A DNA stretch of 64,000 bases from Chamaelirium japonicum (Eukaryota > Streptophyta > Magnoliopsida > Liliales > Melanthiaceae): NCBI GenBank assembly GCA_947650365.1, contig OX393551.1, positions 3,233,501 through 3,297,500 on the forward strand, read 5' to 3'. The notes below the pieces were generated by a model. That model worked only from the letters and a program-made list of their open reading frames with translations, had not been told where the DNA came from and made no database searches. Shown here in pieces: positions 1 through 64,000 of the stretch; position 1 is the stretch's first letter; each line of letters starts with the position of its first letter. The translations under genes were made by a program, and so were the position numbers.

Positions 1-1424
1 CCTGACCTAAGTGTAGTGATTGCATTGGCCTGCTCATGACCTTTTCCTTTGATGTCATGAATTTCAAATTGACCCCTTAGATTTGATCCTTTAGGGTTAG
101 CCTCAGGTTGACTCGGGAATGTACCCTTATCCCTTGTATTCAAAGAATCAGCTAGTTGACTAACAGTGTATTCTAACTTCGCAATAGATTGCGTGTTAGC
201 ACTAATGCTTTGTGCGGTGCTCTGTTGGAATTGGAGGGTATTCTGAGCTAATAGTTTCATCGTTTCCTCTAGAGAATTGATTCTTTGATTATCTGGGTTA
301 GGGGTGGCATTTTGTATAGGTGGCTTTTGAAATCCTGGAGGTGGTACAGATTGAGATGGGCCACCTTGGTACGGACCTTTAGTCCACGAGAAATTTGGAT
401 GATTCTTCCATCCTTCATTGTAAGTGTTTGAATATGGATTATACCTTTGTTGATTATCAAAACGATTATTTTGATACAAAGCATTAATTTTTTCCATATT
501 ATTTTCTTGTCCCCCTACCATCGGGCATCGATGATCTGCATGGGTAGGCTCACTACAAATTGAACAAATAGGAAAGCTAAGCTCATTATTGCAACTCATA
601 GTTTGATTAAGGCTTAGTGCTTCTAAGGTATTCGGAGCGGGAGTCCTATTTCCTTGATTCATTTCTAAAGCCTCTAAGCGTCTCATTACTGTGGCTAATT
701 TAGCTTCTGCTTCGAATTTAGGTTCCACTTTATAGAGCCCACCCTGGGCAGTAGGGAGGGGTTTCCTAGATTCTTCTTTGATTGGTTCCCACTGTAGTGT
801 GTTCTCGGCAATTTCTTCTAAGTAGGTCCAGGCTTGATCTGCTGTCTTTTTGGTGAACTCACCATTACAACACGATTCTACCATGGTCTTAGATGGGTAG
901 TTCAACCCTTCATAAAGGATTTGGACTAGTCTAATTTTTTCAAAGCCATGGTGTGGACAGTGCAGGAGTAGGTCCTTAAATCTTTCTATGTATCTATAGA
1001 GAGCTTCACCTTCCAGTTGGTGAAACACATTCAAGGCCTGACGAATCGAGGCCGTCTTTTGTTTAGAATAGAATTTTCTATAAAAGAGCTCGAGTAGGCC
1101 TACCCAAGTAGTTATGGATCCAGCTTGTAAGGCATAAAGCCATGCTTTAGCCTTTTCTTTTAGCGAGAAGGGAAATAACCTAAGTTTGAGGTTTTCTTCG
1201 GACATATTATCGAATTTCATTGTTCCACATATGTCCTCAAATTCCCTCACATGTTGATATGGATTTTCCTGCTCCATTCCCCGAAAGACGGGGAGCATTT
1301 GGATCAAGCCAGATTTTAATTCAAATTTTGCATTAGTATTGGGTAAGGTTATGCAAGAAGGTTGTGTAGCCCTAGTGGGATACATATAATCCCCTAAGGT
1401 GATTGCTTGCGGCTGTTCCGCCAT
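1..1424 (-). CDS. gag: Athila-type Ty3/gypsy Gag, 3' end beyond window
   Basis: An open frame starts at the ATG at 1424-1422 and I found no stop before the left edge, giving at least 474 codons. The capsid-type region (about residues 30-200) has the plant retrotransposon gag pattern, including KAKAWLYALQAGSI followed by FYRKFY. A CCHC zinc knuckle, CSICSEPTHADHRC (C-x2-C-x4-H-x4-C), lies at about residues 287-300 (525-566). It is followed by an asparagine-, tyrosine- and proline-rich segment with NTYNEGW and HPNFSW, typical of Athila-lineage Gag. Gag would form the cytoplasmic virus-like particle and bind element RNA. The start sits about 640 bases downstream of a tRNA-Asp primer site on the same strand. 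The intact frame contrasts with the broken ORFs elsewhere in the window, suggesting a younger copy. Pol would lie left of the window. Confidence 0.85.
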   Translation of the reverse strand, partial: MAEQPQAITLGDYMYPTRATQPSCITLPNTNAKFELKSGLIQMLPVFRGMEQENPYQHVREFEDICGTMKFDNMSEENLKLRLFPFSLKEKAKAWLYALQAGSITTWVGLLELFYRKFYSKQKTASIRQALNVFHQLEGEALYRYIERFKDLLLHCPHHGFEKIRLVQILYEGLNYPSKTMVESCCNGEFTKKTADQAWTYLEEIAENTLQWEPIKEESRKPLPTAQGGLYKVEPKFEAEAKLATVMRRLEALEMNQGNRTPAPNTLEALSLNQTMSCNNELSFPICSICSEPTHADHRCPMVGGQENNMEKINALYQNNRFDNQQRYNPYSNTYNEGWKNHPNFSWTKGPYQGGPSQSVPPPGFQKPPIQNATPNPDNQRINSLEETMKLLAQNTLQFQQSTAQSISANTQSIAKLEYTVSQLADSLNTRDKGTFPSQPEANPKGSNLRGQFEIHDIKGKGHEQANAITTLRS

Positions 1425-2066
1425 TTCTACGATGTTATTATAATCAATTCTAACTAATCGTTTTCCTACACGTGCCCAAACTGCGGACTGTGTGTCCAGA
1501 TTAATGTGCCAATTAAGTAATAGTAGTTTAACTAATATAATGATATGCTAGTAAAGAAAACAAAGTACGTACTTTATCAGAATACTTATGCAAATAGAGA
1601 ATCTACTATTATGCAATGCAGCACCCTAGCAAATGGTTTCTATCGATGCAAGATTGAGTGTACACCTCAGACTGAGACACACATACAACTATAAGAGGTG
1701 TATGTGCCGAGCTGGCGACAACCTTACAAAGTTGCAATGCAATTCGATTATTTGATCTACGGTGAAAGTTTGCACATTAGCCGATTACCCTAATTACTAC
1801 GGTTATTGAATCAGCAGGAATAAGCAATAGGAGTAATCAAACCCACTGACTGGAGAGGCGTGGGTAAGGATTTGAGTACTTACCTTGGCGATGCTTATGC
1901 AAGTTTTCCGTTGAGCGTGTAAGTACCTGAAAAGTAAAACACAATAAAAAATAAGTACTAAGAAGATAAAATACGAACGAGAATAACTAAAATTCTAATA
2001 CTGACTTTTTTTTTTTTTCTTTTTAAAGCAAATAAAAACTAAACTTTAATAGTTTTCAAACTCAAG
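1425..2066 (-). other. Athila leader between primer site and gag
   Basis: This is untranslated leader of the minus-strand Athila-type element, about 640 bases between the primer-binding site and the gag start. It is A/T-rich with a short poly-T run near 2006-2020 on the plus strand. I see no conserved ORF in it. Confidence 0.6.
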
Positions 2067-2084
2067 TCCCCGGCAACGGCGCCA
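2067..2084 (-). promoter_or_regulatory. Primer-binding site, tRNA-Asp type
   Basis: Read on the minus strand this is TGGCGCCGTTGCCGGGGA, exactly complementary to the 3' end of plant tRNA-Asp(GTC) including CCA. It lies six bases downstream of the LTR end. This primer is usual for Athila-lineage elements and agrees with the Gag type. Confidence 0.85.
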
Positions 2085-2090
2085 AAAACT

Positions 2091-3119
2091 TGTTGTGATT
2101 TTAAATTGTTATACCGCAAGTGCACGGCGTCTATCTGATAGACAGTGGCAAATACGGGTCGATCCCACAGAGACTTGATTGAAAGCTAATTAAAGAAAGA
2201 TTAATGATTAAACTAGTACGGAAAGATCTCCAGAGGAGAGCGAGTGGATTTATGCTAATTAAAATAAACGCAATAGACTAAAAATAATAAAATAATGGTT
2301 GTGGATGATCAATGGATGAGAACTAGGGACGGCTAGGATGAGGCCGGGTTTGTGGCTTCGGATGACTGCGATCAGCCCATGTATGGATAGGATCAGCTAT
2401 AGAAATGGGCTGGGCGGTTGCGAATGATGATTGTGGTGTGATAGATTTCATGGGAAATGGGTGGCCGTGAGATGAAGTCGGTGCATGCATAGGCTTGATG
2501 GATCGGAGTTGGGCTTGGGGTTGTTTGCATAGAAATGGAATAGGTATAGCTGGGTTCAATCGCAATGGGATCCTTCAGGAAGCTTGATCAGGCTTTGGTC
2601 ATCGTAAACTGAATCCATCATCAAACCCATCATCGCCTATTCGTATGTCTGTAGTCCTCCTCCGGTTCGTATCATGCGTTGCATCGGCTCAGTTAAAGTC
2701 TTCTCTCATCCGACTCATTGCAATTGTCCGTTTTCATCGTTCTTCAGAATAAGCCTCCAAACGAGCTGTACAGTCTCCATCAGATCGCCGTGAGAATATC
2801 CACGCTTTGGTCATGAAGTCCTTGAGCTGACTGCATCGAAAACCGGATCGATTCCCTGAAAGACACACATGAAATGACGCTTGTCAGGTTTAAACACGAT
2901 TATCGATAAAAGGATAATTGGGACTTTCGGGCTCTGTATTTTTCATGCATGCAATGTATGAGAGCGAACCAATATGCCGTTGGGTTCGTATGAAAGTCTA
3001 CTATATCATGGTGCAAAGAAACTCATGCAGTTTACGTGTATTATGAAAGTTTTACGTAAGAAACTGACGCTATGTGCATGATAAAGAAAGGATAATTCGC
3101 ACCAAATGGACGCTCATCA
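2091..3119 (-). mobile_element. Athila-type 5' LTR (outer boundary uncertain)
   Basis: The LTR edge next to the primer site is clear: the minus strand ends ...CACAACA at 2091. The outer edge is uncertain. A TG start opposite 3118-3119 is my best guess, because tandem-repeat sequence that clearly belongs to a different unit begins just after it. No coding potential is convincing; the short ORF at 2323-2565 looks incidental. The other LTR is outside the window, so the target duplication cannot be checked. Confidence 0.55.
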
Positions 3120-3187
3120 CCCGAGACTAATACAACTCGGCAATCGATGAAAATGGTCGAGGCATGGTAAGTCTGAACTATGATTCC
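3120..3187 (+). repeat. Left fragment of the 89-bp tandem array
   Basis: This short stretch (CTCGG, then GGTCGAGGCATGG, then GTCTGAACT) matches the units at 5440-6215. It is the left part of one array, separated from the rest by the LTR inserted at 3188. Confidence 0.7.
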
Positions 3188-5397
3188 TGTTGGAAACAAA
3201 TCAGAGGTGCAACGGAAGCCGGACTCGATCTTAGGATTGATACGGTGTGCGATACATTTTTTAAAATTTTCTTAAAAAACAATCATATGCGCAAGATAAA
3301 ATTAAATGCAAACGAACCCCTATGGTCATCTATCGAAACACACCATAAAATTATGTATGTAATTCAATAGATCTAGGGTTTAGTTTATTATACCTCCGTG
3401 CGGTATTTAGCACCGTGATATTAATCTTCCAAGTTGATGATGACGGAAGTATCCACATGCGTGGGAGAAGCCTCGTTCTTCTTCGGGTACACCCGATCTC
3501 GCGAATCAACCCGGATCCTTGCACTCCAATCTCTGAGTGCTTCGGAGTGCAAGCTTTCTCTTCTTCTTTATCACACACACTCTATGAGGAGAAGAAGATG
3601 AGATGATGAAGATTTTCTCTTCACACCTTAGGTCAAACCCAAAGAATGAGAGAGATGAGTGCCCGAGAGAGAGAGGGAGGCCAAAACCGAACACAAGGGA
3701 GAGAGGAATCGGTCCTTCTCTGAAAATCTGAATAAGGCTCAGTTTTCCTTGCCTAATATGCCTTGAAAACCGTGCCCCTCTCTCCCCTTGACCATATGAA
3801 CCGTTCCCCCTTCTCTCTCTCTCATTAATCCTCAAAAATAAATGCCCACTATTGTATAGTTTCCATATTTGGTTTTGCAATTAAAGGGAATAGATTCAAA
3901 TCATTTCAAATCTGAATTAATCCCTTTAAATATGAATTTGATGGCCATGCATATTTACCCTAATAAGGGGGGCGGCCACTAGGGCATGCGGGACATTTTG
4001 AAATGACCAAAATGCCCCCCATGCATCTAGTGGCCATCCACCTCATACGGGAGCATACATGGTCCATCTCCGTGCATGATAAAGTACTCTAACACTTAGG
4101 GCACCTCATCCATACCTATTTAACATACCATTGAGTTATGAATAGTTATTTTACTATTTATTGGGGTGCCCTCAGTAAAACGTGGGGTGCCCCTATAGTA
4201 AAAATCACTAAATACACAGACCGTGCTCTAGTGCGACACGCACACACGGAATGAACTCTTAATGGCATTATGGCAACATCGTGTGTCCCTACACTACTCT
4301 GGGGTTGCCCCCTAGTGAACACACTTAGTCCTGTGCAACCACCATGCCCTAGTGCAATGCACTCACAGAAAACAGGACGATAAAGGCATTATTTCTTCAA
4401 CTCATATTGTGCTGTGAGACCAGGAGAAAGTTATGATCCGTAACGATCGTGGATAATGTGGAACCTTCAGGGACTAGGATTCATGGCTTCCAACCAGACA
4501 CGATCGACACACTACCCAAGTGTCCCTGTCAATCCTCTAGGTCTCGGTTAACTTGCGTGGCCACCCAGAGTGCGACGCAGGCTGCACTCCAATTCTCCCA
4601 GACTTACTAAGCTCTCTCGCATACCCCTGCACTCCGTTTAGTTAGGTAATTAGATGTCCCTTCACTCGGTGCCATGTGTTAACTTGAGCGGTGGAGAGCA
4701 CCGTCAGACTCAAGTGACCATATGACTAGGTTCCTTCCAGGTTGATTAACACATCGTACCTCCGATCATTTTGGCCAAACAACCGGATTCGGTCTAACAG
4801 CTCAACTGTTAACCACCAGGCCTGGTTTTAGTACGGTGTATGTCAGACCAAGGAACGCACCTCCCAATAGGGATGTGAATAGCCTGCAGGAGTGGCATGC
4901 CGATACACCAGCCCGGCAACCCAGCACACCGTGATTTTGGGTCGTGGTTAGATCCCTCACACGTTGGTGAACCAAAGTTACCCAAATTGGTTAGTCCACC
5001 GGTCATGGTTTCTCAGGGTTTAGGACCTATTACCCTAAGCAGAAACATGGCTATGTGCACCGGTGTTTGCTCACCGATCTGTGCACCGTGTTGGTTCTGT
5101 TCAGCCACAGACACTGTGCTTGGCAATGACCATGGTGGAGAAACCCATGCTCTGTCATTCCAACAGCTTAACCTGATAGGGCGACCAACCCTAATCAGAA
5201 CTGCGAACAATTTAGGCTAATAGTACTAATCAACTGAGTCTTCCACTCAGATGAACCACTATACAACCATGGCTCTTTTCAGTTCAGTATATAGAACACG
5301 TATAATACGCACCAATTAAGCTATTCTAATATAAATATTAACTCATTTATTAATCAACCATGGTTTTTACAAGCCCTAGACCATATCTTACTCAACA
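3188..5397 (-). mobile_element. Solo LTR, 2.2 kb, in a tandem array
   Basis: The sequence begins TGTTGG and ends CTCAACA, so it has TG...CA termini. A close copy lies at 8400-10664 and a diverged one at 26251-28206. The polypurine tract beside the 8400 copy shows the family's sense strand is minus. The flanks are ATTCC and GTTCC, a five-base target duplication with one change. Removing the LTR rejoins a tandem-repeat unit. No pol sequence adjoins it, so it is best read as a solo LTR left by recombination. It contains no real gene; ORFs such as 4897-5220 recur in the other copy only because the LTR is repeated. Confidence 0.8.
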
Positions 5398-6215
5398 GTT
5401 CCACACCAGTGATAGACCTAATAAAAAACCCAAAGCCTTAGCTTGGTACCTGACAAATCAATCGAGGCATGGTGAGTGCTGAGTTGCGGCTCCTCACCTA
5501 TGATAGATGAAAATGGCCAAGGCATGACGAGTCTAAATTGTGGATCCTCATCAGTGATAGGTTGGTAAAGAAGTTGGAAAGGTTGAGGCTTGAGGGGTCA
5601 GAATTACAGTTCCCCTTCGGTGATGATGATAAACCCGAGCCTTAGCTCGGTACCAATGGTTGAGGCATGAGGGGTCTGAAGTTCAGTTCCCCTTCGGTGA
5701 TAGACCTAAGGATGATGATAAATCCATGCCTTAGCTCGGTACCAATGGTCGAGGCATGAGGGGTCTGAACTACAGTTCTCCTTTGGCAATAGACCTGATG
5801 ATGATGATAAAGCCGAGCCTTAGCTCGATACCAATAGTCGAGGTATGAGGGGTCTGAACTTCGGTTCCCCTTCGATGATAGACCTGAGGATGATGATAAA
5901 CCCGAGCCTTAGCTCGCTACTAATGGTCGAGGCATGAGGGGTCTGAACTTCAGTTCCCCTTCGATGATAGACCTGAGGATGATAATAAAACCAAGCCTTA
6001 GCTTGGTACCAATGGTCGAGACATGAGGGGTTTGAACTTCAGTTCCTCTTTGGAGATAGATCTGACGATGATGATAAACCCGAGCATTAGCTCAGAGCCA
6101 ACAATCGAGGTATGATGGGTCCGAGCTGCAGTTCCCCATCGGTGATTGCATGATGAACGATGAAACCCAGGCCTTTGCCTTACAACCGGCAAAGCGATTG
6201 AGGCGTGGTGAGTCT
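5398..6215 (+). repeat. 89-bp tandem array with CTTA-loop hairpins
   Basis: About eight or nine units recur every 89 bases (GAGGCATGA at 5662, 5751, then about 5840, 5929, 6018, 6106). Each has a palindrome around GCCTTAGC, such as CCGAGCCTTAGCTCGG, and one unit near 5994 has CCAAGCCTTAGCTTGG, where both arms changed together. It is non-coding and resembles the tandem repeats found in 3' regions of plant gypsy elements, but I cannot assign the parent element. Confidence 0.8.
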
Positions 6216-6629
6216 CCCTCACCAGCGCTATGACATGATAGAGATGAAGGAGATTGACGCCCCAGTAGGGCAACAATTGAAGTGGCCATGGCCAGGCCTG
6301 AAGTTTTGGCTCTGCAATGCTGAAGTGAAGATCAAACCCAGACAAGCAAGGAAGATTGCACAAGACGGGATACAAGAAGTAACTTCATTCAAAGATGCAT
6401 ATAGAACCAAGGTATACTATTCTCATGAAGATTACATTTGAAAGGCTCAAGACCTGTTTCGCAGCATGAATCACAAAGAACTTGTCGCTCTAGCACGTCA
6501 AGCTTGACGATTATCAAAGTTTCCACCACCTCCGCACCAGGAGGTCCCATACCAAGGAGGAAGAAAAGAGGAACTTTTTTTTGGCCCTGGTGGAAAAGCC
6601 TACCATGGAAGAAGTCTTCTCCCTGAAGA
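6216..6629 (+). other. Spacer between two tandem arrays
   Basis: About 400 bases of unique sequence with short overlapping ORFs on both strands (for example 6205-6441 plus). None shows a recognisable domain. I take it as non-coding retroelement sequence. Confidence 0.4.
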
Positions 6630-7986
6630 CTCAGGGGCCTGAAGCCTTAGCATTGCCCCCGAGATCTTGCAAGATGAAAACCTGGGAGTCTAATGCCTTA
6701 GCATCCCCCACAGGCCGTTCGACCTAAAGGCTTAGAGGCCTGATGCCTTAGTATCCCCCCTGAGGCCGTACAGATGAGAACCTGGGGGTCCGATGCCTTA
6801 GCATCCCCCACAGGTCATCCGAGTTGGAGGCTAAGGGGCCTAATGCCTTAGCATCTCCCTTGAGGTCATACAGATGAGAACCTGGGGGTTCGATGCCTTA
6901 GTATCCCCTACAGGTCGTCCGAGTTGAAGGCTAAGGGGCCTAATGCCTTAGCATCCCCCCTAAGGCCGTGCAGATAAGAGCCTGGGGGTCCAATGCCTCA
7001 ATATCCCCCTGAGGCCATCGAGATGGAGGCTAAGGGGACTGATGCCTTAGCATCCCCCCTGATGCTGTACAGATAAGAACCTGGGGGTCCGATGCCTTAA
7101 CATCCCCTACAGGTCGTTTGAGCTAAAGGCTAAGGGGCCTGATGCCTTAGCATCCCCCCTGAGGCCATGCAAGATGAGAACATGGGGGTCTGATGCCTTA
7201 GCATCCCTCGCAGGTCGTTTGACCTGAAGTCTTAGGGGCCTAATGCCTTAGCATTCCCATTGGGGCCATATAAGATAAAAACCTGGGGGTCTGATGCCTT
7301 AGCATCCCCCATAGGCCGTTGACCTGAAGGCTAAGGGACCTGATGCCTTAGCATCCCCTCTGAGGCCATACAAGATGGGAACCTAAGGGTTTGATGCCTT
7401 AGCATCCCTCATAGGTCGTCCGAGCTGAAAGCTAAGGGGCCTGATGCCTTAGCATCCCCCCTGAGATCGTACATATAAGAACCTGAAGGGTTTAATGCCT
7501 TAGCATCCCCTACAGGTCATCCGAGCTGAAGGCTAAGGGGCCTGATGCCTTAATATCCCCCCTGAGGCCATACAAGATGAGAACTGATACCTTAGCATCC
7601 CTCGCAGGCTGTTCGACCTGAAGGCTAAGGAGCCTAATGCCTTAGCATCCCCCCTGAGGTCGTGCAAGATGATAACCTAAGGGTCCGATGCCTTATATCC
7701 CCCGTAGGCCGTTTGACCTGAAGGCTAAGCGGTCTGATGCCTTAGCATCCCCCTTGAGGCCGTGCAAGATGAGAACCTGGGGGTCCGATGCCTTAGCACC
7801 CCACGTAGGCCATTCGACCGGAAGGCTAAAGGGCCCAAAGCATCCCCCCTGAGGCCGTGCAAGATGAGAACTTGGGGGTCCGATGCCTTAGCACCCCCCA
7901 TAGGCCGTTCGACCAGAAGGCTAAGGGGCCTGATGCCTTAGCATCCCCCCTGAGGCCGTGCAAGATGAAGACCTGGGGGTCCGATA
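6630..7986 (+). repeat. 100-bp (2 x 50) tandem array of GATGC-CTTA-GCATC hairpins
   Basis: Units recur about every 100 bases, each made of two alternating half-units of about 50. Each half-unit carries GATGCCTTAGCATC, flanked by GGGG on the left and CCCC on the right, so it can form a nine-pair stem with a three-base bulge and a CTTA loop. I count roughly 27 half-units, some with one stem base changed. The array stops abruptly at a chromovirus LTR end at 7987. Confidence 0.85.
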
Positions 7987-8399
7987 TGTCACGCCCTAGA
8001 AATCTGAAACCGATCCCTGGGGTGTGAGGTGAAAAAAACAAAGGGTTTTGGGTTTAGTTAGTTGTCTACACCAATTAGGGTTTCTCACAGGGCTGCAACT
8101 CTCTCATAATTGAAGGAGAAGAATGAGGGAGAAACAAGAAATATTATAAAACTTGTTTTTATAAAAATATTTTATTTAAAAGAATGCAAAGAGATAAAAT
8201 TTTGTTGATAGAGAGAAGATCAAACTCGACCTTCAATAGGGATATCCTCTCAGTATCTGCGACCTAATGGTGCCACTACATACTGATAGAAGATCCTCTA
8301 TAGGAGCACGAGGCTCAAGCCTCTGACGGTGAGCCAAGTATCTCACCCGCTCCCTAACACTCGGTGCATCGGTCTAGAGGTCCTATCTACTGGGCTTGT
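7987..8399 (-). mobile_element. Chromovirus-like LTR fragment
   Basis: It begins TGTCACGCCC, the reverse complement of a common Ty3/gypsy chromovirus LTR 3' end. It later contains AGGAGCACGAGGCTC, also present in the LTR at 33257 (near 33541). It is truncated at 8400 by the next LTR. Confidence 0.55.
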
Positions 8400-9018
8400 T
8401 GTTGGAAATGATGTCAGAGCACAACGGAAGCCTGACTAAATCTTAGGATCGATACGGTGTGCGGTACTTTTTAAAAATTTTCTTAAGAAGCAATCATATG
8501 CACAAGATTGAAACAAAATAAAAACGAACCCCTATGGTCATCTATCGAAACACCCATAAATATTATGCATGCAATTCAATAGATCTACGGTTTAGTTTAT
8601 TATACCTTCGTGCGGGATTTAGCACCGCGCTGTTAATCTTCCAAGTTGATAATGATGGAAGTATCCACGTGAGTGGGAGAAGCCTCGTTCTTCTTCGGGT
8701 CACCCGATCTTGCGAATCTACCCGGCTCCTTGCACTCCAATCTCTGAGTGCTTCGGAGTGCAAGCTTTCTCTTCTTCTATATCACACACACTCTATGAGA
8801 AGAAGAAGATGAGATGAAGAGGATTTTCTCTTCACACTTTAGGTCAAACCCAAGAGTGAGAGAGATGAGTGCCCAAGAGAGAGATGGAGGCCAAAACCGA
8901 ACACACTAGGAGAGGGGGATCGGCCTTTCTCAGAAAAATCTGAGAGAGGCATGGTTTTCTTTGCCTAAAAATCCTTGGAAACTATGCCCCCACTCTCTCC
9001 TTGTCCATTTGAACAGTT

Positions 9019-9091
<73 letters not shown>

Positions 9092-10664
9092 AATCCTCAA
9101 AATTAAATGCCCACTAATGTATAGTTGCCATATTAGGTTTTGCATTTAAAGAAAATATGTTCAAATCATTTCAAATCTGAATTAATCCCTTTAAATATGG
9201 ATTTGATGGCCATGCATATTTTCCCTAATGAGGGAGGCGGCCACTAGGGCATGCGGGACATTTTGAAATAACCAAAATGCCCCCCATACATCTAGTGGCC
9301 ATTCACCTCATACGGGAGCATACATGGTCCATCTCAGTGCATGATAAAGTACTCTAACACTTAGAGCACCTTATTCGTACCTATTTAACATACCATGGAG
9401 TAATGAATAGTGTTTTTACTATTTACTGGGGTGCCCGCAATAAAATATAGGTGCCCCTATAGTAAAAATCACTAAACACGCATACCACATTCTAGTGCGA
9501 CACGCACATATGGAATGAACTCCTCATGGTATTATGGCAATAACTTGTGTCCCTATATTACTCTGGGGTTGCCCCCTAGTGAACACACTTAGTCCTGTGC
9601 AACCACCATGCCCTAGTGCAATGCACTCACGGAACACAGGATGATTAAGGCATTATTTCTTTAACTCATATTGTGCTGTGAGACAAGGAGAAAGTAATGA
9701 TCCGTAACGATCGTGGATAAGGTGGAACCTTCAGGGACTAAGATTCATGGCTTCCAACCAGACCCGCTCGACACACTACCCAAGTGTCCCTGTCAATCTT
9801 CTAGGTTCCGATTAACCTGCGTGGCCACCCAGAGTGCGATGCAGGCTGCACTCCAATTCTCCCAGACTTACTAAGCTCTCTCACATACCCCTGCTCTCCG
9901 CTTAGTTTGGTAATTCGATGTCCCTTCACTCGGTGTCATGTGTCAACTTGAGTGGTAAAGAGCACCGTCAGACTCAAGTGACCATAGGACTTGGTTCCTT
10001 CCAGGTTGATTAACACATCGTACCTCCGGTTATTTTGGCCAAACAATCAGATCCGGCCTAACAGCTCAACTGTTAACCACCAGGCCTGGTTTTAGTACGG
10101 TGTATGTCAGACCAAGGAACACACCTCCCAATAGGGATGTGAATAGCCTGCATGAGTGGTATGCCGATGCAACGCCAGCCCGGCAACCCAGCGCACTGTG
10201 GTATTGGGTCGTGGTTAGATCCCTCACACGTTGGTGAACCAAAGTTACCTAAACTGGTTAGTCCATCGGTCATGGTTCCTCAGGGTTTAGGACCTATTAC
10301 CCTAAGCAGAAACACGACTATGTGCACCGGTGTCTGCTCATCGATTTATGAAACGAGTTGGTTCTGTTCAGCCACAGACACTGTGTTTAGCAATGACCAT
10401 GGTGGAGAAACCCATGCTCTGTTATTCTAACAGTTTAATCTGATAAGGCGACCAACCCTAATCAGAACTACGAACAATTTAGGCTAATAGTACTAATCAA
10501 CTGAGTCTCCCACTCAGATGAACCACTATACAGCCATGGCTCTTTTCTGTTTAGTATATAGAATACATATAATACGCACCAATTAAGCTATTCTAATATA
10601 AATATCAACTCATTTATTAATCAACCATGGTTTTTGCAAGCCGTAGACTATATCTTACTCAACA
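8400..10664 (-). mobile_element. 3' LTR of the same family as 3188-5397
   Basis: It is about 2.26 kb, starts TGTTGG and ends CTCAACA, and is colinear with 3188-5397 along its whole length. Unlike that copy it is followed by a polypurine tract (10665-10677, minus strand), so it is the 3' LTR of a minus-oriented element whose internal part has been lost. The flanks CTTGT and ATCTC do not match, as expected for one LTR of a larger insertion. Confidence 0.75.
9021..9086 (+). repeat. (CT)n microsatellite in LTR
   Basis: About 66 bases of nearly pure CT repeat. The other LTR copy has only a short CT run at the equivalent place (near 3810-3824), so the expansion is specific to this copy. The Leu-Ser and Arg-Glu repeat ORFs here are artefacts. 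Confidence 0.95.
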
Positions 10665-10677
10665 ATCTCCCATTTGG
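10665..10677 (-). promoter_or_regulatory. Polypurine tract before LTR
   Basis: The minus strand reads CCAAATGGGAGAT immediately before TGTTGAG, the LTR start. This purine-rich block is the usual plus-strand primer in plant LTR retrotransposons and fixes the LTR orientation. Confidence 0.75.
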
Positions 10678-11918
10678 TGATCGATCAGGATCTGACGGTG
10701 CTCCCCACCGCCCGAGTCATATCATGGCACCAGTAATAGGAGGGACTAAGGATTATCAGAGTATAGTAGAGAACAGGGTTACGAGGGAGTAATATAAGTT
10801 TAGGATCACTAGAGTTCAATTTGCGTCGCACTCTGGGTGGCTACGCGGGTTAATCGGATTAGGGCTGATTAACGGAACTTTTGGTGTGTCACCAGAATAG
10901 TTAATCAGGGATCCGATTGGAGCTAGAGATCCCGAACCCTGAAGGTTCCACTCTGTCATTGCGTATAGGAATTGTTCCCCGACCTGAATGGATACGTTGG
11001 ATGCGAAGTAGCACGATGGAGCGCGAGCCCGGAGCCTAAAAACCTAATTTATATGTGTTAGGGGCCATAGGGGTATTTTGGTAAATACTGAAATATGACT
11101 CAAAACATATTGAATATGGATCTTAGAATGAGCGTAATAATTCCTGGAGCTCCTAGGTGCTGACGGAACTTGATTCCAAGTAGCGCACCTCACTCAATCT
11201 CTTTTTCAGTTTTTCACTTTTCGTGAAGGGCGTTTTCGTTCAAACTTCACGATAGACACTTGGAAACCCTGAAACCCCCCCCCCCCCCCCCTCATCCTAA
11301 TCTCTTTAAGGCCTGCCCTAGCTTGCGTATGGCACTAAGAGGCCGGCCCTATATATAGTTTGGAGGGGGAGGGGCCGGCCCTAAGAGCTCTCCCTCTCCT
11401 AACACCCGAACCCCTCTCCCTCTCTCCCTCTCTCCCTCTCTAAGGTTTTGGCCAAGGAAGAAAGAGGAAGAAGAAGGAAGAAGAAGGAGGAAGGAAGAAG
11501 AAGGAAGAAGAGAGACAGAGAAGAAGGAGATCTCGCGGTTAGCCATCGTCTTCGCAATGAATTGCTCCATCAGCTCGTAGTCCTTGCACTCAGAGGTAGG
11601 ACTTCGAGGATTCCTCAATTCGCAAAGGACAAGGTGCTATCTGATAGCTTCCCTTGCGATTCACGTGCGGTTCATCATCATTCTGTTCTCTCCGGATCAT
11701 AGATCCACAAGGTATGATGATTCTAAACCCCTAACTAGATGCATGCATGTCTTCCGTAGATCGTAGTATGCCTCTAGGGTGTCCGCACATACGCTAAGAT
11801 CATAGATTTGTATGTAGATTGTTTTATAGAATTAATTGTAATGAAACATACACCGTAAGATCTTCGGATCTATCTTTTGCTTCCGCTGCGACTCTGATAA
11901 GCGGATCCAATTCCAATA
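10678..11918 (+). mobile_element. Truncated LTR, inverted relative to its relatives
   Basis: Its reverse complement is similar to 26251-27475. Shared landmarks include the block around CACCCAGAGTGCGACGC, a segment near 11215-11260 (CTTTTCGTGAAGGGCG) and the end GGATCCAATTCCAATA. It is the 3' part of an LTR in plus orientation, abutting the polypurine tract of an LTR in minus orientation. About 0.7 kb of its 5' part is missing. A 17-C run lies at 11275-11291. Confidence 0.7.
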
Positions 11919-12866
11919 GTAAGTGGTACATTGTTGCTCCTAGTAGCATGGCTACTCTATACGTGACAAAGCAAGCGGCACCAGGATATACTAAGGGTGA
12001 GCACAATGGATAGCTCACTCCCAAGACTGAGTACGATCGAAACCGCCTTAGCAAGGGAAGTGGTCGATAATGGTCACCAACCTAAGCGGGTCAACTTGGG
12101 GGCTTACAAATCACACTACGACTTAAAAGAAACACCACCACAAAATAAGAGGAAGAGAAGGGATGGGGGTTTATACTCTCTGCATCCAAGGATACACACA
12201 CATACAAAGAAGTCGGCACTTGTGACAGCAAGGGCCAACAAGGAGTGTGGAGCATAGCTGGTCGGGTCAGTGGTCAGAGAGGGCCTGGCCTTGCTTTGTT
12301 GGCTTTGTTGGCGGCACAATTGTCGGCCATCGGGCCGGCAGCCATGTCTACAATAGGGCAAAGTCCACCGAGGTTTGGGGTCGGTCGGATTCACACAGAG
12401 GAAAGAAAGAAAAAGGGAAAAGGGGAGGGGGTCTGTTAGCTGACTCGGTGGCGGCTGTCAGCCCATGGGGGGCCTAGCTGGGTCTTGGTCGGGATTTGTC
12501 GACTGTACAGCTGCCGGCTACTTGGCCGGCGGCGTCATGGCCACAACAAGTGAAAGAGGCAAGGAGGGAGGCTGCGGTCGGCCTTAACAGAACCTAGGGG
12601 GACGAGAGGGTCATTGACCTGGTCGGTGGGGGGTCGGCTCCGACTGCGGCTCCTCTATCGGTCGATTGTTTGCTCTCCGGTACTGGCACCACGCGCAGGC
12701 CACCTAGGGAGGAGAGAGATCAGGGGGGAATAAGGGATCGGAGAGGGGGGTGAGAGGGTCGAACTGAAGGAGGAAAAGGGGGAGGTGGGAGTGTCCGAGT
12801 TTTATAGGGTGAAAGGGGGCATCGGCCGACTGTACGGGGGGGATGGGACGGTAAGGTGAGGAGGGG
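11919..12866 (+). other. Unclassified G-rich target region
   Basis: No domain-bearing ORF is visible. The region contains repeated CGGC and GGTCGG motifs and a purine-rich tract. It is the left flank of the three-LTR insertion; the continuation after 16075 is similarly G-rich. Confidence 0.45.
12862..12866. repeat. Target-site duplication AGGGG, left
   Basis: The five bases AGGGG directly precede LTR 1. The same five follow LTR 3 at 16076-16080. Confidence 0.85.
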
Positions 12867-12910
12867 TGTGCATGCAAATTTTGGCAGAATTCCACTTACC
12901 GCGGGAGCCA

Positions 12911-13250
12911 CCGGCCCTGCCTGGTGGGTCCACGAAGACTACCGCGGGACCCACCGGCCCTGCCTGGTGGGCCCACGAAGGCCGCCGCAGGACCCACCGG
13001 CCTTGCCTGGTGGGCCCACGAATATCACCGCGGGACCAACCGGCCCTGCCTGGTGGGCCCATGAAGGCAACCGCAGGACCCACCGGCCCTGCCTGGTGGG
13101 CCCACGAAGACCGCCACGGGACCCACCGGCCCTGCCTGGTGGGCCCACAAAGACTACCGCGGGACCCACCGGCCCTGCCTGGTGGGCCCACGAAGACTGC
13201 CACGGGACCCACCGGCCCTGCCTAGTGGGCCCACGATGACTGCTGCAGGA
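12911..13250 (+). repeat. 43-bp GC-rich minisatellite in LTR 1
   Basis: About eight units of a 43-base repeat containing GGGACCCACCGGCCCTGCC and GTGGGCCCACG, upstream of the TATA box. Since 43 is not a multiple of three, it reads as similar peptides in every frame (GPTGPAWWAHED types), which are not real proteins. Confidence 0.9.
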
Positions 13251-13361
13251 CCCACCTGCCCTGCCAGTGGAATCCCCAGAAGATAGCGGCAGGACCCACC
13301 AGCCCTGCCTGGAGAATCCCCAGAGATGACAGCAGAAACCGCCATTTATCCCATAATTTCT

Positions 13362-13371
13362 CTATAAATAG
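13362..13371 (+). promoter_or_regulatory. LTR TATA box
   Basis: CTATAAATAG, preserved at 14511-14520 in LTR 2, changed to TTATAAATAG at 15651-15660 in LTR 3, and present on the minus strand in Tat LTRs A (35432-35441) and D (63697-63706). It probably directs LTR transcription. Confidence 0.75.
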
Positions 13372-13786
13372 CAGACCCTTCGAATGTAAGAGGATCCAGT
13401 TTTCAAAATCTGAAATCTGATTCCAAAAACGAGAGCTCTGGAATTCCAGTTTTCCATTCCTTCAACTCTCCTCGATCTTCTTCTTGTCTTTGAAGAGATT
13501 GGAGTGACTTAAGTGATACTCGGCCTGTCGAGATCACTTCGAGAAAAGTCTTAGTGAATTCGGGTTGCTCCCTATAGCACGGAGACATAGACTTCGGCTG
13601 AACTCCGAGATCACATCTTGTGTCTTTCCTTCTACTTGCATACTCAAAGCATTAACTCTAAGTCATCAAAGATATCAACCTTCAAACCTACCTTCCAATC
13701 AACAGATCAATCAACGATCTTCAACTCAACTTCAATTGACTGGTGAGGTGAAGTCTTCGGATCGGCATGAAGATTTTTCCCCCACA

Positions 13787-13972
13787 GTTTGGCACCGTCT
13801 GTGGGAAATCGACCGATCGGTCAACTTTGACCGATCAGTCAGAAATTGACCGATCAGTCCTTCAGTATCGATACTCAATGAACTTCTTTGCTCTCATGAC
13901 AGGGGGTTGTTAGTTTTGCACCAAGAATCCAAGCCAGCCAGGATGATTTCTAGCTAACTTGGAGGGGGTAAC
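13787..13972 (+). mobile_element. Mini-element interior 1
   Basis: 186 bases: primer-binding site (13790-13807, TGGCACCGTCTGTGGGAA), three GACCGATC-type motifs, then a tail that matches the last part of the Tat 3' region and ends in the polypurine tract CTTGGAGGGGGTAAC. The interior is essentially the two replication signals joined together. Confidence 0.85.
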
Positions 13973-14935
13973 TGTGGGTGCAAATTTTGGCAGAATTCCA
14001 CCTATCGTGGAACCCACCAGCCCTGCCTGGTGGGCCCACGAAGACTACCACGGGACCTACCGGCCCTGCCTGTTGGGCCCACGAAGACCGTCGCGGGACC
14101 CACCGGCCCTGCCTGGTGGGCCCACGAAGGCCGCCACGGGACCCACCGGCCCTGCCTGGTGGGCCCGCGAAGGCCGCCGCGGGACCCACCGGCCCTGCCT
14201 GGTGGGCCCACGAAGACCGTCGCGGGACCCACCGGCCCTGCCTGGTGGGCCCACAAAGACCGCCGCGGGACCCACCGGCCCTGCCTGGTGGGCCCACGAA
14301 GACTACTGAGGGACCTACCAGCCCTGCCTGGTGGGCCTACGAAGACTGCCACGGGACCCACCGGCCCTGCCTGGTGGGCCCACGAAGACTGCTGCATGAC
14401 CCACCTGCCCTACCAGTGGAATCCCCAGAAGATAGCGGCAGGACCCACCAGCCTTGCCTGGAGAATCCCCAGAGACGACAGCAGAAACCGCCATTTATCC
14501 CATAATTTCTCTATAAATAGCAGACCCTTCGAATGTAAGAGGATCCAGTATTCAAAATCTTAAATCTGATTCCAAAAACCAGAGGTCTGGAATTCCAGTT
14601 TTCCATTCCTTCAACTCTCCTAGATCTTTTTCTTGTCTTTGAAGAGATCGGAGTGACTTAAGTGATACTCGGCCTGTCGAGATCACTTCGAGAAAAGTGT
14701 TAGTGAATTCGGGTTGCTCCCTATAGCACGGAGACGTAGGCTTCGGCTGAACTCCGAGATCACATCTTGTGTCTTTCTTTCTACTTGCATACTCAAAGCA
14801 TTAACTCTAAGTCATCAAAGATATCAACCTTCAAACCTACCTTCCAATCAACAGATCGATCAACGATCTTCGACTCAACTTCAATTGACTGGTGAGGTGA
14901 AGTCTTCGAATCGGCATGAAGATTTTTCCCCCACA
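13973..14935 (+). mobile_element. LTR 2 of mini-element (shared)
   Basis: 963 bases, TGTGGGTGC...CCCCACA, acting as 3' LTR of the left copy and 5' LTR of the right copy. The 43-bp minisatellite spans about 14010-14395 (roughly nine units) and the TATA box is at 14511-14520. Confidence 0.85.
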
Positions 14936-15121
14936 GTTTGGCACCGTCTGTGGGAAATCGACCGATCGGTTAACTTTGACCGATCAGTCAGAAATTGACC
15001 GATCAGTCCTTCAGTATCGATACTCAATGAACTTCTTTGCTCTCATGACAGGGGGTTGTTAGTTTTGCACCAAGAATCCAAGCCAGCCAGGATGATTTCT
15101 AGCTAACTTGGAGGGGGTAAC
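14936..15121 (+). mobile_element. Mini-element interior 2
   Basis: 186 bases, almost identical to interior 1. Primer-binding site at 14939-14956 and polypurine tract ending at 15121. Confidence 0.85.
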
Positions 15122-16075
15122 TGTGGGTGCAAATTTTGGCAGAATTCCACCTACCGTGGGATCCACCGCCCCTGCCTGCTGGGCCCACGAAGACCGCCGC
15201 GGGACCCACCGACCCTGCTTAGTGGGCCCACGAAGGCCGCCGCGGGTGCCACCGGCCCTGCCATGTGGGCCCACGAAGGCCGCCGCGGGACCCACCGGCC
15301 CTGCCTGGTGGGCCCACGAAGACCACTGCGGGACCCACAGGCCCTGCCTGGTGGGCCCACGAAGGCCACCGCGGGACCCACCGGCCCTGCCTGGTAGGCC
15401 CACGAAGACCACCACGGGACCCACCGGCCCTGCCTAGTGGGCCCACAAAGACTACCGCGGGACCCACTGGCCCTGCCTGGTGGGCCCACGAAGACTGTCG
15501 TGGGACCCACCGGCCCTGCCTGGTAGGCCCACAAAGACTGCTGCAGGACCCACCTGCCCTGCCAGTGGAATCCCCAGAAGATAGCGGCAGGACCCACCAG
15601 CCCTGCCTAAAGAAGCCCCAGAGACGACAGCAGAAACCACCATTTACCCCTTATAAATAGCAGACCCTTCGAATGTAAGAGGATCCAGTTTTCAAAATCT
15701 GAAATCTGATTCCAAAAACCAGAGCTCTGGAATTCCAGTTTTCCATTCCTTCAACTCTCCTCGATCTTCTTCTTGTCTTTGAAGAGATCGGAGTGACTTA
15801 AGTGATACTCGGCCTGTCGAGATCACTTCGAGAAAAGTGTTAGTGAATTCGGGTTGCTCCCTATAGCACGGAGACGTAGGCTTCGACTGAACTCCGTGAT
15901 CACATCTTGTGTCTTTCCTTCTACTTGCATACTCAAAGCATTAACTCTAAGTCATCAAAGATATCAACCTTCAAACCAACCTTCCAATCAACAGATCAAT
16001 CAATGATCTTCGACTCAACTTCAATTGACTGGTGAGGTGAAGTCTTTGGATCGGCACGAAGATTTTTCCCCCACA
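15122..16075 (+). mobile_element. LTR 3 of mini-element
   Basis: 954 bases, TGTGGGTGC...CCCCACA. Minisatellite about 15160-15545, TATA variant at 15651-15660. It lacks a short block just before the TATA box that is present in the other two LTRs. It is followed directly by the target duplication. Confidence 0.85.
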
Positions 16076-16080
16076 AGGGG
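16076..16080. repeat. Target-site duplication AGGGG, right
   Basis: AGGGG directly after LTR 3, identical to 12862-12866. Confidence 0.85.
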
Positions 16081-16288
16081 TGGCTGATAGGTTTAGGGGT
16101 CGGGTAGGTAGGGGAGAGGGGACGACTGATGGGTTTAGGGGTCGGGTAGGTAAGGGAAAGGGGGGCGGCTGGGTATATAGTGACGTCAAGGGGGGCGGTG
16201 GACGGGTTTGAGGGGATCGGGTAGGAGAGAGGAGAGATATCCGAGAGAAAGAAAGAGAGATCGGGTGAGAGGGGAGAAGAGATAGAGA

Positions 16289-16327
<39 letters not shown>

Positions 16328-16541
16328 GAGTTTGAGAGGGAGAGGGGGTGGCTGAGGGTGAGATGGTTGAAAGATCGGAGAGATGGGAGAGAGATCAAAG
16401 AGATGGGAGAGGGAGATCGGGTGAGAGGGATGAGAGGGGACCATTGTGATGGGGTTTGGGTTAGAGAAAGAGAGGGGTCGGTTGGATTGGGTTTGAATGG
16501 GATTGAGTTTTTAGATGTTTTTAAAACTTTTTTTTTTCTCT
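16081..16541 (+). other. Purine-rich flank with (GA)n
   Basis: Continuation of the G-rich target region with GGGTCGGGTAGG repeats and a (GA)n microsatellite at 16292-16325. The Ser/Leu-rich ORFs opposite are low-complexity artefacts. Confidence 0.6.
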
Positions 16542-16886
16542 TGTAACAGTCGGCTCGACTTTAGTTCGAACCCGCGTCATGCTGAGACATGTTGGTACGC
16601 GCACCTCAGCGAGTCTGATCGACTCGCTACTAATACTTATAATATTAAATTAATATCATAAATGATAGTATATTTGCAGTGAATCATAGTACACACATTT
16701 AAGTACCGATTGTATTCCTTACATTATCAACTCGCGACCCGGACCCGGGACTTACTGCCCGGTCCTACTCAAGTTCAAACCCATACCATCGACAATCATT
16801 AATGCGAAAACAAATCAATCAATTTAGAAATAATATAATAATAATAAAACTGGGCTATCCCGAAATCAAACTTATCGGTTATTACA
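16542..16886 (-). mobile_element. Candidate gypsy LTR, minus orientation
   Basis: The plus strand runs TGTAACAG ... GGTTATTACA, an inverted TGTAA/TTACA pair. On the minus strand it is preceded by AATAAGGTGGGTAGGA, and further out by TTTTTGGGACAAAATTTTT, a pattern typical of the 3' end of plant chromovirus internal regions before the 3' LTR. The outer (16542) boundary is less certain than the inner one. Confidence 0.5.
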
Positions 16887-17831
16887 TCCTACCCACCTTA
16901 TTAAAAATTTTGTCCCAAAAATTCAATTACTAACCCGAGGATAATGCTCTACCAACATCTACCACCAGATGAAGGAAAGAATTAGAACAATGGAAAGCTA
17001 GCTACAATATGTACAAAGATTATCAGTGCCAATAATAAAAACAAGCCAAGTCACAAAAACAAATCTTACCAAAAGAAAACTATAACCCTCTATTACTCAC
17101 GATTTTACTCTCTCAACTAACCTAAACATTATACGAATCGAGTCTCATAATTCTTAGTATGGAAATGAACCTCCAAGTTCTCGCATCGCGAATACGAGTC
17201 TTGGTTTCCATTTTCATTCTAATTATTAGAGACTAAATCAAAATCATGAATTTTGATCTTTGACCCTGCCTATATAAGGACATCCCCCTTATTAGTACTA
17301 CCGAGGGGTGTCCCCCTCGGTAGGGTAACCACCAAAACTCATAAATTCAGAACTTAGAATGCATTCTATTGTCAATGCCGATATAAAGGGCATATCCATG
17401 TATATAAGCGCCCATACACCTATATATAATTTTATATTTTCGACATCGATATTACAATCATAGGAATGTATATTACACATATGTGCCCATACACATATAT
17501 TTACGTATACATTCAAGAATGGTTTAACAAAAGAGATGGCTCAACTAGTGCGACTAACAAGACTAAAATCCTATAAGATTTCTATCGGCTCAACACTTAC
17601 ATTAACCAAATTACCACTACACTATTATACTAACCTCAAAGAATAGCAACTCCGAGAATAACTAACTATACAATTAAAAAGGAAGGAGCCACGAGTGAGG
17701 AACGCCGATATACAAGAACATTCAAGTAGAAAGAAGCTCATCCAATCACATACTGCCAACATTGCTCATGGGCTTGAACACCAAGTATTCCAAAATATGT
17801 CTCTGGTAGTTCCTCACTAGATAGCTTCTTT
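16887..17831 (-). other. Eroded gypsy internal sequence
   Basis: A/T-rich sequence upstream (minus sense) of the candidate LTR. The first tens of bases look like the 3' untranslated end of a gypsy element. Beyond that I recognise no domain. It is interrupted at 17832 by the copia insertion. Confidence 0.4.
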
Positions 17832-18998
17832 TGTTGGATGTGTGTTTTAAAACCACACAAGTCTCTTTAAGGTTTAGTCCCATATTGGTAAGGGGAGAAA
17901 TCCCCTACCACTTTATAAGGGATTGCCCACTTCCCCCCACTAGTCATCACACTAGAGGAGGGGCTCCACTAGCTCACACACGCGCGCGCGTGCGTGCCGT
18001 GCCGAGCCGTGCCGGCCGGGCTTGGGCTTGGGCTTGGGCTTGGGCATGGGCTGGGCGGCGTGTGTGTGTGCGCCCACGGACCCGGACACGATAGCACCTC
18101 CGAAATGGGCTGGTCCGCACCTGCCCTATTTTTGTTTTTTGCTTTTAGGTCCTCCACCATTTATGAAATTCCTTTTTGGCTACTGGTCGTTTTGCATGCG
18201 ACCCGTTGCTGCATGCTAGACGTTACAAGGCTGCTCTCTACGAGCTATAACGTGCGAGGTTAATAGGCTTAATCGCAGCCCATTAACCACTCCCCTCTTT
18301 CAGCCCTCTATTAACTATCCGAGGCTTATCTAAGGCCCAGTGCAGCCATAGAGCAGTACAGTCCGAATATCGGAATTGTTCTCTAAACTCTACCTCTCCC
18401 TCTCCCATTCTCTCGTGTTGTGGTGCTGTGGTGCTGCCCCTTTGCTCCGAGAAGACTCCCTCTCTCGGATCAAAGCTCTGCTGCGGTGCTGCCTCCCTAC
18501 TTCGAGAAGTTCTTCATCGAGTCGTTGGGTTCCTGAAAGTACATCGAGGTTCGCAAAGCCTTCTTGAAGTCGTGCCGACGAGAAGGAGGTCGCCTGACCG
18601 GGGTCGTCGTATCTCTGAGAACCATTGCCATGAGACCCGCACGAGGGGGGCAATAAGTTTCTTGGGACAGCGCCTAGCGTGCTTCGACCACAGGCCAGAG
18701 TTTCTAACTCTACTATTGTCCTATCATTACATCTAAATTAATTGATTTGCATCTAATAGGGAAACCTAAATAATTAAAGATAATTTAGATAGATTATTTC
18801 TCTCTTTTAGGAAAGTTTGGCAAGGGAATAATGGTTCCATAGAACACACTCTGCCTTGGCAAACAATTTCTAAAAGAATATTGTGACTTGATTTTGCTTG
18901 CGTGAAAAAATCATATTTGCTAAATAATCAATTATTTAATTTAAACGATTTGATTACGCTCCTAAGTTTGCTAGTATAGAACTGTTAGATTTCCAACA
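17832..18998 (+). mobile_element. Copia 5' LTR
   Basis: 1,167 bases. A likely TATA box (TTTATAAG) lies at about 17912-17919, just after a small inverted repeat (AGGGG...CCCCT). A short GGGCTT repeat (about 18017-18046) is longer here than in the 3' LTR, so the two LTRs have diverged by repeat slippage as well as substitution. Confidence 0.9.
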
Positions 18999-19448
18999 AT
19001 CTAAGAAACTTATTCAATATTTAATCGTTCATCATATTCAAAAGGATTATTTATCATTCTTTATTGTGATATTCATTTTGTTAGTATTGTTATCGTTGAA
19101 ATAAATAGCTTGATCATTAGTCGTTAAAAGTTGTGCTATAGTTATTAGTCAAAATTATTTTCTACAAAAGTTAATTATAAGCATAGATCATAAAAAAGAC
19201 TAAAAGTCATCATTGAAATATTCCACTGCCTACGGTGTCTAGTAAGGCTTGACAAACCGGCATTAAATTGCCCAAGGTAGCTTGGTATTTGAGTGAGCCT
19301 AGTGCTCCACCTCCTACCTGGAGCCCATCTGGCCGTTAGGATTTGGAAGTTTCATTTGGACTTCTGAAAGTCAAATCTATACAGTGTGCTTTAAAATTGA
19401 CAAATCTTATTTTTAACCATAGATTTCAACTCCTTACTTTGGTCCGAA
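18999..19448 (+). other. Copia 5' leader
   Basis: Untranslated leader, A/T-rich, between the 5' LTR and Gag. No clear tRNA-Met complement is visible. Confidence 0.6.
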
Positions 19449-20400
19449 ATGGCCTCACCAAACCGTGAAACCCTTAGTGCCAAACCCGAGAAGTTTGACG
19501 GGTCTAACTTCAAGAGGTGGCAAAACCAGATACGATTCAGGCTAACCATACTTGGGTTACTGTCAGCCATAGGTGAAACCACACCAGGAGTATCCAATGG
19601 GTCTAGCCAAACTCGTCGTACCCGAGCCTCCACTTCACAACCTGAACCTGAATTAACTTCTGGAATTCCCACTAGGACCCCAGAAGAAATCAACTACCAT
19701 GGCCTTTATAGGATCCTAGGGCCATAATCTGATAGACTCTATGATATCTATTATACCATTCAAAACCCTAAGGATCTATGGGATAACCTAGAGCGTAAGT
19801 ATGGCCTAGATGATATTGGAGTAAAACGCTTCAAAGTGTTAGACTTCAACAGCTTCAAATTGGTTGACTCCAAACCCATGAATGATCAGATTCATGAGTT
19901 TGAGAACCTAGTCCAACATCTGAAGACTAATGGTTCTACCCTTGATGAAACTTTCCAAATAGCCTATCTTATAGATAAACTACCTGCTTCTTGGTCCGAG
20001 TTTTCTAAACACCTAAGTTATACCCAAGGTGACCTAACCCTAACTCAAGTTCTAAACTCTATTAGAATTGAGGAGCAATATAGGCTCAAGGAAAAGGGAT
20101 CTTCTGAATCCAAACCCAAATTCAACAACATAGAGGGTCAACTATCCAAGCCATTCCAAAAACCTAGACATAAGTTTCAGAAGAAACCCTTCCACCCTAA
20201 GCCTAGGCCATATACCAAGAAGCCCTACCATAGCAACCATAACCCAAACCATCCCAAGGACCAAAAAAAGAAAGGAGTGTGTTGTTGCTACGTCTGCGGT
20301 CGGACCAATCACATGGCCAACCAATGCTTCTACAAGAAGACAGTACCACCTCCAAATCCAAGAAGGAATGGTCCATTGCCACCCCGCTCCCAAGTCAACA
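19449..20400 (+). pseudogene. gag: Copia Gag
   Basis: The frame starts at the ATG at 19449 (MASPNRETLSAKPEKFDG) and has the copia Gag landmark FDGSNFKRWQ, then LWDNLERKYGL, ending in a basic segment with the CCHC zinc knuckle CYVCGRTNHMANQC near 20287-20328. An in-frame stop at about 19725 splits it, with the same frame continuing from 19728. Gag would package element RNA. It continues without a break into protease. Confidence 0.85.
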
Positions 20401-21964
20401 TGGTGACCTCTGGAGCTGGCTCTTCTGGGACTGCTTTCAGGTCTGTTCTCTTCACCCCTGAAGTTAACATGACCTTTCAAGCATTTGATTGGTGGATTGA
20501 CACAGGAGCTAACATTCATGTTTGCTCTGATCAATCTTTGTTTTCCACCTATCAGGTCTCAGGTGGAGGAGCTATAAGCATGGGGAACAATGCTGAGGCT
20601 CATGTGCTAGGGATAGGACGGATCGATCTGAAGCTGACATCGGAGAAGACCCTAACCCTGCACGGAGTTCACCACGTTCCGGAGATTAGGAGAAATCTTA
20701 TTAGTGGTCTTTGTTAGTACAACATGGGTATAAGCTTGTATTTGAGTCCAATAAAGTTATAATCACCAAGGGAATGAATTTTATTGGAAAAGGATTTCTT
20801 TGTGATGGTCTTTTTAAATTGAATGTTTTTAATCCTTCGTCTACAATTTTGAATATTGAGTCTTTGGTCACTTGGCACCAAAGACTAGGTCATGCGAACT
20901 ATAATTCTATCAAGAAACTCATGACCTTAAACATTACTCCTAAATCCGATACTAGGAATCTCGACAAATGCGAGATATGCGTAGAAGCCAAACAACCTAA
21001 GAAACCCTATAAAACCATCGATCGAGACTCCAAAATACTTGAAATAATTCACAGTGATGTCTGTGATTCTGGGAGAACCTCGAGAGATGGCAATAGATAT
21101 TTTGTAACGTTTATAGATGACGCTTCAAAATATTGCCACCTATACCTTATTAAGACTAAGGATGAAGTACTCAGTAGATTTAAAATTCACAGAGCTCAGG
21201 TTGAAAACCAATTAGACGAAACTATTAAGATCCTTAGGTTAGACCGAGAAGGGGAGTACACCTCAAATGAGTTAAATGAGTATTACGAAGACTATGGAAT
21301 ACTCCATGAAGTCACAGCTCCTTACACGACCCTATCCAATGGTATAGCGGAGAGAAAAAATAGGACCCAAATGAACATGGTAAATTCCATGTTACTAAGA
21401 TCTGGAGCGCCAGAGAACTTATGGGGGGAAGCCCTAATGACTGCCTATTTTATCCTTAACCGTATTCCCTTCAAACACAATAACTTGACCCCATCCGAAG
21501 TATGAAAACATAGAAAACCTAACTTAGAATATCTAAAAGTGTGGGGGTGCCTAGCTAAGGTAAAAATCCCTAATAACAAAAGAAAGAAGATAGGACCTAA
21601 GACTGTAGATGCCATCTTTATTGGCTACGCTTCAGACAGCAACGCTAATCGATTTTTAGTATTTAACTCTGAAATAAGCGAAATAGTCAATAACACAATA
21701 ATCGAAGCTAGAGATGCCTCATACTTTGAAAATATTTTCCCTTATAGGACTAGGATCAACACTAGGATTAATACCAATAACCAGGCCTCCAGTTCTAATC
21801 AGGTAACTCAGATCGAACCCGAAGTCCAATTAGAACCTGAAGACCAGACTGAACCGGTAACCCAAACCGAACCTAGGAGGAGTAAACGTGCCCATGCAGA
21901 AAAAGTCTTTGATAACTTCTATGCACTTCTGGTTGAGAACTCTCCCTCCACCTATATACAATGA
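20401..21964 (+). pseudogene. pol: Copia protease and integrase
   Basis: The aspartic protease motif WWIDTGANIHVCSD lies near 20492-20533. A one-base frameshift near 20712 separates it from the GAG-pre-integrase and integrase part. The integrase has the zinc site H...H...C-x2-C (WHQRLGH, then CEICVEAK). The catalytic residues are D in HSDVCD, D in LRLDREGEY and E in NGIAERKNR. The usual NGGEY after the second Asp is changed to REGEY. In-frame stops occur near 21503 and a frameshift lies just before 21961. Integrase would insert the cDNA into chromosomes, but this copy cannot make it whole. Confidence 0.85.
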
Positions 21965-23475
21965 AGTCCATAGACTCACCCTTTTGGAAGGAAGCCATAG
22001 ATAACGAGATCCAATCCATACTTCAAAACCACACCTGAGAACTCACCAATTTACCTCCTGGTTGCAAAACCATATGATGTAAATGGGTGTTTAAGAAGAA
22101 GCTTAGACCCGACGATACCATAGATAAATTTAAGACACGACTTATAGCGAAGGGCTTTACCCAAAAACCTGGGGTAGACTACTTTGATGTCTACTCACAT
22201 GTCGCTAGGATAACCACGATTAGGATCCTCATCGCCTTAGCTTCAATCTATAAGCTAGTCATACATCAAATGGATGTCAAGACTGCTTTCTTGAATAGCG
22301 ACCTTAATGAGGAAATATACATGGACCAACCCGAGGGATTTACTGCACCTGGACAAGAGGGAAAGGTGTGTAAGTTAATTCGATACCTCTATGGACTTAA
22401 ACAAGCCCCAAAACAATGGCACATGAAATTCGATGAAGTTATCTTATCCAATGGATTTGATATCAATACAACGGATGAATGTGTATACCATAAAGTAGAT
22501 GGTAATAATATTGTCATTTTATGTTTGTATGTTGACGATATCCTAATATTCGGTTCAAACATACAAATCATAAATGATATCAAATATTTTTTGTCACAAA
22601 ACTTCGACATAAAAGATCTAGGACAAGCCGACGTTATTTTGAACACTAAAATCATTAGGAAGGACAATGGTTTAGTGTTATCCCAATCCCACTATATCGA
22701 GAAAATCCTTAGGAAATTTTACGACCCTGATTGCCAACCGGTATCCATACTATATGATCTAAATACCCATCTGACAAAGAACACTAGACTTCCTAGACTA
22801 CAGAGCGAGTATGCTCAAATCATAGGATTGCTAAGTTTTCTAGCAAACTATAGTCGACCCGATATCGCTTATGTGGTAAATAGACTTAGTCATTGTACAT
22901 CTAACCCGAATAAGTCCCATTGGAACGCGTTAGAGAGAGTTTTTAGATACCTTAAGGGAACCATATTATATGGTCTCCACTATAGTGGATATCTAGCTGT
23001 GTTAAAGGGATACTCTAATGCTAACTGGATTAGTGACTCAATAGATATTAAGTCCACAATCGGGTATGTATTCCTACTAGGAGGTGGAGCCATATCTTGG
23101 AAATCCACCAAACAGACCATTATAGCTAGGAGTACCATGGAATCAGAAATGATAGCGCTAGATACCACTAGCACAGAAGCAGAATGGCTTCGAGATCTTC
23201 TATATGAGATCCCATTGATAGAAAAGCCTTTACCGGCTATATCTATCCATTATGATTGTCGATCAGCTATTGATAAACGTAATCAAGAAAACGCTAATGT
23301 GAAAATAAATCGACATCTGAAAGTGAGACATAGATCTCTCAGATATAAGATAAAAAATCAAATAATAACCCTAAACTTTGTTAGATCCGAAAAGAATTTA
23401 GCGGATCATCTAACTAAGGGCCTTTCTAGGATAGTGGTCTTAGAATCGTCGAGGGGGATGGGATTAAGCCCATAA
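21961..23475 (+). pseudogene. pol: Copia reverse transcriptase and RNase H
   Basis: One frame runs from about 21961 to the stop at 23473, with two nonsense codons near its start (22036-22038 and 22075-22077). RT landmarks are [29 protein letters not shown] and the catalytic box [11 protein letters not shown]. The RNase H part shows [26 protein letters not shown] and EAEWLRDLL and ends [10 protein letters not shown]. The first RNase H aspartate block, usually YSDADW, reads YSNANW, so a catalytic Asp is lost. Together with the stops this marks an inactive copy. Confidence 0.88.
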
Positions 23476-24035
23476 GAAAAATCACCGCAGTGGGAACCCA
23501 ACCTCACGGAGGTTCAATGGGTAGAAACAAACTATAGTAGTGATTGAAAATGAGGAGCACTGAATAATGCTCCCGTCCCTATGACATCAGTGCTTATTAA
23601 AAGCAAGGGGTAGGATGAGTTTAGAACCTTAATAAGTCCAAGACCCATGAGGCAGGGTGTCGCCTTGCTCACACCCCTATTAGGACTTACCTATATGTAT
23701 GTCGTTGTGAGGCCGCAAGTCTGGGACCAGGGCTGCTTCCTAGAAACATACAAGAAAAGATATATGTGCAAGGCCATTAATAGCGCAACCCGCTTAGAAC
23801 CATCGAAAACTATACTACGTGTACTACTTGTAGAAACCCAATAAATGGGGCTGGTTCAAGGCGTAGTCCACCAAGTCCTCACGGATATATACAACTGTAC
23901 TAAGTGGAGGTTCAAACCGGAAGGTACCTACACCTACTGCGTAGTATAAGGAATCCAGTAAAGTCCTTTTATTTTATATTTTGAAACTTTTATTGATTAT
24001 TTAATATTTTGTGATTTTAAACACATGTAGGGGAT
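23476..24035 (+). other. Copia 3' untranslated region and polypurine tract
   Basis: About 560 bases between the RNase H stop and the 3' LTR. It ends in the purine block TGTAGGGGAT (about 24026-24035). The small ORF at 23647-23844 has no recognisable domain. Confidence 0.65.
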
Positions 24036-25185
24036 TGTTGGATGTGTGTTTTAAAACCACACAAGTCTCTTTAAGGTTTAGTCCCATATCGGTAAGGGGA
24101 GAAATCCCCTACCACTTTATAAGGGATTGCCCACTTCCCCCCACTAGTCATCACACTAGGGGAGGGGCTCCACTAGCTCACATACGCACGCGCGTGCGTG
24201 CCGTACCGTGCTGAGCCGAGCCGGGCCAGGCTTGGGCTGGGCGGCACGTGTGTGTGCGCCCACGGACCCGGACACGATAGCACCTCCGTAATGGGCTGGT
24301 CCGCACCTGCCCTATTTTTGTTTTTTGCTTTTAAGTCCTCCACCATTTATGAAATTCCTTTTTGGCTACTAGCCGTTTTGCATACGACCCGTTGCTGCAT
24401 GCTAGACGTTACAAGGCTGCTCTCTGCGAGCTGTAACGTGCGAGGTTAATGGGCTTAATCGCAGCCCAATAATCGCTCCCCTCTTTTAGCCCTCTATTAA
24501 CTGCCCGAGGCATATCTAAGGCCCAGTGCAGCCATAGAGCAGTACAGTCCGAATATCATAATTATTCTCTAAACTCTGCCTCTCCCTCTTCTATTCTCTC
24601 GTGTTGTGGTGCTGTGGTGCTGCCCCTTTGCTCCGAGAAGACTCCCTCTCTCAGATCAAAGCTCTGTTGCGGTGCTGCCTCCCTGCATTGAGAAGTTCTT
24701 CATCGAGTCGCTGGGTTCCTAAAAGTACATCGAGGTTCGCAAAGCCTTCTTGGAGTCGTGTCGACGAGAAGGAGGTCGCCTGACCGAGGTCGTCGTATCT
24801 CCGAGAACCATTGCCACGAGACCCACACGAAGGGGGCAATAAGTTTCTTGGGACAGCGCCTAGCATGCTTCGACCACAGGCCAGAGTTTCTAAGTCTACT
24901 ATTGTCCTATCATTACATCTAAATTAATTGATTTGCATCTAATAGAGAAACCTAAATAATTAAAGATAATTTAGATAGATTATTTCTCTCTTTTAGAAAA
25001 GTTCGGCAAGGTGAATGACGGTTCCATAGAACCCGCTCTGCCTTGGCAAACAATTTCTAAAAAAATATTGTGACTTGATTTTGCTTGCGTGAAAAAATCA
25101 TATTTGCTAAATAATCAATTATTTAATCTAAACAATTTGATTACGCTCCTAAGTTTGCTAGTATAGAACGGTTAGATTTCCAACA
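24036..25185 (+). mobile_element. Copia 3' LTR
   Basis: 1,150 bases, colinear with 17832-18998, with scattered substitutions and small indels. Confidence 0.9.
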
Positions 25186-26250
25186 CCTTTCTGGCAATAG
25201 ATAGTCATCTTATTGACTCTTTCCAAGACTAGGGGATCGGTCCTAAACTGAAACCTATACTCAAGTGAATTATCACTAGCGAACTAGTTTTGAGCAGCGC
25301 AACAACGAAAAGGAGTATTTGTCAACTAGCTTCAAAACTAGCCTCAGGCACTCATCGCAACGACATTGGGACTATGAGCAAGATCATAAATAATATTGAA
25401 CTCCTCACATGACCTACGAAAGCCAAGGCAGAAAAACCAAAATAATTTAAAGCAATGCGTAACCAATTAGATCTTTCGAAGATTACTCAGTCAGGTAATC
25501 TAAAAATGCCAAGAGTCAACCTAATTAATTATACGAATCAGAACAAATTGAAGACAATTAAAACTAGTATAACTAAAATTAAGGATAACGCAAAATGAAT
25601 CGAAATGGATCGACACTGTAAGGTATAAGGCAATATATACCAAGATAACCCATGAACGACCTGCCAGAAGCTAAAAAGAAACTCAGAGATACTAAGAAAC
25701 TAGAACTAGACTAAAAAAGTACTAAAACGAACTGAAACCATCATACCCACCCTAAGCAAACTATGAAGCAAATCAAGAAAAGACAAATTATCTAAGAAAA
25801 AGTTTGAGGTAACATTACGAGAGGTAGGTAACCGAAGAAGAATGAGAAACTATGACTGACTTTAAATTAGCAAGGTTAAGCTGGAAAACAATCAGGGCAA
25901 ACTAAGAAAACCACAAGGAAGTAGAAAACATACTTTGCCAGAATCGACCAAAAGTTGAAAGGAAACCTACAAACATATTAAATAACTCGAGTCGGGAATT
26001 AAAGATCCACATGAACAATGTAATCAGCTGGGCCCTTATTGGGTCGTTGTTTGGGCCCAATAAGGGGGAGGGCTTGATCGATCTACGTGCCCTGCAGAGT
26101 GAGCCCATGAGCCTGGGCGGGCTTACCTACTTGGGCCGTTGCACGAGCCCCTACGGCTCTGACCCAGTCCGGTATAATTTTTGCACCCACAGCTATCGGA
26201 ATATCAACACCAGAGCCTCCCGATGCCGCTTACTCACCTGACGTCGAGAG
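25186..26250 (+). other. Unclassified flank with a hairpin and an LTR-like end
   Basis: A/T-rich sequence without a recognisable gene. Points of note are a perfect 11-bp inverted repeat (CCCTTATTGGG at 26033-26043 with CCCAATAAGGG at 26056-26066) and TTTTTGCACCCACA ending at 26191. The latter resembles the Tat LTR edge and may be a degraded LTR end. The last 13 bases (26238-26250) belong to the eroded gene at 28207-29475. Confidence 0.45.
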
Positions 26251-28206
26251 TGTTGGAATTGGATCCGCTAATCAGAGTCACAGCGGAAGCAAAAGAAAGA
26301 TCCGAAGATCATACGGTGTATGTTTCATTGCAATCAATTCTACAAAACAATCTACATGCAAATCTATGATCTTAGCATATGTGCGGACACCCTAGAGGCA
26401 TACTACGATCTACGGAAGACATGCATCCATCTAGTTAGATGTTTAGATTCATCATACCTTATGGATCTATGATCCGGAGATAATAGAATGATGAAGAACC
26501 ATACTTGAATCGCAAGGGAAACTGTCGGATAGTACCTTGTCCTTTGCAAATTGAAGAATCCTCGAAATCCTGTCTCTGAGTGTAAGGATAACGAGCTGAC
26601 GGAGGAATCCGTTGCGAAGACGATGGCAAGCTGCTAGGTTTTCTCCTTCTCTTTCTCTATTCTTCCTTCTCCTTCCTTCCTCTTCCTTCTCCCTTCTTCT
26701 TCCTCTCTTTTCCTTGGCCAAAACCACAAAGGAGGAGGCTATAAGGGGGTTCGGATTTTCTGGAGGAGAGGGAGCCTTATGGCCGGCCCCTCTCTCTCCC
26801 TTTTCCTTTATAGGGCCGGTCTCCCATGGCTTCAAGGAAGCTAGGGCCGGCCCTAGTAGGATAAGGATATAGGGGGGACGGTTTTTAGGGATTTCCAGTG
26901 TCTATCGTGAAGCCTGGACGAAAACGCCCTTCACGAAAAGTGGAAAACTGAAAGAGAGACTGAGTGAGGTGCGCTACTCGGAATCGAGTTCCGTCAGCGC
27001 CTATGAGCTCCTGGAATTATTCCGCTCATTCTAAGATCTATATTCAATATGTTCTGAGCCATATTTCAGTATTTACCAAAATACCCCTACGGCCCGTAAC
27101 ACATGTGAATTAGGTCCTTAGGCTCCGGGCTTGCGCTCCATCGCGCTACTTCGCATCCAACGTATCCAACTAGGTCGGGGAACAATTCCTATATGCAACG
27201 ACAGGGTGGAACCTTCAGGGTTCAAGATCTCTAGCTCCAATCGGATCCCTGATTAACTGTTCCGGTGACACACCGAAAGTTCCGTTAATCAGCCCTAATC
27301 CGATTAACCCGCGTAGCCACCCAGAGTGCGACGCGAGTTTAACTCTAGTGATCCTAAACTTATGTTACTCCCTCGTAACCCTGTTCTGTACTATACTCCG
27401 ATAATCCTTAGTCCCTCCTATTACTGGTGTCATGATACGACTCGGGCGATGGGGAGCACTGTCAGATCCCGATCGATTATCTGACTAGGGTTTGATGACT
27501 TGTCATCTATAACACTACAAACTTTCCGGTGCTATGCCTAGCATCCGGAATGTCGTCAGTTATACTGACAACCACCAGGCATGGGTTAACTGTGTGGACA
27601 GATTGACTCATCAAAACGCACCCCATCCAATACTGGACGTCGGATAACCTGTAGGGATTACATGTCACTCAAGCACCAGCCGGGTAACCCAACGTACCAT
27701 GGTATTGGACTATGGAAGGTCCGCACACGTTGGCACATCAAAGCACCACACAACTGGTTGGCCCAGTGTACATGGTCCCTCAGAATTAAGGATGGATTAT
27801 CTATAGTAGTAAGACGGTTTCTGCACCAGTGTCTGAATCACTGAACTGTGCACCGTCTTGGTTCCTGTTCAACACGATCATCATGCTTGGTCAGGTGAAT
27901 GGGAATCCCACGTTCCCGTGGTAGAGACTTCACCACATCCTCTACCTGCCAACAGCTTGTTCTCGGTGAAGCGATCGGCATCACCTAAGCTGTGAACTAG
28001 TTCTAGGTCTACACAGAACTGGTCCACTGGGTCTCCCAAGCATGGATCCTCCATGCGCTTCAGTGGCCTACTGTGTTCCCTAGGGTCCTTTTATTATATG
28101 AGTATTATCATATACCAGAGTAGTATTCTAATTAAAGCAATAACCAAAGTCATCTTTATTAATGTTAATACAGAAAATCCACGCTAAGGACACACGAGCT
28201 ACAACA
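26251..28206 (-). mobile_element. Solo LTR with perfect GAGAG duplication
   Basis: 1,956 bases, TGTTGGAATT...CTACAACA, flanked by GAGAG at 26246-26250 and 28207-28211. It is a diverged relative of 3188-5397 and 8400-10664, sharing CAGCGGAAGC near the start, GGTGGAACCTTCAGGG, CACCCAGAGTGCGACGC and the ACCACCAGGC region. No internal domains are present, so it is a solo LTR formed after insertion. It is inserted in the eroded antisense-type gene just before that gene's first splice donor. Confidence 0.88.
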
Positions 28207-29475
28207 GAGAGAACACTGCTTGAGCCTATACCGAAATTGTCCACCAGCTCCAGTTGCAGCCCCGCCTTATTGGCTTGGCGGACCCGATGAAAAGCCACAT
28301 TGAGCTCCTCCTCAGAAAGAGGCCGACTAGCTGCGAGGCTAGTACCAGTATTTGTCTCAGACTCTAGGGGATTGTCAGGAGGTGAACCCTGGACTCTCTT
28401 CTCCTTCTGAGCGTTATAAGGGCTGCTCGACCAGAGGTGGTCGTTACACAAGTAAGGGGAGGCTGCCTCGGAAGAATTGATGCGAGAGCGACCCGATAGA
28501 TTGGATCGGATGGGTCCTTTCCCCAGACACATCAAGCTCTCACCAGAGTCTGATCACGTGGGGCTAGGAGCCATGGGCTCTCTCCACGAGTGGGACCCAT
28601 GGGTTTCACCCTCGCGGCCGCTATCACCATAGCCCGAGGGATCAATTTGGGGATCTCCTCCATCACCACCACCGCCATTATCATCATTGCCACCGTCATC
28701 ACCACTTCTATCGCTACCGCTGCCACAGCTCGCACCATTATCTCCGCCACCACCGGACGTCCCCCTCGGCTACTCTCACCGAGAATACCATGAGATACTT
28801 TCCTGACCTGAGCTATGAAGACCTCTGTGGACCAGCCGGAGTCTAAGTCAAAGATAACCACCCAGCGAACTGGCGTGCACCTATAGAGGATAAAGATTAG
28901 GGTATCGATATGCTTTCGCTTTTTTTGCACCGCATCCCCATTAAGGGGCCGACAGCGACAAAAGATACCGTTGGGAACGACACTGCAGAACATCACTAAT
29001 GGAAACCCACCTTGCCAATCACCGGCTAGGTATAGGGGAGTAACCATCCAGGTCGGGTCAGAATCTGGGAACCCATCAAAAATCGGGGCAACACCTCTAC
29101 GATTGCTGAAGTATACCCCCATAACTATGTGGACCAGAGCCCTCTTCACGAGGAACTTGCTTAAGAACCAGTCAAGAGTAACTGCCACCCCTATACGTGG
29201 AGGACATTGCAGCAGTGAAGGATCCGCCAAGAGTTCCCACCCAATTGGCGAGGGCAGAGGTGGAGGTAAACTAGAAGTAACCTCGAGACAGGCCTTAGGG
29301 AAAGAGGTAGGCCAGTGTGCAGCTGCCTACCAAATATGATGGTATGACCAGGTTTAGCGGGGGTGGTGACATCGATGGGCTGCACGTCGCACCGATTGAG
29401 GAAAGGGAACTCTCCTTTCAATACGAAGAGCTACTCCTCCATAGAAAGTGTCGAGAGATCTACACGACGAGCCAT
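28207..29475 (-). pseudogene. Eroded Tat-type extra ORF (transposon-associated protein)
   Basis: A gene fragment starts at the ATG at 29475-29473 (MARRVDLSTLSMEE), with an early nonsense codon, a frameshift near 29190 and further damage. Its block GLPLSLRPVSRLLL...PRQLGGNSWRI aligns with the plus-strand gene at 41707 (GLRLPLLPFAARLLN...PGQITGNAWRI), so both belong to one family. The pattern resembles the Pfam 'putative gypsy type transposon' domain, from memory. Exon 1 would continue across the solo LTR to 26238, where TCAG is followed by the donor GTGAGTAAG on the minus strand. Its function is unknown. Confidence 0.65.
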
Positions 29476-29848
29476 TGCCATACAAATATAAAGGTTCGTA
29501 AAAGGGCGGGAAAAGACGACGAAGAAGAAAATGCGACGGAAAAGAATAAGCATCCCGATCTCACCCCAAGAAGAGATATTTAAAGCACTGAAATGTTGCC
29601 CACTTTTTGGAATCGACAAGAGTTGATATGTCTGGGAGATCCTGGGCGTTGAAAGATAAAGATCCAATGGTCGGAAAGTCAACTGCCTCGGTAGATGAAC
29701 CCCGTATTTAAGAGCGAAGGATGTGCAGCCCCCATGGCCAGAACAATGATGATCGCCCATCACTTCATCGAGTCGTCGTTCTGATTCAGGATGCGTGGCG
29801 AAACCCTAGCGAAAAGGACTTTTAGCCCGTGGTCTGAGACCAAGGACC
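29476..29848 (+). other. Upstream region of the eroded gene
   Basis: No coding signal stands out. It lies between the eroded minus-strand gene and a candidate polypurine tract, as expected for the 3' untranslated region of a plus-oriented Tat element. Confidence 0.4.
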
Positions 29849-30620
29849 GAAAGGGGGCTTTTGTAGAAGGGATTTCTGCCACGCATACCAGATGATGATA
29901 CGTGTACCACTAGACTACCTGGTCTGGTCTAGCATGGAGATCCATAGGACCCAATGGCATGAACCAGGCCCAAGTCTACCAGACCCGGCCCGTGAGCTGC
30001 TCTATTAGCAGCAGATTGAGCTCGGGGAGGAGATCAGAGGAACCTGAGCTCCTCAATAGAAGCCAGGTCGGGGGGAGCAGGGTAGGTCGTAGTTCTGGCT
30101 CGACTACCCGACCACACGACTGGCCTAACCTGATCAGCGTCGAAGAACTGCCATCAAGCGAGGAAATTTTGAAAGACACCGTAACGGCCGGGATACATGC
30201 CAAGCTGGGCAATCCCGAGGAAATCTCGCCCGTCGGGGTTGTGGGTTACCTGCGATGAGATATAACACTCACAATCCATGGGAGCATATAAGGAAGATTT
30301 AAATGGCGTCCGATCGGAGGGAGTCCTCTATAACCATCCTGAAATCATCAAATGATAGATCGCAACGATTGCACACACGTAAGTCTACAAAAGAAACCCC
30401 TCCCTTTCATGGGCAGGTATGTAATTCGCACTCCGGTCAAACTCCTGGGAAGCAGTGAGTAATCCTGACTCAAGGGAATTAAAACTCAAGAGAAGGAATT
30501 CGTTTCCGTACCTATTACCACACTACACATCTCTTCCTTCTCTGACTTGTGCGTCGGAAGGGGTCTTGGCTCGAAGGTGAGTCTCGGTCTTTTTACAGGT
30601 ACCACATGAAGGCGATAAAG
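29849..30620 (+). mobile_element. Candidate degraded Tat-type LTR
   Basis: A purine block GAAAGGGGGC (29849-29858) is followed by TTTTGTAGAAGG. Further on, a segment with TCTGACTTGTGCGTCGGAAG (near 30540) resembles the U5 region of Tat-lineage LTRs. This fits the 3' end of a plus-oriented element whose antisense gene is 28207-29475. Neither end is certain and no target duplication was found. Confidence 0.35.
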
Positions 30621-32960
30621 GACTCAGGTGGGGCCAACAGGTTTCCTCCCCAGTTATCCTACTATATTTGAAGAGTGTGGCACTTGTAGGTCTAAGGATA
30701 GGTGTGGCCTGACCACAGCCGAGGAACGACCTTCAGGCTGGGGAACGTTTCAATATGTTGGAAAGGGGGTGGAAGGTCTACTCGTTTTTCCAGTTTATAT
30801 TGAGCTAACTCCCTGGACCTATCTAAGTTTACCAAGGTTAGGGTTAGTTTCTATCTATCGTTTAGACCTCCCAGAATGCCTTATAGGTCATCCGGGCATT
30901 AGCCCTAGTTAGGGGAAGCAATGATCACACGTTGTTCCACTTAAGTCCAACTCACAACATTGCTTGTAGTATGGTATGTGGGTAGACTTGGTTACCTTGG
31001 ACTCGCACGATTAGTGTATTTGACTCAGAAGGTCCTCATGGCCCTTTGGGCAGGGATGAGTCATTTGGATGATAGTGGTTCTTTGTGGGTACCCTAGACT
31101 AGTGGTGCTTAGTATTTTAAGGATTTTTTCTATATGGAATAAATAGTTAGTATTAAGATACCTCTACTATATTTAGAGAATATACCCTCTACCGTGATTT
31201 AGGTTAAAAATATCGTGTCGCTCACTCTCTATGAGCGATGCATTATGTTGTAGTAAAGTTAGGGCAGCCGGATGGTAGGATTGTGTAGATAAAGTCGTGT
31301 CTACGGTACCATTATCGTGAAGTAGGAGTCGTGTACCCTATCCCTGTTGGGTTAGGGGGATGCATCTCTTACTCACTGACGATGATACTAGCAACGCAGG
31401 TGATCAAAGAAAGACTGAAATGCTAGTAACATAAGAAAAGTCTTGCATAAATCTGTACCATTATCGTATTGTAGGAGTCGTACTCCTTGTCCTTGTTTGG
31501 TTAGGGGAGTGCCTCTCCTGCTCATCGACAATGATGCATGGATATGTGAGCAAGTTAGGATAGTTGGATAGTACAGGTGGGATAGGAAATGCCTGATATA
31601 ATGACTGTACTACTATCTTGATGTAGGAGCCATGTCCCCTATCCTTGTTTGGTTAGGGGATGTCTCTCCTACTCACTGACAGTGATGTACGATCACATAG
31701 GCAGTTTAGGGATTTAAATAAGAAATATATTGCATAGTCAAAAGAGTATATTAGGAGTACAATAAATATTTGATAGATTAAAAATTGATTAAGGTAGTTA
31801 GTACAGTACCTGACATAGTTAGGGGGCATGTCTTTTGTCCGGATTTGGTTGGGAGGACACGTCTTCTATCTACTGAAGGTAATGTAATATTATGTGAGAA
31901 ATATTTATAACATTTTATTATATATATGATTGAATTTGCCTTGAGTGGCTATGCCACGATGGGTGAGTAGACCCTCGGGGTTTGGTGTTGGTCTTGAGTC
32001 TATAACTTGTGCTAGTAAGATAGGAGTTATTTTATGACATAGTAGATCCTAACTAAGCATGTGAAAAGTAAGGTGATAGCCGCGTATAGACAGGTATAAA
32101 CCTATATCGCACGTAGTTGGTCGTCCCGTCGCTGCATGCTAGGGCAGAATCTACCTCGTAAAAACTAGGAATGTATTGGGCATAGGCTCACATGAGTAAC
32201 ATAGATGAAGGTTCATTCCCTTATTTTCAGGTTTGCTATAGAGATACTTAGGCGTGTGTTTTGTGTTTTTAGCCCTAATTTAGGGGAATAGTGATACCAT
32301 AATCATCATCTAACTCGTAATCTCGCCTTTGGCGTGCAGTTGAAATTGACATGATAGTCCCGGACTGTTTTGGTTGGGATGGTTGACTCGTGTACAATCC
32401 TGACCAATTAGGGGATTAGTCTTTGGGTGGTGGTGGTCTCTTTTCGAGTACCCTAATACTAGTGGCGTTTAGCCTTTTAGGGTTTGGTTTTTATTAAGAT
32501 CAGACTGTTCGCTGGCAGTAAGAGTTAAGGTTACTCCCTAACCATCGTTTGCATATTTTGGATTACGGTTGTGATAATAAGATTAGCCCTAGTTTAGGGA
32601 AAACAGAGACACTTGGATGTTGTCTAACTCGTAATATCGATTTTGGTATAGAGTTGAGATTGACATTAAAATACCAGACCGTTTTGGTTGGTATAGTGGC
32701 TTCCGTTACAGCATCTAATCGTGTCAGATGAGTCTCCGGTTGGGGTGGTCTCTTTAAGTACTCTAAACTAGTGTTTAAATTAGGTTATTAGCCTTAATTT
32801 AGCTATTGAAGTTATTGTTCTAGCCCTAGATTAGGGAATCGGAGACACCAGGATGCACTGGACCAGTTTGGTTGGTATGTAGACTTGTAAATCTGATTGG
32901 TAGTCAGATGATTCTTTGGTTTTGATGGTCTCTTTTGAGTGCCCTAAGACTAGTGGCTAA
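30621..32960 (+). repeat. Degenerate direct repeats
   Basis: Two interleaved sets of old repeats. One has TTAGCCCTA..TTAGGG and ends ACTAGTGG (copies near 30898, 32270, 32583 and 32820). The other has ACCATTATCGT..GTAGGAGTCGT and GGTTAGGGG (copies near 31310, 31455, 31608, weaker near 31805). They look like ancient tandem duplications within an LTR or untranslated region. No gene seen. Confidence 0.55.
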
Positions 32961-33256
32961 ACTTATAATATCGATTCTATGATAGGCTTCTGTTATAGAA
33001 GTATATGCTAGATCATTATGAGTATGGCAGTGTTAACATCGCTGTTAAAAGTTATGGACAAGTCAAGACTCGATATTCTTCGAGAGATGATATTTTATGA
33101 GATTCGATATTATTCGAATAATGATATCCTTATAATAATTGAAATAATAGAGGTATGACATTAATTAAAATAAAATAAAGAATTGATATTAGTCAAGATA
33201 ATATGATTTAAGTCAATAAATCACGAGAGGTATAATATAATTCAAAATAAGGTGCT
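32961..33256 (+). other. A/T-rich sequence, nothing recognised
   Basis: Strongly A/T-rich, with small inverted motifs such as TCGATATTCTTCGAGA. No feature can be supported. Confidence 0.4.
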
Positions 33257-33850
33257 TGTCACACCCCGGATTTTCGCTCTGCAGCGTGAGAACCCCCGGG
33301 CATGAACTACTTCACTGCCATTTTTTTAAAAAAGAAAAGAAAATAGTGATTTTAAGTTTAGTTTGTTCTTCCTTACTCGGACCAACCTAATGCCTTAAGA
33401 CAGTGGAACAATGTACCACCCTCGCAAGGAAGATAAGAAAACCATTTATGAAAGGGTAGTACTGCTCGACTGTCTAAGGGCATCACTCTTAGAAGGAGGA
33501 AGATAACTTCCTCAACTCTCTTAAGAGTGGTGCTCTCGTAGGAGCACGAGGCTCGAGCCCAGAAGGTGTGCCTTTCCTCATGTCACTCTGAATTAGCCTA
33601 AGAGGCTCCTCACACTTATTTATTTTAAAATTCAGATTTATAGAAGCAGTTGGTATTTTGAGCCAGAATAGCACACCACTAGAAGCAAACTCTCTCTATA
33701 TATGTATCAACAGTCTTCACATTTCATCTTTTGAATATATTACAATATCCTCCTGGTCTCAATAAAACCCAGGTTGAAATCTAAGGTTCCTGCTCCAACT
33801 CCAGCTCTAACACTCCACAGCAGCTCAACTGCTGCTCCAAGCTCCATTCA
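33257..33850 (-). mobile_element. Chromovirus-type LTR arm, left (inverted pair)
   Basis: It begins TGTCACACCCCGGATTTTCG, the reverse complement of an LTR 3' end, and matches the reverse complement of 34120-34719 almost throughout (for example AGGAGCACGAGGCTCG and AGAAGCAAACTCTCT). No primer site follows its 3' end, so on this side it abuts target or rearranged sequence. Confidence 0.7.
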
Positions 33851-34119
33851 TTATATTTTATTACAAGGAAAAACCAGGTCTTTACAGTGCTAGAGAGAAA
33901 TGATTTGATTTAGGCTTAACAAGAGGATGACATCAATTAAAGCACATTCATTATATTTATCAGTTTTCTTTTGATAGAGTTAGCGTGACTCACACTGAGT
34001 CACTTAGTCTTCTAAGTGACTCAGGGTTTGTGCGTGTTTTCTTTGTTGGGCACAAATCCAGGTATAAGAAAGAATTGAGTTCATAGAGAAGACGGACGTG
34101 TGTAGCTGATGGAGTAGCG
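33851..34119 (+). other. Centre of the inverted LTR pair
   Basis: About 270 bases between the two arms, not itself an extended palindrome. It contains a short inverted repeat, GTGACTCA / TGAGTCAC, near 33989-34022. Confidence 0.5.
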
Positions 34120-34719
34120 GAGTTAGGAGCTATGGAGCAACTGCGATGCTGTTATGGAGCGTTGGAGCTGGAGTTAGAGAAGAACCCTTAGAGTTAGTAC
34201 TGGTTTGAGTTAGACTAGTATGATATTGTAGTAAACTCCAAATGATGAAATGTAAAGACTACTGATGTATATATAGAGAGTTTGCTTCTGGTGGTGTATT
34301 ATTCTAGCTCGAGATACCAACTGCTTCTATTAATCTAAACAATAAAACAAATGAGCGTAAGGAGCCTCTTAAGGCTTGTTCCGAGTGACATGAGGAATGA
34401 CTCGCCTTCTGGGCTTTAGTCTCATGGGCTTGAGTCTTGTGCTCCTACGAGAGCAATACTCTTAGAAGAGTTGAGCGATTTGTCTCCTTCCTTCCAAGAG
34501 TGATGCCCTTAGATAGTCGAGTAGTACTACTATTTCACAAATGGTTTTCTTACCTTCCCTGCGAGGACGGTTGTTCCAGTGTCTTCAGGCATTGGGCCGG
34601 TCTGAGCAAGGAAGAACAAACTAAAACTTAAAACCTTTTTCTTTTTATTAAAAAAAATGGCAGTGAAAGTTCGCGCCCGTGGGTTTTTGCGTTGCAGAGA
34701 GGAAATCCGAGGCATGACA
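34120..34719 (+). mobile_element. Chromovirus-type LTR arm, right
   Basis: Plus-oriented LTR 3' part ending CCGAGGCATGACA, directly followed by a primer-binding site. It is therefore the 5' LTR of a plus-oriented gypsy element whose interior is cut off at 35000 by the Tat array. Confidence 0.72.
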
Positions 34720-34722
34720 GCT

Positions 34723-34739
34723 TGGTATCACAGCTTAGG
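34723..34739 (+). promoter_or_regulatory. Primer-binding site, tRNA-Met type
   Basis: TGGTATCACAGCTTAGG, four bases after the LTR end. It resembles the initiator-tRNA-Met primer site TGGTATCAGAGC common in plant chromoviruses, with one difference inside the first twelve bases. Confidence 0.75.
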
Positions 34740-34999
34740 GACACAATCCTAGGAATGGACATAAGGAAGGATGGTCTAACCTAAGTATTGGATATAGATT
34801 ATAGAAGCTAGTAGTCAAGATAGCATATCTTCACCATGGCAGGAGTCAGCTTGATTGAAGTTTTAGTTCCAGTACCAAGTCCTTCCTCCTCGATGATCAC
34901 GAGGATGTGGAGGCAACAGAGGTAAGTGGAATCTAGTAGGATAGAATTTGGATAAGTCATTTGAGTAAGGAGTTTCGTGTAGAAACTAGTCATTTTAGT
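34740..34999 (+). other. Leader and possible gag start of truncated chromovirus
   Basis: About 260 bases of internal sequence downstream of the primer site. An ATG at about 34836 could be the Gag start, but too little remains to confirm. The last five bases (TTAGT) are the left target duplication of the Tat array. Confidence 0.5.
34995..34999. repeat. Target-site duplication TTAGT, left
   Basis: TTAGT immediately before LTR A. The window ends TTAG directly after LTR D. Confidence 0.75.
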
Positions 35000-35731
35000 T
35001 GTGGGGGAAAATCTTCGTGCCGACCCGAAGACCTCACCTCACCAGTCAATTGAAGTTGAAGATTGTTGTTTGATCTATCGATGGAAGTTGGGACTCTCAA
35101 TATGCAAGCAGAGAAAATTTGACACGAGAGATGTGATCTCGGAGTTCAGCCGAAGCCTATGTCTCCGTGCTATAGAGAGCAACCCGAATTCATTAACACT
35201 TTGATCAAAGTGACCTCGACAGGCCGAGTGTCACTGAGGTCTCTCTAATCTCTTCGAGGATAAGAAGAAGATCAAGAAGAATTGGAGATTGAGAGGGTTG
35301 GAACTTCCAGAGCTCTGATTTCTGAAAACAGATATCAGATGATGATGGCACTGGATTTTCTCTCTGGATTTCAAATCGGATCCCAGAATGGAAATCAGAA
35401 TTTTCGGATCCATTTACATTCGAAGGCTCTGCTATTTATAGAATTTCTGGGGAGGAACTCCTGGGTAAATGGCGGTTTCTGCTGTCGTATCTGGGGATTT
35501 TCCAGGTAAAGCTGGTGGACCCCGCTGTAGTCTTTGTGGGCCCACCAGGCAGGGCCGGTGGGTCCCACTGTAGTCTTCGTGGGCCCACCAGGCAGGGCCG
35601 GTGGGTCCCGCTGTAGTCTTCAGGGGCCCACCAGGCAGGGCCGGTGGGTCCCGCTGTAGTCTTCGGGGGCCCACCAGGCAGGGCGGTGGGTCCCGCTTTT
35701 TGCAGACTTCTTGCCAAAATTTGCACCCACA
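35000..35731 (-). mobile_element. Tat LTR A (outermost left)
   Basis: 732 bases. Minus strand starts TGTGGGTGCAAATTTTGG and ends ATTTTCCCCCACA. It has about four units of the 43-bp minisatellite (35516-35700) and a TATA box CTATAAATAG on the minus strand (35432-35441). A polypurine tract lies at 35732-35748, so it is a 3' LTR. Confidence 0.9.
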
Positions 35732-35748
35732 GTTACCCCCTCCAAGTT
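35732..35748 (-). promoter_or_regulatory. Polypurine tract of unit 1
   Basis: Minus strand AACTTGGAGGGGGTAAC directly before the LTR. The same tract occurs at 39477-39493 and 51964-51980, and in the mini-element near 13956-13972 and 15105-15121. Confidence 0.85.
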
Positions 35749-35854
35749 AGCTAAGAGGCCTCCTTGGCTGGCTTGGACTCGTGGTGCAAAGCTAACGACC
35801 CCCTGTCATACATGCAGAGGAGCTTTGTCGAGTGTTAGCGTTTTGAAGGACTGA

Positions 35855-37600
35855 TCGGTCAATTTTGACTGATCGGTCAAAGTTGACCGATCGATCAAAA
35901 TTGACCGATCGGTCAAATTTCATCGATCGGTCGATTTCAACCGGTCAAGGATAGGGTGATCGGTCAAAAAACATAGTTTTTTGACCGATCCAGTAGAAAA
36001 TCGACCGATCGGTTGATTTTGACCGATCGGTCATATTTGACCGATCGGTTAAAATCAACCGATCAAGGTTCGAGTGATCGGGCAAAAAACCAAGTTTTTT
36101 GCCCGATCCAGTAGAAAATCGACCAATCGGATGATTTTGACCGATCGGTCATGTTTGACCGATCGGCTAAAATCAGCCAGTCAAGGTTCGAATGATCGGG
36201 CAAAAAACCAAGTTTTTTGCCCGATCCAGTAAAAAATCGACCGATCGGTTTATTTTGACCGATCGGTCATGTTTGACTAATCGGCTAAAATCAGCCGGTC
36301 AAGGTTCGAGTGATCGGGCAAAAAACCAAGTTTTTTGCCCGATCTAGTAGAAAATCGATCGATCGGTTGATTTTGACCGATCGGTCATGTTTGACCGATC
36401 AGCTAAAATCAGCCGGTCAAGGTTCGAGTGATCGGGCAAAAAACCAAGGTTTTTGCCCGATCCAGTAGAAAATCGACCGATCGGTTGATTTTGACCGATC
36501 GGTCATGTTTGACCGATCGGCTAAAATCAGTCGGTCAAGGTTCGAGTGATCGGGCAAAAAACCAAGTTTTTTGCTCGATCCAGTAAAAAATCGACCGATC
36601 GGTTGATTTTGACCGATCGGTCATGTTTGACCGATCGGCTAAAATCAGCCAGTCAAGGTTCGAGTGATCGGGCAAAAAACCAAGTTTTTTTGCCCGATCT
36701 AGTAAAAAATCGACCGATCGGTTGATTTTGACCGATCGGTCATGTTTGACCGATCGGCTAAAATCAGCCAGTCAAGGTTCGAGTGATCGGGCAAAAAACC
36801 AAGTTTTTTTGCCCGATCTAGTAGAAAATCGATCGATCGGTTGATTTGACCGATCGGTCATGTTTGACCGATCGGCTAAAATCAGCCGGTCAAGGTTCGA
36901 GTGATCGGGCAAAAAACCAAGTTTTTTGCCCGATCCAGTAGAAAATCGACCGATAGGTTGATTTTAACCGATCGGTCATGTTTGACCAATCGGTTAAAAT
37001 CAGCCGGTCAAGGTTCGAGTGATCGCGCAAAAAAACCAAGTTTTTTGCCCGATCCAGTATAAAATTGACCGATTGGTTGATTTTAACCGATCTGTCATGT
37101 TTGACCGATCGGCTAAAATCAGCCGGTCAAGGTTCGAGTGATTGCGCAAAAAACCAAGTTTTTTGCCCGATCCAGTAGAAAATAGACCGATCGGTTGATT
37201 TTAACCGATCGGTCATGTTTGACCGATCGGCTAAAATCAGGCGGTCAAGGTTCGAGTGATCGGGAAAAAAGTCAGTTTTTCGCCTGATCCAGTATAAAAT
37301 TGACAGTTCAGTTAATTTTTTCCGATCGGTCATTTTTGATCGATCGGTTAAATTCAGCCGGTCAAAGATTAAGTAATCGGGCAAAAAACTACGTTTTCCG
37401 CCTGATCCAGTAGAAAATCGACTGATCAGTTAATTTTGACCGATCGGTCATATTTGACCGATCGGTTAAAATCAACCGGTCAAGGATTGAGTGATCGGGC
37501 AAAAAACTACGTTTTTCGCCTGATCCAGTAGAAAATCGTCCGATCGGATGAATTTGACCGATCGGTCAATTTTGACCGATCGGTTAAATTCAGCTGATCA
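35855..37600 (-). repeat. 118-bp hairpin tandem array 1
   Basis: About 14-15 units of 118 bases. Each has several GACCGATCGGTC palindromes and one hairpin with 15-base arms, GATCGGGCAAAAAAC / GTTTTTTGCCCGATC, around a CAA loop (for example 36076-36108). The first unit (35958-35990) has GGTC/GACC in place of GGGC/GCCC with an ATA loop, still perfectly paired. Since 118 is not a multiple of three, the Thr-Asp-Arg-Ser-rich ORFs here are artefacts. Confidence 0.92.
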
Positions 37601-38052
37601 GGTTAAAGTTTCGAACCTGCCCTTTCGAGGAAGTAGTATGGCTTGTTCTTCTTCTTTGATCTTCGGCAGAGTTTTTGAACATTGACGGAGTTTGATTCTT
37701 TCTGCTTTGAATCTTCGGTTTGCCTGAATGAGGTTTTGAACCGGCGGTCCGGTTCACTCGGACCGGTGGTTCGTTTGGACCGGTGGCTCACTTGGACCGG
37801 TGGTCTGACGCTTCGCCTGGTCCCAACTGTTCGCCTGGTTTTGCGCTTGCTACGGATAGATGCCACGTGTACCTACAAAAACACGTGATTTGATATGGTG
37901 ATGACACGTGTCATCTCGATTTGTGCGCCTAATTCTCTCAGGATACTTAAGCTTCTATGGCTGTCATTTTCACCTCACGCTTTCAAAATTTTTCGAAGTC
38001 CAGACTCTTTTGCTCCGGATTCTTTGTTCTCTGCTCTCGCTCGATCGGTCAA
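37601..38052 (+). promoter_or_regulatory. Promoter region of antisense gene, unit 1
   Basis: It holds a short tandem repeat of TTGGACCGGTGG type (about 37738-37805) and three CACGTG G-boxes within about 50 bases (37864, 37882, 37905). The last lies in the 16-base palindrome GATGACACGTGTCATC (37900-37915). G-boxes are bound by plant bZIP and bHLH factors and often mediate light or abscisic-acid response. No TATA box is obvious. This copy best preserves the G-boxes. Confidence 0.55.
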
Positions 38053-38889
38053 ATGGCCTCCTCCGGAAACTCGAAGAAGATGATCGTGGTCCCCTCGAAG
38101 AGGAAGGGGAAGGAGATTACTGAAGAATCATCTCCCCCCAAGGGTCGTGGTAAGGGCAAGGCAGTGTTGGTGGAGTTGGGCCAACTGGGCAAAAGGCATC
38201 AAGGAGTAGGGTTTGCTTCAGCGCCATCGAGGCCGGAGCATATCCCGAAGGCAAAATTTGTCATGGGCCCCTTGCTGCCTCTGGCTGAAGAGCCAGCCTA
38301 CATCTACAACACAGGTGGCGAGCTTACTGACAAGAAGAGGGCGAAGTGGCAAGGGCTGTTGGCATGCTTCTCCGAATGGAAGATCCGGCCTTCGCTGTCT
38401 GGGATTCAAGCTGGCTTTGGCATCGACAAGCAGACTGTGTTTGTGAACGTCGCCAGCAATGAACAGGTGATGGGGACCGTGGTCTTCGTGGGTCAGCTGA
38501 ACTGCGGACTTCGCCTTCCGCTACTGTCGTTTGCCGCGAGGTTGCTAAACACCTCCGGCCTTTGCCCAGGACAGATCACCGGCAATGCCTGGAGGATAAT
38601 CTACGTCTTCTGCCGCGTAGAGTCCAATTTTCAGAAGGAGCTGAGGGAGTGCTACTCTAGCATTCCAGATGACGAAGAGGCTCGGATTGAATTAGGTTAC
38701 TTCTTCTTCCACTACCGATGGGCTTCGACAAAAGATAGCCCTTTCTTCAACCTCACAGGGGTTTCCACTCTACGCCCCCTCACCGACACAGTTGCCTCCG
38801 ACAAGCTGTATACGGAGTGGCCGCTCACAGTGGCTGGTGCTTGGACGCCACTTTCAGTGCCAAAGACTCCTCGCGTTGAGGTTAACAAG
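38053..38889 (+). pseudogene. Antisense extra gene, 5' part, fused to LTR B
   Basis: The frame starts at ATG 38053 (MASSGNSKKM) with a basic, lysine-rich N-terminus (KRKGKE, RGKGKA), suggestive of a nuclear signal. The folded domain follows (GLRLPLLSFAARLLN, ITGNAWRI). The frame is intact up to about residue 279, where EVNKE runs into LTR B through the shared bases GAGAT, so the C-terminal half, both introns and all of gag-pol are missing. The ATG of this copy is intact, unlike unit 3. Confidence 0.8.
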
Positions 38890-39476
38890 GAGATGTGGTC
38901 TCGGAGTTCAGCCGAAGCCTATGTCTCCGTGCTATAGGGAGCAACCCGAATTCATTAACACTTTGATCAAAGTGACATCGACAGGCCGAGTGTCACTGAG
39001 GTCTCTCTAATCTCTTCGAGGATAAGAAGAAGATCAAGAAGAATTGGAGATTGAGAGTGTTGGAACTTCCAGAGCTCTGATTTCTGAAATCAGATATCAG
39101 ATGATGATGGCACTGGATTTTCTCTCTGGATTTCAAATCGGATCCCAGAATGGAAATCAGAATTTTTGGATCCATTTACATTCGAAGGCTCTGCTATTTA
39201 TATAATTTCTGGGGAGGAACTCCTGGGTGCCGTATCTGAGGATTTTCCAAGTAAAGCTGGTGGACCCCGCTGTAGTCTTCGTGGGCCCACCAGGCAGGGC
39301 CGGTGGGTCCCGCTGTAGTCTTCGTGGGCCCACCAGGCAGGGCCGGTGGGTCTCGCTGTAGTCTTCGGGGGCCCACCAGGCAGGGCCGGTGGGTCCCGCT
39401 GTAGTCTTCGGGGGCCCACCAGGTAGGGCGGTGGGTCCCGCTTTTTGCAGACTTCTTGCCAAAATTTGCACCCACA
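38890..39476 (-). mobile_element. Tat LTR B (truncated)
   Basis: 587 bases; the U5-side part is missing because of the deletion that joined it to the antisense gene. Minisatellite about 39259-39450. Its TATA position reads ATATAAATAG on the minus strand (39194-39203). Polypurine tract follows at 39477-39493. Confidence 0.88.
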
Positions 39477-39589
39477 GTTACCCCCTCCAAGTTAGCTAAG
39501 AGGCCTCATTGGCTGGCTTGGACTCGTGGTGCAAAGCTAATGACCCCCTGTCACACATGCAGAGGAGCTTTGTCGAGTGTTAGCGTTTT

Positions 39590-41245
39590 GAAAGACCGAT
39601 CGGTCAAATTTGACCGATCGGTCGATTTCAACCGGTCAAGGATGGGGTGATCGGTCAAAAAACATAGTTTTTTGACCGATCCAGTAGAAAATCGACCGAT
39701 CGGTTGATTTTGACCGATCGGTCATATTTGACCGATCGGTTAAAATCAACCGGTCAAGGTTCGAGTGATCGGGCAAAAAACCAAGTTTTTTGCTCGATCC
39801 AGTAGAAAATCGACCGATCGGTTGATTTTGACCGATCGGTCATGTTTGACCGATCGGCTAAAATCAGCCGGTCAAGGTTCGAGTGATCGGGCAAAAAACC
39901 AAGTTTTTTGCCCGATCCAGTAAAACATCGACCGATCGGTTGATTTTGACCGATCGGTCATGTTTGACCGATCGGCTAAAATCAGCCGGTCAAGGTTCGA
40001 GTGATCGAGCAAAAAACCAAGTTTTTTGCCCGATCTAGTAGAAAATCGATCGATCGGTTGATTTTGACCGATCGCCTAAAATCAGCCGGTCAAGGTTCGA
40101 GTGATCGGGCAAAAAACCAAGTTTTTTGCCCGATCCAGTAGAAAATCGACCGATCGGTTGATTTTGACCGATCGGTCATGTTTGACCGATCGGCTAAAAT
40201 CAGCCGGTCAAGGTTCGAGTGATCGGGCAAAAAACCAAGTTTTTTGCTCGATCCAGTAAAAAATCGACCGATCGGTCATGTTTGACCGATCGGCTAAAAT
40301 TAGCCGGTCAAGGTTCGAGTTATCGGGCAAAAAACCAAGTTTTTTTGCCCGATCTAGTAAAAAATCGACCGATCGGTTGATTTTGACTGATCGGTCATGT
40401 TTGACCGATCGACTAAAATCAGCCGGTCAAGGTTCGAGTGATCGGGCAAAAAACCAAGTTTTTTTGCCCGATCTAGTAGAAAATTGATCGATCGGTTGAT
40501 TTTGACCGATCGATCATGTTTGACCGATCGGCTAAAATCAGCCGGTCAAGGTTCGAGTGATCGAGCAAAAAACCAAGTTTTTTGCCCGATCCAGTAGAAA
40601 ATCGACCGATCGGTTGATTTTAACCGATCGGTCATGTTTGACCGATCGGCTAAAATCAGCCGGTCAAGGTTCAAGTGATCGCGCAAAAAACTAAGTTTTT
40701 TGCCCGATCCAGTATAAAATTGACCGATTGGTTGATTTTAACCGATCGGTCATGTTTGATCGATCGGCTAAAATCAGCCGGTCAAGGTTCAAGTAATCGC
40801 GCAAAAAACTAAGTTTTTTGCCCGATCCAGTAGAAAATAGACCGATCGGTTGATTTTAACCAATCGGTCATGTTTGACCGATCGGCTAAAATCAGCCGGT
40901 CAAGGTTCGAGTGATCGGGAAAAAAGTCAGTTTTTCGCCAGATCCAGTATAAAATTGACAGTTCAGTTAATTTTGTCCGATCGGTCATTTTTGATCGATC
41001 GGTTAAAATCAGCCGGTCAAAGATTGAGTGATCGGGCAAAAAACTACATTTTCTGCCTGTCCAGTAGAAAATCGACAGATCAGTTAATTTTGACCGATCA
41101 GTCATGTTTGACAGATCGGTTAAAATCAGCCGGTCAAGGATTGAGTGATCGGGCAAAAAACTACGTTTTTCGCCTGATCCAGTAGAAAATCGTCCGATCG
41201 GATGAATTTGACCGATCGGTCAATTTTGACCGATCGGTTAAATTC
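39590..41245 (-). repeat. 118-bp hairpin tandem array 2
   Basis: Same units as array 1, about 14 copies, with individual units lost or shortened (for example 40040-40085 and 40262-40300). Hairpin arms are mostly intact on the GTTTTTTGCCCGATC side, with variants toward the distal end. Confidence 0.9.
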
Positions 41246-41706
41246 AGCCGATCAGGTTAAAGTTTTGAACATGCCCTTTCGAGGAAGTAGTATGGCTTGT
41301 TCTTATTCTTTGATCTTCGGCAGAGTTTTTGAGCATTGATGGAGTTTGATTCTTTCTGCTTTGAATCTTCGGTTTGCCTGAATGAGGTTTTGAACCGGCG
41401 GTCCGGTTCACTCGGACCGGTGGTTCGTTTGGACCGGTGGCTCACTTGGACCGGTGGTCTGACGCTTCGCCTGGTCCCGACTGTTCGCCTGGTTTTGCGC
41501 TTACTACGGATAGATGCCACATGTACCTACAAAAACACGCGATTTGATATGGTGATGACACATGTCATCTTGATTTGTGCGCCTAATTCCCTCAGGATAC
41601 TTAAGCTTCTCTGGCTGTCATTTTTGCCTCACGCTTTTAAAATTTTTCGAAGTCCAGACTCTTTTGCTCCAGATTCCTTGTTCTCTGCTCTCGCTCGATC
41701 GGTCAA
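41246..41706 (+). promoter_or_regulatory. Promoter region of antisense gene, unit 2
   Basis: Colinear with 37601-38052, but all three CACGTG motifs are changed (CACATG, CACGCG, CACATG). Two changes are G-to-A at a CpG, as expected from deamination of methylated DNA. Confidence 0.5.
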
Positions 41707-43710
41707 ATGGCCTCCTCCGGAAACTCGAAGAAGATGATCGCGGTCCCCTCGAAGAGGAAGGGGAAGGAGATTGCTGAAGAATCATCTCCCCCCAAGGGTC
41801 GTGGCAAGGGCAAGGCAGTGTTGGTGGAGTTGGGCCAACTGGGCAAAAGACATCAAGGAGTAGGGTTTGCTTCAGCACCATCGAGGCTGGAGCACATCCC
41901 GAAGGCAAAATTTGTCATGGGCCCCTTGCTGCCTCTGGCTGAAGAGCCAGCCTACATCTACAACACAGGTGGCGAGCTTACTGACAAGAAGTGGGCGAAG
42001 TGGCAAGGGCTGTTGGCATGCTTCTCCGAAGGGAAGATCCGGCCTTCGCTGTCTGGGATTCAAGCTGGCTTTGGCATCGACAAGCAGACTGTGTTTGTGA
42101 ACGTCGCCAGCAATGAACAGGTGATGGGGACCGTGGTCTCCGTGGGTCAGCTGAACTGCGGACTTCGCCTTCCGCTACTGCCGTTTGCCGCGAGGTTGCT
42201 AAACACCTCCGGCCTTTGCCCAGGACAGATCACCGGCAACGCCTGGAGGATAATCTACGCCTTCTGCCGCGTAGAGTCCGATTTTCAGAAGGAGCTGAGG
42301 GAGTGCTACTCCAGTATTCCAGATGACGAAGAGGCCCGGATTGAATTAGGTTACTTCTTCTTCCACTACCGATGGGCTTCGAGGAAAGATAGCCCTTTCT
42401 TCAACCTCACTGGGGTTTCCGCTCTACGCCCCCTCACCAACACAGCTGCCTCCGACAAGCTGTATACGGAGTGGCCGCTCTCAGTGGCTGGTGCTTGGAT
42501 GCCACTTTCAGTGCCAGAGACTCCTCGTGTTGAGGTTAACAAGGAGATCAAAATGTACTACGCAGGAGGAGAGTTGGTGTGGCCTTCGGAGAGGGTTGGA
42601 GCCATTGATAACCTGTTCCTCGAGTTGACCTGCGGCACCAGGTCATGGAAGCAATTTTCAAACTGCCCAGTAAGATATGGAAAAGCCAATCTCCTTCACC
42701 GATCGTAGGCCAGATATGAAGACAATGAGGTCTTGTACTCAGACTATAAGGAGGATCCTCAGTCTGGCAAGATCATCAGAAAGATTAGAACTGAGAAGAA
42801 TGCCTATGGTGCAAGGCGTCGGTTGCCCACCTCTGAGGAGAAGCTGGTGATTCAGAGGGGCCTAGCGAAGAAGAAAAGGAAAATCCTTGTCAAGCAGAAT
42901 GAAGAAAAGGATCAAGAAAAGAAGGATGAAGATGAAGAAGAGGAGGAAGAAGAAAAGAGGAACGAAGACGAGGAAGAAGAAGAAGAAACAGCAAACGGTA
43001 GCAACGGCAACGGTGGTGACGATAAAGAAGAGGAAGATGGGGGTGGTGAGGATGATCTTCCTCCCACCCCCACTGGTGGAGATGATGGAGCGGGGGTGGT
43101 GAGGAAGAAATTCCTCCCACCCCCACTAGTGATGAACAAGGACAGGGGGGTGGTGGGGATGAACTTCCTCCCACCCCCACTGGTGGTGCCGAAGAGGAGG
43201 ATTCTCTTCCTATCCCTATCGACGAGGCTAAGGCCCGTCGAATGGAGGGAGTCATAGACGTGGAGGGCGAAGGCCACAAGGTCGTTCCCGCCTACCACTT
43301 CGACGATTTGAAGAAGCGCCCGGTGCGTTTCAAGATAAAATTCTCAGGGAGTGGTGGGGTTGGAAGCAACCCCACGCCCCTTGATCAAATCCCTCCTGAA
43401 GTTCCTCGTCTCGAAGGAGCGACTACGAGTGGGGGTTTGGAGGTTGAGCAACCTCCACCCCCCTCGCACTCTCTGGCTGAGGAGGTAGCTGCTATCGTGG
43501 TGGGGCTTGCTCAGCCAAGCGGGCCACAAGAAGAAGGGGGAGTCTCACCTCCTAAGGGTGCTCCCTCTCCTTACTTGGAGAGGGAGAGCCGTGTGGGTGA
43601 TGGGGCTCCTCAACCCCAACCAGAGCCAACTCCCACCAAGGAGAAGTCGACCCCTCGGGGTAAGAGCTCCGATCGTGGGAAGAGAAAGGCTCCTCGAGTC
43701 GATGTCTCAG

Positions 43711-43794
43711 GTATCTGTAGTAACTTGCCTTGATTATCTTGCCTTTGAAGTTTGAAAATATTCTAACTCTTTTGAACTTCTGTTTGATTTGCAG
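43711..43794 (+). other. Intron 1 of antisense gene (unit 2)
   Basis: 84 bases, TCAG|GTATCT ... GATTTGCAG|GG, phase 1, with CTAAC about 28 bases before the acceptor. The unit 3 copy is 56216-56299, same length and phase. Confidence 0.82.
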
Positions 43795-43931
43795 GGACTC
43801 CTGCAGGCATGGCTTCAATTTTGAAAGATTTGGGTGAGGTTGACATCAACCACCCAACTCCCGTGATCCGGAAGCTCTGCAACCTTCCGGGGGCCCCGAT
43901 CGAGGAAGCCTTTCATAGGCTTGAAGTGGTG

Positions 43932-44002
43932 GTAAGTGCACCAGCTTGAATTGTCTTTCGCATTGAATCTTTCGATATACTTCACTTTTTGTTTGTTCGC
44001 AG
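43932..44002 (+). other. Intron 2 of antisense gene (unit 2)
   Basis: 71 bases, GTGGTG|GTAAGTGC ... GTTCGCAG|AACTC, phase 0, with a T-rich 3' end. The unit 3 copy is 56437-56507. Confidence 0.82.
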
Positions 44003-44551
44003 AACTCAGCGGTTCTAAAATTCGGCACGAAGCTCTTTAGGAAGTACGGAGAGCGAGAGGCTTCTTCTGAAGTTTCTCGCCTAACGACTGAATTGGAAGC
44101 TGCCCACGAGGAAAAGGATAAGCTGAGGGAGCTTCTATCCTCCAAGAAGGAGGCCTTGAAGGCTAAGATTGAAGCCCTTCGTAAGGAGAAATTGGAGAGC
44201 CAGGGGTGGAAAAATGGTTATGAAGCTCGGGGTAACGAGCTTGAAGAATTGAAGAATCGATTCTTCAGGATCGAGAACTTGGGCTTCAATCGTGTGGCTC
44301 GAATAAAGGAGCTGGAGACTCAACTTGCTGCGAAGGATGCCGCTTTAGCAGCTAAGGAGGAAAACCTCAAGAAGGAGTTGGAGCATGCACTAACCGAGTG
44401 CAAGAGCTACAGGGAAACAGCTGAGAAGGCGGCAGAAGCACTCAGGGTCCACGCTGCCAGCGTTCGATCTTCTAAGGCTTCAGTGGGGAGCAAAGCTCGT
44501 GGTGGATCCGAAGGAGAGAAGTCGTGCGCGCCAAGTGTGGCTAAACCCTGA

Positions 44552-45174
44552 TGTACTTCTACCTTTTTCTTTGCTGTACTTTGTAAACTTGTGATATGAA
44601 AAGGCTCAATCTTGTACTTGGCAATTTTTGGATAATAGAAATCTTTTTGGTGTTTGAAAGTTGGATGTCTCTTGAGTTGAATGTCTTCGAATATCATGTT
44701 CTGGATAGCATTGGAATAGATACAATCTTTTGAATGTAAGGGGTCGAGTCGCAACTCGATTACCCAAACTTGTAACTTTGAAAATTGAATTTGAATTCGT
44801 GTAACACTCATATGTGAGGGGCTTAGTCGCAACTCAAGCACCCAAACCTGTTAGACGATATCGAAATTGATTAAAATTGAATATTGAAATTGAAGGTCAG
44901 TTTAACATTTGTAAGTAAGGGGTAGTGTCGCAACACAAACTCCCCAACTTGTTAAACCGACTAGTGACTTGAAGGTTGCGTTGAATGACAACCTGAAATA
45001 GTTTTAACATTTGCCAGTAAAGGGTTGAGTCGCAACTCTAACACCCAAACTTGTTAAAAGACCTGGTAACTTGAATATGGATAATTTGAAGCTGCTTCAG
45101 AACTTGAATTGAAAAGCTGAACACTTGCACATTTGAACATTTGAAAGAGAACTTTATTCATCATGGAATTTACA
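44552..45174. terminator. Convergent intergenic region with four palindromic repeats
   Basis: Between the stop of the plus-strand gene and the stop of integrase. Four degenerate units (about 44735-45060) carry AGGGG, then a palindrome such as CGAGTCGCAACTCG, then ACCCAAACTTGT. The layout suits 3' ends of two convergent transcripts, but no processing signal can be proved. The same block occurs at 57057-57679. Confidence 0.5.
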
Positions 45175-46884
45175 TCATGGATAGAACAGTTTGAGGTGTC
45201 TAGCATTCCAAGCTCGTGGCAATCTATCTTCTTCTGGTGAGATCAATCGATAAGAGCCTTTGCCTCCTACTGATTCGACAATATATGGACCTTCCCAGTT
45301 GGGAGCAAGCTTCCCACTGCTGTGTTCCTTCGTGTTGTAGAAGACTGCTCTAAGGACCAGACTGCCAATAGGGAATTGCCATTTGTAGACTTTCTTATCA
45401 TAGGCTCGTTTGATCTTCTGTTGATACTTGGCCACACGAAGGGAGGCTTGGTCTCGTAGTTCTTCAGAGAAGTCCAGATCATTGACTCGAAGCTCTTCAT
45501 TGATCCCTTCTTCAACTGCCCTGGTCTTGAGAGTATTTGATATTTTTTCTATGGGGAGTACTGCTTCTGATCCATATGTCAGACGAAAGGGTGAGAACCC
45601 TGTTGACCTTCTCGGGGTTGTACGATACCCCCAAAGAACTTCAGGTAGGACTTGTTCCCATAATCCTTTCTTGTCGTTGAGCTTCTTCTTGAGTATACCA
45701 AGAATAGCTCTATTGGAGGCTTCAGCTTGACCATTACATTGAGGGTATCTTGGAGTTGAATAAAAGAGTTTGATCCCGTTGTTCAGACAGAACTCAAAGA
45801 ACTTGTCAGAGTCAAATTGAGCTCCATTGTCAGCAACAAGAACTTGAGGTGTACCAAACCTTGAGAAGATGTTATGTCGAATAAACTTGATCACTTCATC
45901 ATCGGTCTCCCTGAAGAGTGGCACAGCTTCAACCCATTTGGTGAAGTAATCTGTGGCCAGCAGTAGATATTTCTTCTTGCTTGGAGTTGGTGGGAAAGGA
46001 CCCAAGAAGTCCAACCCCCACTGATGGAAAGGCCATGGACTTGATAGTTGGTGAACCTCATCTGCAGGGAGATGGATAGCTCGAGCGTATCGTTGGCATG
46101 GCTCGCATCTTTGAACAACTTGTCGAGCATCTTTTGCCATTGTAGGCCAGTAGTAAGCTTGTAGCTTCGTCTTGGCTTCAAGAGATCTTCCTCCCGAATG
46201 ATTCCCACAAGCTCCAGAGTGGATATCAATCAGGATTGCCTGTGCTTGCTCGGGACCAAGGCACTTGAGCAACATCCCGTTGTGAGATTTGAAATATAGA
46301 TCTTCTCCTTGAATAGTATAGAAAGGAAGTTTCCTTTGAAGTCTTCGGGCTTGATTGGGATCTTCTGGTACTTTGCCATATTTGAAGAAGTCAAAAATTA
46401 ACTGTCTCCAATCTTCAAATTCATTTGCAGTAGTAAGGTTCAACATTAATTGATCTCCACCCCCAGATCTCTTTGTAGTAGAAAGGATCTTTTGATCGGG
46501 GATGGTCTTGGGCACTTCTTGATAATCGATCTGTATTTGCCTTCCTCCGAGTGAGTCTCCAAGAAATGAGGCAGCATTGGCTAAGGCATCTGCTTCTCGG
46601 TTCTCTGCTCTTGGGATTTGAGTGAATTCAGTATTAGTAAAACGTTGTTGAAGACGTCGTACTAAGGCCAAATAGAGTTGCATTTTTTCTTCTCGAGCTG
46701 TATATTCTCCATTGATTTGCCTTATGATCAGCTGGGAATCGCTGTAGACGATGATTCGATCTACCCCCAGGGATTCAGCCATTTCGAGTCCGGAGATGAG
46801 TGCTTCGTATTCGGCTTCGTTGTTGGTGGCATTGAATCCGAGGAGAGTGGCCTTTTGGAGATGATCAAGTTCAGGGGATACCAA
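45175..46884 (-). CDS. pol: Archaeal-type RNase H (part) and integrase, unit 2
   Basis: An intact 569-codon stretch. The archaeal-type RNase H shows NNEAEYEAL (E25), VYSDSQL (D49) and EADALAN (D99); its first Asp block (YTDGAS) lies just upstream, beyond a nonsense codon. Integrase has the zinc site H222, H229, C260, C263 and the catalytic triad D292 (LDFLGPF), D352 (ADNGAQF) and E388 (GQAEASNR), with 35 residues between the last two as expected. No chromodomain follows; it ends HLKLFYP. This is the best preserved coding part of the array. The stated start is only the first ATG after a stop; in the parent polyprotein it is internal. Confidence 0.9.
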   Translation of the reverse strand: MVSPELDHLQKATLLGFNATNNEAEYEALISGLEMAESLGVDRIIVYSDSQLIIRQINGEYTAREEKMQLYLALVRRLQQRFTNTEFTQIPRAENREADALANAASFLGDSLGGRQIQIDYQEVPKTIPDQKILSTTKRSGGGDQLMLNLTTANEFEDWRQLIFDFFKYGKVPEDPNQARRLQRKLPFYTIQGEDLYFKSHNGMLLKCLGPEQAQAILIDIHSGACGNHSGGRSLEAKTKLQAYYWPTMAKDARQVVQRCEPCQRYARAIHLPADEVHQLSSPWPFHQWGLDFLGPFPPTPSKKKYLLLATDYFTKWVEAVPLFRETDDEVIKFIRHNIFSRFGTPQVLVADNGAQFDSDKFFEFCLNNGIKLFYSTPRYPQCNGQAEASNRAILGILKKKLNDKKGLWEQVLPEVLWGYRTTPRRSTGFSPFRLTYGSEAVLPIEKISNTLKTRAVEEGINEELRVNDLDFSEELRDQASLRVAKYQQKIKRAYDKKVYKWQFPIGSLVLRAVFYNTKEHSSGKLAPNWEGPYIVESVGGKGSYRLISPEEDRLPRAWNARHLKLFYP

Positions 46885-47250
46885 GACTATCCCAGTTCCC
46901 GAACCGATCGCACTTGAAGCTCCATCAGTGTAAAGCTTCTATGGAGGAGTTGCAGCAATAGCCTCGAGACTTGGATCAATTTTTGTTGCAAGATTGATTG
47001 GAGGATTATCCTCATCTTCTAAGCGCATGTCGACATCTTCTTCCCAAGTGATGGGGTCTTCAACTGGAAAGTCAGCTAGAAAATCAGCAACAGCTTGACC
47101 TTTGATAGAAGTGCGAGATTCGAACTGAATCCCCAGAGCACTCATTTCGATCACCCATTTGGTCATTCGACCAGCTCGACCAGCTTTGTCAACGATATCT
47201 TTGAGCGGGTGTTCTGAAATGACAGTGATCTGGTGTGAGACGAAGTAAGG
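46885..47250 (-). pseudogene. pol: RNase H to archaeal RNase H linker, unit 2
   Basis: In frame with RT and integrase but cut by two nonsense codons: one where unit 3 has Gln (47248-47250) and one where unit 3 has Trp (TGG to TAG near 46938). It carries the end of the gypsy-type RNase H, the tether GIQFESRTSIKGQAVADFLA and the start of the archaeal-type RNase H (KLYTDGASS). Confidence 0.82.
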
Positions 47251-48585
47251 TTAGAGACGACACGATACAGTGAGCAAGACCAGGATGACCTTCTCAGTTT
47301 TTGAGTAGCGAGTTTCAGCCGGAAGAAGAGCGTGGCTGATATAATAGACTGGATGCTCGATGCCTTCTCTTCTACTAACTAGGACCGCACTGATTGATTG
47401 ATTGGTCATAGCGAGATATAGCCACAAGTCTTCTTTTGGAAGTGGAGCAGTCAGGATAGGAGCTTGCACCAGATATTTCTTGATGCCTTGAAAAGCTTCT
47501 TCACAAACAGGACTCCATCCCGATGTATCTGCCTTTCGCAGCTTGTCGAAAAGAGACTTACACTTGTCGGAGGACTTTGAGATGAACCGATTGAGGGCAG
47601 CAAGTCTTCCAGTGAGACGTTGCACTTCCTTCCGATTGGTAGGCGATGGCATGTCGAGGATAGCTCGAATTTGGTCGGGGTTAGCCTCAATACCTCTTCT
47701 GGTCACAAGGTGACCCAGAAATTTGCCCGATTGAACTCCAAAAGCGCACTTAGCAGGATTGAGCTTCATGCGATACTTTCGGAGGACTTGAAAGGTTTCT
47801 GCCAGATCGGATAGATGTTTTCCTCGAGTGGAACTCTTGGTGAGGAGATCATCGACGTAGACTTCGACGTTGTGACCGATCTGATCTTCGAACATCTTTG
47901 TGACTAACCTTTGATAGGTGGATCCAGCATTTTTGAGGCCGAATGGCATTACATTGTAGCAGTAGAGACCTCGGCTAGTCACAAAACATATCTTCTCTTG
48001 ATCATCCGGATGAAGCGAAATTTGATTGTATCCAGAGTACCCATCCATGAAAGATAATAGCTCGTGGCCAGCAGTGGCATCGATGAGTCTATCAATCCTT
48101 GGCATGGAAAATGGGTCTTTGGGGCAAGCCTTATTGAGATTGGTAAAGTCGATGCAGACTCTGACCTTCCCATTCTTCTTTGGAACAGCAACTATGTTGG
48201 AGATCCAAGTAGGATACTCTACTTCACGAATGAAGCCTGTTGTGAGTATCTTACTGATCTCCTCTTGAACAGCAACTTGTAGCTCTGGTCGGATGGTGCG
48301 TGGCTTTTGCTTGATAGGCTTCACTTCTTCTTTGATCGCAAGTCGGTGACAAGCGTCATCTGGATTGATTCCAGGCATGTCTTCGAAACCCCAAGCGAAG
48401 ACGTCGATATTGGACTGGAGGAAGGATACCATGTCTCGCGCTTCTGCGTCGCTAAGACTGGTACCAATAAACATTTGTCGAGGGAGATCTCGGCCGCCGA
48501 TGTTGATTAGGATGATCTCTTCAATTGAAGGTGAGGCTTCCCATTCGATTGGTGGGGGTTCGGTCAGCGGAATCTCCTTTGATTG
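47251..48585 (-). pseudogene. pol: Reverse transcriptase and RNase H, unit 2
   Basis: Continuous from just after the UAG at 48586-48588 to a nonsense codon at 47251. Numbered from the first Met (48474), RT landmarks are VCIDFTNLNKACPKD, the catalytic Asp 144 in SFMDGYSGYNQ, MPFGLKNAGSTYQR, the YVDD box at 206-209 and KCAFGV...FLGHLV. The gypsy-type RNase H follows but lacks the usual strong Asp blocks, as is common when an archaeal-type RNase H has been added. All RT catalytic residues look intact. Confidence 0.9.
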
Positions 48586-48588
48586 CTA
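48586..48588 (-). promoter_or_regulatory. Stop codon in readthrough-type context (UAG CAA UCA)
   Basis: TAG followed by CAATCA, fitting the plant-virus readthrough context UAG-CAR-YYA. It lies between protease and RT in one continuous frame and is also present at 61090-61092 in unit 3. It may set the Gag-Pro to Pol ratio. Confidence 0.5.
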
Positions 48589-49401
48589 TTTGGAAGAGGG
48601 ACCAGCTTCATCTCGTGGCCGCTTTGGAGGAGCAATATTGATCTTTCGATCTATTTTAGCCGCAGCAGCCTCGCAAGACCTCCCAGCTTGCTGATCGCCT
48701 CGAATGCAGACGATTCCTTCTCCCGTTGCAAACTTGAGAAGTTGGTGATAAGAAGAGGAGATGGCATTGATCTGGTGGAGGAATGGTCGCCCGAGAATGG
48801 CGTTGTAGCTAGACACTCCTTCGACTATTGCGAATCTCACCGAGACTCGAGTCTCTCGGCTAAGATCGAGTGTGAATCTCGATTCTCCCACCATGATGCT
48901 TTGTTCGCCGTTGAAGCCAGTGATCACGGTCGGGACGACGTCAAGGCTTGAGTATCTATGTCCCAGACGCTTGAAGCAATCCGAGAACATAATGTCGATG
49001 GAGCTCCAGGTGTCGATGAGGATCCGGTTGACGGTGCTTCCGTCGATGAGGAGCTTCAAGACCAGAGGGTCTCGGTGGGGAGTATGAACTCCTTGAAGGT
49101 CGGAGTCGTTGAAAACAATGGATGGCCAAGCCAAACCTTCGATAGGCTTCTCGATCCAGGTATCCTCCTTGTTCGCAGCAGAACGAACGTGGAAGATGCG
49201 TCGTACTTGTCGATCCACTTCCTTCCCGGTCAACGTTTGATTGTGCAATGTTCCATGAATACCAAAGACATTGGCATTCACAGAGATAGGTTGCCGGTTG
49301 GAGGAGACTTGATGGACCCAACACACCTCTTTCCCCTTTGCAGAGGCTCGACGTTGATCTTGTCCGCCTTTGACGAACTCTTGAAGATGGCCTTCTCGCA
49401 A
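48589..49401 (-). pseudogene. pro: Retropepsin-like protease, unit 2
   Basis: A 271-codon open stretch downstream of the Gag zinc site. The active-site region reads ILIDTWSSIDIMF where Asp-Thr/Ser-Gly is required, so Gly is replaced by Trp. The flap and C-terminal signature YNAILGRPFLH is normal, followed by FATGEGIVCIRGDQ. The protein would cleave the Gag-Pol precursor, but the change to DTW should inactivate it. Confidence 0.85.
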
Positions 49402-51054
49402 TAAGTCTTCAAGATGGAATTTCAGCCGATAGTACCGGTCGGTGGAGTGGCCGTGACTTCGATGGAATTCGCAGTAGATCGTTTTGTCCGCTGTGAATTT
49501 GGAGTTTGGCTGAAGAGGATTGGGCCTTCGAAGGAATTCCTCGTGTTAAATGCGGTCGAGTATCTGCTCGGTTGGTAAATTCCACTCGGTGAAAGTGGTC
49601 TTCGTTGGAGATTGGCGTCCATCATTCTTTGATCGCTTGTTGGTTGGAGGAGCTACTGCTTCCGCATTATGGGCTTTGGCAGCGTACTTGGGAGCTTCTC
49701 TTTCCGCCGGTCTTCGCTTCGTTTCTCGCCCTTTGCGAGCGACTTGATCATCTTCAACCTCAATCTCTCTCTGGATTCGATCGAACATAGCACCCAGAGA
49801 AGGAGGGGGATTGCGGATGAAGTCGTTGTATATGTGTAGATCGAAGCGGAGGGCGTTCTAGAAATCCAACATGATGGTTTCATCATCCAGATGTCTTCCA
49901 GAGAGAGCAGCATGCTCATTGCGAAATCTCCTTGTGAAATTACAGAGAGTCTCGTCAGCACCCATCCTTAGCCGATAGAGGGAGTCGAGCTTCTTCTCTG
50001 GCTTCAGATTGAGGTAATAGTGCTGCACAAAGAGGTTTGCCAAAACACCGAACTAGGTGATGGACCCAGCTCGGAGATTGTGATACCAGTCGAGTGACGG
50101 CTCATCGAGACTTCCGGCAAAAGTGCGACAAAGTACGTTGTTTTCTTCTTAGTGTGGTGTCAGGGCTTGCTTGAAGGCAAGTATATGGAGAGTTGGATCT
50201 CCTCTGATGCAATTGAATTTGAGGAGAGTGGGAGTTCTCCATCCCCTTGGAAATGTTGATTCGAATAGACTCCATTGGAGAGGCCCGGCAGAGGAGTACC
50301 CATCTCTACGATCATGCCCCCGAGCTGAATGTAGATCGAGAGGTAGAATCGAGAGGTCTTGTTCAGGTCTCTCAATATCAGCAGGTTGGAGTCGGTGGCG
50401 AAGGTCCGATCCGAGTCCGCGTTGGAGTGGAATGGAAGGGGAGACTCTACTCTAGGAAGGAGCGCCTTTCATCTGGTGTCTCCTTGGTATATCGGGCTTT
50501 GAAGGAGCCTTCCTATCGCAGTTGCGACCAGAAGATGATTGGGAGGACTCGTCGTCGAGGCAGTCCCAAACACTCTGCTTCCAGGGGGCAGCAAAGGGAG
50601 TTGGGTCTCGTTGAATCCTCTCGAGGGTAGCAGTGCCCATTGACCTCCGTTGCTCGGAGTGGATTGAATATCGAGGAAGATTGACCCTCTCACTTGTAGA
50701 GGGGATTGGAAGAGCGATCCCAGCCTCGGAAGCTACTTTCTTAAGAGCATCCCTCTCAGCGGTGAGGGTGGCGTTTTGCTTCGCCAATTGGAGCAGTTGG
50801 AAGTCGACCGCAGAGATTTGGTAGGTCGATGGAGGGTCTTCAGCAGGAGCGGGAGCAGTTTGCCCAATTGACTGTCGTGCGGGATGGGCAATCGGTCGAT
50901 CGACAGATCTCCCACTCCCTGAGCGAACCCCCATCTCAGGAACAGCAAGGGGCTGTCCGAAGTTGAGCCTTTGACTCATTGATCGAGTCTCAGGACGAGC
51001 TTGCTGTTGAGTGTTACTTCCTTCTGGTTGACCCTGGTGCTTAGTTTTCGCCAT
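49402..51054 (-). pseudogene. gag: Gag, unit 2
   Basis: It starts at ATG 51054 (MAKTKHQGQ). Like the whole gag-pol of this unit it stays in one frame and is broken only by nonsense codons: near 50452, about 50152, 50053-50055, 49858-49860 and 49543-49545. The capsid part contains DWYHNLRAGSIT and ADETL.NFTRRF. The zinc site reads CEFHRSHGHSTDRY, the final Cys being changed to Tyr (49432-49434), whereas unit 3 keeps Cys. The stop at 50053-50055 is shared with unit 3. Confidence 0.82.
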
Positions 51055-51168
51055 TCAGAGAGCGAAGGGTGCAACAAGAGTGCCAACGTCCGATCAGTTG
51101 TCTGATCAACCGAGGGGGCTAAGAGGTTTGGCTATCAATATCAGAGGGAGCTTGACTTTTCGCTCGGA
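51055..51168 (-). other. Short leader, unit 2
   Basis: About 110 bases between primer-binding site and Gag ATG, unusually short next to the 640-base Athila leader. Contains no ORF of note. Confidence 0.6.
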
Positions 51169-51185
51169 TTCCACAGACGGCGCCA
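51169..51185 (-). promoter_or_regulatory. Primer-binding site, unit 2
   Basis: Minus strand TGGCGCCGTCTGTGGAA, three bases after the LTR end. Unit 3 has TGGCGCCGTCTGTGGGA at 63245-63261, the mini-element TGGCACCGTCTGTGGGAA. I do not assign the primer tRNA with confidence. Confidence 0.8.
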
Positions 51186-51188
51186 AAC

Positions 51189-51963
51189 TGTGGGGGAAAA
51201 TCTTCGTGCCGACCCGAAGACCTCACCTCACCAGTCAATTGAAGTTGAAGATTGTTGTTTGATCTGTCGATGGAAGTTGGGACTCTCAATATGCAAGCAG
51301 AGAAAATTGGACACGAGAGATGTGATCTCGGAGTTCAGCCGAAGCCTACGTCTCCGTGCTATAGGGAGCACCCCGAATTCATTAACACTTTGATCAAAGT
51401 GACCTCGACAGGCCGAGTGTCACTGAGGTCTCTCTAAACTCTTCGAGGATAAGAAGAAGATCAAGAAGAATTGGAGATTGAGAGGGTTGGAACTTCCAGA
51501 GCTCTGATTTCTGAAATCAGATATCAGATGATGATGGCACTGGATTTTCTCTCTGGATTTCAAATCGGATCCCAGAATGGAAATCAGAATTTTCGGATCC
51601 ATTTACATTCGAAGGCTCTGATATTTATAGAATTTCTGGGGAGGAACTCCTGGGTAAATGGCGGTTTCTGCTGCCGTATCTGGGGATTTTCCAGGTAAAG
51701 CTGGTGGACCCCGCTGTAGTCTTCGTGGGCCCACCAGGTAGGGCCGGTGGGTCCCGCTGTAGTCTTCGTGGGCCCACCAGGCAGGGCCGGTGGGTCCCGC
51801 TGTAGTCTTCGGGGGCCCACCAGGCAGGGTCGGTGGGTCCCACTGTAGTCTTCGGGGGCCTACCAGGCAGGGCCGGTGGGTCCCGCTGTAGTCTTCGGGG
51901 GCCCACCAGGCAGGGCGGTGGGTCCCGCTTTTTGCAGACTTCTTGCCAAAATTTGCACCCACA
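51189..51963 (-). mobile_element. Tat LTR C (shared by units 2 and 3)
   Basis: 775 bases, TGTGGGTGC...CCCCACA on the minus strand. Longer than LTRs A and D by about one minisatellite unit (minisatellite 51710-51930, five units). TATA position reads CTATAAATAT on the minus strand (51621-51630). A primer site on its left and a polypurine tract (51964-51980) on its right show it is shared. Confidence 0.92.
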
Positions 51964-52074
51964 GTTACCCCCTCCAAGTTAGCTAAGAGGCCTCCTTGGC
52001 TGGCTTGGACTCGTGGTGCAAAGCTAACGACCCCCTGTCACACATGCAGAGGAGCTTTGTCGAGTGTTAGCATT

Positions 52075-53755
52075 TTGAAGGACTGATCGGTCAATTTTGA
52101 CTGATCGGTCAAAGTTGACCGATCGGTCGATTTCAACCGGTCAAGGATGGGGTGATCGGTCAAAAAACATAGTTTTTTGACCGATCCAGTAGAAAATCGA
52201 CCGATCGGTTGATTTTGACCGATCGATTAAAATCAACCGGTCAAGGTTCGAGTGATCGAGCAAAAAACCAAGTTTTTTGCCCGATCCAGTAGAAAATCGA
52301 TCGATCGGTTGATTTTGACCGATCGGTCATGTTTGACCGATCGGCTAAAATCAGCCGGTCAAGGTTCGAGTGATCGGGCAAAAAACCAAGTTTTTTGCCC
52401 GATCCAGTAAAAAATCGATCAATCGGTTGATTTTGACCGATCGGTCATGTTTGACTGATCGGCTAAAATCAGCCGGTCAAGATTCGAGTGATCGGGCAAA
52501 AAACCAAGTTTTTTGCCCGATCTAGTAGAAAATCGATCGATCGGTTGATTTTGACCGATCGGTCATGTTTGACCGATCGGCTAAAATCAGTCGGTCAAGA
52601 TTCGAGTGATCGGGCAAAAAACCAAGTTTTTTGCCCGATCCAGTAGAAAATCGACCGATCGGTTGATTTTGACCAATCGGTCATGTTTGACCGATCGGCT
52701 AAAATCAGCCGGTCAAGGTTCGAGTGATCGGGCAAAAAACCAAGTTTTTTGCTCGATCCAGTAAAAAATCGACCGATCGGTTGATTTTGACCGATCGGCT
52801 AAAATCAGCCGATCAAGGTTCGAGTGATCGGGCAAAAAACCAAGTTTTTTTGCCCGATCTAGTAAAAAATCGACCGATCGGTTGATTTTGACCAATCGGT
52901 CATATTTGACCGATCGGCTAAAATCAGCCGGTCAAGGTTTGAGTGATCGGGCAAAAAACCAAGTTTTTTTGCCCGATCTAGTAGAAAATCGATCGATCGG
53001 TTGATTTTGACCGATCGGTCATGTTTGACCGATCGGCTAAAATCAACCGGTCAAGGTTCGAGTGATCGGGCAAAAAACCAAGTTTTTTGCCCGATCTAGA
53101 AAAAAATCGACCGATCGGTTGATTTTAACCGATCGGTCATGTTTGACCGATCGGCTAAAATCAGTCGTTCAAGGTTCGAGTGATCGTGCAAAAAACCAAG
53201 TTTTTTGCCCGATCCAGTATAAAAGTGACCGATTGGTTGATTTTAACCGATCGGTCATGTTTGACCGATCGGCTAAAATCAGCCGGTCAAGGTTCGAGTG
53301 ATCGCGCAAAAAACCAAGTTTGTTGCCCGATCCAGTAGAAAATAGACCGATTGGTTGATTTTAACCGATCGGTCATGTTTGACCGATCGGCTAAAATCAG
53401 CCGGTCAAGGTTCGAGTGATCGAGAAAAAAGTCAGTTTTTCGCCTGATCCAGTATAAAATTGACAGTTCGGTTAATTTTGTCCGATCGGTCATTTTTGAT
53501 CGATCGGTTAAAATCAGCTGGTCAAAGATTGAGTGATCGGGCAAAAAACTACGTTTTCCGCCTGATCCAGTAGAAAATCGACAGATCAGTTAATTTTGAC
53601 CGATCAGTCATGTTTGACCGATCGGTTAAAATCAGCCGGTCAAGGATTGAGTGATCGGGCAAAAAACTACGTTTTTCGCCTGATCCAGTAGAAAATCGTC
53701 CGATCGGATGAATTTGACCGATCGGTCAATTTTGAGCGATCGGTTAAATTCAGCC
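52075..53755 (-). repeat. 118-bp hairpin tandem array 3
   Basis: About 14 units as in arrays 1 and 2. One unit near 52200-52245 and another near 52780-52810 have lost the central GGTCATGTTTGACC block, so units vary in number and internal length. Confidence 0.9.
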
Positions 53756-54212
53756 GATCAAGTTAAAGTTTCGAACCTGCCCTTTCGAGGAAGTAGTATG
53801 GCTTGTTCTTCTTCTTTGATCTTCGGCAGAGTTTTTGAACATTGACGGAGTTTGATTCTTTCTGCTTTGAATCTTCGGTTTACCTGAATGAGGTTTTGAA
53901 CCGGCGGTCCGGTTCACTCGGACCGGTGGTTCGTTTGGACCGGTGGCTCGCTTGGACCGGTGGTCTGACGCTTCACCTGGTCCCGACTGTTCACCAGGTT
54001 TTGCGCTTGCTACGGATAGATGCCACGTGTACCTACAAAAACACGCGATTTGATATGGTGATGAGACGTGTCATCTCGATTTGTGCGCCTAATTCCCTCA
54101 GGATACTTAAGCTTCTATGGTTGTCATTTTCGCCTCACGCTTTCAAAATTTTTCGAAGTCTAGACTCTTTTGCTCCGGATTCCTGGTTCTCTGCTCTCGC
54201 TCGATCGGTCAA
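53756..54212 (+). promoter_or_regulatory. Promoter region of antisense gene, unit 3
   Basis: Colinear with 37601-38052. One G-box (near 54024) is intact; the second reads CACGCG and the palindrome reads GATGAGACGTGTCATC. Confidence 0.5.
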
Positions 54213-57056
54213 ATAGCCTCCTCCGGAAACTCGAAGAAGATGATCGCGGTCCCCTCGAAGAGGAAGGGGAAGGAGATTGCTGAAGAATCATCTCCCCCCA
54301 AGGGTCGTGGCAAGGGCAAGGCAGTGTTGGTGGAGTTAGGCCAACTGGGCAAAAGGCATCAAGGAGTAGGGTTTGCTTCAGCGCCATCGAGGCCGAGCAC
54401 ATCCCGAAGGCAAAATTTGTCATGGGCCCCTTGCTGCCTCTGGCTGAAGAGCCAGCCTACATCTACAACACAGGTGGCGAGCTTACTGACAAGAAGAGGG
54501 CGAAATGGCAAGGGCTGTTGGCATGCTTCTCCGAAGGGAAGATCCGGCTTTCGCTGTCTGGGATTCAAGCTGGCTTTGGCATCGACAAGCAGACTGTGTT
54601 TGTGAACATCGCCAGCAATGAACAGGTGATGGGGACCGTGGTCTCCGTGGGTCAGCTGAACTGCAGACTTCGCCTTCCGCTACTGCCGTTTGCCGTGAGG
54701 TTGCTAAACACCTCCGGCCTTTACCCAGGACAGATCACCGGCAACTCCTGGAGGATAATCTACGTCTTCTACCGCGTAGAGTCCAATTTTCAGAAGGACC
54801 TGAGGGAGTGCTACTCCAGCATTCCAGATGACGAAGAGGCCCGGATTGAATTAGGTTACTTCTTCTTCCACTACCGATGGGCCTCGAGGAAAGATAGCCC
54901 TTTCTTCAACCTCACAGGGGTTTCCGCTCTATGCCCCCTCACCGACACAGTTGCCTCCGACAAGTTGTATACGGAGTGGCCGCTCTCAGTGGCTGGTGCT
55001 TGGATGCCACTTTCAGTGCCAGAGACTCCTCGCGTTGAGGTTAACAAGGAGATCAAAATGTACTACGCAGGAGGAGAGTTGGCGTGGCCTTCGGAGAGGG
55101 TTGGAGCCATTGATAACCTGTTCCTCGAGTTGACCTGCGGCACCAGGTCATGGAAGCAGTTTTCAAACTGCCCAGTAAGATATGGAAAAGCCAATCTCCT
55201 TCACCGATCGCAGGACAGATATGAAGACAATGAGGTCTTGTACTCAGACTATAAGGAGGATCCTCAGTCTGGCAAGATCATCAGAAAGATTAGAACTGAG
55301 AAGAAGCCTACGGTGCAAGGCGCCGGTTGCCCACCTCTGAGGAGAAGCTGGAGATTCAGAGGGGCCCAGCGAAGAAGAAAAGGAAAATCCTTGTCAAGCA
55401 GAATGAAGAAGAGGATCAAGAAAAGAAGGATGAAGATGAAGAAGAGGACGAAGAAGAAAAGAGGAAGGAAGACGAGGAAGAAGAAGAAGAAACTGCAAAC
55501 GGTAGCAACGGCAACGGTGGTGACGATGAAGAAGATGAAGATGGGGGTGGTGAGGATGATCTTCCTCCCACCCCCACTGGTGGAGATGATAGAAGCGGGG
55601 GTGGTGAGGAAGAAATTCCTCCCACCCCCACTGGTGATGAACAAGGACAGGGGGGTAGTGGGGATGAACTTCCTCCCACCCCCACTGGTGGTGCCGAAGA
55701 GGAGGATTCTCTTCCTATCCCTATCGACGAGGTTAAGGCCCGTCGAATGGAGGGAGTCATGGTCGTGGAGGACGAAGGCCACAAGGTGGTTCCCGCCTAT
55801 CACTTCGACGATTTGAAGAAGCGCCCGGTGCGTTTCAAGATAAAATTCTCAGGGAGTGGTGGGGTTGGAAGCAACCCCACACCCCTTGATCAAATCCCTC
55901 CTGAAGTTCCTCGCCTCGAAGGAGCGACTACGAGTGGGGGTTTGGAGGTTGAGCAACCTCCACCCCCCTCGCACTCTCTGGCTGAGGAGGTAGCTGCTAT
56001 CATGGCGGGGCTTGCTCAGCCAAGCGGGCCACAAGAGGAAGGGGGAGTCTCACCTCCTCAGGGTGCTCCCTCTCCTTACTTGGAGAGGGAGAGCCGTGTG
56101 GGCGATGGGGCTCCTCAACCCCAACCAGAGCCAACTCCCACCAAGGAGAAGTCGACCCCTCGGGGTAAGAGCTCCGATTGTGGGAAGGGAAAGGCTCCTC
56201 GAGTCGATGTCTCAGGTATCTGTAGTAACTTGCCTTGATTATCTTGCCTTTGAAGTTTGAAAATATTCTAACACTTTTGAACTTCTGTTTGATTTGCAGG
56301 GACACCTGCAGGCATGGCTTCAATTTTGAAAGATTTGGGTGAGGTTGACATCAACCACCCAACTCCCGTGATCCGGAAGCTCTGCAACCTTTCGGGGGCC
56401 CCGATCGAGGAAGCCTTTTATAGGCTTGAAGTGGTGGTAAGTGCACCAGCTTGAATTGTCTTTCGCATTGAATCTTTCGATATACTTCACTTTTTGTTTG
56501 TTCGCAGAACTCAGCGGTTCTGAAATTCGGCACGAAGCTCTTCAGGAAGTACGGAGAGCGAGAGGCTTCTTCTGAAGTTTCTCGCCTAATGGCTGAATTG
56601 GAAGCTGCCCATGAGGAAAAGGATAAGCTGAGGGAGCTTCTATCCTCCAAGAAGGAGGCCTTGAAGGCTAAGATTGAAGCCCTTCGTAAGGAGAAATTGG
56701 AGAGCCAGGTGTGGAAAAATGGTTATGAAGCTCCGGGTCACGAGCTTGAAGAATTGAAGAATCGATTCTTCAGGATCGAGAACTTGGGCTTCGATCGTGT
56801 GGCTCGAATAAAGGAGCTGGAGGCTCAACTTGCTGCGAAGGATGCCGCTTCAGCAGCTAAGGAGGAAAACCTCAAGAAGGAGTTGGAGCATGCGCTAACC
56901 GAGTGCAAGAGCTACAGGGAAACAGCTGAGAAGGCGACAGAAGCACTCAGGGTCCACGCTGCCAGCGTCCGATCTTCTAAGGCTTCAGTGGCGAGCAAAG
57001 CTCGTGGTGGATCCAAAGGAGAGAAGTCGCGCGCGCTAAGTGTGGCTAAACCCTGA
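54213..57056 (+). pseudogene. Antisense extra gene, unit 3
   Basis: Same gene as 41707-44551 with introns at 56216-56299 and 56437-56507, both splice sites intact. The initiating ATG is ATA (54213), one base is missing near 54394 and another near 55311, so three frames are needed to read exon 1. The position that is TAG in unit 2 is CAG here, and the LPPTPTGG repeats are in one frame. The two copies carry different private lesions. The coiled-coil exon (56508-57056) is open. Confidence 0.78.
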
Positions 57057-57679
57057 TGTACTTTTACCTTTTTCTTTGCTGTACTTTGTAAACTTGTGAT
57101 ATGAAAAGGCTCAATCTTGTACTTTGCAATTTTTGGATAATAGAAATCTTTTTGGTGTTTGAAAGTTGGATGTCTCTTGAGTTGAATATCTTCGAATATC
57201 ATGTTCTGGATAGCATTGGAATAGATACAATCTTTTGAATGTAAGGGGTCGAGTCGCAACTCGATTACCCAAACTTGTAACTTTGAAAATTGAATTTGAA
57301 TTCGTGTAACAATCATATGTGAGGGGCTGAGTCGCAACTCAAGCACCCAAACCTGTTAGACGATATCGAAATTGATTGAAATTGAATATTGAAATTGAAG
57401 GTCAGTTTAACATTTGTAAGTAAGGGGTAGTGTCGCAACATAAACTCCCCAACTTGTTAAACCGACCAGTGACTTGAAGGTTGCTTTGAATGACAACCTG
57501 AAATAGTTTTAACATTTGCCAGCAAGGGGTTGAGTCGCAACTCTAACACCCAAACTTGTTAAAAGACCTGGTACCTTGAATATGGATAATTTGAAGCTGC
57601 TTCAGAACTTGAATTGAAAAGCTGAACACTTGCACATTTGAACATTTGAAAGAGAACTTTATTCATCATGGAATTTACA
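57057..57679. terminator. Convergent intergenic region, unit 3
   Basis: Same four-repeat block as 44552-45174 (units about 57240-57565). Close similarity to the unit 2 copy. Confidence 0.5.
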
Positions 57680-59974
57680 TCATGGATAGAACAGTTTGAG
57701 GTGTCTAGCATTCCAAGCTCGTGGCAATCTATCTCCTTCTGGTGAGATCAATCGATAAGAGCCTTTGCCTCCCACTGATTCGACAATATATGGACCTTCC
57801 CAGTTGGGAGCAAGCTTCCCACTGCTGTGTTCCTTCGTGTTGTAGAAGACTGCTCTAAGGACCAGACTGCCAATAGGGAATTGCCGTTTGTAGACTTTCT
57901 TATCATAGGCTCGTATAATCTTCTGCTGATACTTGGCCACACGAAGGGAGGCTTGGTCTCGTAGTTCTTCAGAGAAGTCCAGATCATTGACTCGAAGCTC
58001 TTCATTGATCCCTTCTTCAACTGCCCTGGTCTTGAGAGTATTTGATATTTTCTCTGTGGGGAGTACTGCTTCTGATCCATATGTCAGACGAAAGGGTGAG
58101 AACCCTGTTGACCTTCTCGGGGTTGTGCGATACCCCCAAAGAACTTCAGGTAGGACTTGTTCCCACAATCCTTTCTTGTCATTGAGCTTCTTCTTGAGTA
58201 TACCAAGAATAGCTCTATTGGAGGCTTCAGCTTGACCATTACATTGAGGGTATCTTGGAGTTGAATAAAAGAGTTTGATCCCGTTGTTCAGACAGAACTC
58301 ACGAAACTTGTCAGAGTCAAATGGAGCTCTATTGTCAGCAACAAGAACTTGAGGTGTACCAAACCTTGAGAAGATGTTATGTCGAATAAACTTGATCACT
58401 TCATCATCGGTCTCCCTGAAGAGTGGCACAGCTTCAACCCATTTGGTGAAGTAATCTGTGGCCAGCAGTAGATATTTCTTCTTGCTTGGAGTTGGTGGGA
58501 AAGGACCCAAGAAGTCCAACCCCCACTGATGGAAAGGCCATGGACTTGATAGTTGGTGAAGCTCATCTGCAGGGAGATGGATAGCTCGAGCGTGTCGTTG
58601 GCATGGCTCGCATCTTTGAACAACTTAGCGAGCATCTTTTGCCATTGTAGGCCAGTAGTAACCTTGTAGCTTCGTCTTGGCTTCAAGAGATCTTCTTCCC
58701 GAATGATTCCCACAAGCTCCAGAGTGGATATCAATCAGGATTGCCTGTGCTTGCTCGGGACCAAGGCACTTGAGCAACATCCCGTTGTGAGATTTGAAAT
58801 ATAGATCTTCTCTTTGAATAGTATAGCAAGGAAGTTTCCTTTGAAGTCTTCGGGCTTGATTGGGATCTTCTGGTACTTTGCCATATTTGAAGAAGTCAAA
58901 AATTGACTGTCTCCAATCTTCAAATTCATTTGCAGTAGTAAGGTTCAACATTAATTGATCTCCACCCCCAGATCTCTTTGTAGTAGTAAGGATCTGTTGA
59001 TCGGGGATAGTCTTGGGCACTTCTTGATAATCGATCTGTATTTGCCTTCTTCCAAGTGAGCCTCCAAGAACTGAGGCAGCATTGGCTAAGGCATCTGCTT
59101 CTCGGTTCTCTGCTCTTGGGATTTGAATGAATTTAGTATTAGTAAAACGTTATTGAAGACGTCGTACTAAGGCCAAATAGAGTTGCATTCTTTCTTCTCG
59201 AGCTGTATATTCTCCATTGATTTGCCTTATGATCAGCTGGGAATCGCTGTAGACGATGATTCGATCTACCCCCAGGGATTCAGCTATTTCGAGTCCGGAG
59301 ATGAGTGCTTCGTATTCGGCTTCGTTGTTGGTGGCATTGAATCCGAGGAGAGTGGCCTTTTGGAGATGATCAAGTTCAGGGGATACCAAGACTATCCCAG
59401 TTCCCGAACCGATCGTACTTGAAGCTCCATCAGTGTAAAGCTTCCATGGAGGAGTTGCAGCAATAGCCTCGAGACTTGGATCAATTTTTGTTGCAAGATT
59501 GATTGGAGGATTATCCTCATCTTCTAAGCGCATGTCGACATCTTCTTCCCAAGTGATGGGGTCTTCAACTGGAAAGTCAGCTAGAAAATCAGCAACAGCT
59601 TGACCTTTGATAGAAGTGCGAGATTCGAACTGAATCCCCAGAGCACTCATTTCGATCACCCATTTGGTCATTCGACCAGCTCGACCAGCTTTGTCAACGA
59701 TATCTTTGAGCGGGTGTTCTGAAATGACAGTGATCTGGTGGGATACGAAGTAAGGTTGGAGACGACGCGATGCAGTGAGCAAGGCCAGGATGACCTTCTC
59801 AGTTTTTGAGTAGCGAGTTTCAGCCGGAAGAAGAGTGTGGCTGATATAATAGACTGGATGCTCGACGCCTTCTCTTGTACTGACTAGGACCGCACTGATT
59901 GCTTGATCGGTCACGGCGAGATAGAGCCACAAGTCTTCTTTTGGAAGTGGAGCAGTCAGGATAGGAGCTTGCAC
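57680..59974 (-). pseudogene. pol: RNase H, archaeal RNase H and integrase, unit 3
   Basis: One frame from about 59974 to 57680 with two nonsense codons (59150-59152, Gln to stop; 58625-58627). It keeps KLYTDGASSTIGSGTGIVLV, NNEAEYEAL and YSDSQL of the archaeal-type RNase H, and the integrase zinc site. Around the second catalytic Asp the sequence is ADNRAPF instead of ADNGAQF, with Asp retained. This copy preserves the RNase H linker that is broken in unit 2, whereas unit 2 preserves integrase better. Confidence 0.86.
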
Positions 59975-61089
59975 CAGATATTTCTTGATGCCTTGAAAAG
60001 CTTCTTCACAAACAGGACTCCATCCCGATGTATCTGCCTTTCGCAGCTTGTCGAAAAGAGCTTACACTTGTCGGAGGACTTTGAGATGAACCGATTGAGG
60101 GCAGCAAGTCTTCCAGTGAGACGTTGCACTTCCTTCCGATTGGTAGGCGATGGCATGTCGAGGATAGCTCGAATTTGGTCGGGGTTAGCCTCAATACCTC
60201 TTCTGGTCACAAGGTGACCCAGAAATTTGCCCGATTGAACTCCAAAAGCGCACTTGGTAGGATTGAGCTTCATGCGATACTTTCGGAGGACTTGAAAGGT
60301 TTCTGCCAGATCGGATAGATGTTTTCCTCGAGTGGAACTCTTGGTGAGGAGATCATCGACGTAGACTTCGACGTTGCGACCGATCTGATCTTCGAACATC
60401 TTTGTGACTAACCTTTGATAGGTGGATCCAGTATTTTTGAGGCCGAATGGCATTACATTATAGCAGTAGAGACCTCGGCTAGTCACAAAACATGTCTTCT
60501 CTTGATCATTCGGATGAAGCGGAATTTGATTGTATCCAGAGTACCCATCTATGAAAGACAATAGCTCGTGGCCAGCAGTGGCATCGACGAGTCTATCAAT
60601 CCTTGGCATGGGGAATGGGTCTTTGGGGCAAGCCTTATTGAGATTGGTAAAGTCGATGCAGACTCTGACCTTCCCATTCTTCGTTGGAACAGTAACTATG
60701 TTGGAGATCCAAATAGGATACGCTACTTCACGAATGAAGCCTGCTGTGAGTAACTTACTGATCTCCTCTTGAACAGCAACTTGTAGCTCTGGTCGGATGG
60801 TGCGTGGCTTTTGCTTGATAGGCTTCACTTCTTCTTTGATCGCAAGTCGGTGACAAGCGTCATCTGGATTGATTCCAGGCATGTCTTCGAAACCCCAAGC
60901 GAAGACGTCGATATTGGACTGGAGGAAGGATACCATGTATCGCGCTTCTGCGTCGCTAAGACTGGTACCAATAAACGTTTGTCGAGGGAGATCTCCGCCG
61001 CCGATGTTGATTGGGATGATCTCTTCAATTGAAGGTGAGGCTTCCCATTCGATTGGTGGGGGTTCGGTCAGCGGAATCTCCTTTGATTG
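59975..61089 (-). pseudogene. pol: Reverse transcriptase, unit 3
   Basis: RT runs in one frame from the UAG at 61090-61092 to a one-base deletion at about 60060 (GAGACTT to GAGCTT), which throws the thumb and RNase H part out of frame. YVDD and FIDGYSGYNQ are present. Confidence 0.86.
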
Positions 61090-61092
61090 CTA

Positions 61093-61484
61093 TTTAGAAG
61101 AGGGACCAGCTTCATCTCGTGGCCACTTTAGAGAAGCTTCAAGACCAGAGGGTCTCGGTGGGGAGTATGAACTCCTTGAAGGTCGGAGTCGTTGAAAACA
61201 ATGGATGGCCAAGCCAAACCTTCGATAGGCTTCTCGATCCAGGTATCCTCCTTGTTCGCAGCAGAACGAACGTGGAAGATGCGTCGAACTTGTCGATCCA
61301 CTTCCTTCCCGGTCAAAGTTTGATTGTGCAATGTTCCATGAATACCAAAGACATTGGCATTCACAGAGATAGGTTGCCGGTTGGAGGAGACTTGATGGAC
61401 CCAACACACCTCTTTCCCCTTTGCAGAGGCTCGACTTTGATCTTGTCTGCCTTTGACGAACTCTTGAAGATGGCCTTCTCGCAA
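61093..61484 (-). pseudogene. pro: Protease remnant with 421-base deletion, unit 3
   Basis: The N-terminal linker (MREGHLQEFVKG to HRDPLVLKLL) is present, but the protease core is deleted and joined to the PRDEAGPSSK tail. Compared with unit 2 the missing part is 48627-49047, bounded by the seven-base direct repeat GAGGAGC. The deletion also shifts the frame. Confidence 0.85.
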
Positions 61485-63130
61485 TAAGTCTTCAAGATGG
61501 AATTTCAGCCGATAGCACCGGTCGGTGGAGTGGCCGTGACTTCGATGGAATTCGCAGTAGACCGTTTTGTCCGCTGTGAATTTGGAGTTTGGCTGAAGAG
61601 GATTGGGCCTTCGAAGGAATTCCTCGTGTTGAATACGGTCGAGTATCTGCTCGGTTGGTAAATTCTACTCGGTGAAAGTGGTCTTCGTTGGAGATTGGCG
61701 TCCATCATTCTTTGATCGCTTGTTGGTTAGAGGAGCTACTGCTTCGGCATTATGGGCTTTGGCAGCGTACTTGGGAGCTTCTCTTTCCGCCGGTCTTCGC
61801 TTCGTTTCTCGCCCTTTGCGAGCGACTTGATCATCTTCAACCTCAATCTCTCTCTGGATTCGATCGAACATAGCACCCAGAGAAGGAGGGGGATTGCGGA
61901 TGAAGTCGTTGTATATGTGTAGATCGAAGCGGAGGGCGTTCTGGAAAGCCAACATGATGGCTTCATTATCCAGATGTCTTCCAGAGAGAGCAGCATGCTC
62001 GTTGCGAAATCTCCTTGTGAAATTACGGAGAGTCTCGTCAGCACCCATCCTTAGCCGATAGAGGGAGTCGAGCTTCTTCTCTGGCTTCAGATTGAGTTGA
62101 TAGTGCTGCACAAAGAGGTTAGCCAAAACACCGAACTAGGTGATGGACCCAGCTCGGAGATTGTGATACCAGTCGAGTGACGGCTCATCGAGACTTCCGG
62201 CAAAAGTGCGACAAAGTACGTTGTTTTCTTCTTCGTGTGGTGTCAGGGCTTGCTTGAAGGCAAGTATATGGAGAGTTGGATCTCCTCTGATGCAATTGAA
62301 TTTGGGGAGAGTGGGAGTTCTCCATCCCCTTGGAAAGTTGATTCGAATAGACTCCGGTGGAGAGGCCCGGCAGAGGAGTACCCATCTCTACGACCATGCC
62401 CCCGAGCTAGATGTAGATCGAGAGGTAGAATCGAGAGGTCAGGCCTCTGAATATCAGCAGGTTGGAGTCGGTGGTGAAGGTCCGATCCGAGTCCGCGTTG
62501 GAGTGGAATGGAAGGGGAGACTCTACTCTTGAAAGGAGCGCCTTTCATCTGGTGTCTCCTTGGTATATCGGGCTTTGAAGGAGCCTTCCTATCGCAGTTG
62601 CGACCAGAAGATGATTGGGAGGACTCATCGTCGAGGCGGTCCCAAACACTCTGCTTCCAGGGGGCAGCAGAGGGAGTTGGGTCGCGTTGAATCCTCTCGA
62701 GGGCAGCAGTGCCCATTGACCTCCGTTGCTCGGAGTGGATTGAATATCGAGAAAGATTGACCCTCTTACTTGTAGAGGGGATTGGAAGAGCGATCCCAGC
62801 CTCGGAAGTTGCTTTCTTAAGAGCATCCCTCTCAGCGGTGAGGGTGGCGTTTTGCTTCGCCAATTGGAGCAGTTGGAAGTCGACCGCAGAGATTTGGTAG
62901 GTCGATGGAGGGTCTTCAGCAGGAGAAGGAGCAGTTTGCCCAATTGACTGTCGTGCGGGATGGGCAATCGGTCGATCGACAGATCTCCCACTCCCTGAGC
63001 GAACCCCCATCTCAGGAACAGCAAGGTGCTGTCCGAAGTTGAGCCTTTGACTCATTGATCGAGTCTCAGGACGAGCTTGCTGTTGAGTGTTACTTCCTTC
63101 TGGTTGACCCTGGTGCTTAGTTTTCACCAT
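61485..63130 (-). pseudogene. gag: Gag, unit 3
   Basis: Starts at ATG 63130 (MVKTKHQGQ). N-terminal part open to a one-base deletion near 62335, after which the frame changes. The capsid part, ADETLRNFTRRF and GRHLDNEAIMLAFQNALRF, is open from 62126 to a nonsense codon at 61665-61667 (Trp in unit 2). The stop at 62136-62138 (GSIT-stop-FGV) is shared with unit 2. The zinc site CEFHRSHGHSTDRC is intact here. Confidence 0.82.
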
Positions 63131-63244
63131 TCAGAGAGCAAAGGGTGCAACAAGAGTGCCAACGTCCGATCAGTTGTCTGATCAACCGAGGGGGCTAGGA
63201 AGTGTGGCTATCAATATCGGAGGGAGCTTGACTTTTCGCTCGGA

Positions 63245-63261
63245 TCCCACAGACGGCGCCA
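63245..63261 (-). promoter_or_regulatory. Primer-binding site, unit 3
   Basis: Minus strand TGGCGCCGTCTGTGGGA, three bases from the LTR D edge. Confidence 0.82.
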
Positions 63262-63264
63262 AAC

Positions 63265-63996
63265 TGTGGGGGAAAATCTTCGTACCGACCCGAAGACCTC
63301 ACCTCACCAGTCAATTGAAGTTGAAGATTGTTGTTTGATCTGTCGATGGAAGTTGGGACTCTCAATATGCAAGCAGAGAAAATTGGACACGAGAGATGTG
63401 ATCTCGGAGTTCAGCCGAAGCCTACGTCTCCGTGCTATAGGGAGCAACCCGAATTCATTAACACTTTGATCAAAGTGACCTCGACAGGCCTAGTGTCACT
63501 GAGGTCTCTCTAATCTCTTCGAGGATAAGAAGAAGATCAAGAAGAATTGGAGATTGAGAGGGTTAGAACTTCCAGAGCTCTGATTTCTGAAATCAGATAT
63601 CAGATGATGATGGCACTGGATTTTCTCTCTGGATTTCAAATCGGATCCCAGAATGGAAATCAGAATTTTCGGATCCATTTACATTCGAAGGCTCTGCTAT
63701 TTATAGAATTTCTGGGGAGGAACTCCTGGGTAAATGGCGGTTTCTGCTGCCGTATCTGGGGATTTTCCAGGTAAAGCTGGTGGACCCCGTTGTAGTCTTC
63801 GTGGGCTCACCAGGCAGGGCCGGTGGGTCCCGCTGTAGTCTTCGGGGGCCCACCATGCAGGGCCGGTGGGTCCCGCTGTAGTCTTCGGGGGCCCACCAAG
63901 CAGGGCCGGTGGGTCCCGCTGTAGTTTTCGGGGGCCCACCAGGCAGGGCGGTGGGTCTCGCTTTTTGCAGACTTCTTGCCAAAATTTGCACCCACA
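63265..63996 (-). mobile_element. Tat LTR D (outermost right)
   Basis: 732 bases, same length as LTR A, four minisatellite units (63778-63960), TATA box CTATAAATAG on the minus strand (63697-63706). Unlike A, B and C it is not followed by the polypurine tract. Confidence 0.9.
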
Positions 63997-64000
63997 TTAG
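63997..64000. repeat. Right target-site duplication TTAG, cut by window end
   Basis: The four bases after LTR D are TTAG, matching the first four of TTAGT before LTR A. The fifth base lies outside the window. Confidence 0.65.

Follow-up and report, generated by a model that had tools for sequence, protein, structure and literature searches.

The antisense gene lies in a tandem complex of a Ty3/gypsy element

Positions 35000-63996 of the window (the whole 64-kb stretch of DNA analysed here) are occupied by a complex of tandemly arranged units of a single Ty3/gypsy element, which lies on the minus strand. The low end of the complex is an LTR at 35000-35731 (-) with TG...CA ends and repeats. A second LTR with repeats, at 51189-51963 (-), is common to units 2 and 3 and is followed on the minus strand by TTTGGCGCCG, which resembles a primer-binding site. 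The high end is an LTR at 63265-63996 (-). An LTR remnant (38890-39476) abuts the truncated gene copy of unit 1. The base substitution distance K is 0.018-0.021 between LTR pairs and 0.028 between the two gene copies. TTAGT precedes position 35000 and TTAG follows position 63996, where the subsequent bases are masked; this looks like a single target-site duplication around the whole set of two long units and a truncated one.

The pol region of unit 2 (45178-49545, minus strand) consists of several open pieces with interrupted frames. Pfam matches place a reverse transcriptase, an RNase H, a second RNase H-like domain, and an integrase there, with RVT_1, RT_RNaseH_2, RVT_3, rve, and Integrase_H2C2 over their cut-offs. 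The RVT_3 match (8.4e-22) adjoins the RT_RNaseH_2 match and is a candidate for the additional RNase H domain (aRH) of the Tat clade. A protease-like match (Asp_protease_2, 17.9 bits) is under the curated cut-off. No Pfam match, at E 0.1 or at 0.01, is obtained for the presumed gag region (50455-51054 and 62246-63130, minus strand), and Rfam at gathering thresholds gives no match in 34500-64000. Repeats with a spacing of 118 bp are found at about 35779-37613, at about 39470-41267, and from about 52075 onward. Between pol of unit 2 and its 3' LTR lies a region of about 5.7 kb (39477-45174), which contains a gene on the other strand, in tail-to-tail orientation to pol.

These features fit the Retand lineage, an assignment based on features and not on an RT tree. 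They comprise the antisense ORF with a TRP28 domain between pol and the 3' LTR, the tandem (118-bp) repeats, and the pol-3'LTR region, the length of which is inside the published range of 2,933-6,566 bp (PMC11963269). The Transposase_28 (PF04195) match in the unit 2 copy (E=3.6e-5, 24.4 bits) is under the curated cut-off of 26.2 bits; that in the truncated unit 1 copy (38479-38631) is over it, at 29.7 bits, as are those of other loci of the family. In a genome search with PF04195, all of the best 150 of 5978 candidates, which were scored, are over the cut-off. The same search of 14 control genomes returns one match, in E. coli, below the cut-off. The earlier note on this DNA had stated that elements of the Tat lineage (Grande and others) may carry extra antisense ORFs. 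The features refine this to the Retand lineage, in which the antisense Transposase_28 gene is already known.

The antisense gene contains two predicted introns

In unit 2 the antisense gene runs from an ATG at 41707 to a TGA at 44549-44551 on the plus strand (41707-44551), opposite to gag-pol. Its predicted product has an N-terminal Transposase_28 domain, an acidic linker, and a charged C-terminal exon. Exon 1 (41707-43710) encodes Transposase_28 at about residues 143-189, as well as the acidic repetitive linker. Intron 1 (43711-43794) is 84 nt long, is in phase 1, has GT...AG ends, and contains a branch-point-like CTAAC motif. Exon 2 (43795-43931) is open over its 137 nt. It is followed by intron 2 (43932-44002), which is 71 nt long, is in phase 0, and has GTAAGT as its donor. 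Exon 3 (44003-44551) is open for 182 codons plus TGA, and its product is charged and, by eye, coiled-coil-like. Each intron of unit 2 has a stop in the entering frame.

The gene copy of unit 3 (54213-57056, plus strand) has introns of the same lengths, 84 nt (56216-56299) and 71 nt (56437-56507), and in each of the two units exons 2 and 3 read open. Exon 1 is interrupted in each of them, in unit 2 by a stop at 42706-42708 and a shift of frame near 43086-43257, and in unit 3 by two frame changes. The earlier note had described GT-AG introns of 84 and 71 bases in units 2 and 3, with in-frame stops inside and open exons on either side. The introns, and in unit 2 their stops, are as described; the openness of the exons holds only beside the introns, because neither unit has an intact exon 1.

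The unit 1 copy (38053-38894, plus strand) is a truncated 5' part of exon 1 that ends at the junction with the LTR remnant. The direct joining of gene sequence to the remnant (38890-39476) suggests a deletion between gene and LTR.

Upstream of the ATG, a conserved region (41507-41640, plus strand) contains a TATA-like motif at about 41597-41605, which reads ATACTTAAG in 27 of 40 aligned family copies (see below) and TATATAAG in 3 of 40. The mean heterozygosity of this region is 0.092 (134 sites, 40 copies); the values for the same copies are 0.198 and 0.214 in the two intron interiors and 0.183 in the 3' UTR.

Splice ends, reading frame, and indels in forty family copies

The 40 aligned copies are those scored of 5076 candidates in a genome search with exon 1 (1.52 Gb) and therefore lean to close relatives. 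The window copy (L001) is among them and enters the alignment as 'ref'. Both introns have GT...AG ends in 40 of 40 copies, which are not 40 independent cases because the copies have common ancestry. Intron 1 ranges from 78 to 111 nt and intron 2 from 71 to 78 nt. Exon 2 is 137 nt long, open, and free of indels in all 40 copies. Exon 3 stays open up to the shared stop in 29 of the 40; one copy (L015) has just 99 nt aligned in this exon.

When spliced, 21 of the 40 copies have an open C-terminal frame, composed of the last part of exon 1 and exons 2 and 3; when unspliced, none has. For the whole gene, the corresponding numbers are 2 of 40 and 0 of 40. Thirty-eight of the 40 copies, including both window copies, are thus not open from ATG to stop. 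The earlier note had named relatives with an uninterrupted frame through the intron positions as evidence that would speak against it; sought in the 40 copies, such a frame occurs in none.

Indel segments were counted against the window copy and divided into those that are multiples of three and those that are not. The ratios are 48:7 in the C-terminal part of exon 1, 0:0 in exon 2, and 49:2 in exon 3. They are 14:21 in intron 1 and 3:55 in intron 2 (together 17:76), and 16:137 in the 3' UTR. In the N-terminal part of exon 1 the ratio is 9:12, so that frame-breaking indels exceed multiples of three there, which counts against our interpretation.

The introns are rich in T (45% in intron 1 and 43% in intron 2; exons, 18-24%). 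The donor of intron 2 is GTAAGT in 34 of 40 copies. CTAAC is present in intron 1 of 39 of 40 copies, mostly 27-28 nt from the 3' end. For intron 2, no more than 18 of the 40 copies have a YTRAY site, which counts against our interpretation.

As a background for the splice ends, we counted which GT and AG dinucleotides of the window copy are kept in 40 of 40 copies elsewhere. For GT, the fractions are 0/7 inside the introns, 0/12 in the 3' UTR, 2/7 in the 5' flank, and 8/47 in the exons; for AG, they are 1/3, 0/4, 1/6, and 10/109, respectively. Over 43300-44551, the plus strand has 16 and the minus strand 9 GT-AG pairs that are spaced by 60-150 nt and have their two ends kept in every one of the 40 copies. 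Such pairs are not rare, and kept GT-AG ends alone are therefore weak proof of an intron. Intron 1 itself is absent from the 16 because of one copy (L012) with an ambiguous alignment at the intron 1 donor, the GT of which is present in the copy count and is not kept column-wise in the pair count. The case for the introns rests jointly on the reading frame, the indel pattern, the base composition, and the constraint on the exons.

Diverged loci and selection on the protein

From the 150 scored TRP28 matches, 30 loci were cut out and 13 were extended downstream, and 11 of the 13 contain exons 2 and 3; the remaining two (L067 and L049), in which exons 2 and 3 gave no match, were left out. All comparisons cover one genome. 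The amino acid identity of the 11 diverged loci to the window copy is 59-88% over the longest exon 1 piece and 42-91% over exon 3. GT...AG ends are present at both predicted places in 9 of 11. Conservation of the splice sites in related elements, proposed in the earlier note as a check, is thus seen in all 40 family copies and in nine of the 11 diverged loci. The two exceptions are the most diverged loci. They are without GT at the intron 1 donor predicted from an ungapped alignment, with an in-phase GT 6-12 nt onward, and keep intervals of similar length; one of them has GC...AG at intron 2. Over all 51 sequences (40 plus 11), intron 1 has GT in 49 and AG in 51, and intron 2 has GT in 50 and AG in 51.

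We computed changes per site from a tree that comprises all 51 sequences. For the first, second, and third codon positions, they are 2.3, 2.0, and 5.1 in the C-terminal part of exon 1, 2.2, 1.4, and 3.7 in exon 2, and 2.0, 1.6, and 4.9 in exon 3. The intron interiors have 3.2 and 3.9 changes per site, and the 3' UTR has 5.8. The codon-position pattern indicates that exons 1-3 look protein-coding in the spliced frame. At positions +3 to +6 of the donors, donor 2 is somewhat conserved (2.25 changes per site); donor 1, with 5.75 changes per site, is above the interior of its intron, which counts against our interpretation. The dN/dS ratio relative to the window copy is 0.03-0.40 where finite; dS is often >1 and sometimes saturated. 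The high synonymous divergence implies that the introns are old, and the number of copies implies that they have passed many copy cycles.

Two loci of related families, the only two modelled as spliced, are open for 878 aa as they stand; they were chosen from the 11 for their open-looking exon pieces. Exon 3 matches without an internal stop number 109 of 150 by hand count, a share that is biased upward because the 150 are the best of 5218 candidates. In the stretches that reach pol, pol lies opposite to the antisense gene (4 of 40 family copies and 2 of 13 diverged loci).

In L042 with L072, dS relative to the window copy is about 1.8 in the first part of exon 1, and 0.2-0.3 in the later exons. 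This is probably a mosaic of two families.

Searched with the 878-aa spliced query, a large protein collection contains no homologue at E <= 1e-5 among 7982 scored candidates, and solved structures give zero sequence matches at E <= 1. A single-sequence structure prediction of the N-terminal region has a mean pLDDT of 30.9 and no usable fold.

The best surviving alternative, which we consider improbable, is that the spliced antisense RNA now serves as a regulatory or dsRNA-forming transcript, the protein being of little importance. The tail-to-tail position of the gene and pol is in accordance with this, and dsRNA from antisense transcripts is discussed in PMC7264820. However, in each of the three exons the rate of change at codon position 3 is more than double that at position 2, and this pattern, together with the low dN/dS, argues for selection on the protein during the history of the family.

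It is still less likely that the locus holds two separate antisense ORFs, one with TRP28 and a charged one downstream, which are unspliced and divided by spacers, the GT...AG ends being coincidental. The frequency of kept GT-AG pairs would permit such a coincidence, and the word 'intron' is absent from the available texts on these antisense ORFs (PMC11963269 and PMC7264820). Against it, exon 2 is constrained by codon position and is free of indels in the 40 copies. In addition, the intron phases and the split codon join to give a frame that is open in the C-terminal part of 21 copies, in the whole gene of 2 copies, and in both modelled relatives, and the introns are T-rich and have, in 34 of 40 copies, GTAAGT at donor 2.

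Finally, although LTR retrotransposons are known to capture genes (PMC7264820), recent capture of a host gene or pseudogene fragment by one element, as opposed to a stable part of the family, can practically be dismissed, given the presence of this gene with its introns in all 40 aligned copies and in diverged loci, the 5076 candidates of the first genome search, and TRP28 antisense ORFs in 97% of Retand clusters (PMC11963269).

No intron-less copy is seen

A 387-nt query of joined exons was used in a search for spliced copies, in which 40 of 3061 candidates were scored. None of the 120 pieces from these best 40 candidates crosses a junction. First-exon pieces end at query position 101, and middle pieces start at 98, 99, 106, or 148; middle pieces stop at 237, and third pieces begin at 237 or 238. 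Two exact junction patterns, which fit the family of the window element and not all of its relatives, have 0 occurrences in 1.52 Gb; 28 of 40 and 16 of 40 known copies, respectively, would match them if spliced. Of the 40 family loci, 17 contain the unspliced donor pattern and none the spliced pattern of junction 2. Therefore, no intron-less copy is seen within these searches, either from the cycle of the element or from retrocopying of the antisense mRNA.

Proposed mechanism

Retrotransposons are expected to lose introns, since their passage is through RNA. Our interpretation is that a Retand-type Ty3/gypsy element very probably carries an antisense accessory gene with two short spliceosomal introns, which it retains by virtue of the strand on which they lie. 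The structure of the gene, the kept splice dinucleotides, the constraint on the protein in three exons, and the long persistence of the introns can be read from the genomic sequences themselves.

In the proposed mechanism, Pol II would transcribe the antisense gene from a promoter just 5' of the ATG, probably the conserved upstream region with the TATA-like motif. Splicing of the antisense pre-mRNA would yield an mRNA that encodes a protein of about 880 aa. The genomic RNA of the element would be the minus-strand transcript, in which the ends of the introns read CT...AC and would be invisible to the spliceosome. Reverse transcription and integration would then pass the introns on unchanged. 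Thus, the introns probably survive retrotransposition because the genomic RNA is the complementary strand, in which CT...AC is not cut. The earlier note had proposed just this retention of antisense introns in the genomic RNA and their survival through retrotransposition, and the proposal gains support from the splice ends in 40 of 40 copies and 9 of 11 diverged loci, from the dN/dS of 0.03-0.40 where finite, and from the searches for intron-less copies, in which none was seen.

As for function, one may guess that the product most likely acts in the nucleus to regulate expression of the element itself, by analogy with Grande gene23 and HTLV-1 HBZ.

Relation to known systems

Antisense TRP28 ORFs have been reported in 97% of Retand clusters (PMC11963269); an earlier survey found Transposase_28 in 23% of Retand elements (PMC6317226). 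The reported Retand TRP28 ORFs resemble the gene described here in that they belong to Ty3/gypsy elements with a long pol-3'LTR region and tandem repeats, and lie antisense between pol and the 3' LTR with a TRP28 domain. They differ in that the main text of PMC11963269 does not contain the word 'intron'; 'splic' occurs in it twice, the passage displayed being the title of a reference. That study catalogues ORFs of at least 600 bp, including antisense ORFs other than TRP28, and some of these might belong to a single gene as its downstream exons. Among the top-ranked titles of a literature search, none could be recognised by title or abstract as describing introns in an antisense gene of Retand, and spliced models of this kind may already exist in plant gene annotations. 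The antisense Transposase_28 gene of Retand is thus already known, and its introns are apparently new.

Grande gene23 of maize, which has its own promoter and a nuclear product (PMC7264820), is also antisense and in the same position. The available text of that review is without the word 'intron' and calls for a look for antisense and spliced transcripts. HTLV-1 HBZ is a spliced and translated antisense retroviral gene (PMC1459196). It follows the same strand logic, a likeness that carries no claim of homology, but it belongs to an animal retrovirus and its transcript starts in the 3' LTR. In Ogre elements an intron separates the two polyprotein ORFs (PMC6317226); they thus also combine a spliceosomal intron with a plant Ty3/gypsy element, but on the sense strand. 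Lentiviral beta-globin vectors typically carry their cassette antisense, which prevents splicing of the cassette introns (PMC7897704). The principle is the same as in the Retand-type antisense gene, but the cassette is engineered. An antisense gene with introns would thus be the natural counterpart of the reverse-oriented intron cassettes in gene-therapy vectors.

If such genes are general, Retand antisense genes may be annotated as separate ORFs though each is one spliced gene. The introns would also provide a strand-specific readout of accessory-gene expression, since spliced reads cannot stem from the genomic RNA, and could help to trace where the TRP28 gene came from. We regard it as possible, though on balance doubtful, that intron-bearing antisense genes are both general and ancient in Retand, and that the TRP28 gene entered the ancestor as unspliced DNA. 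If that were so, the introns would imply that a whole nuclear or transposon gene was inserted backwards, and not a processed mRNA. Shared intron positions could then identify the donor of the TRP28 gene and settle the origin of the accessory gene, and some antisense ORFs now listed separately would be downstream exons of one gene.

Other repeats in the window

Outside the tandem complex, repeats with a spacing of 43 bp at 12768-15666 are about 81-86% complementary to the LTR repeats at 51660-51916. A Ty1/copia element with gag, integrase, and RT matches lies at 19728-23475 on the plus strand.
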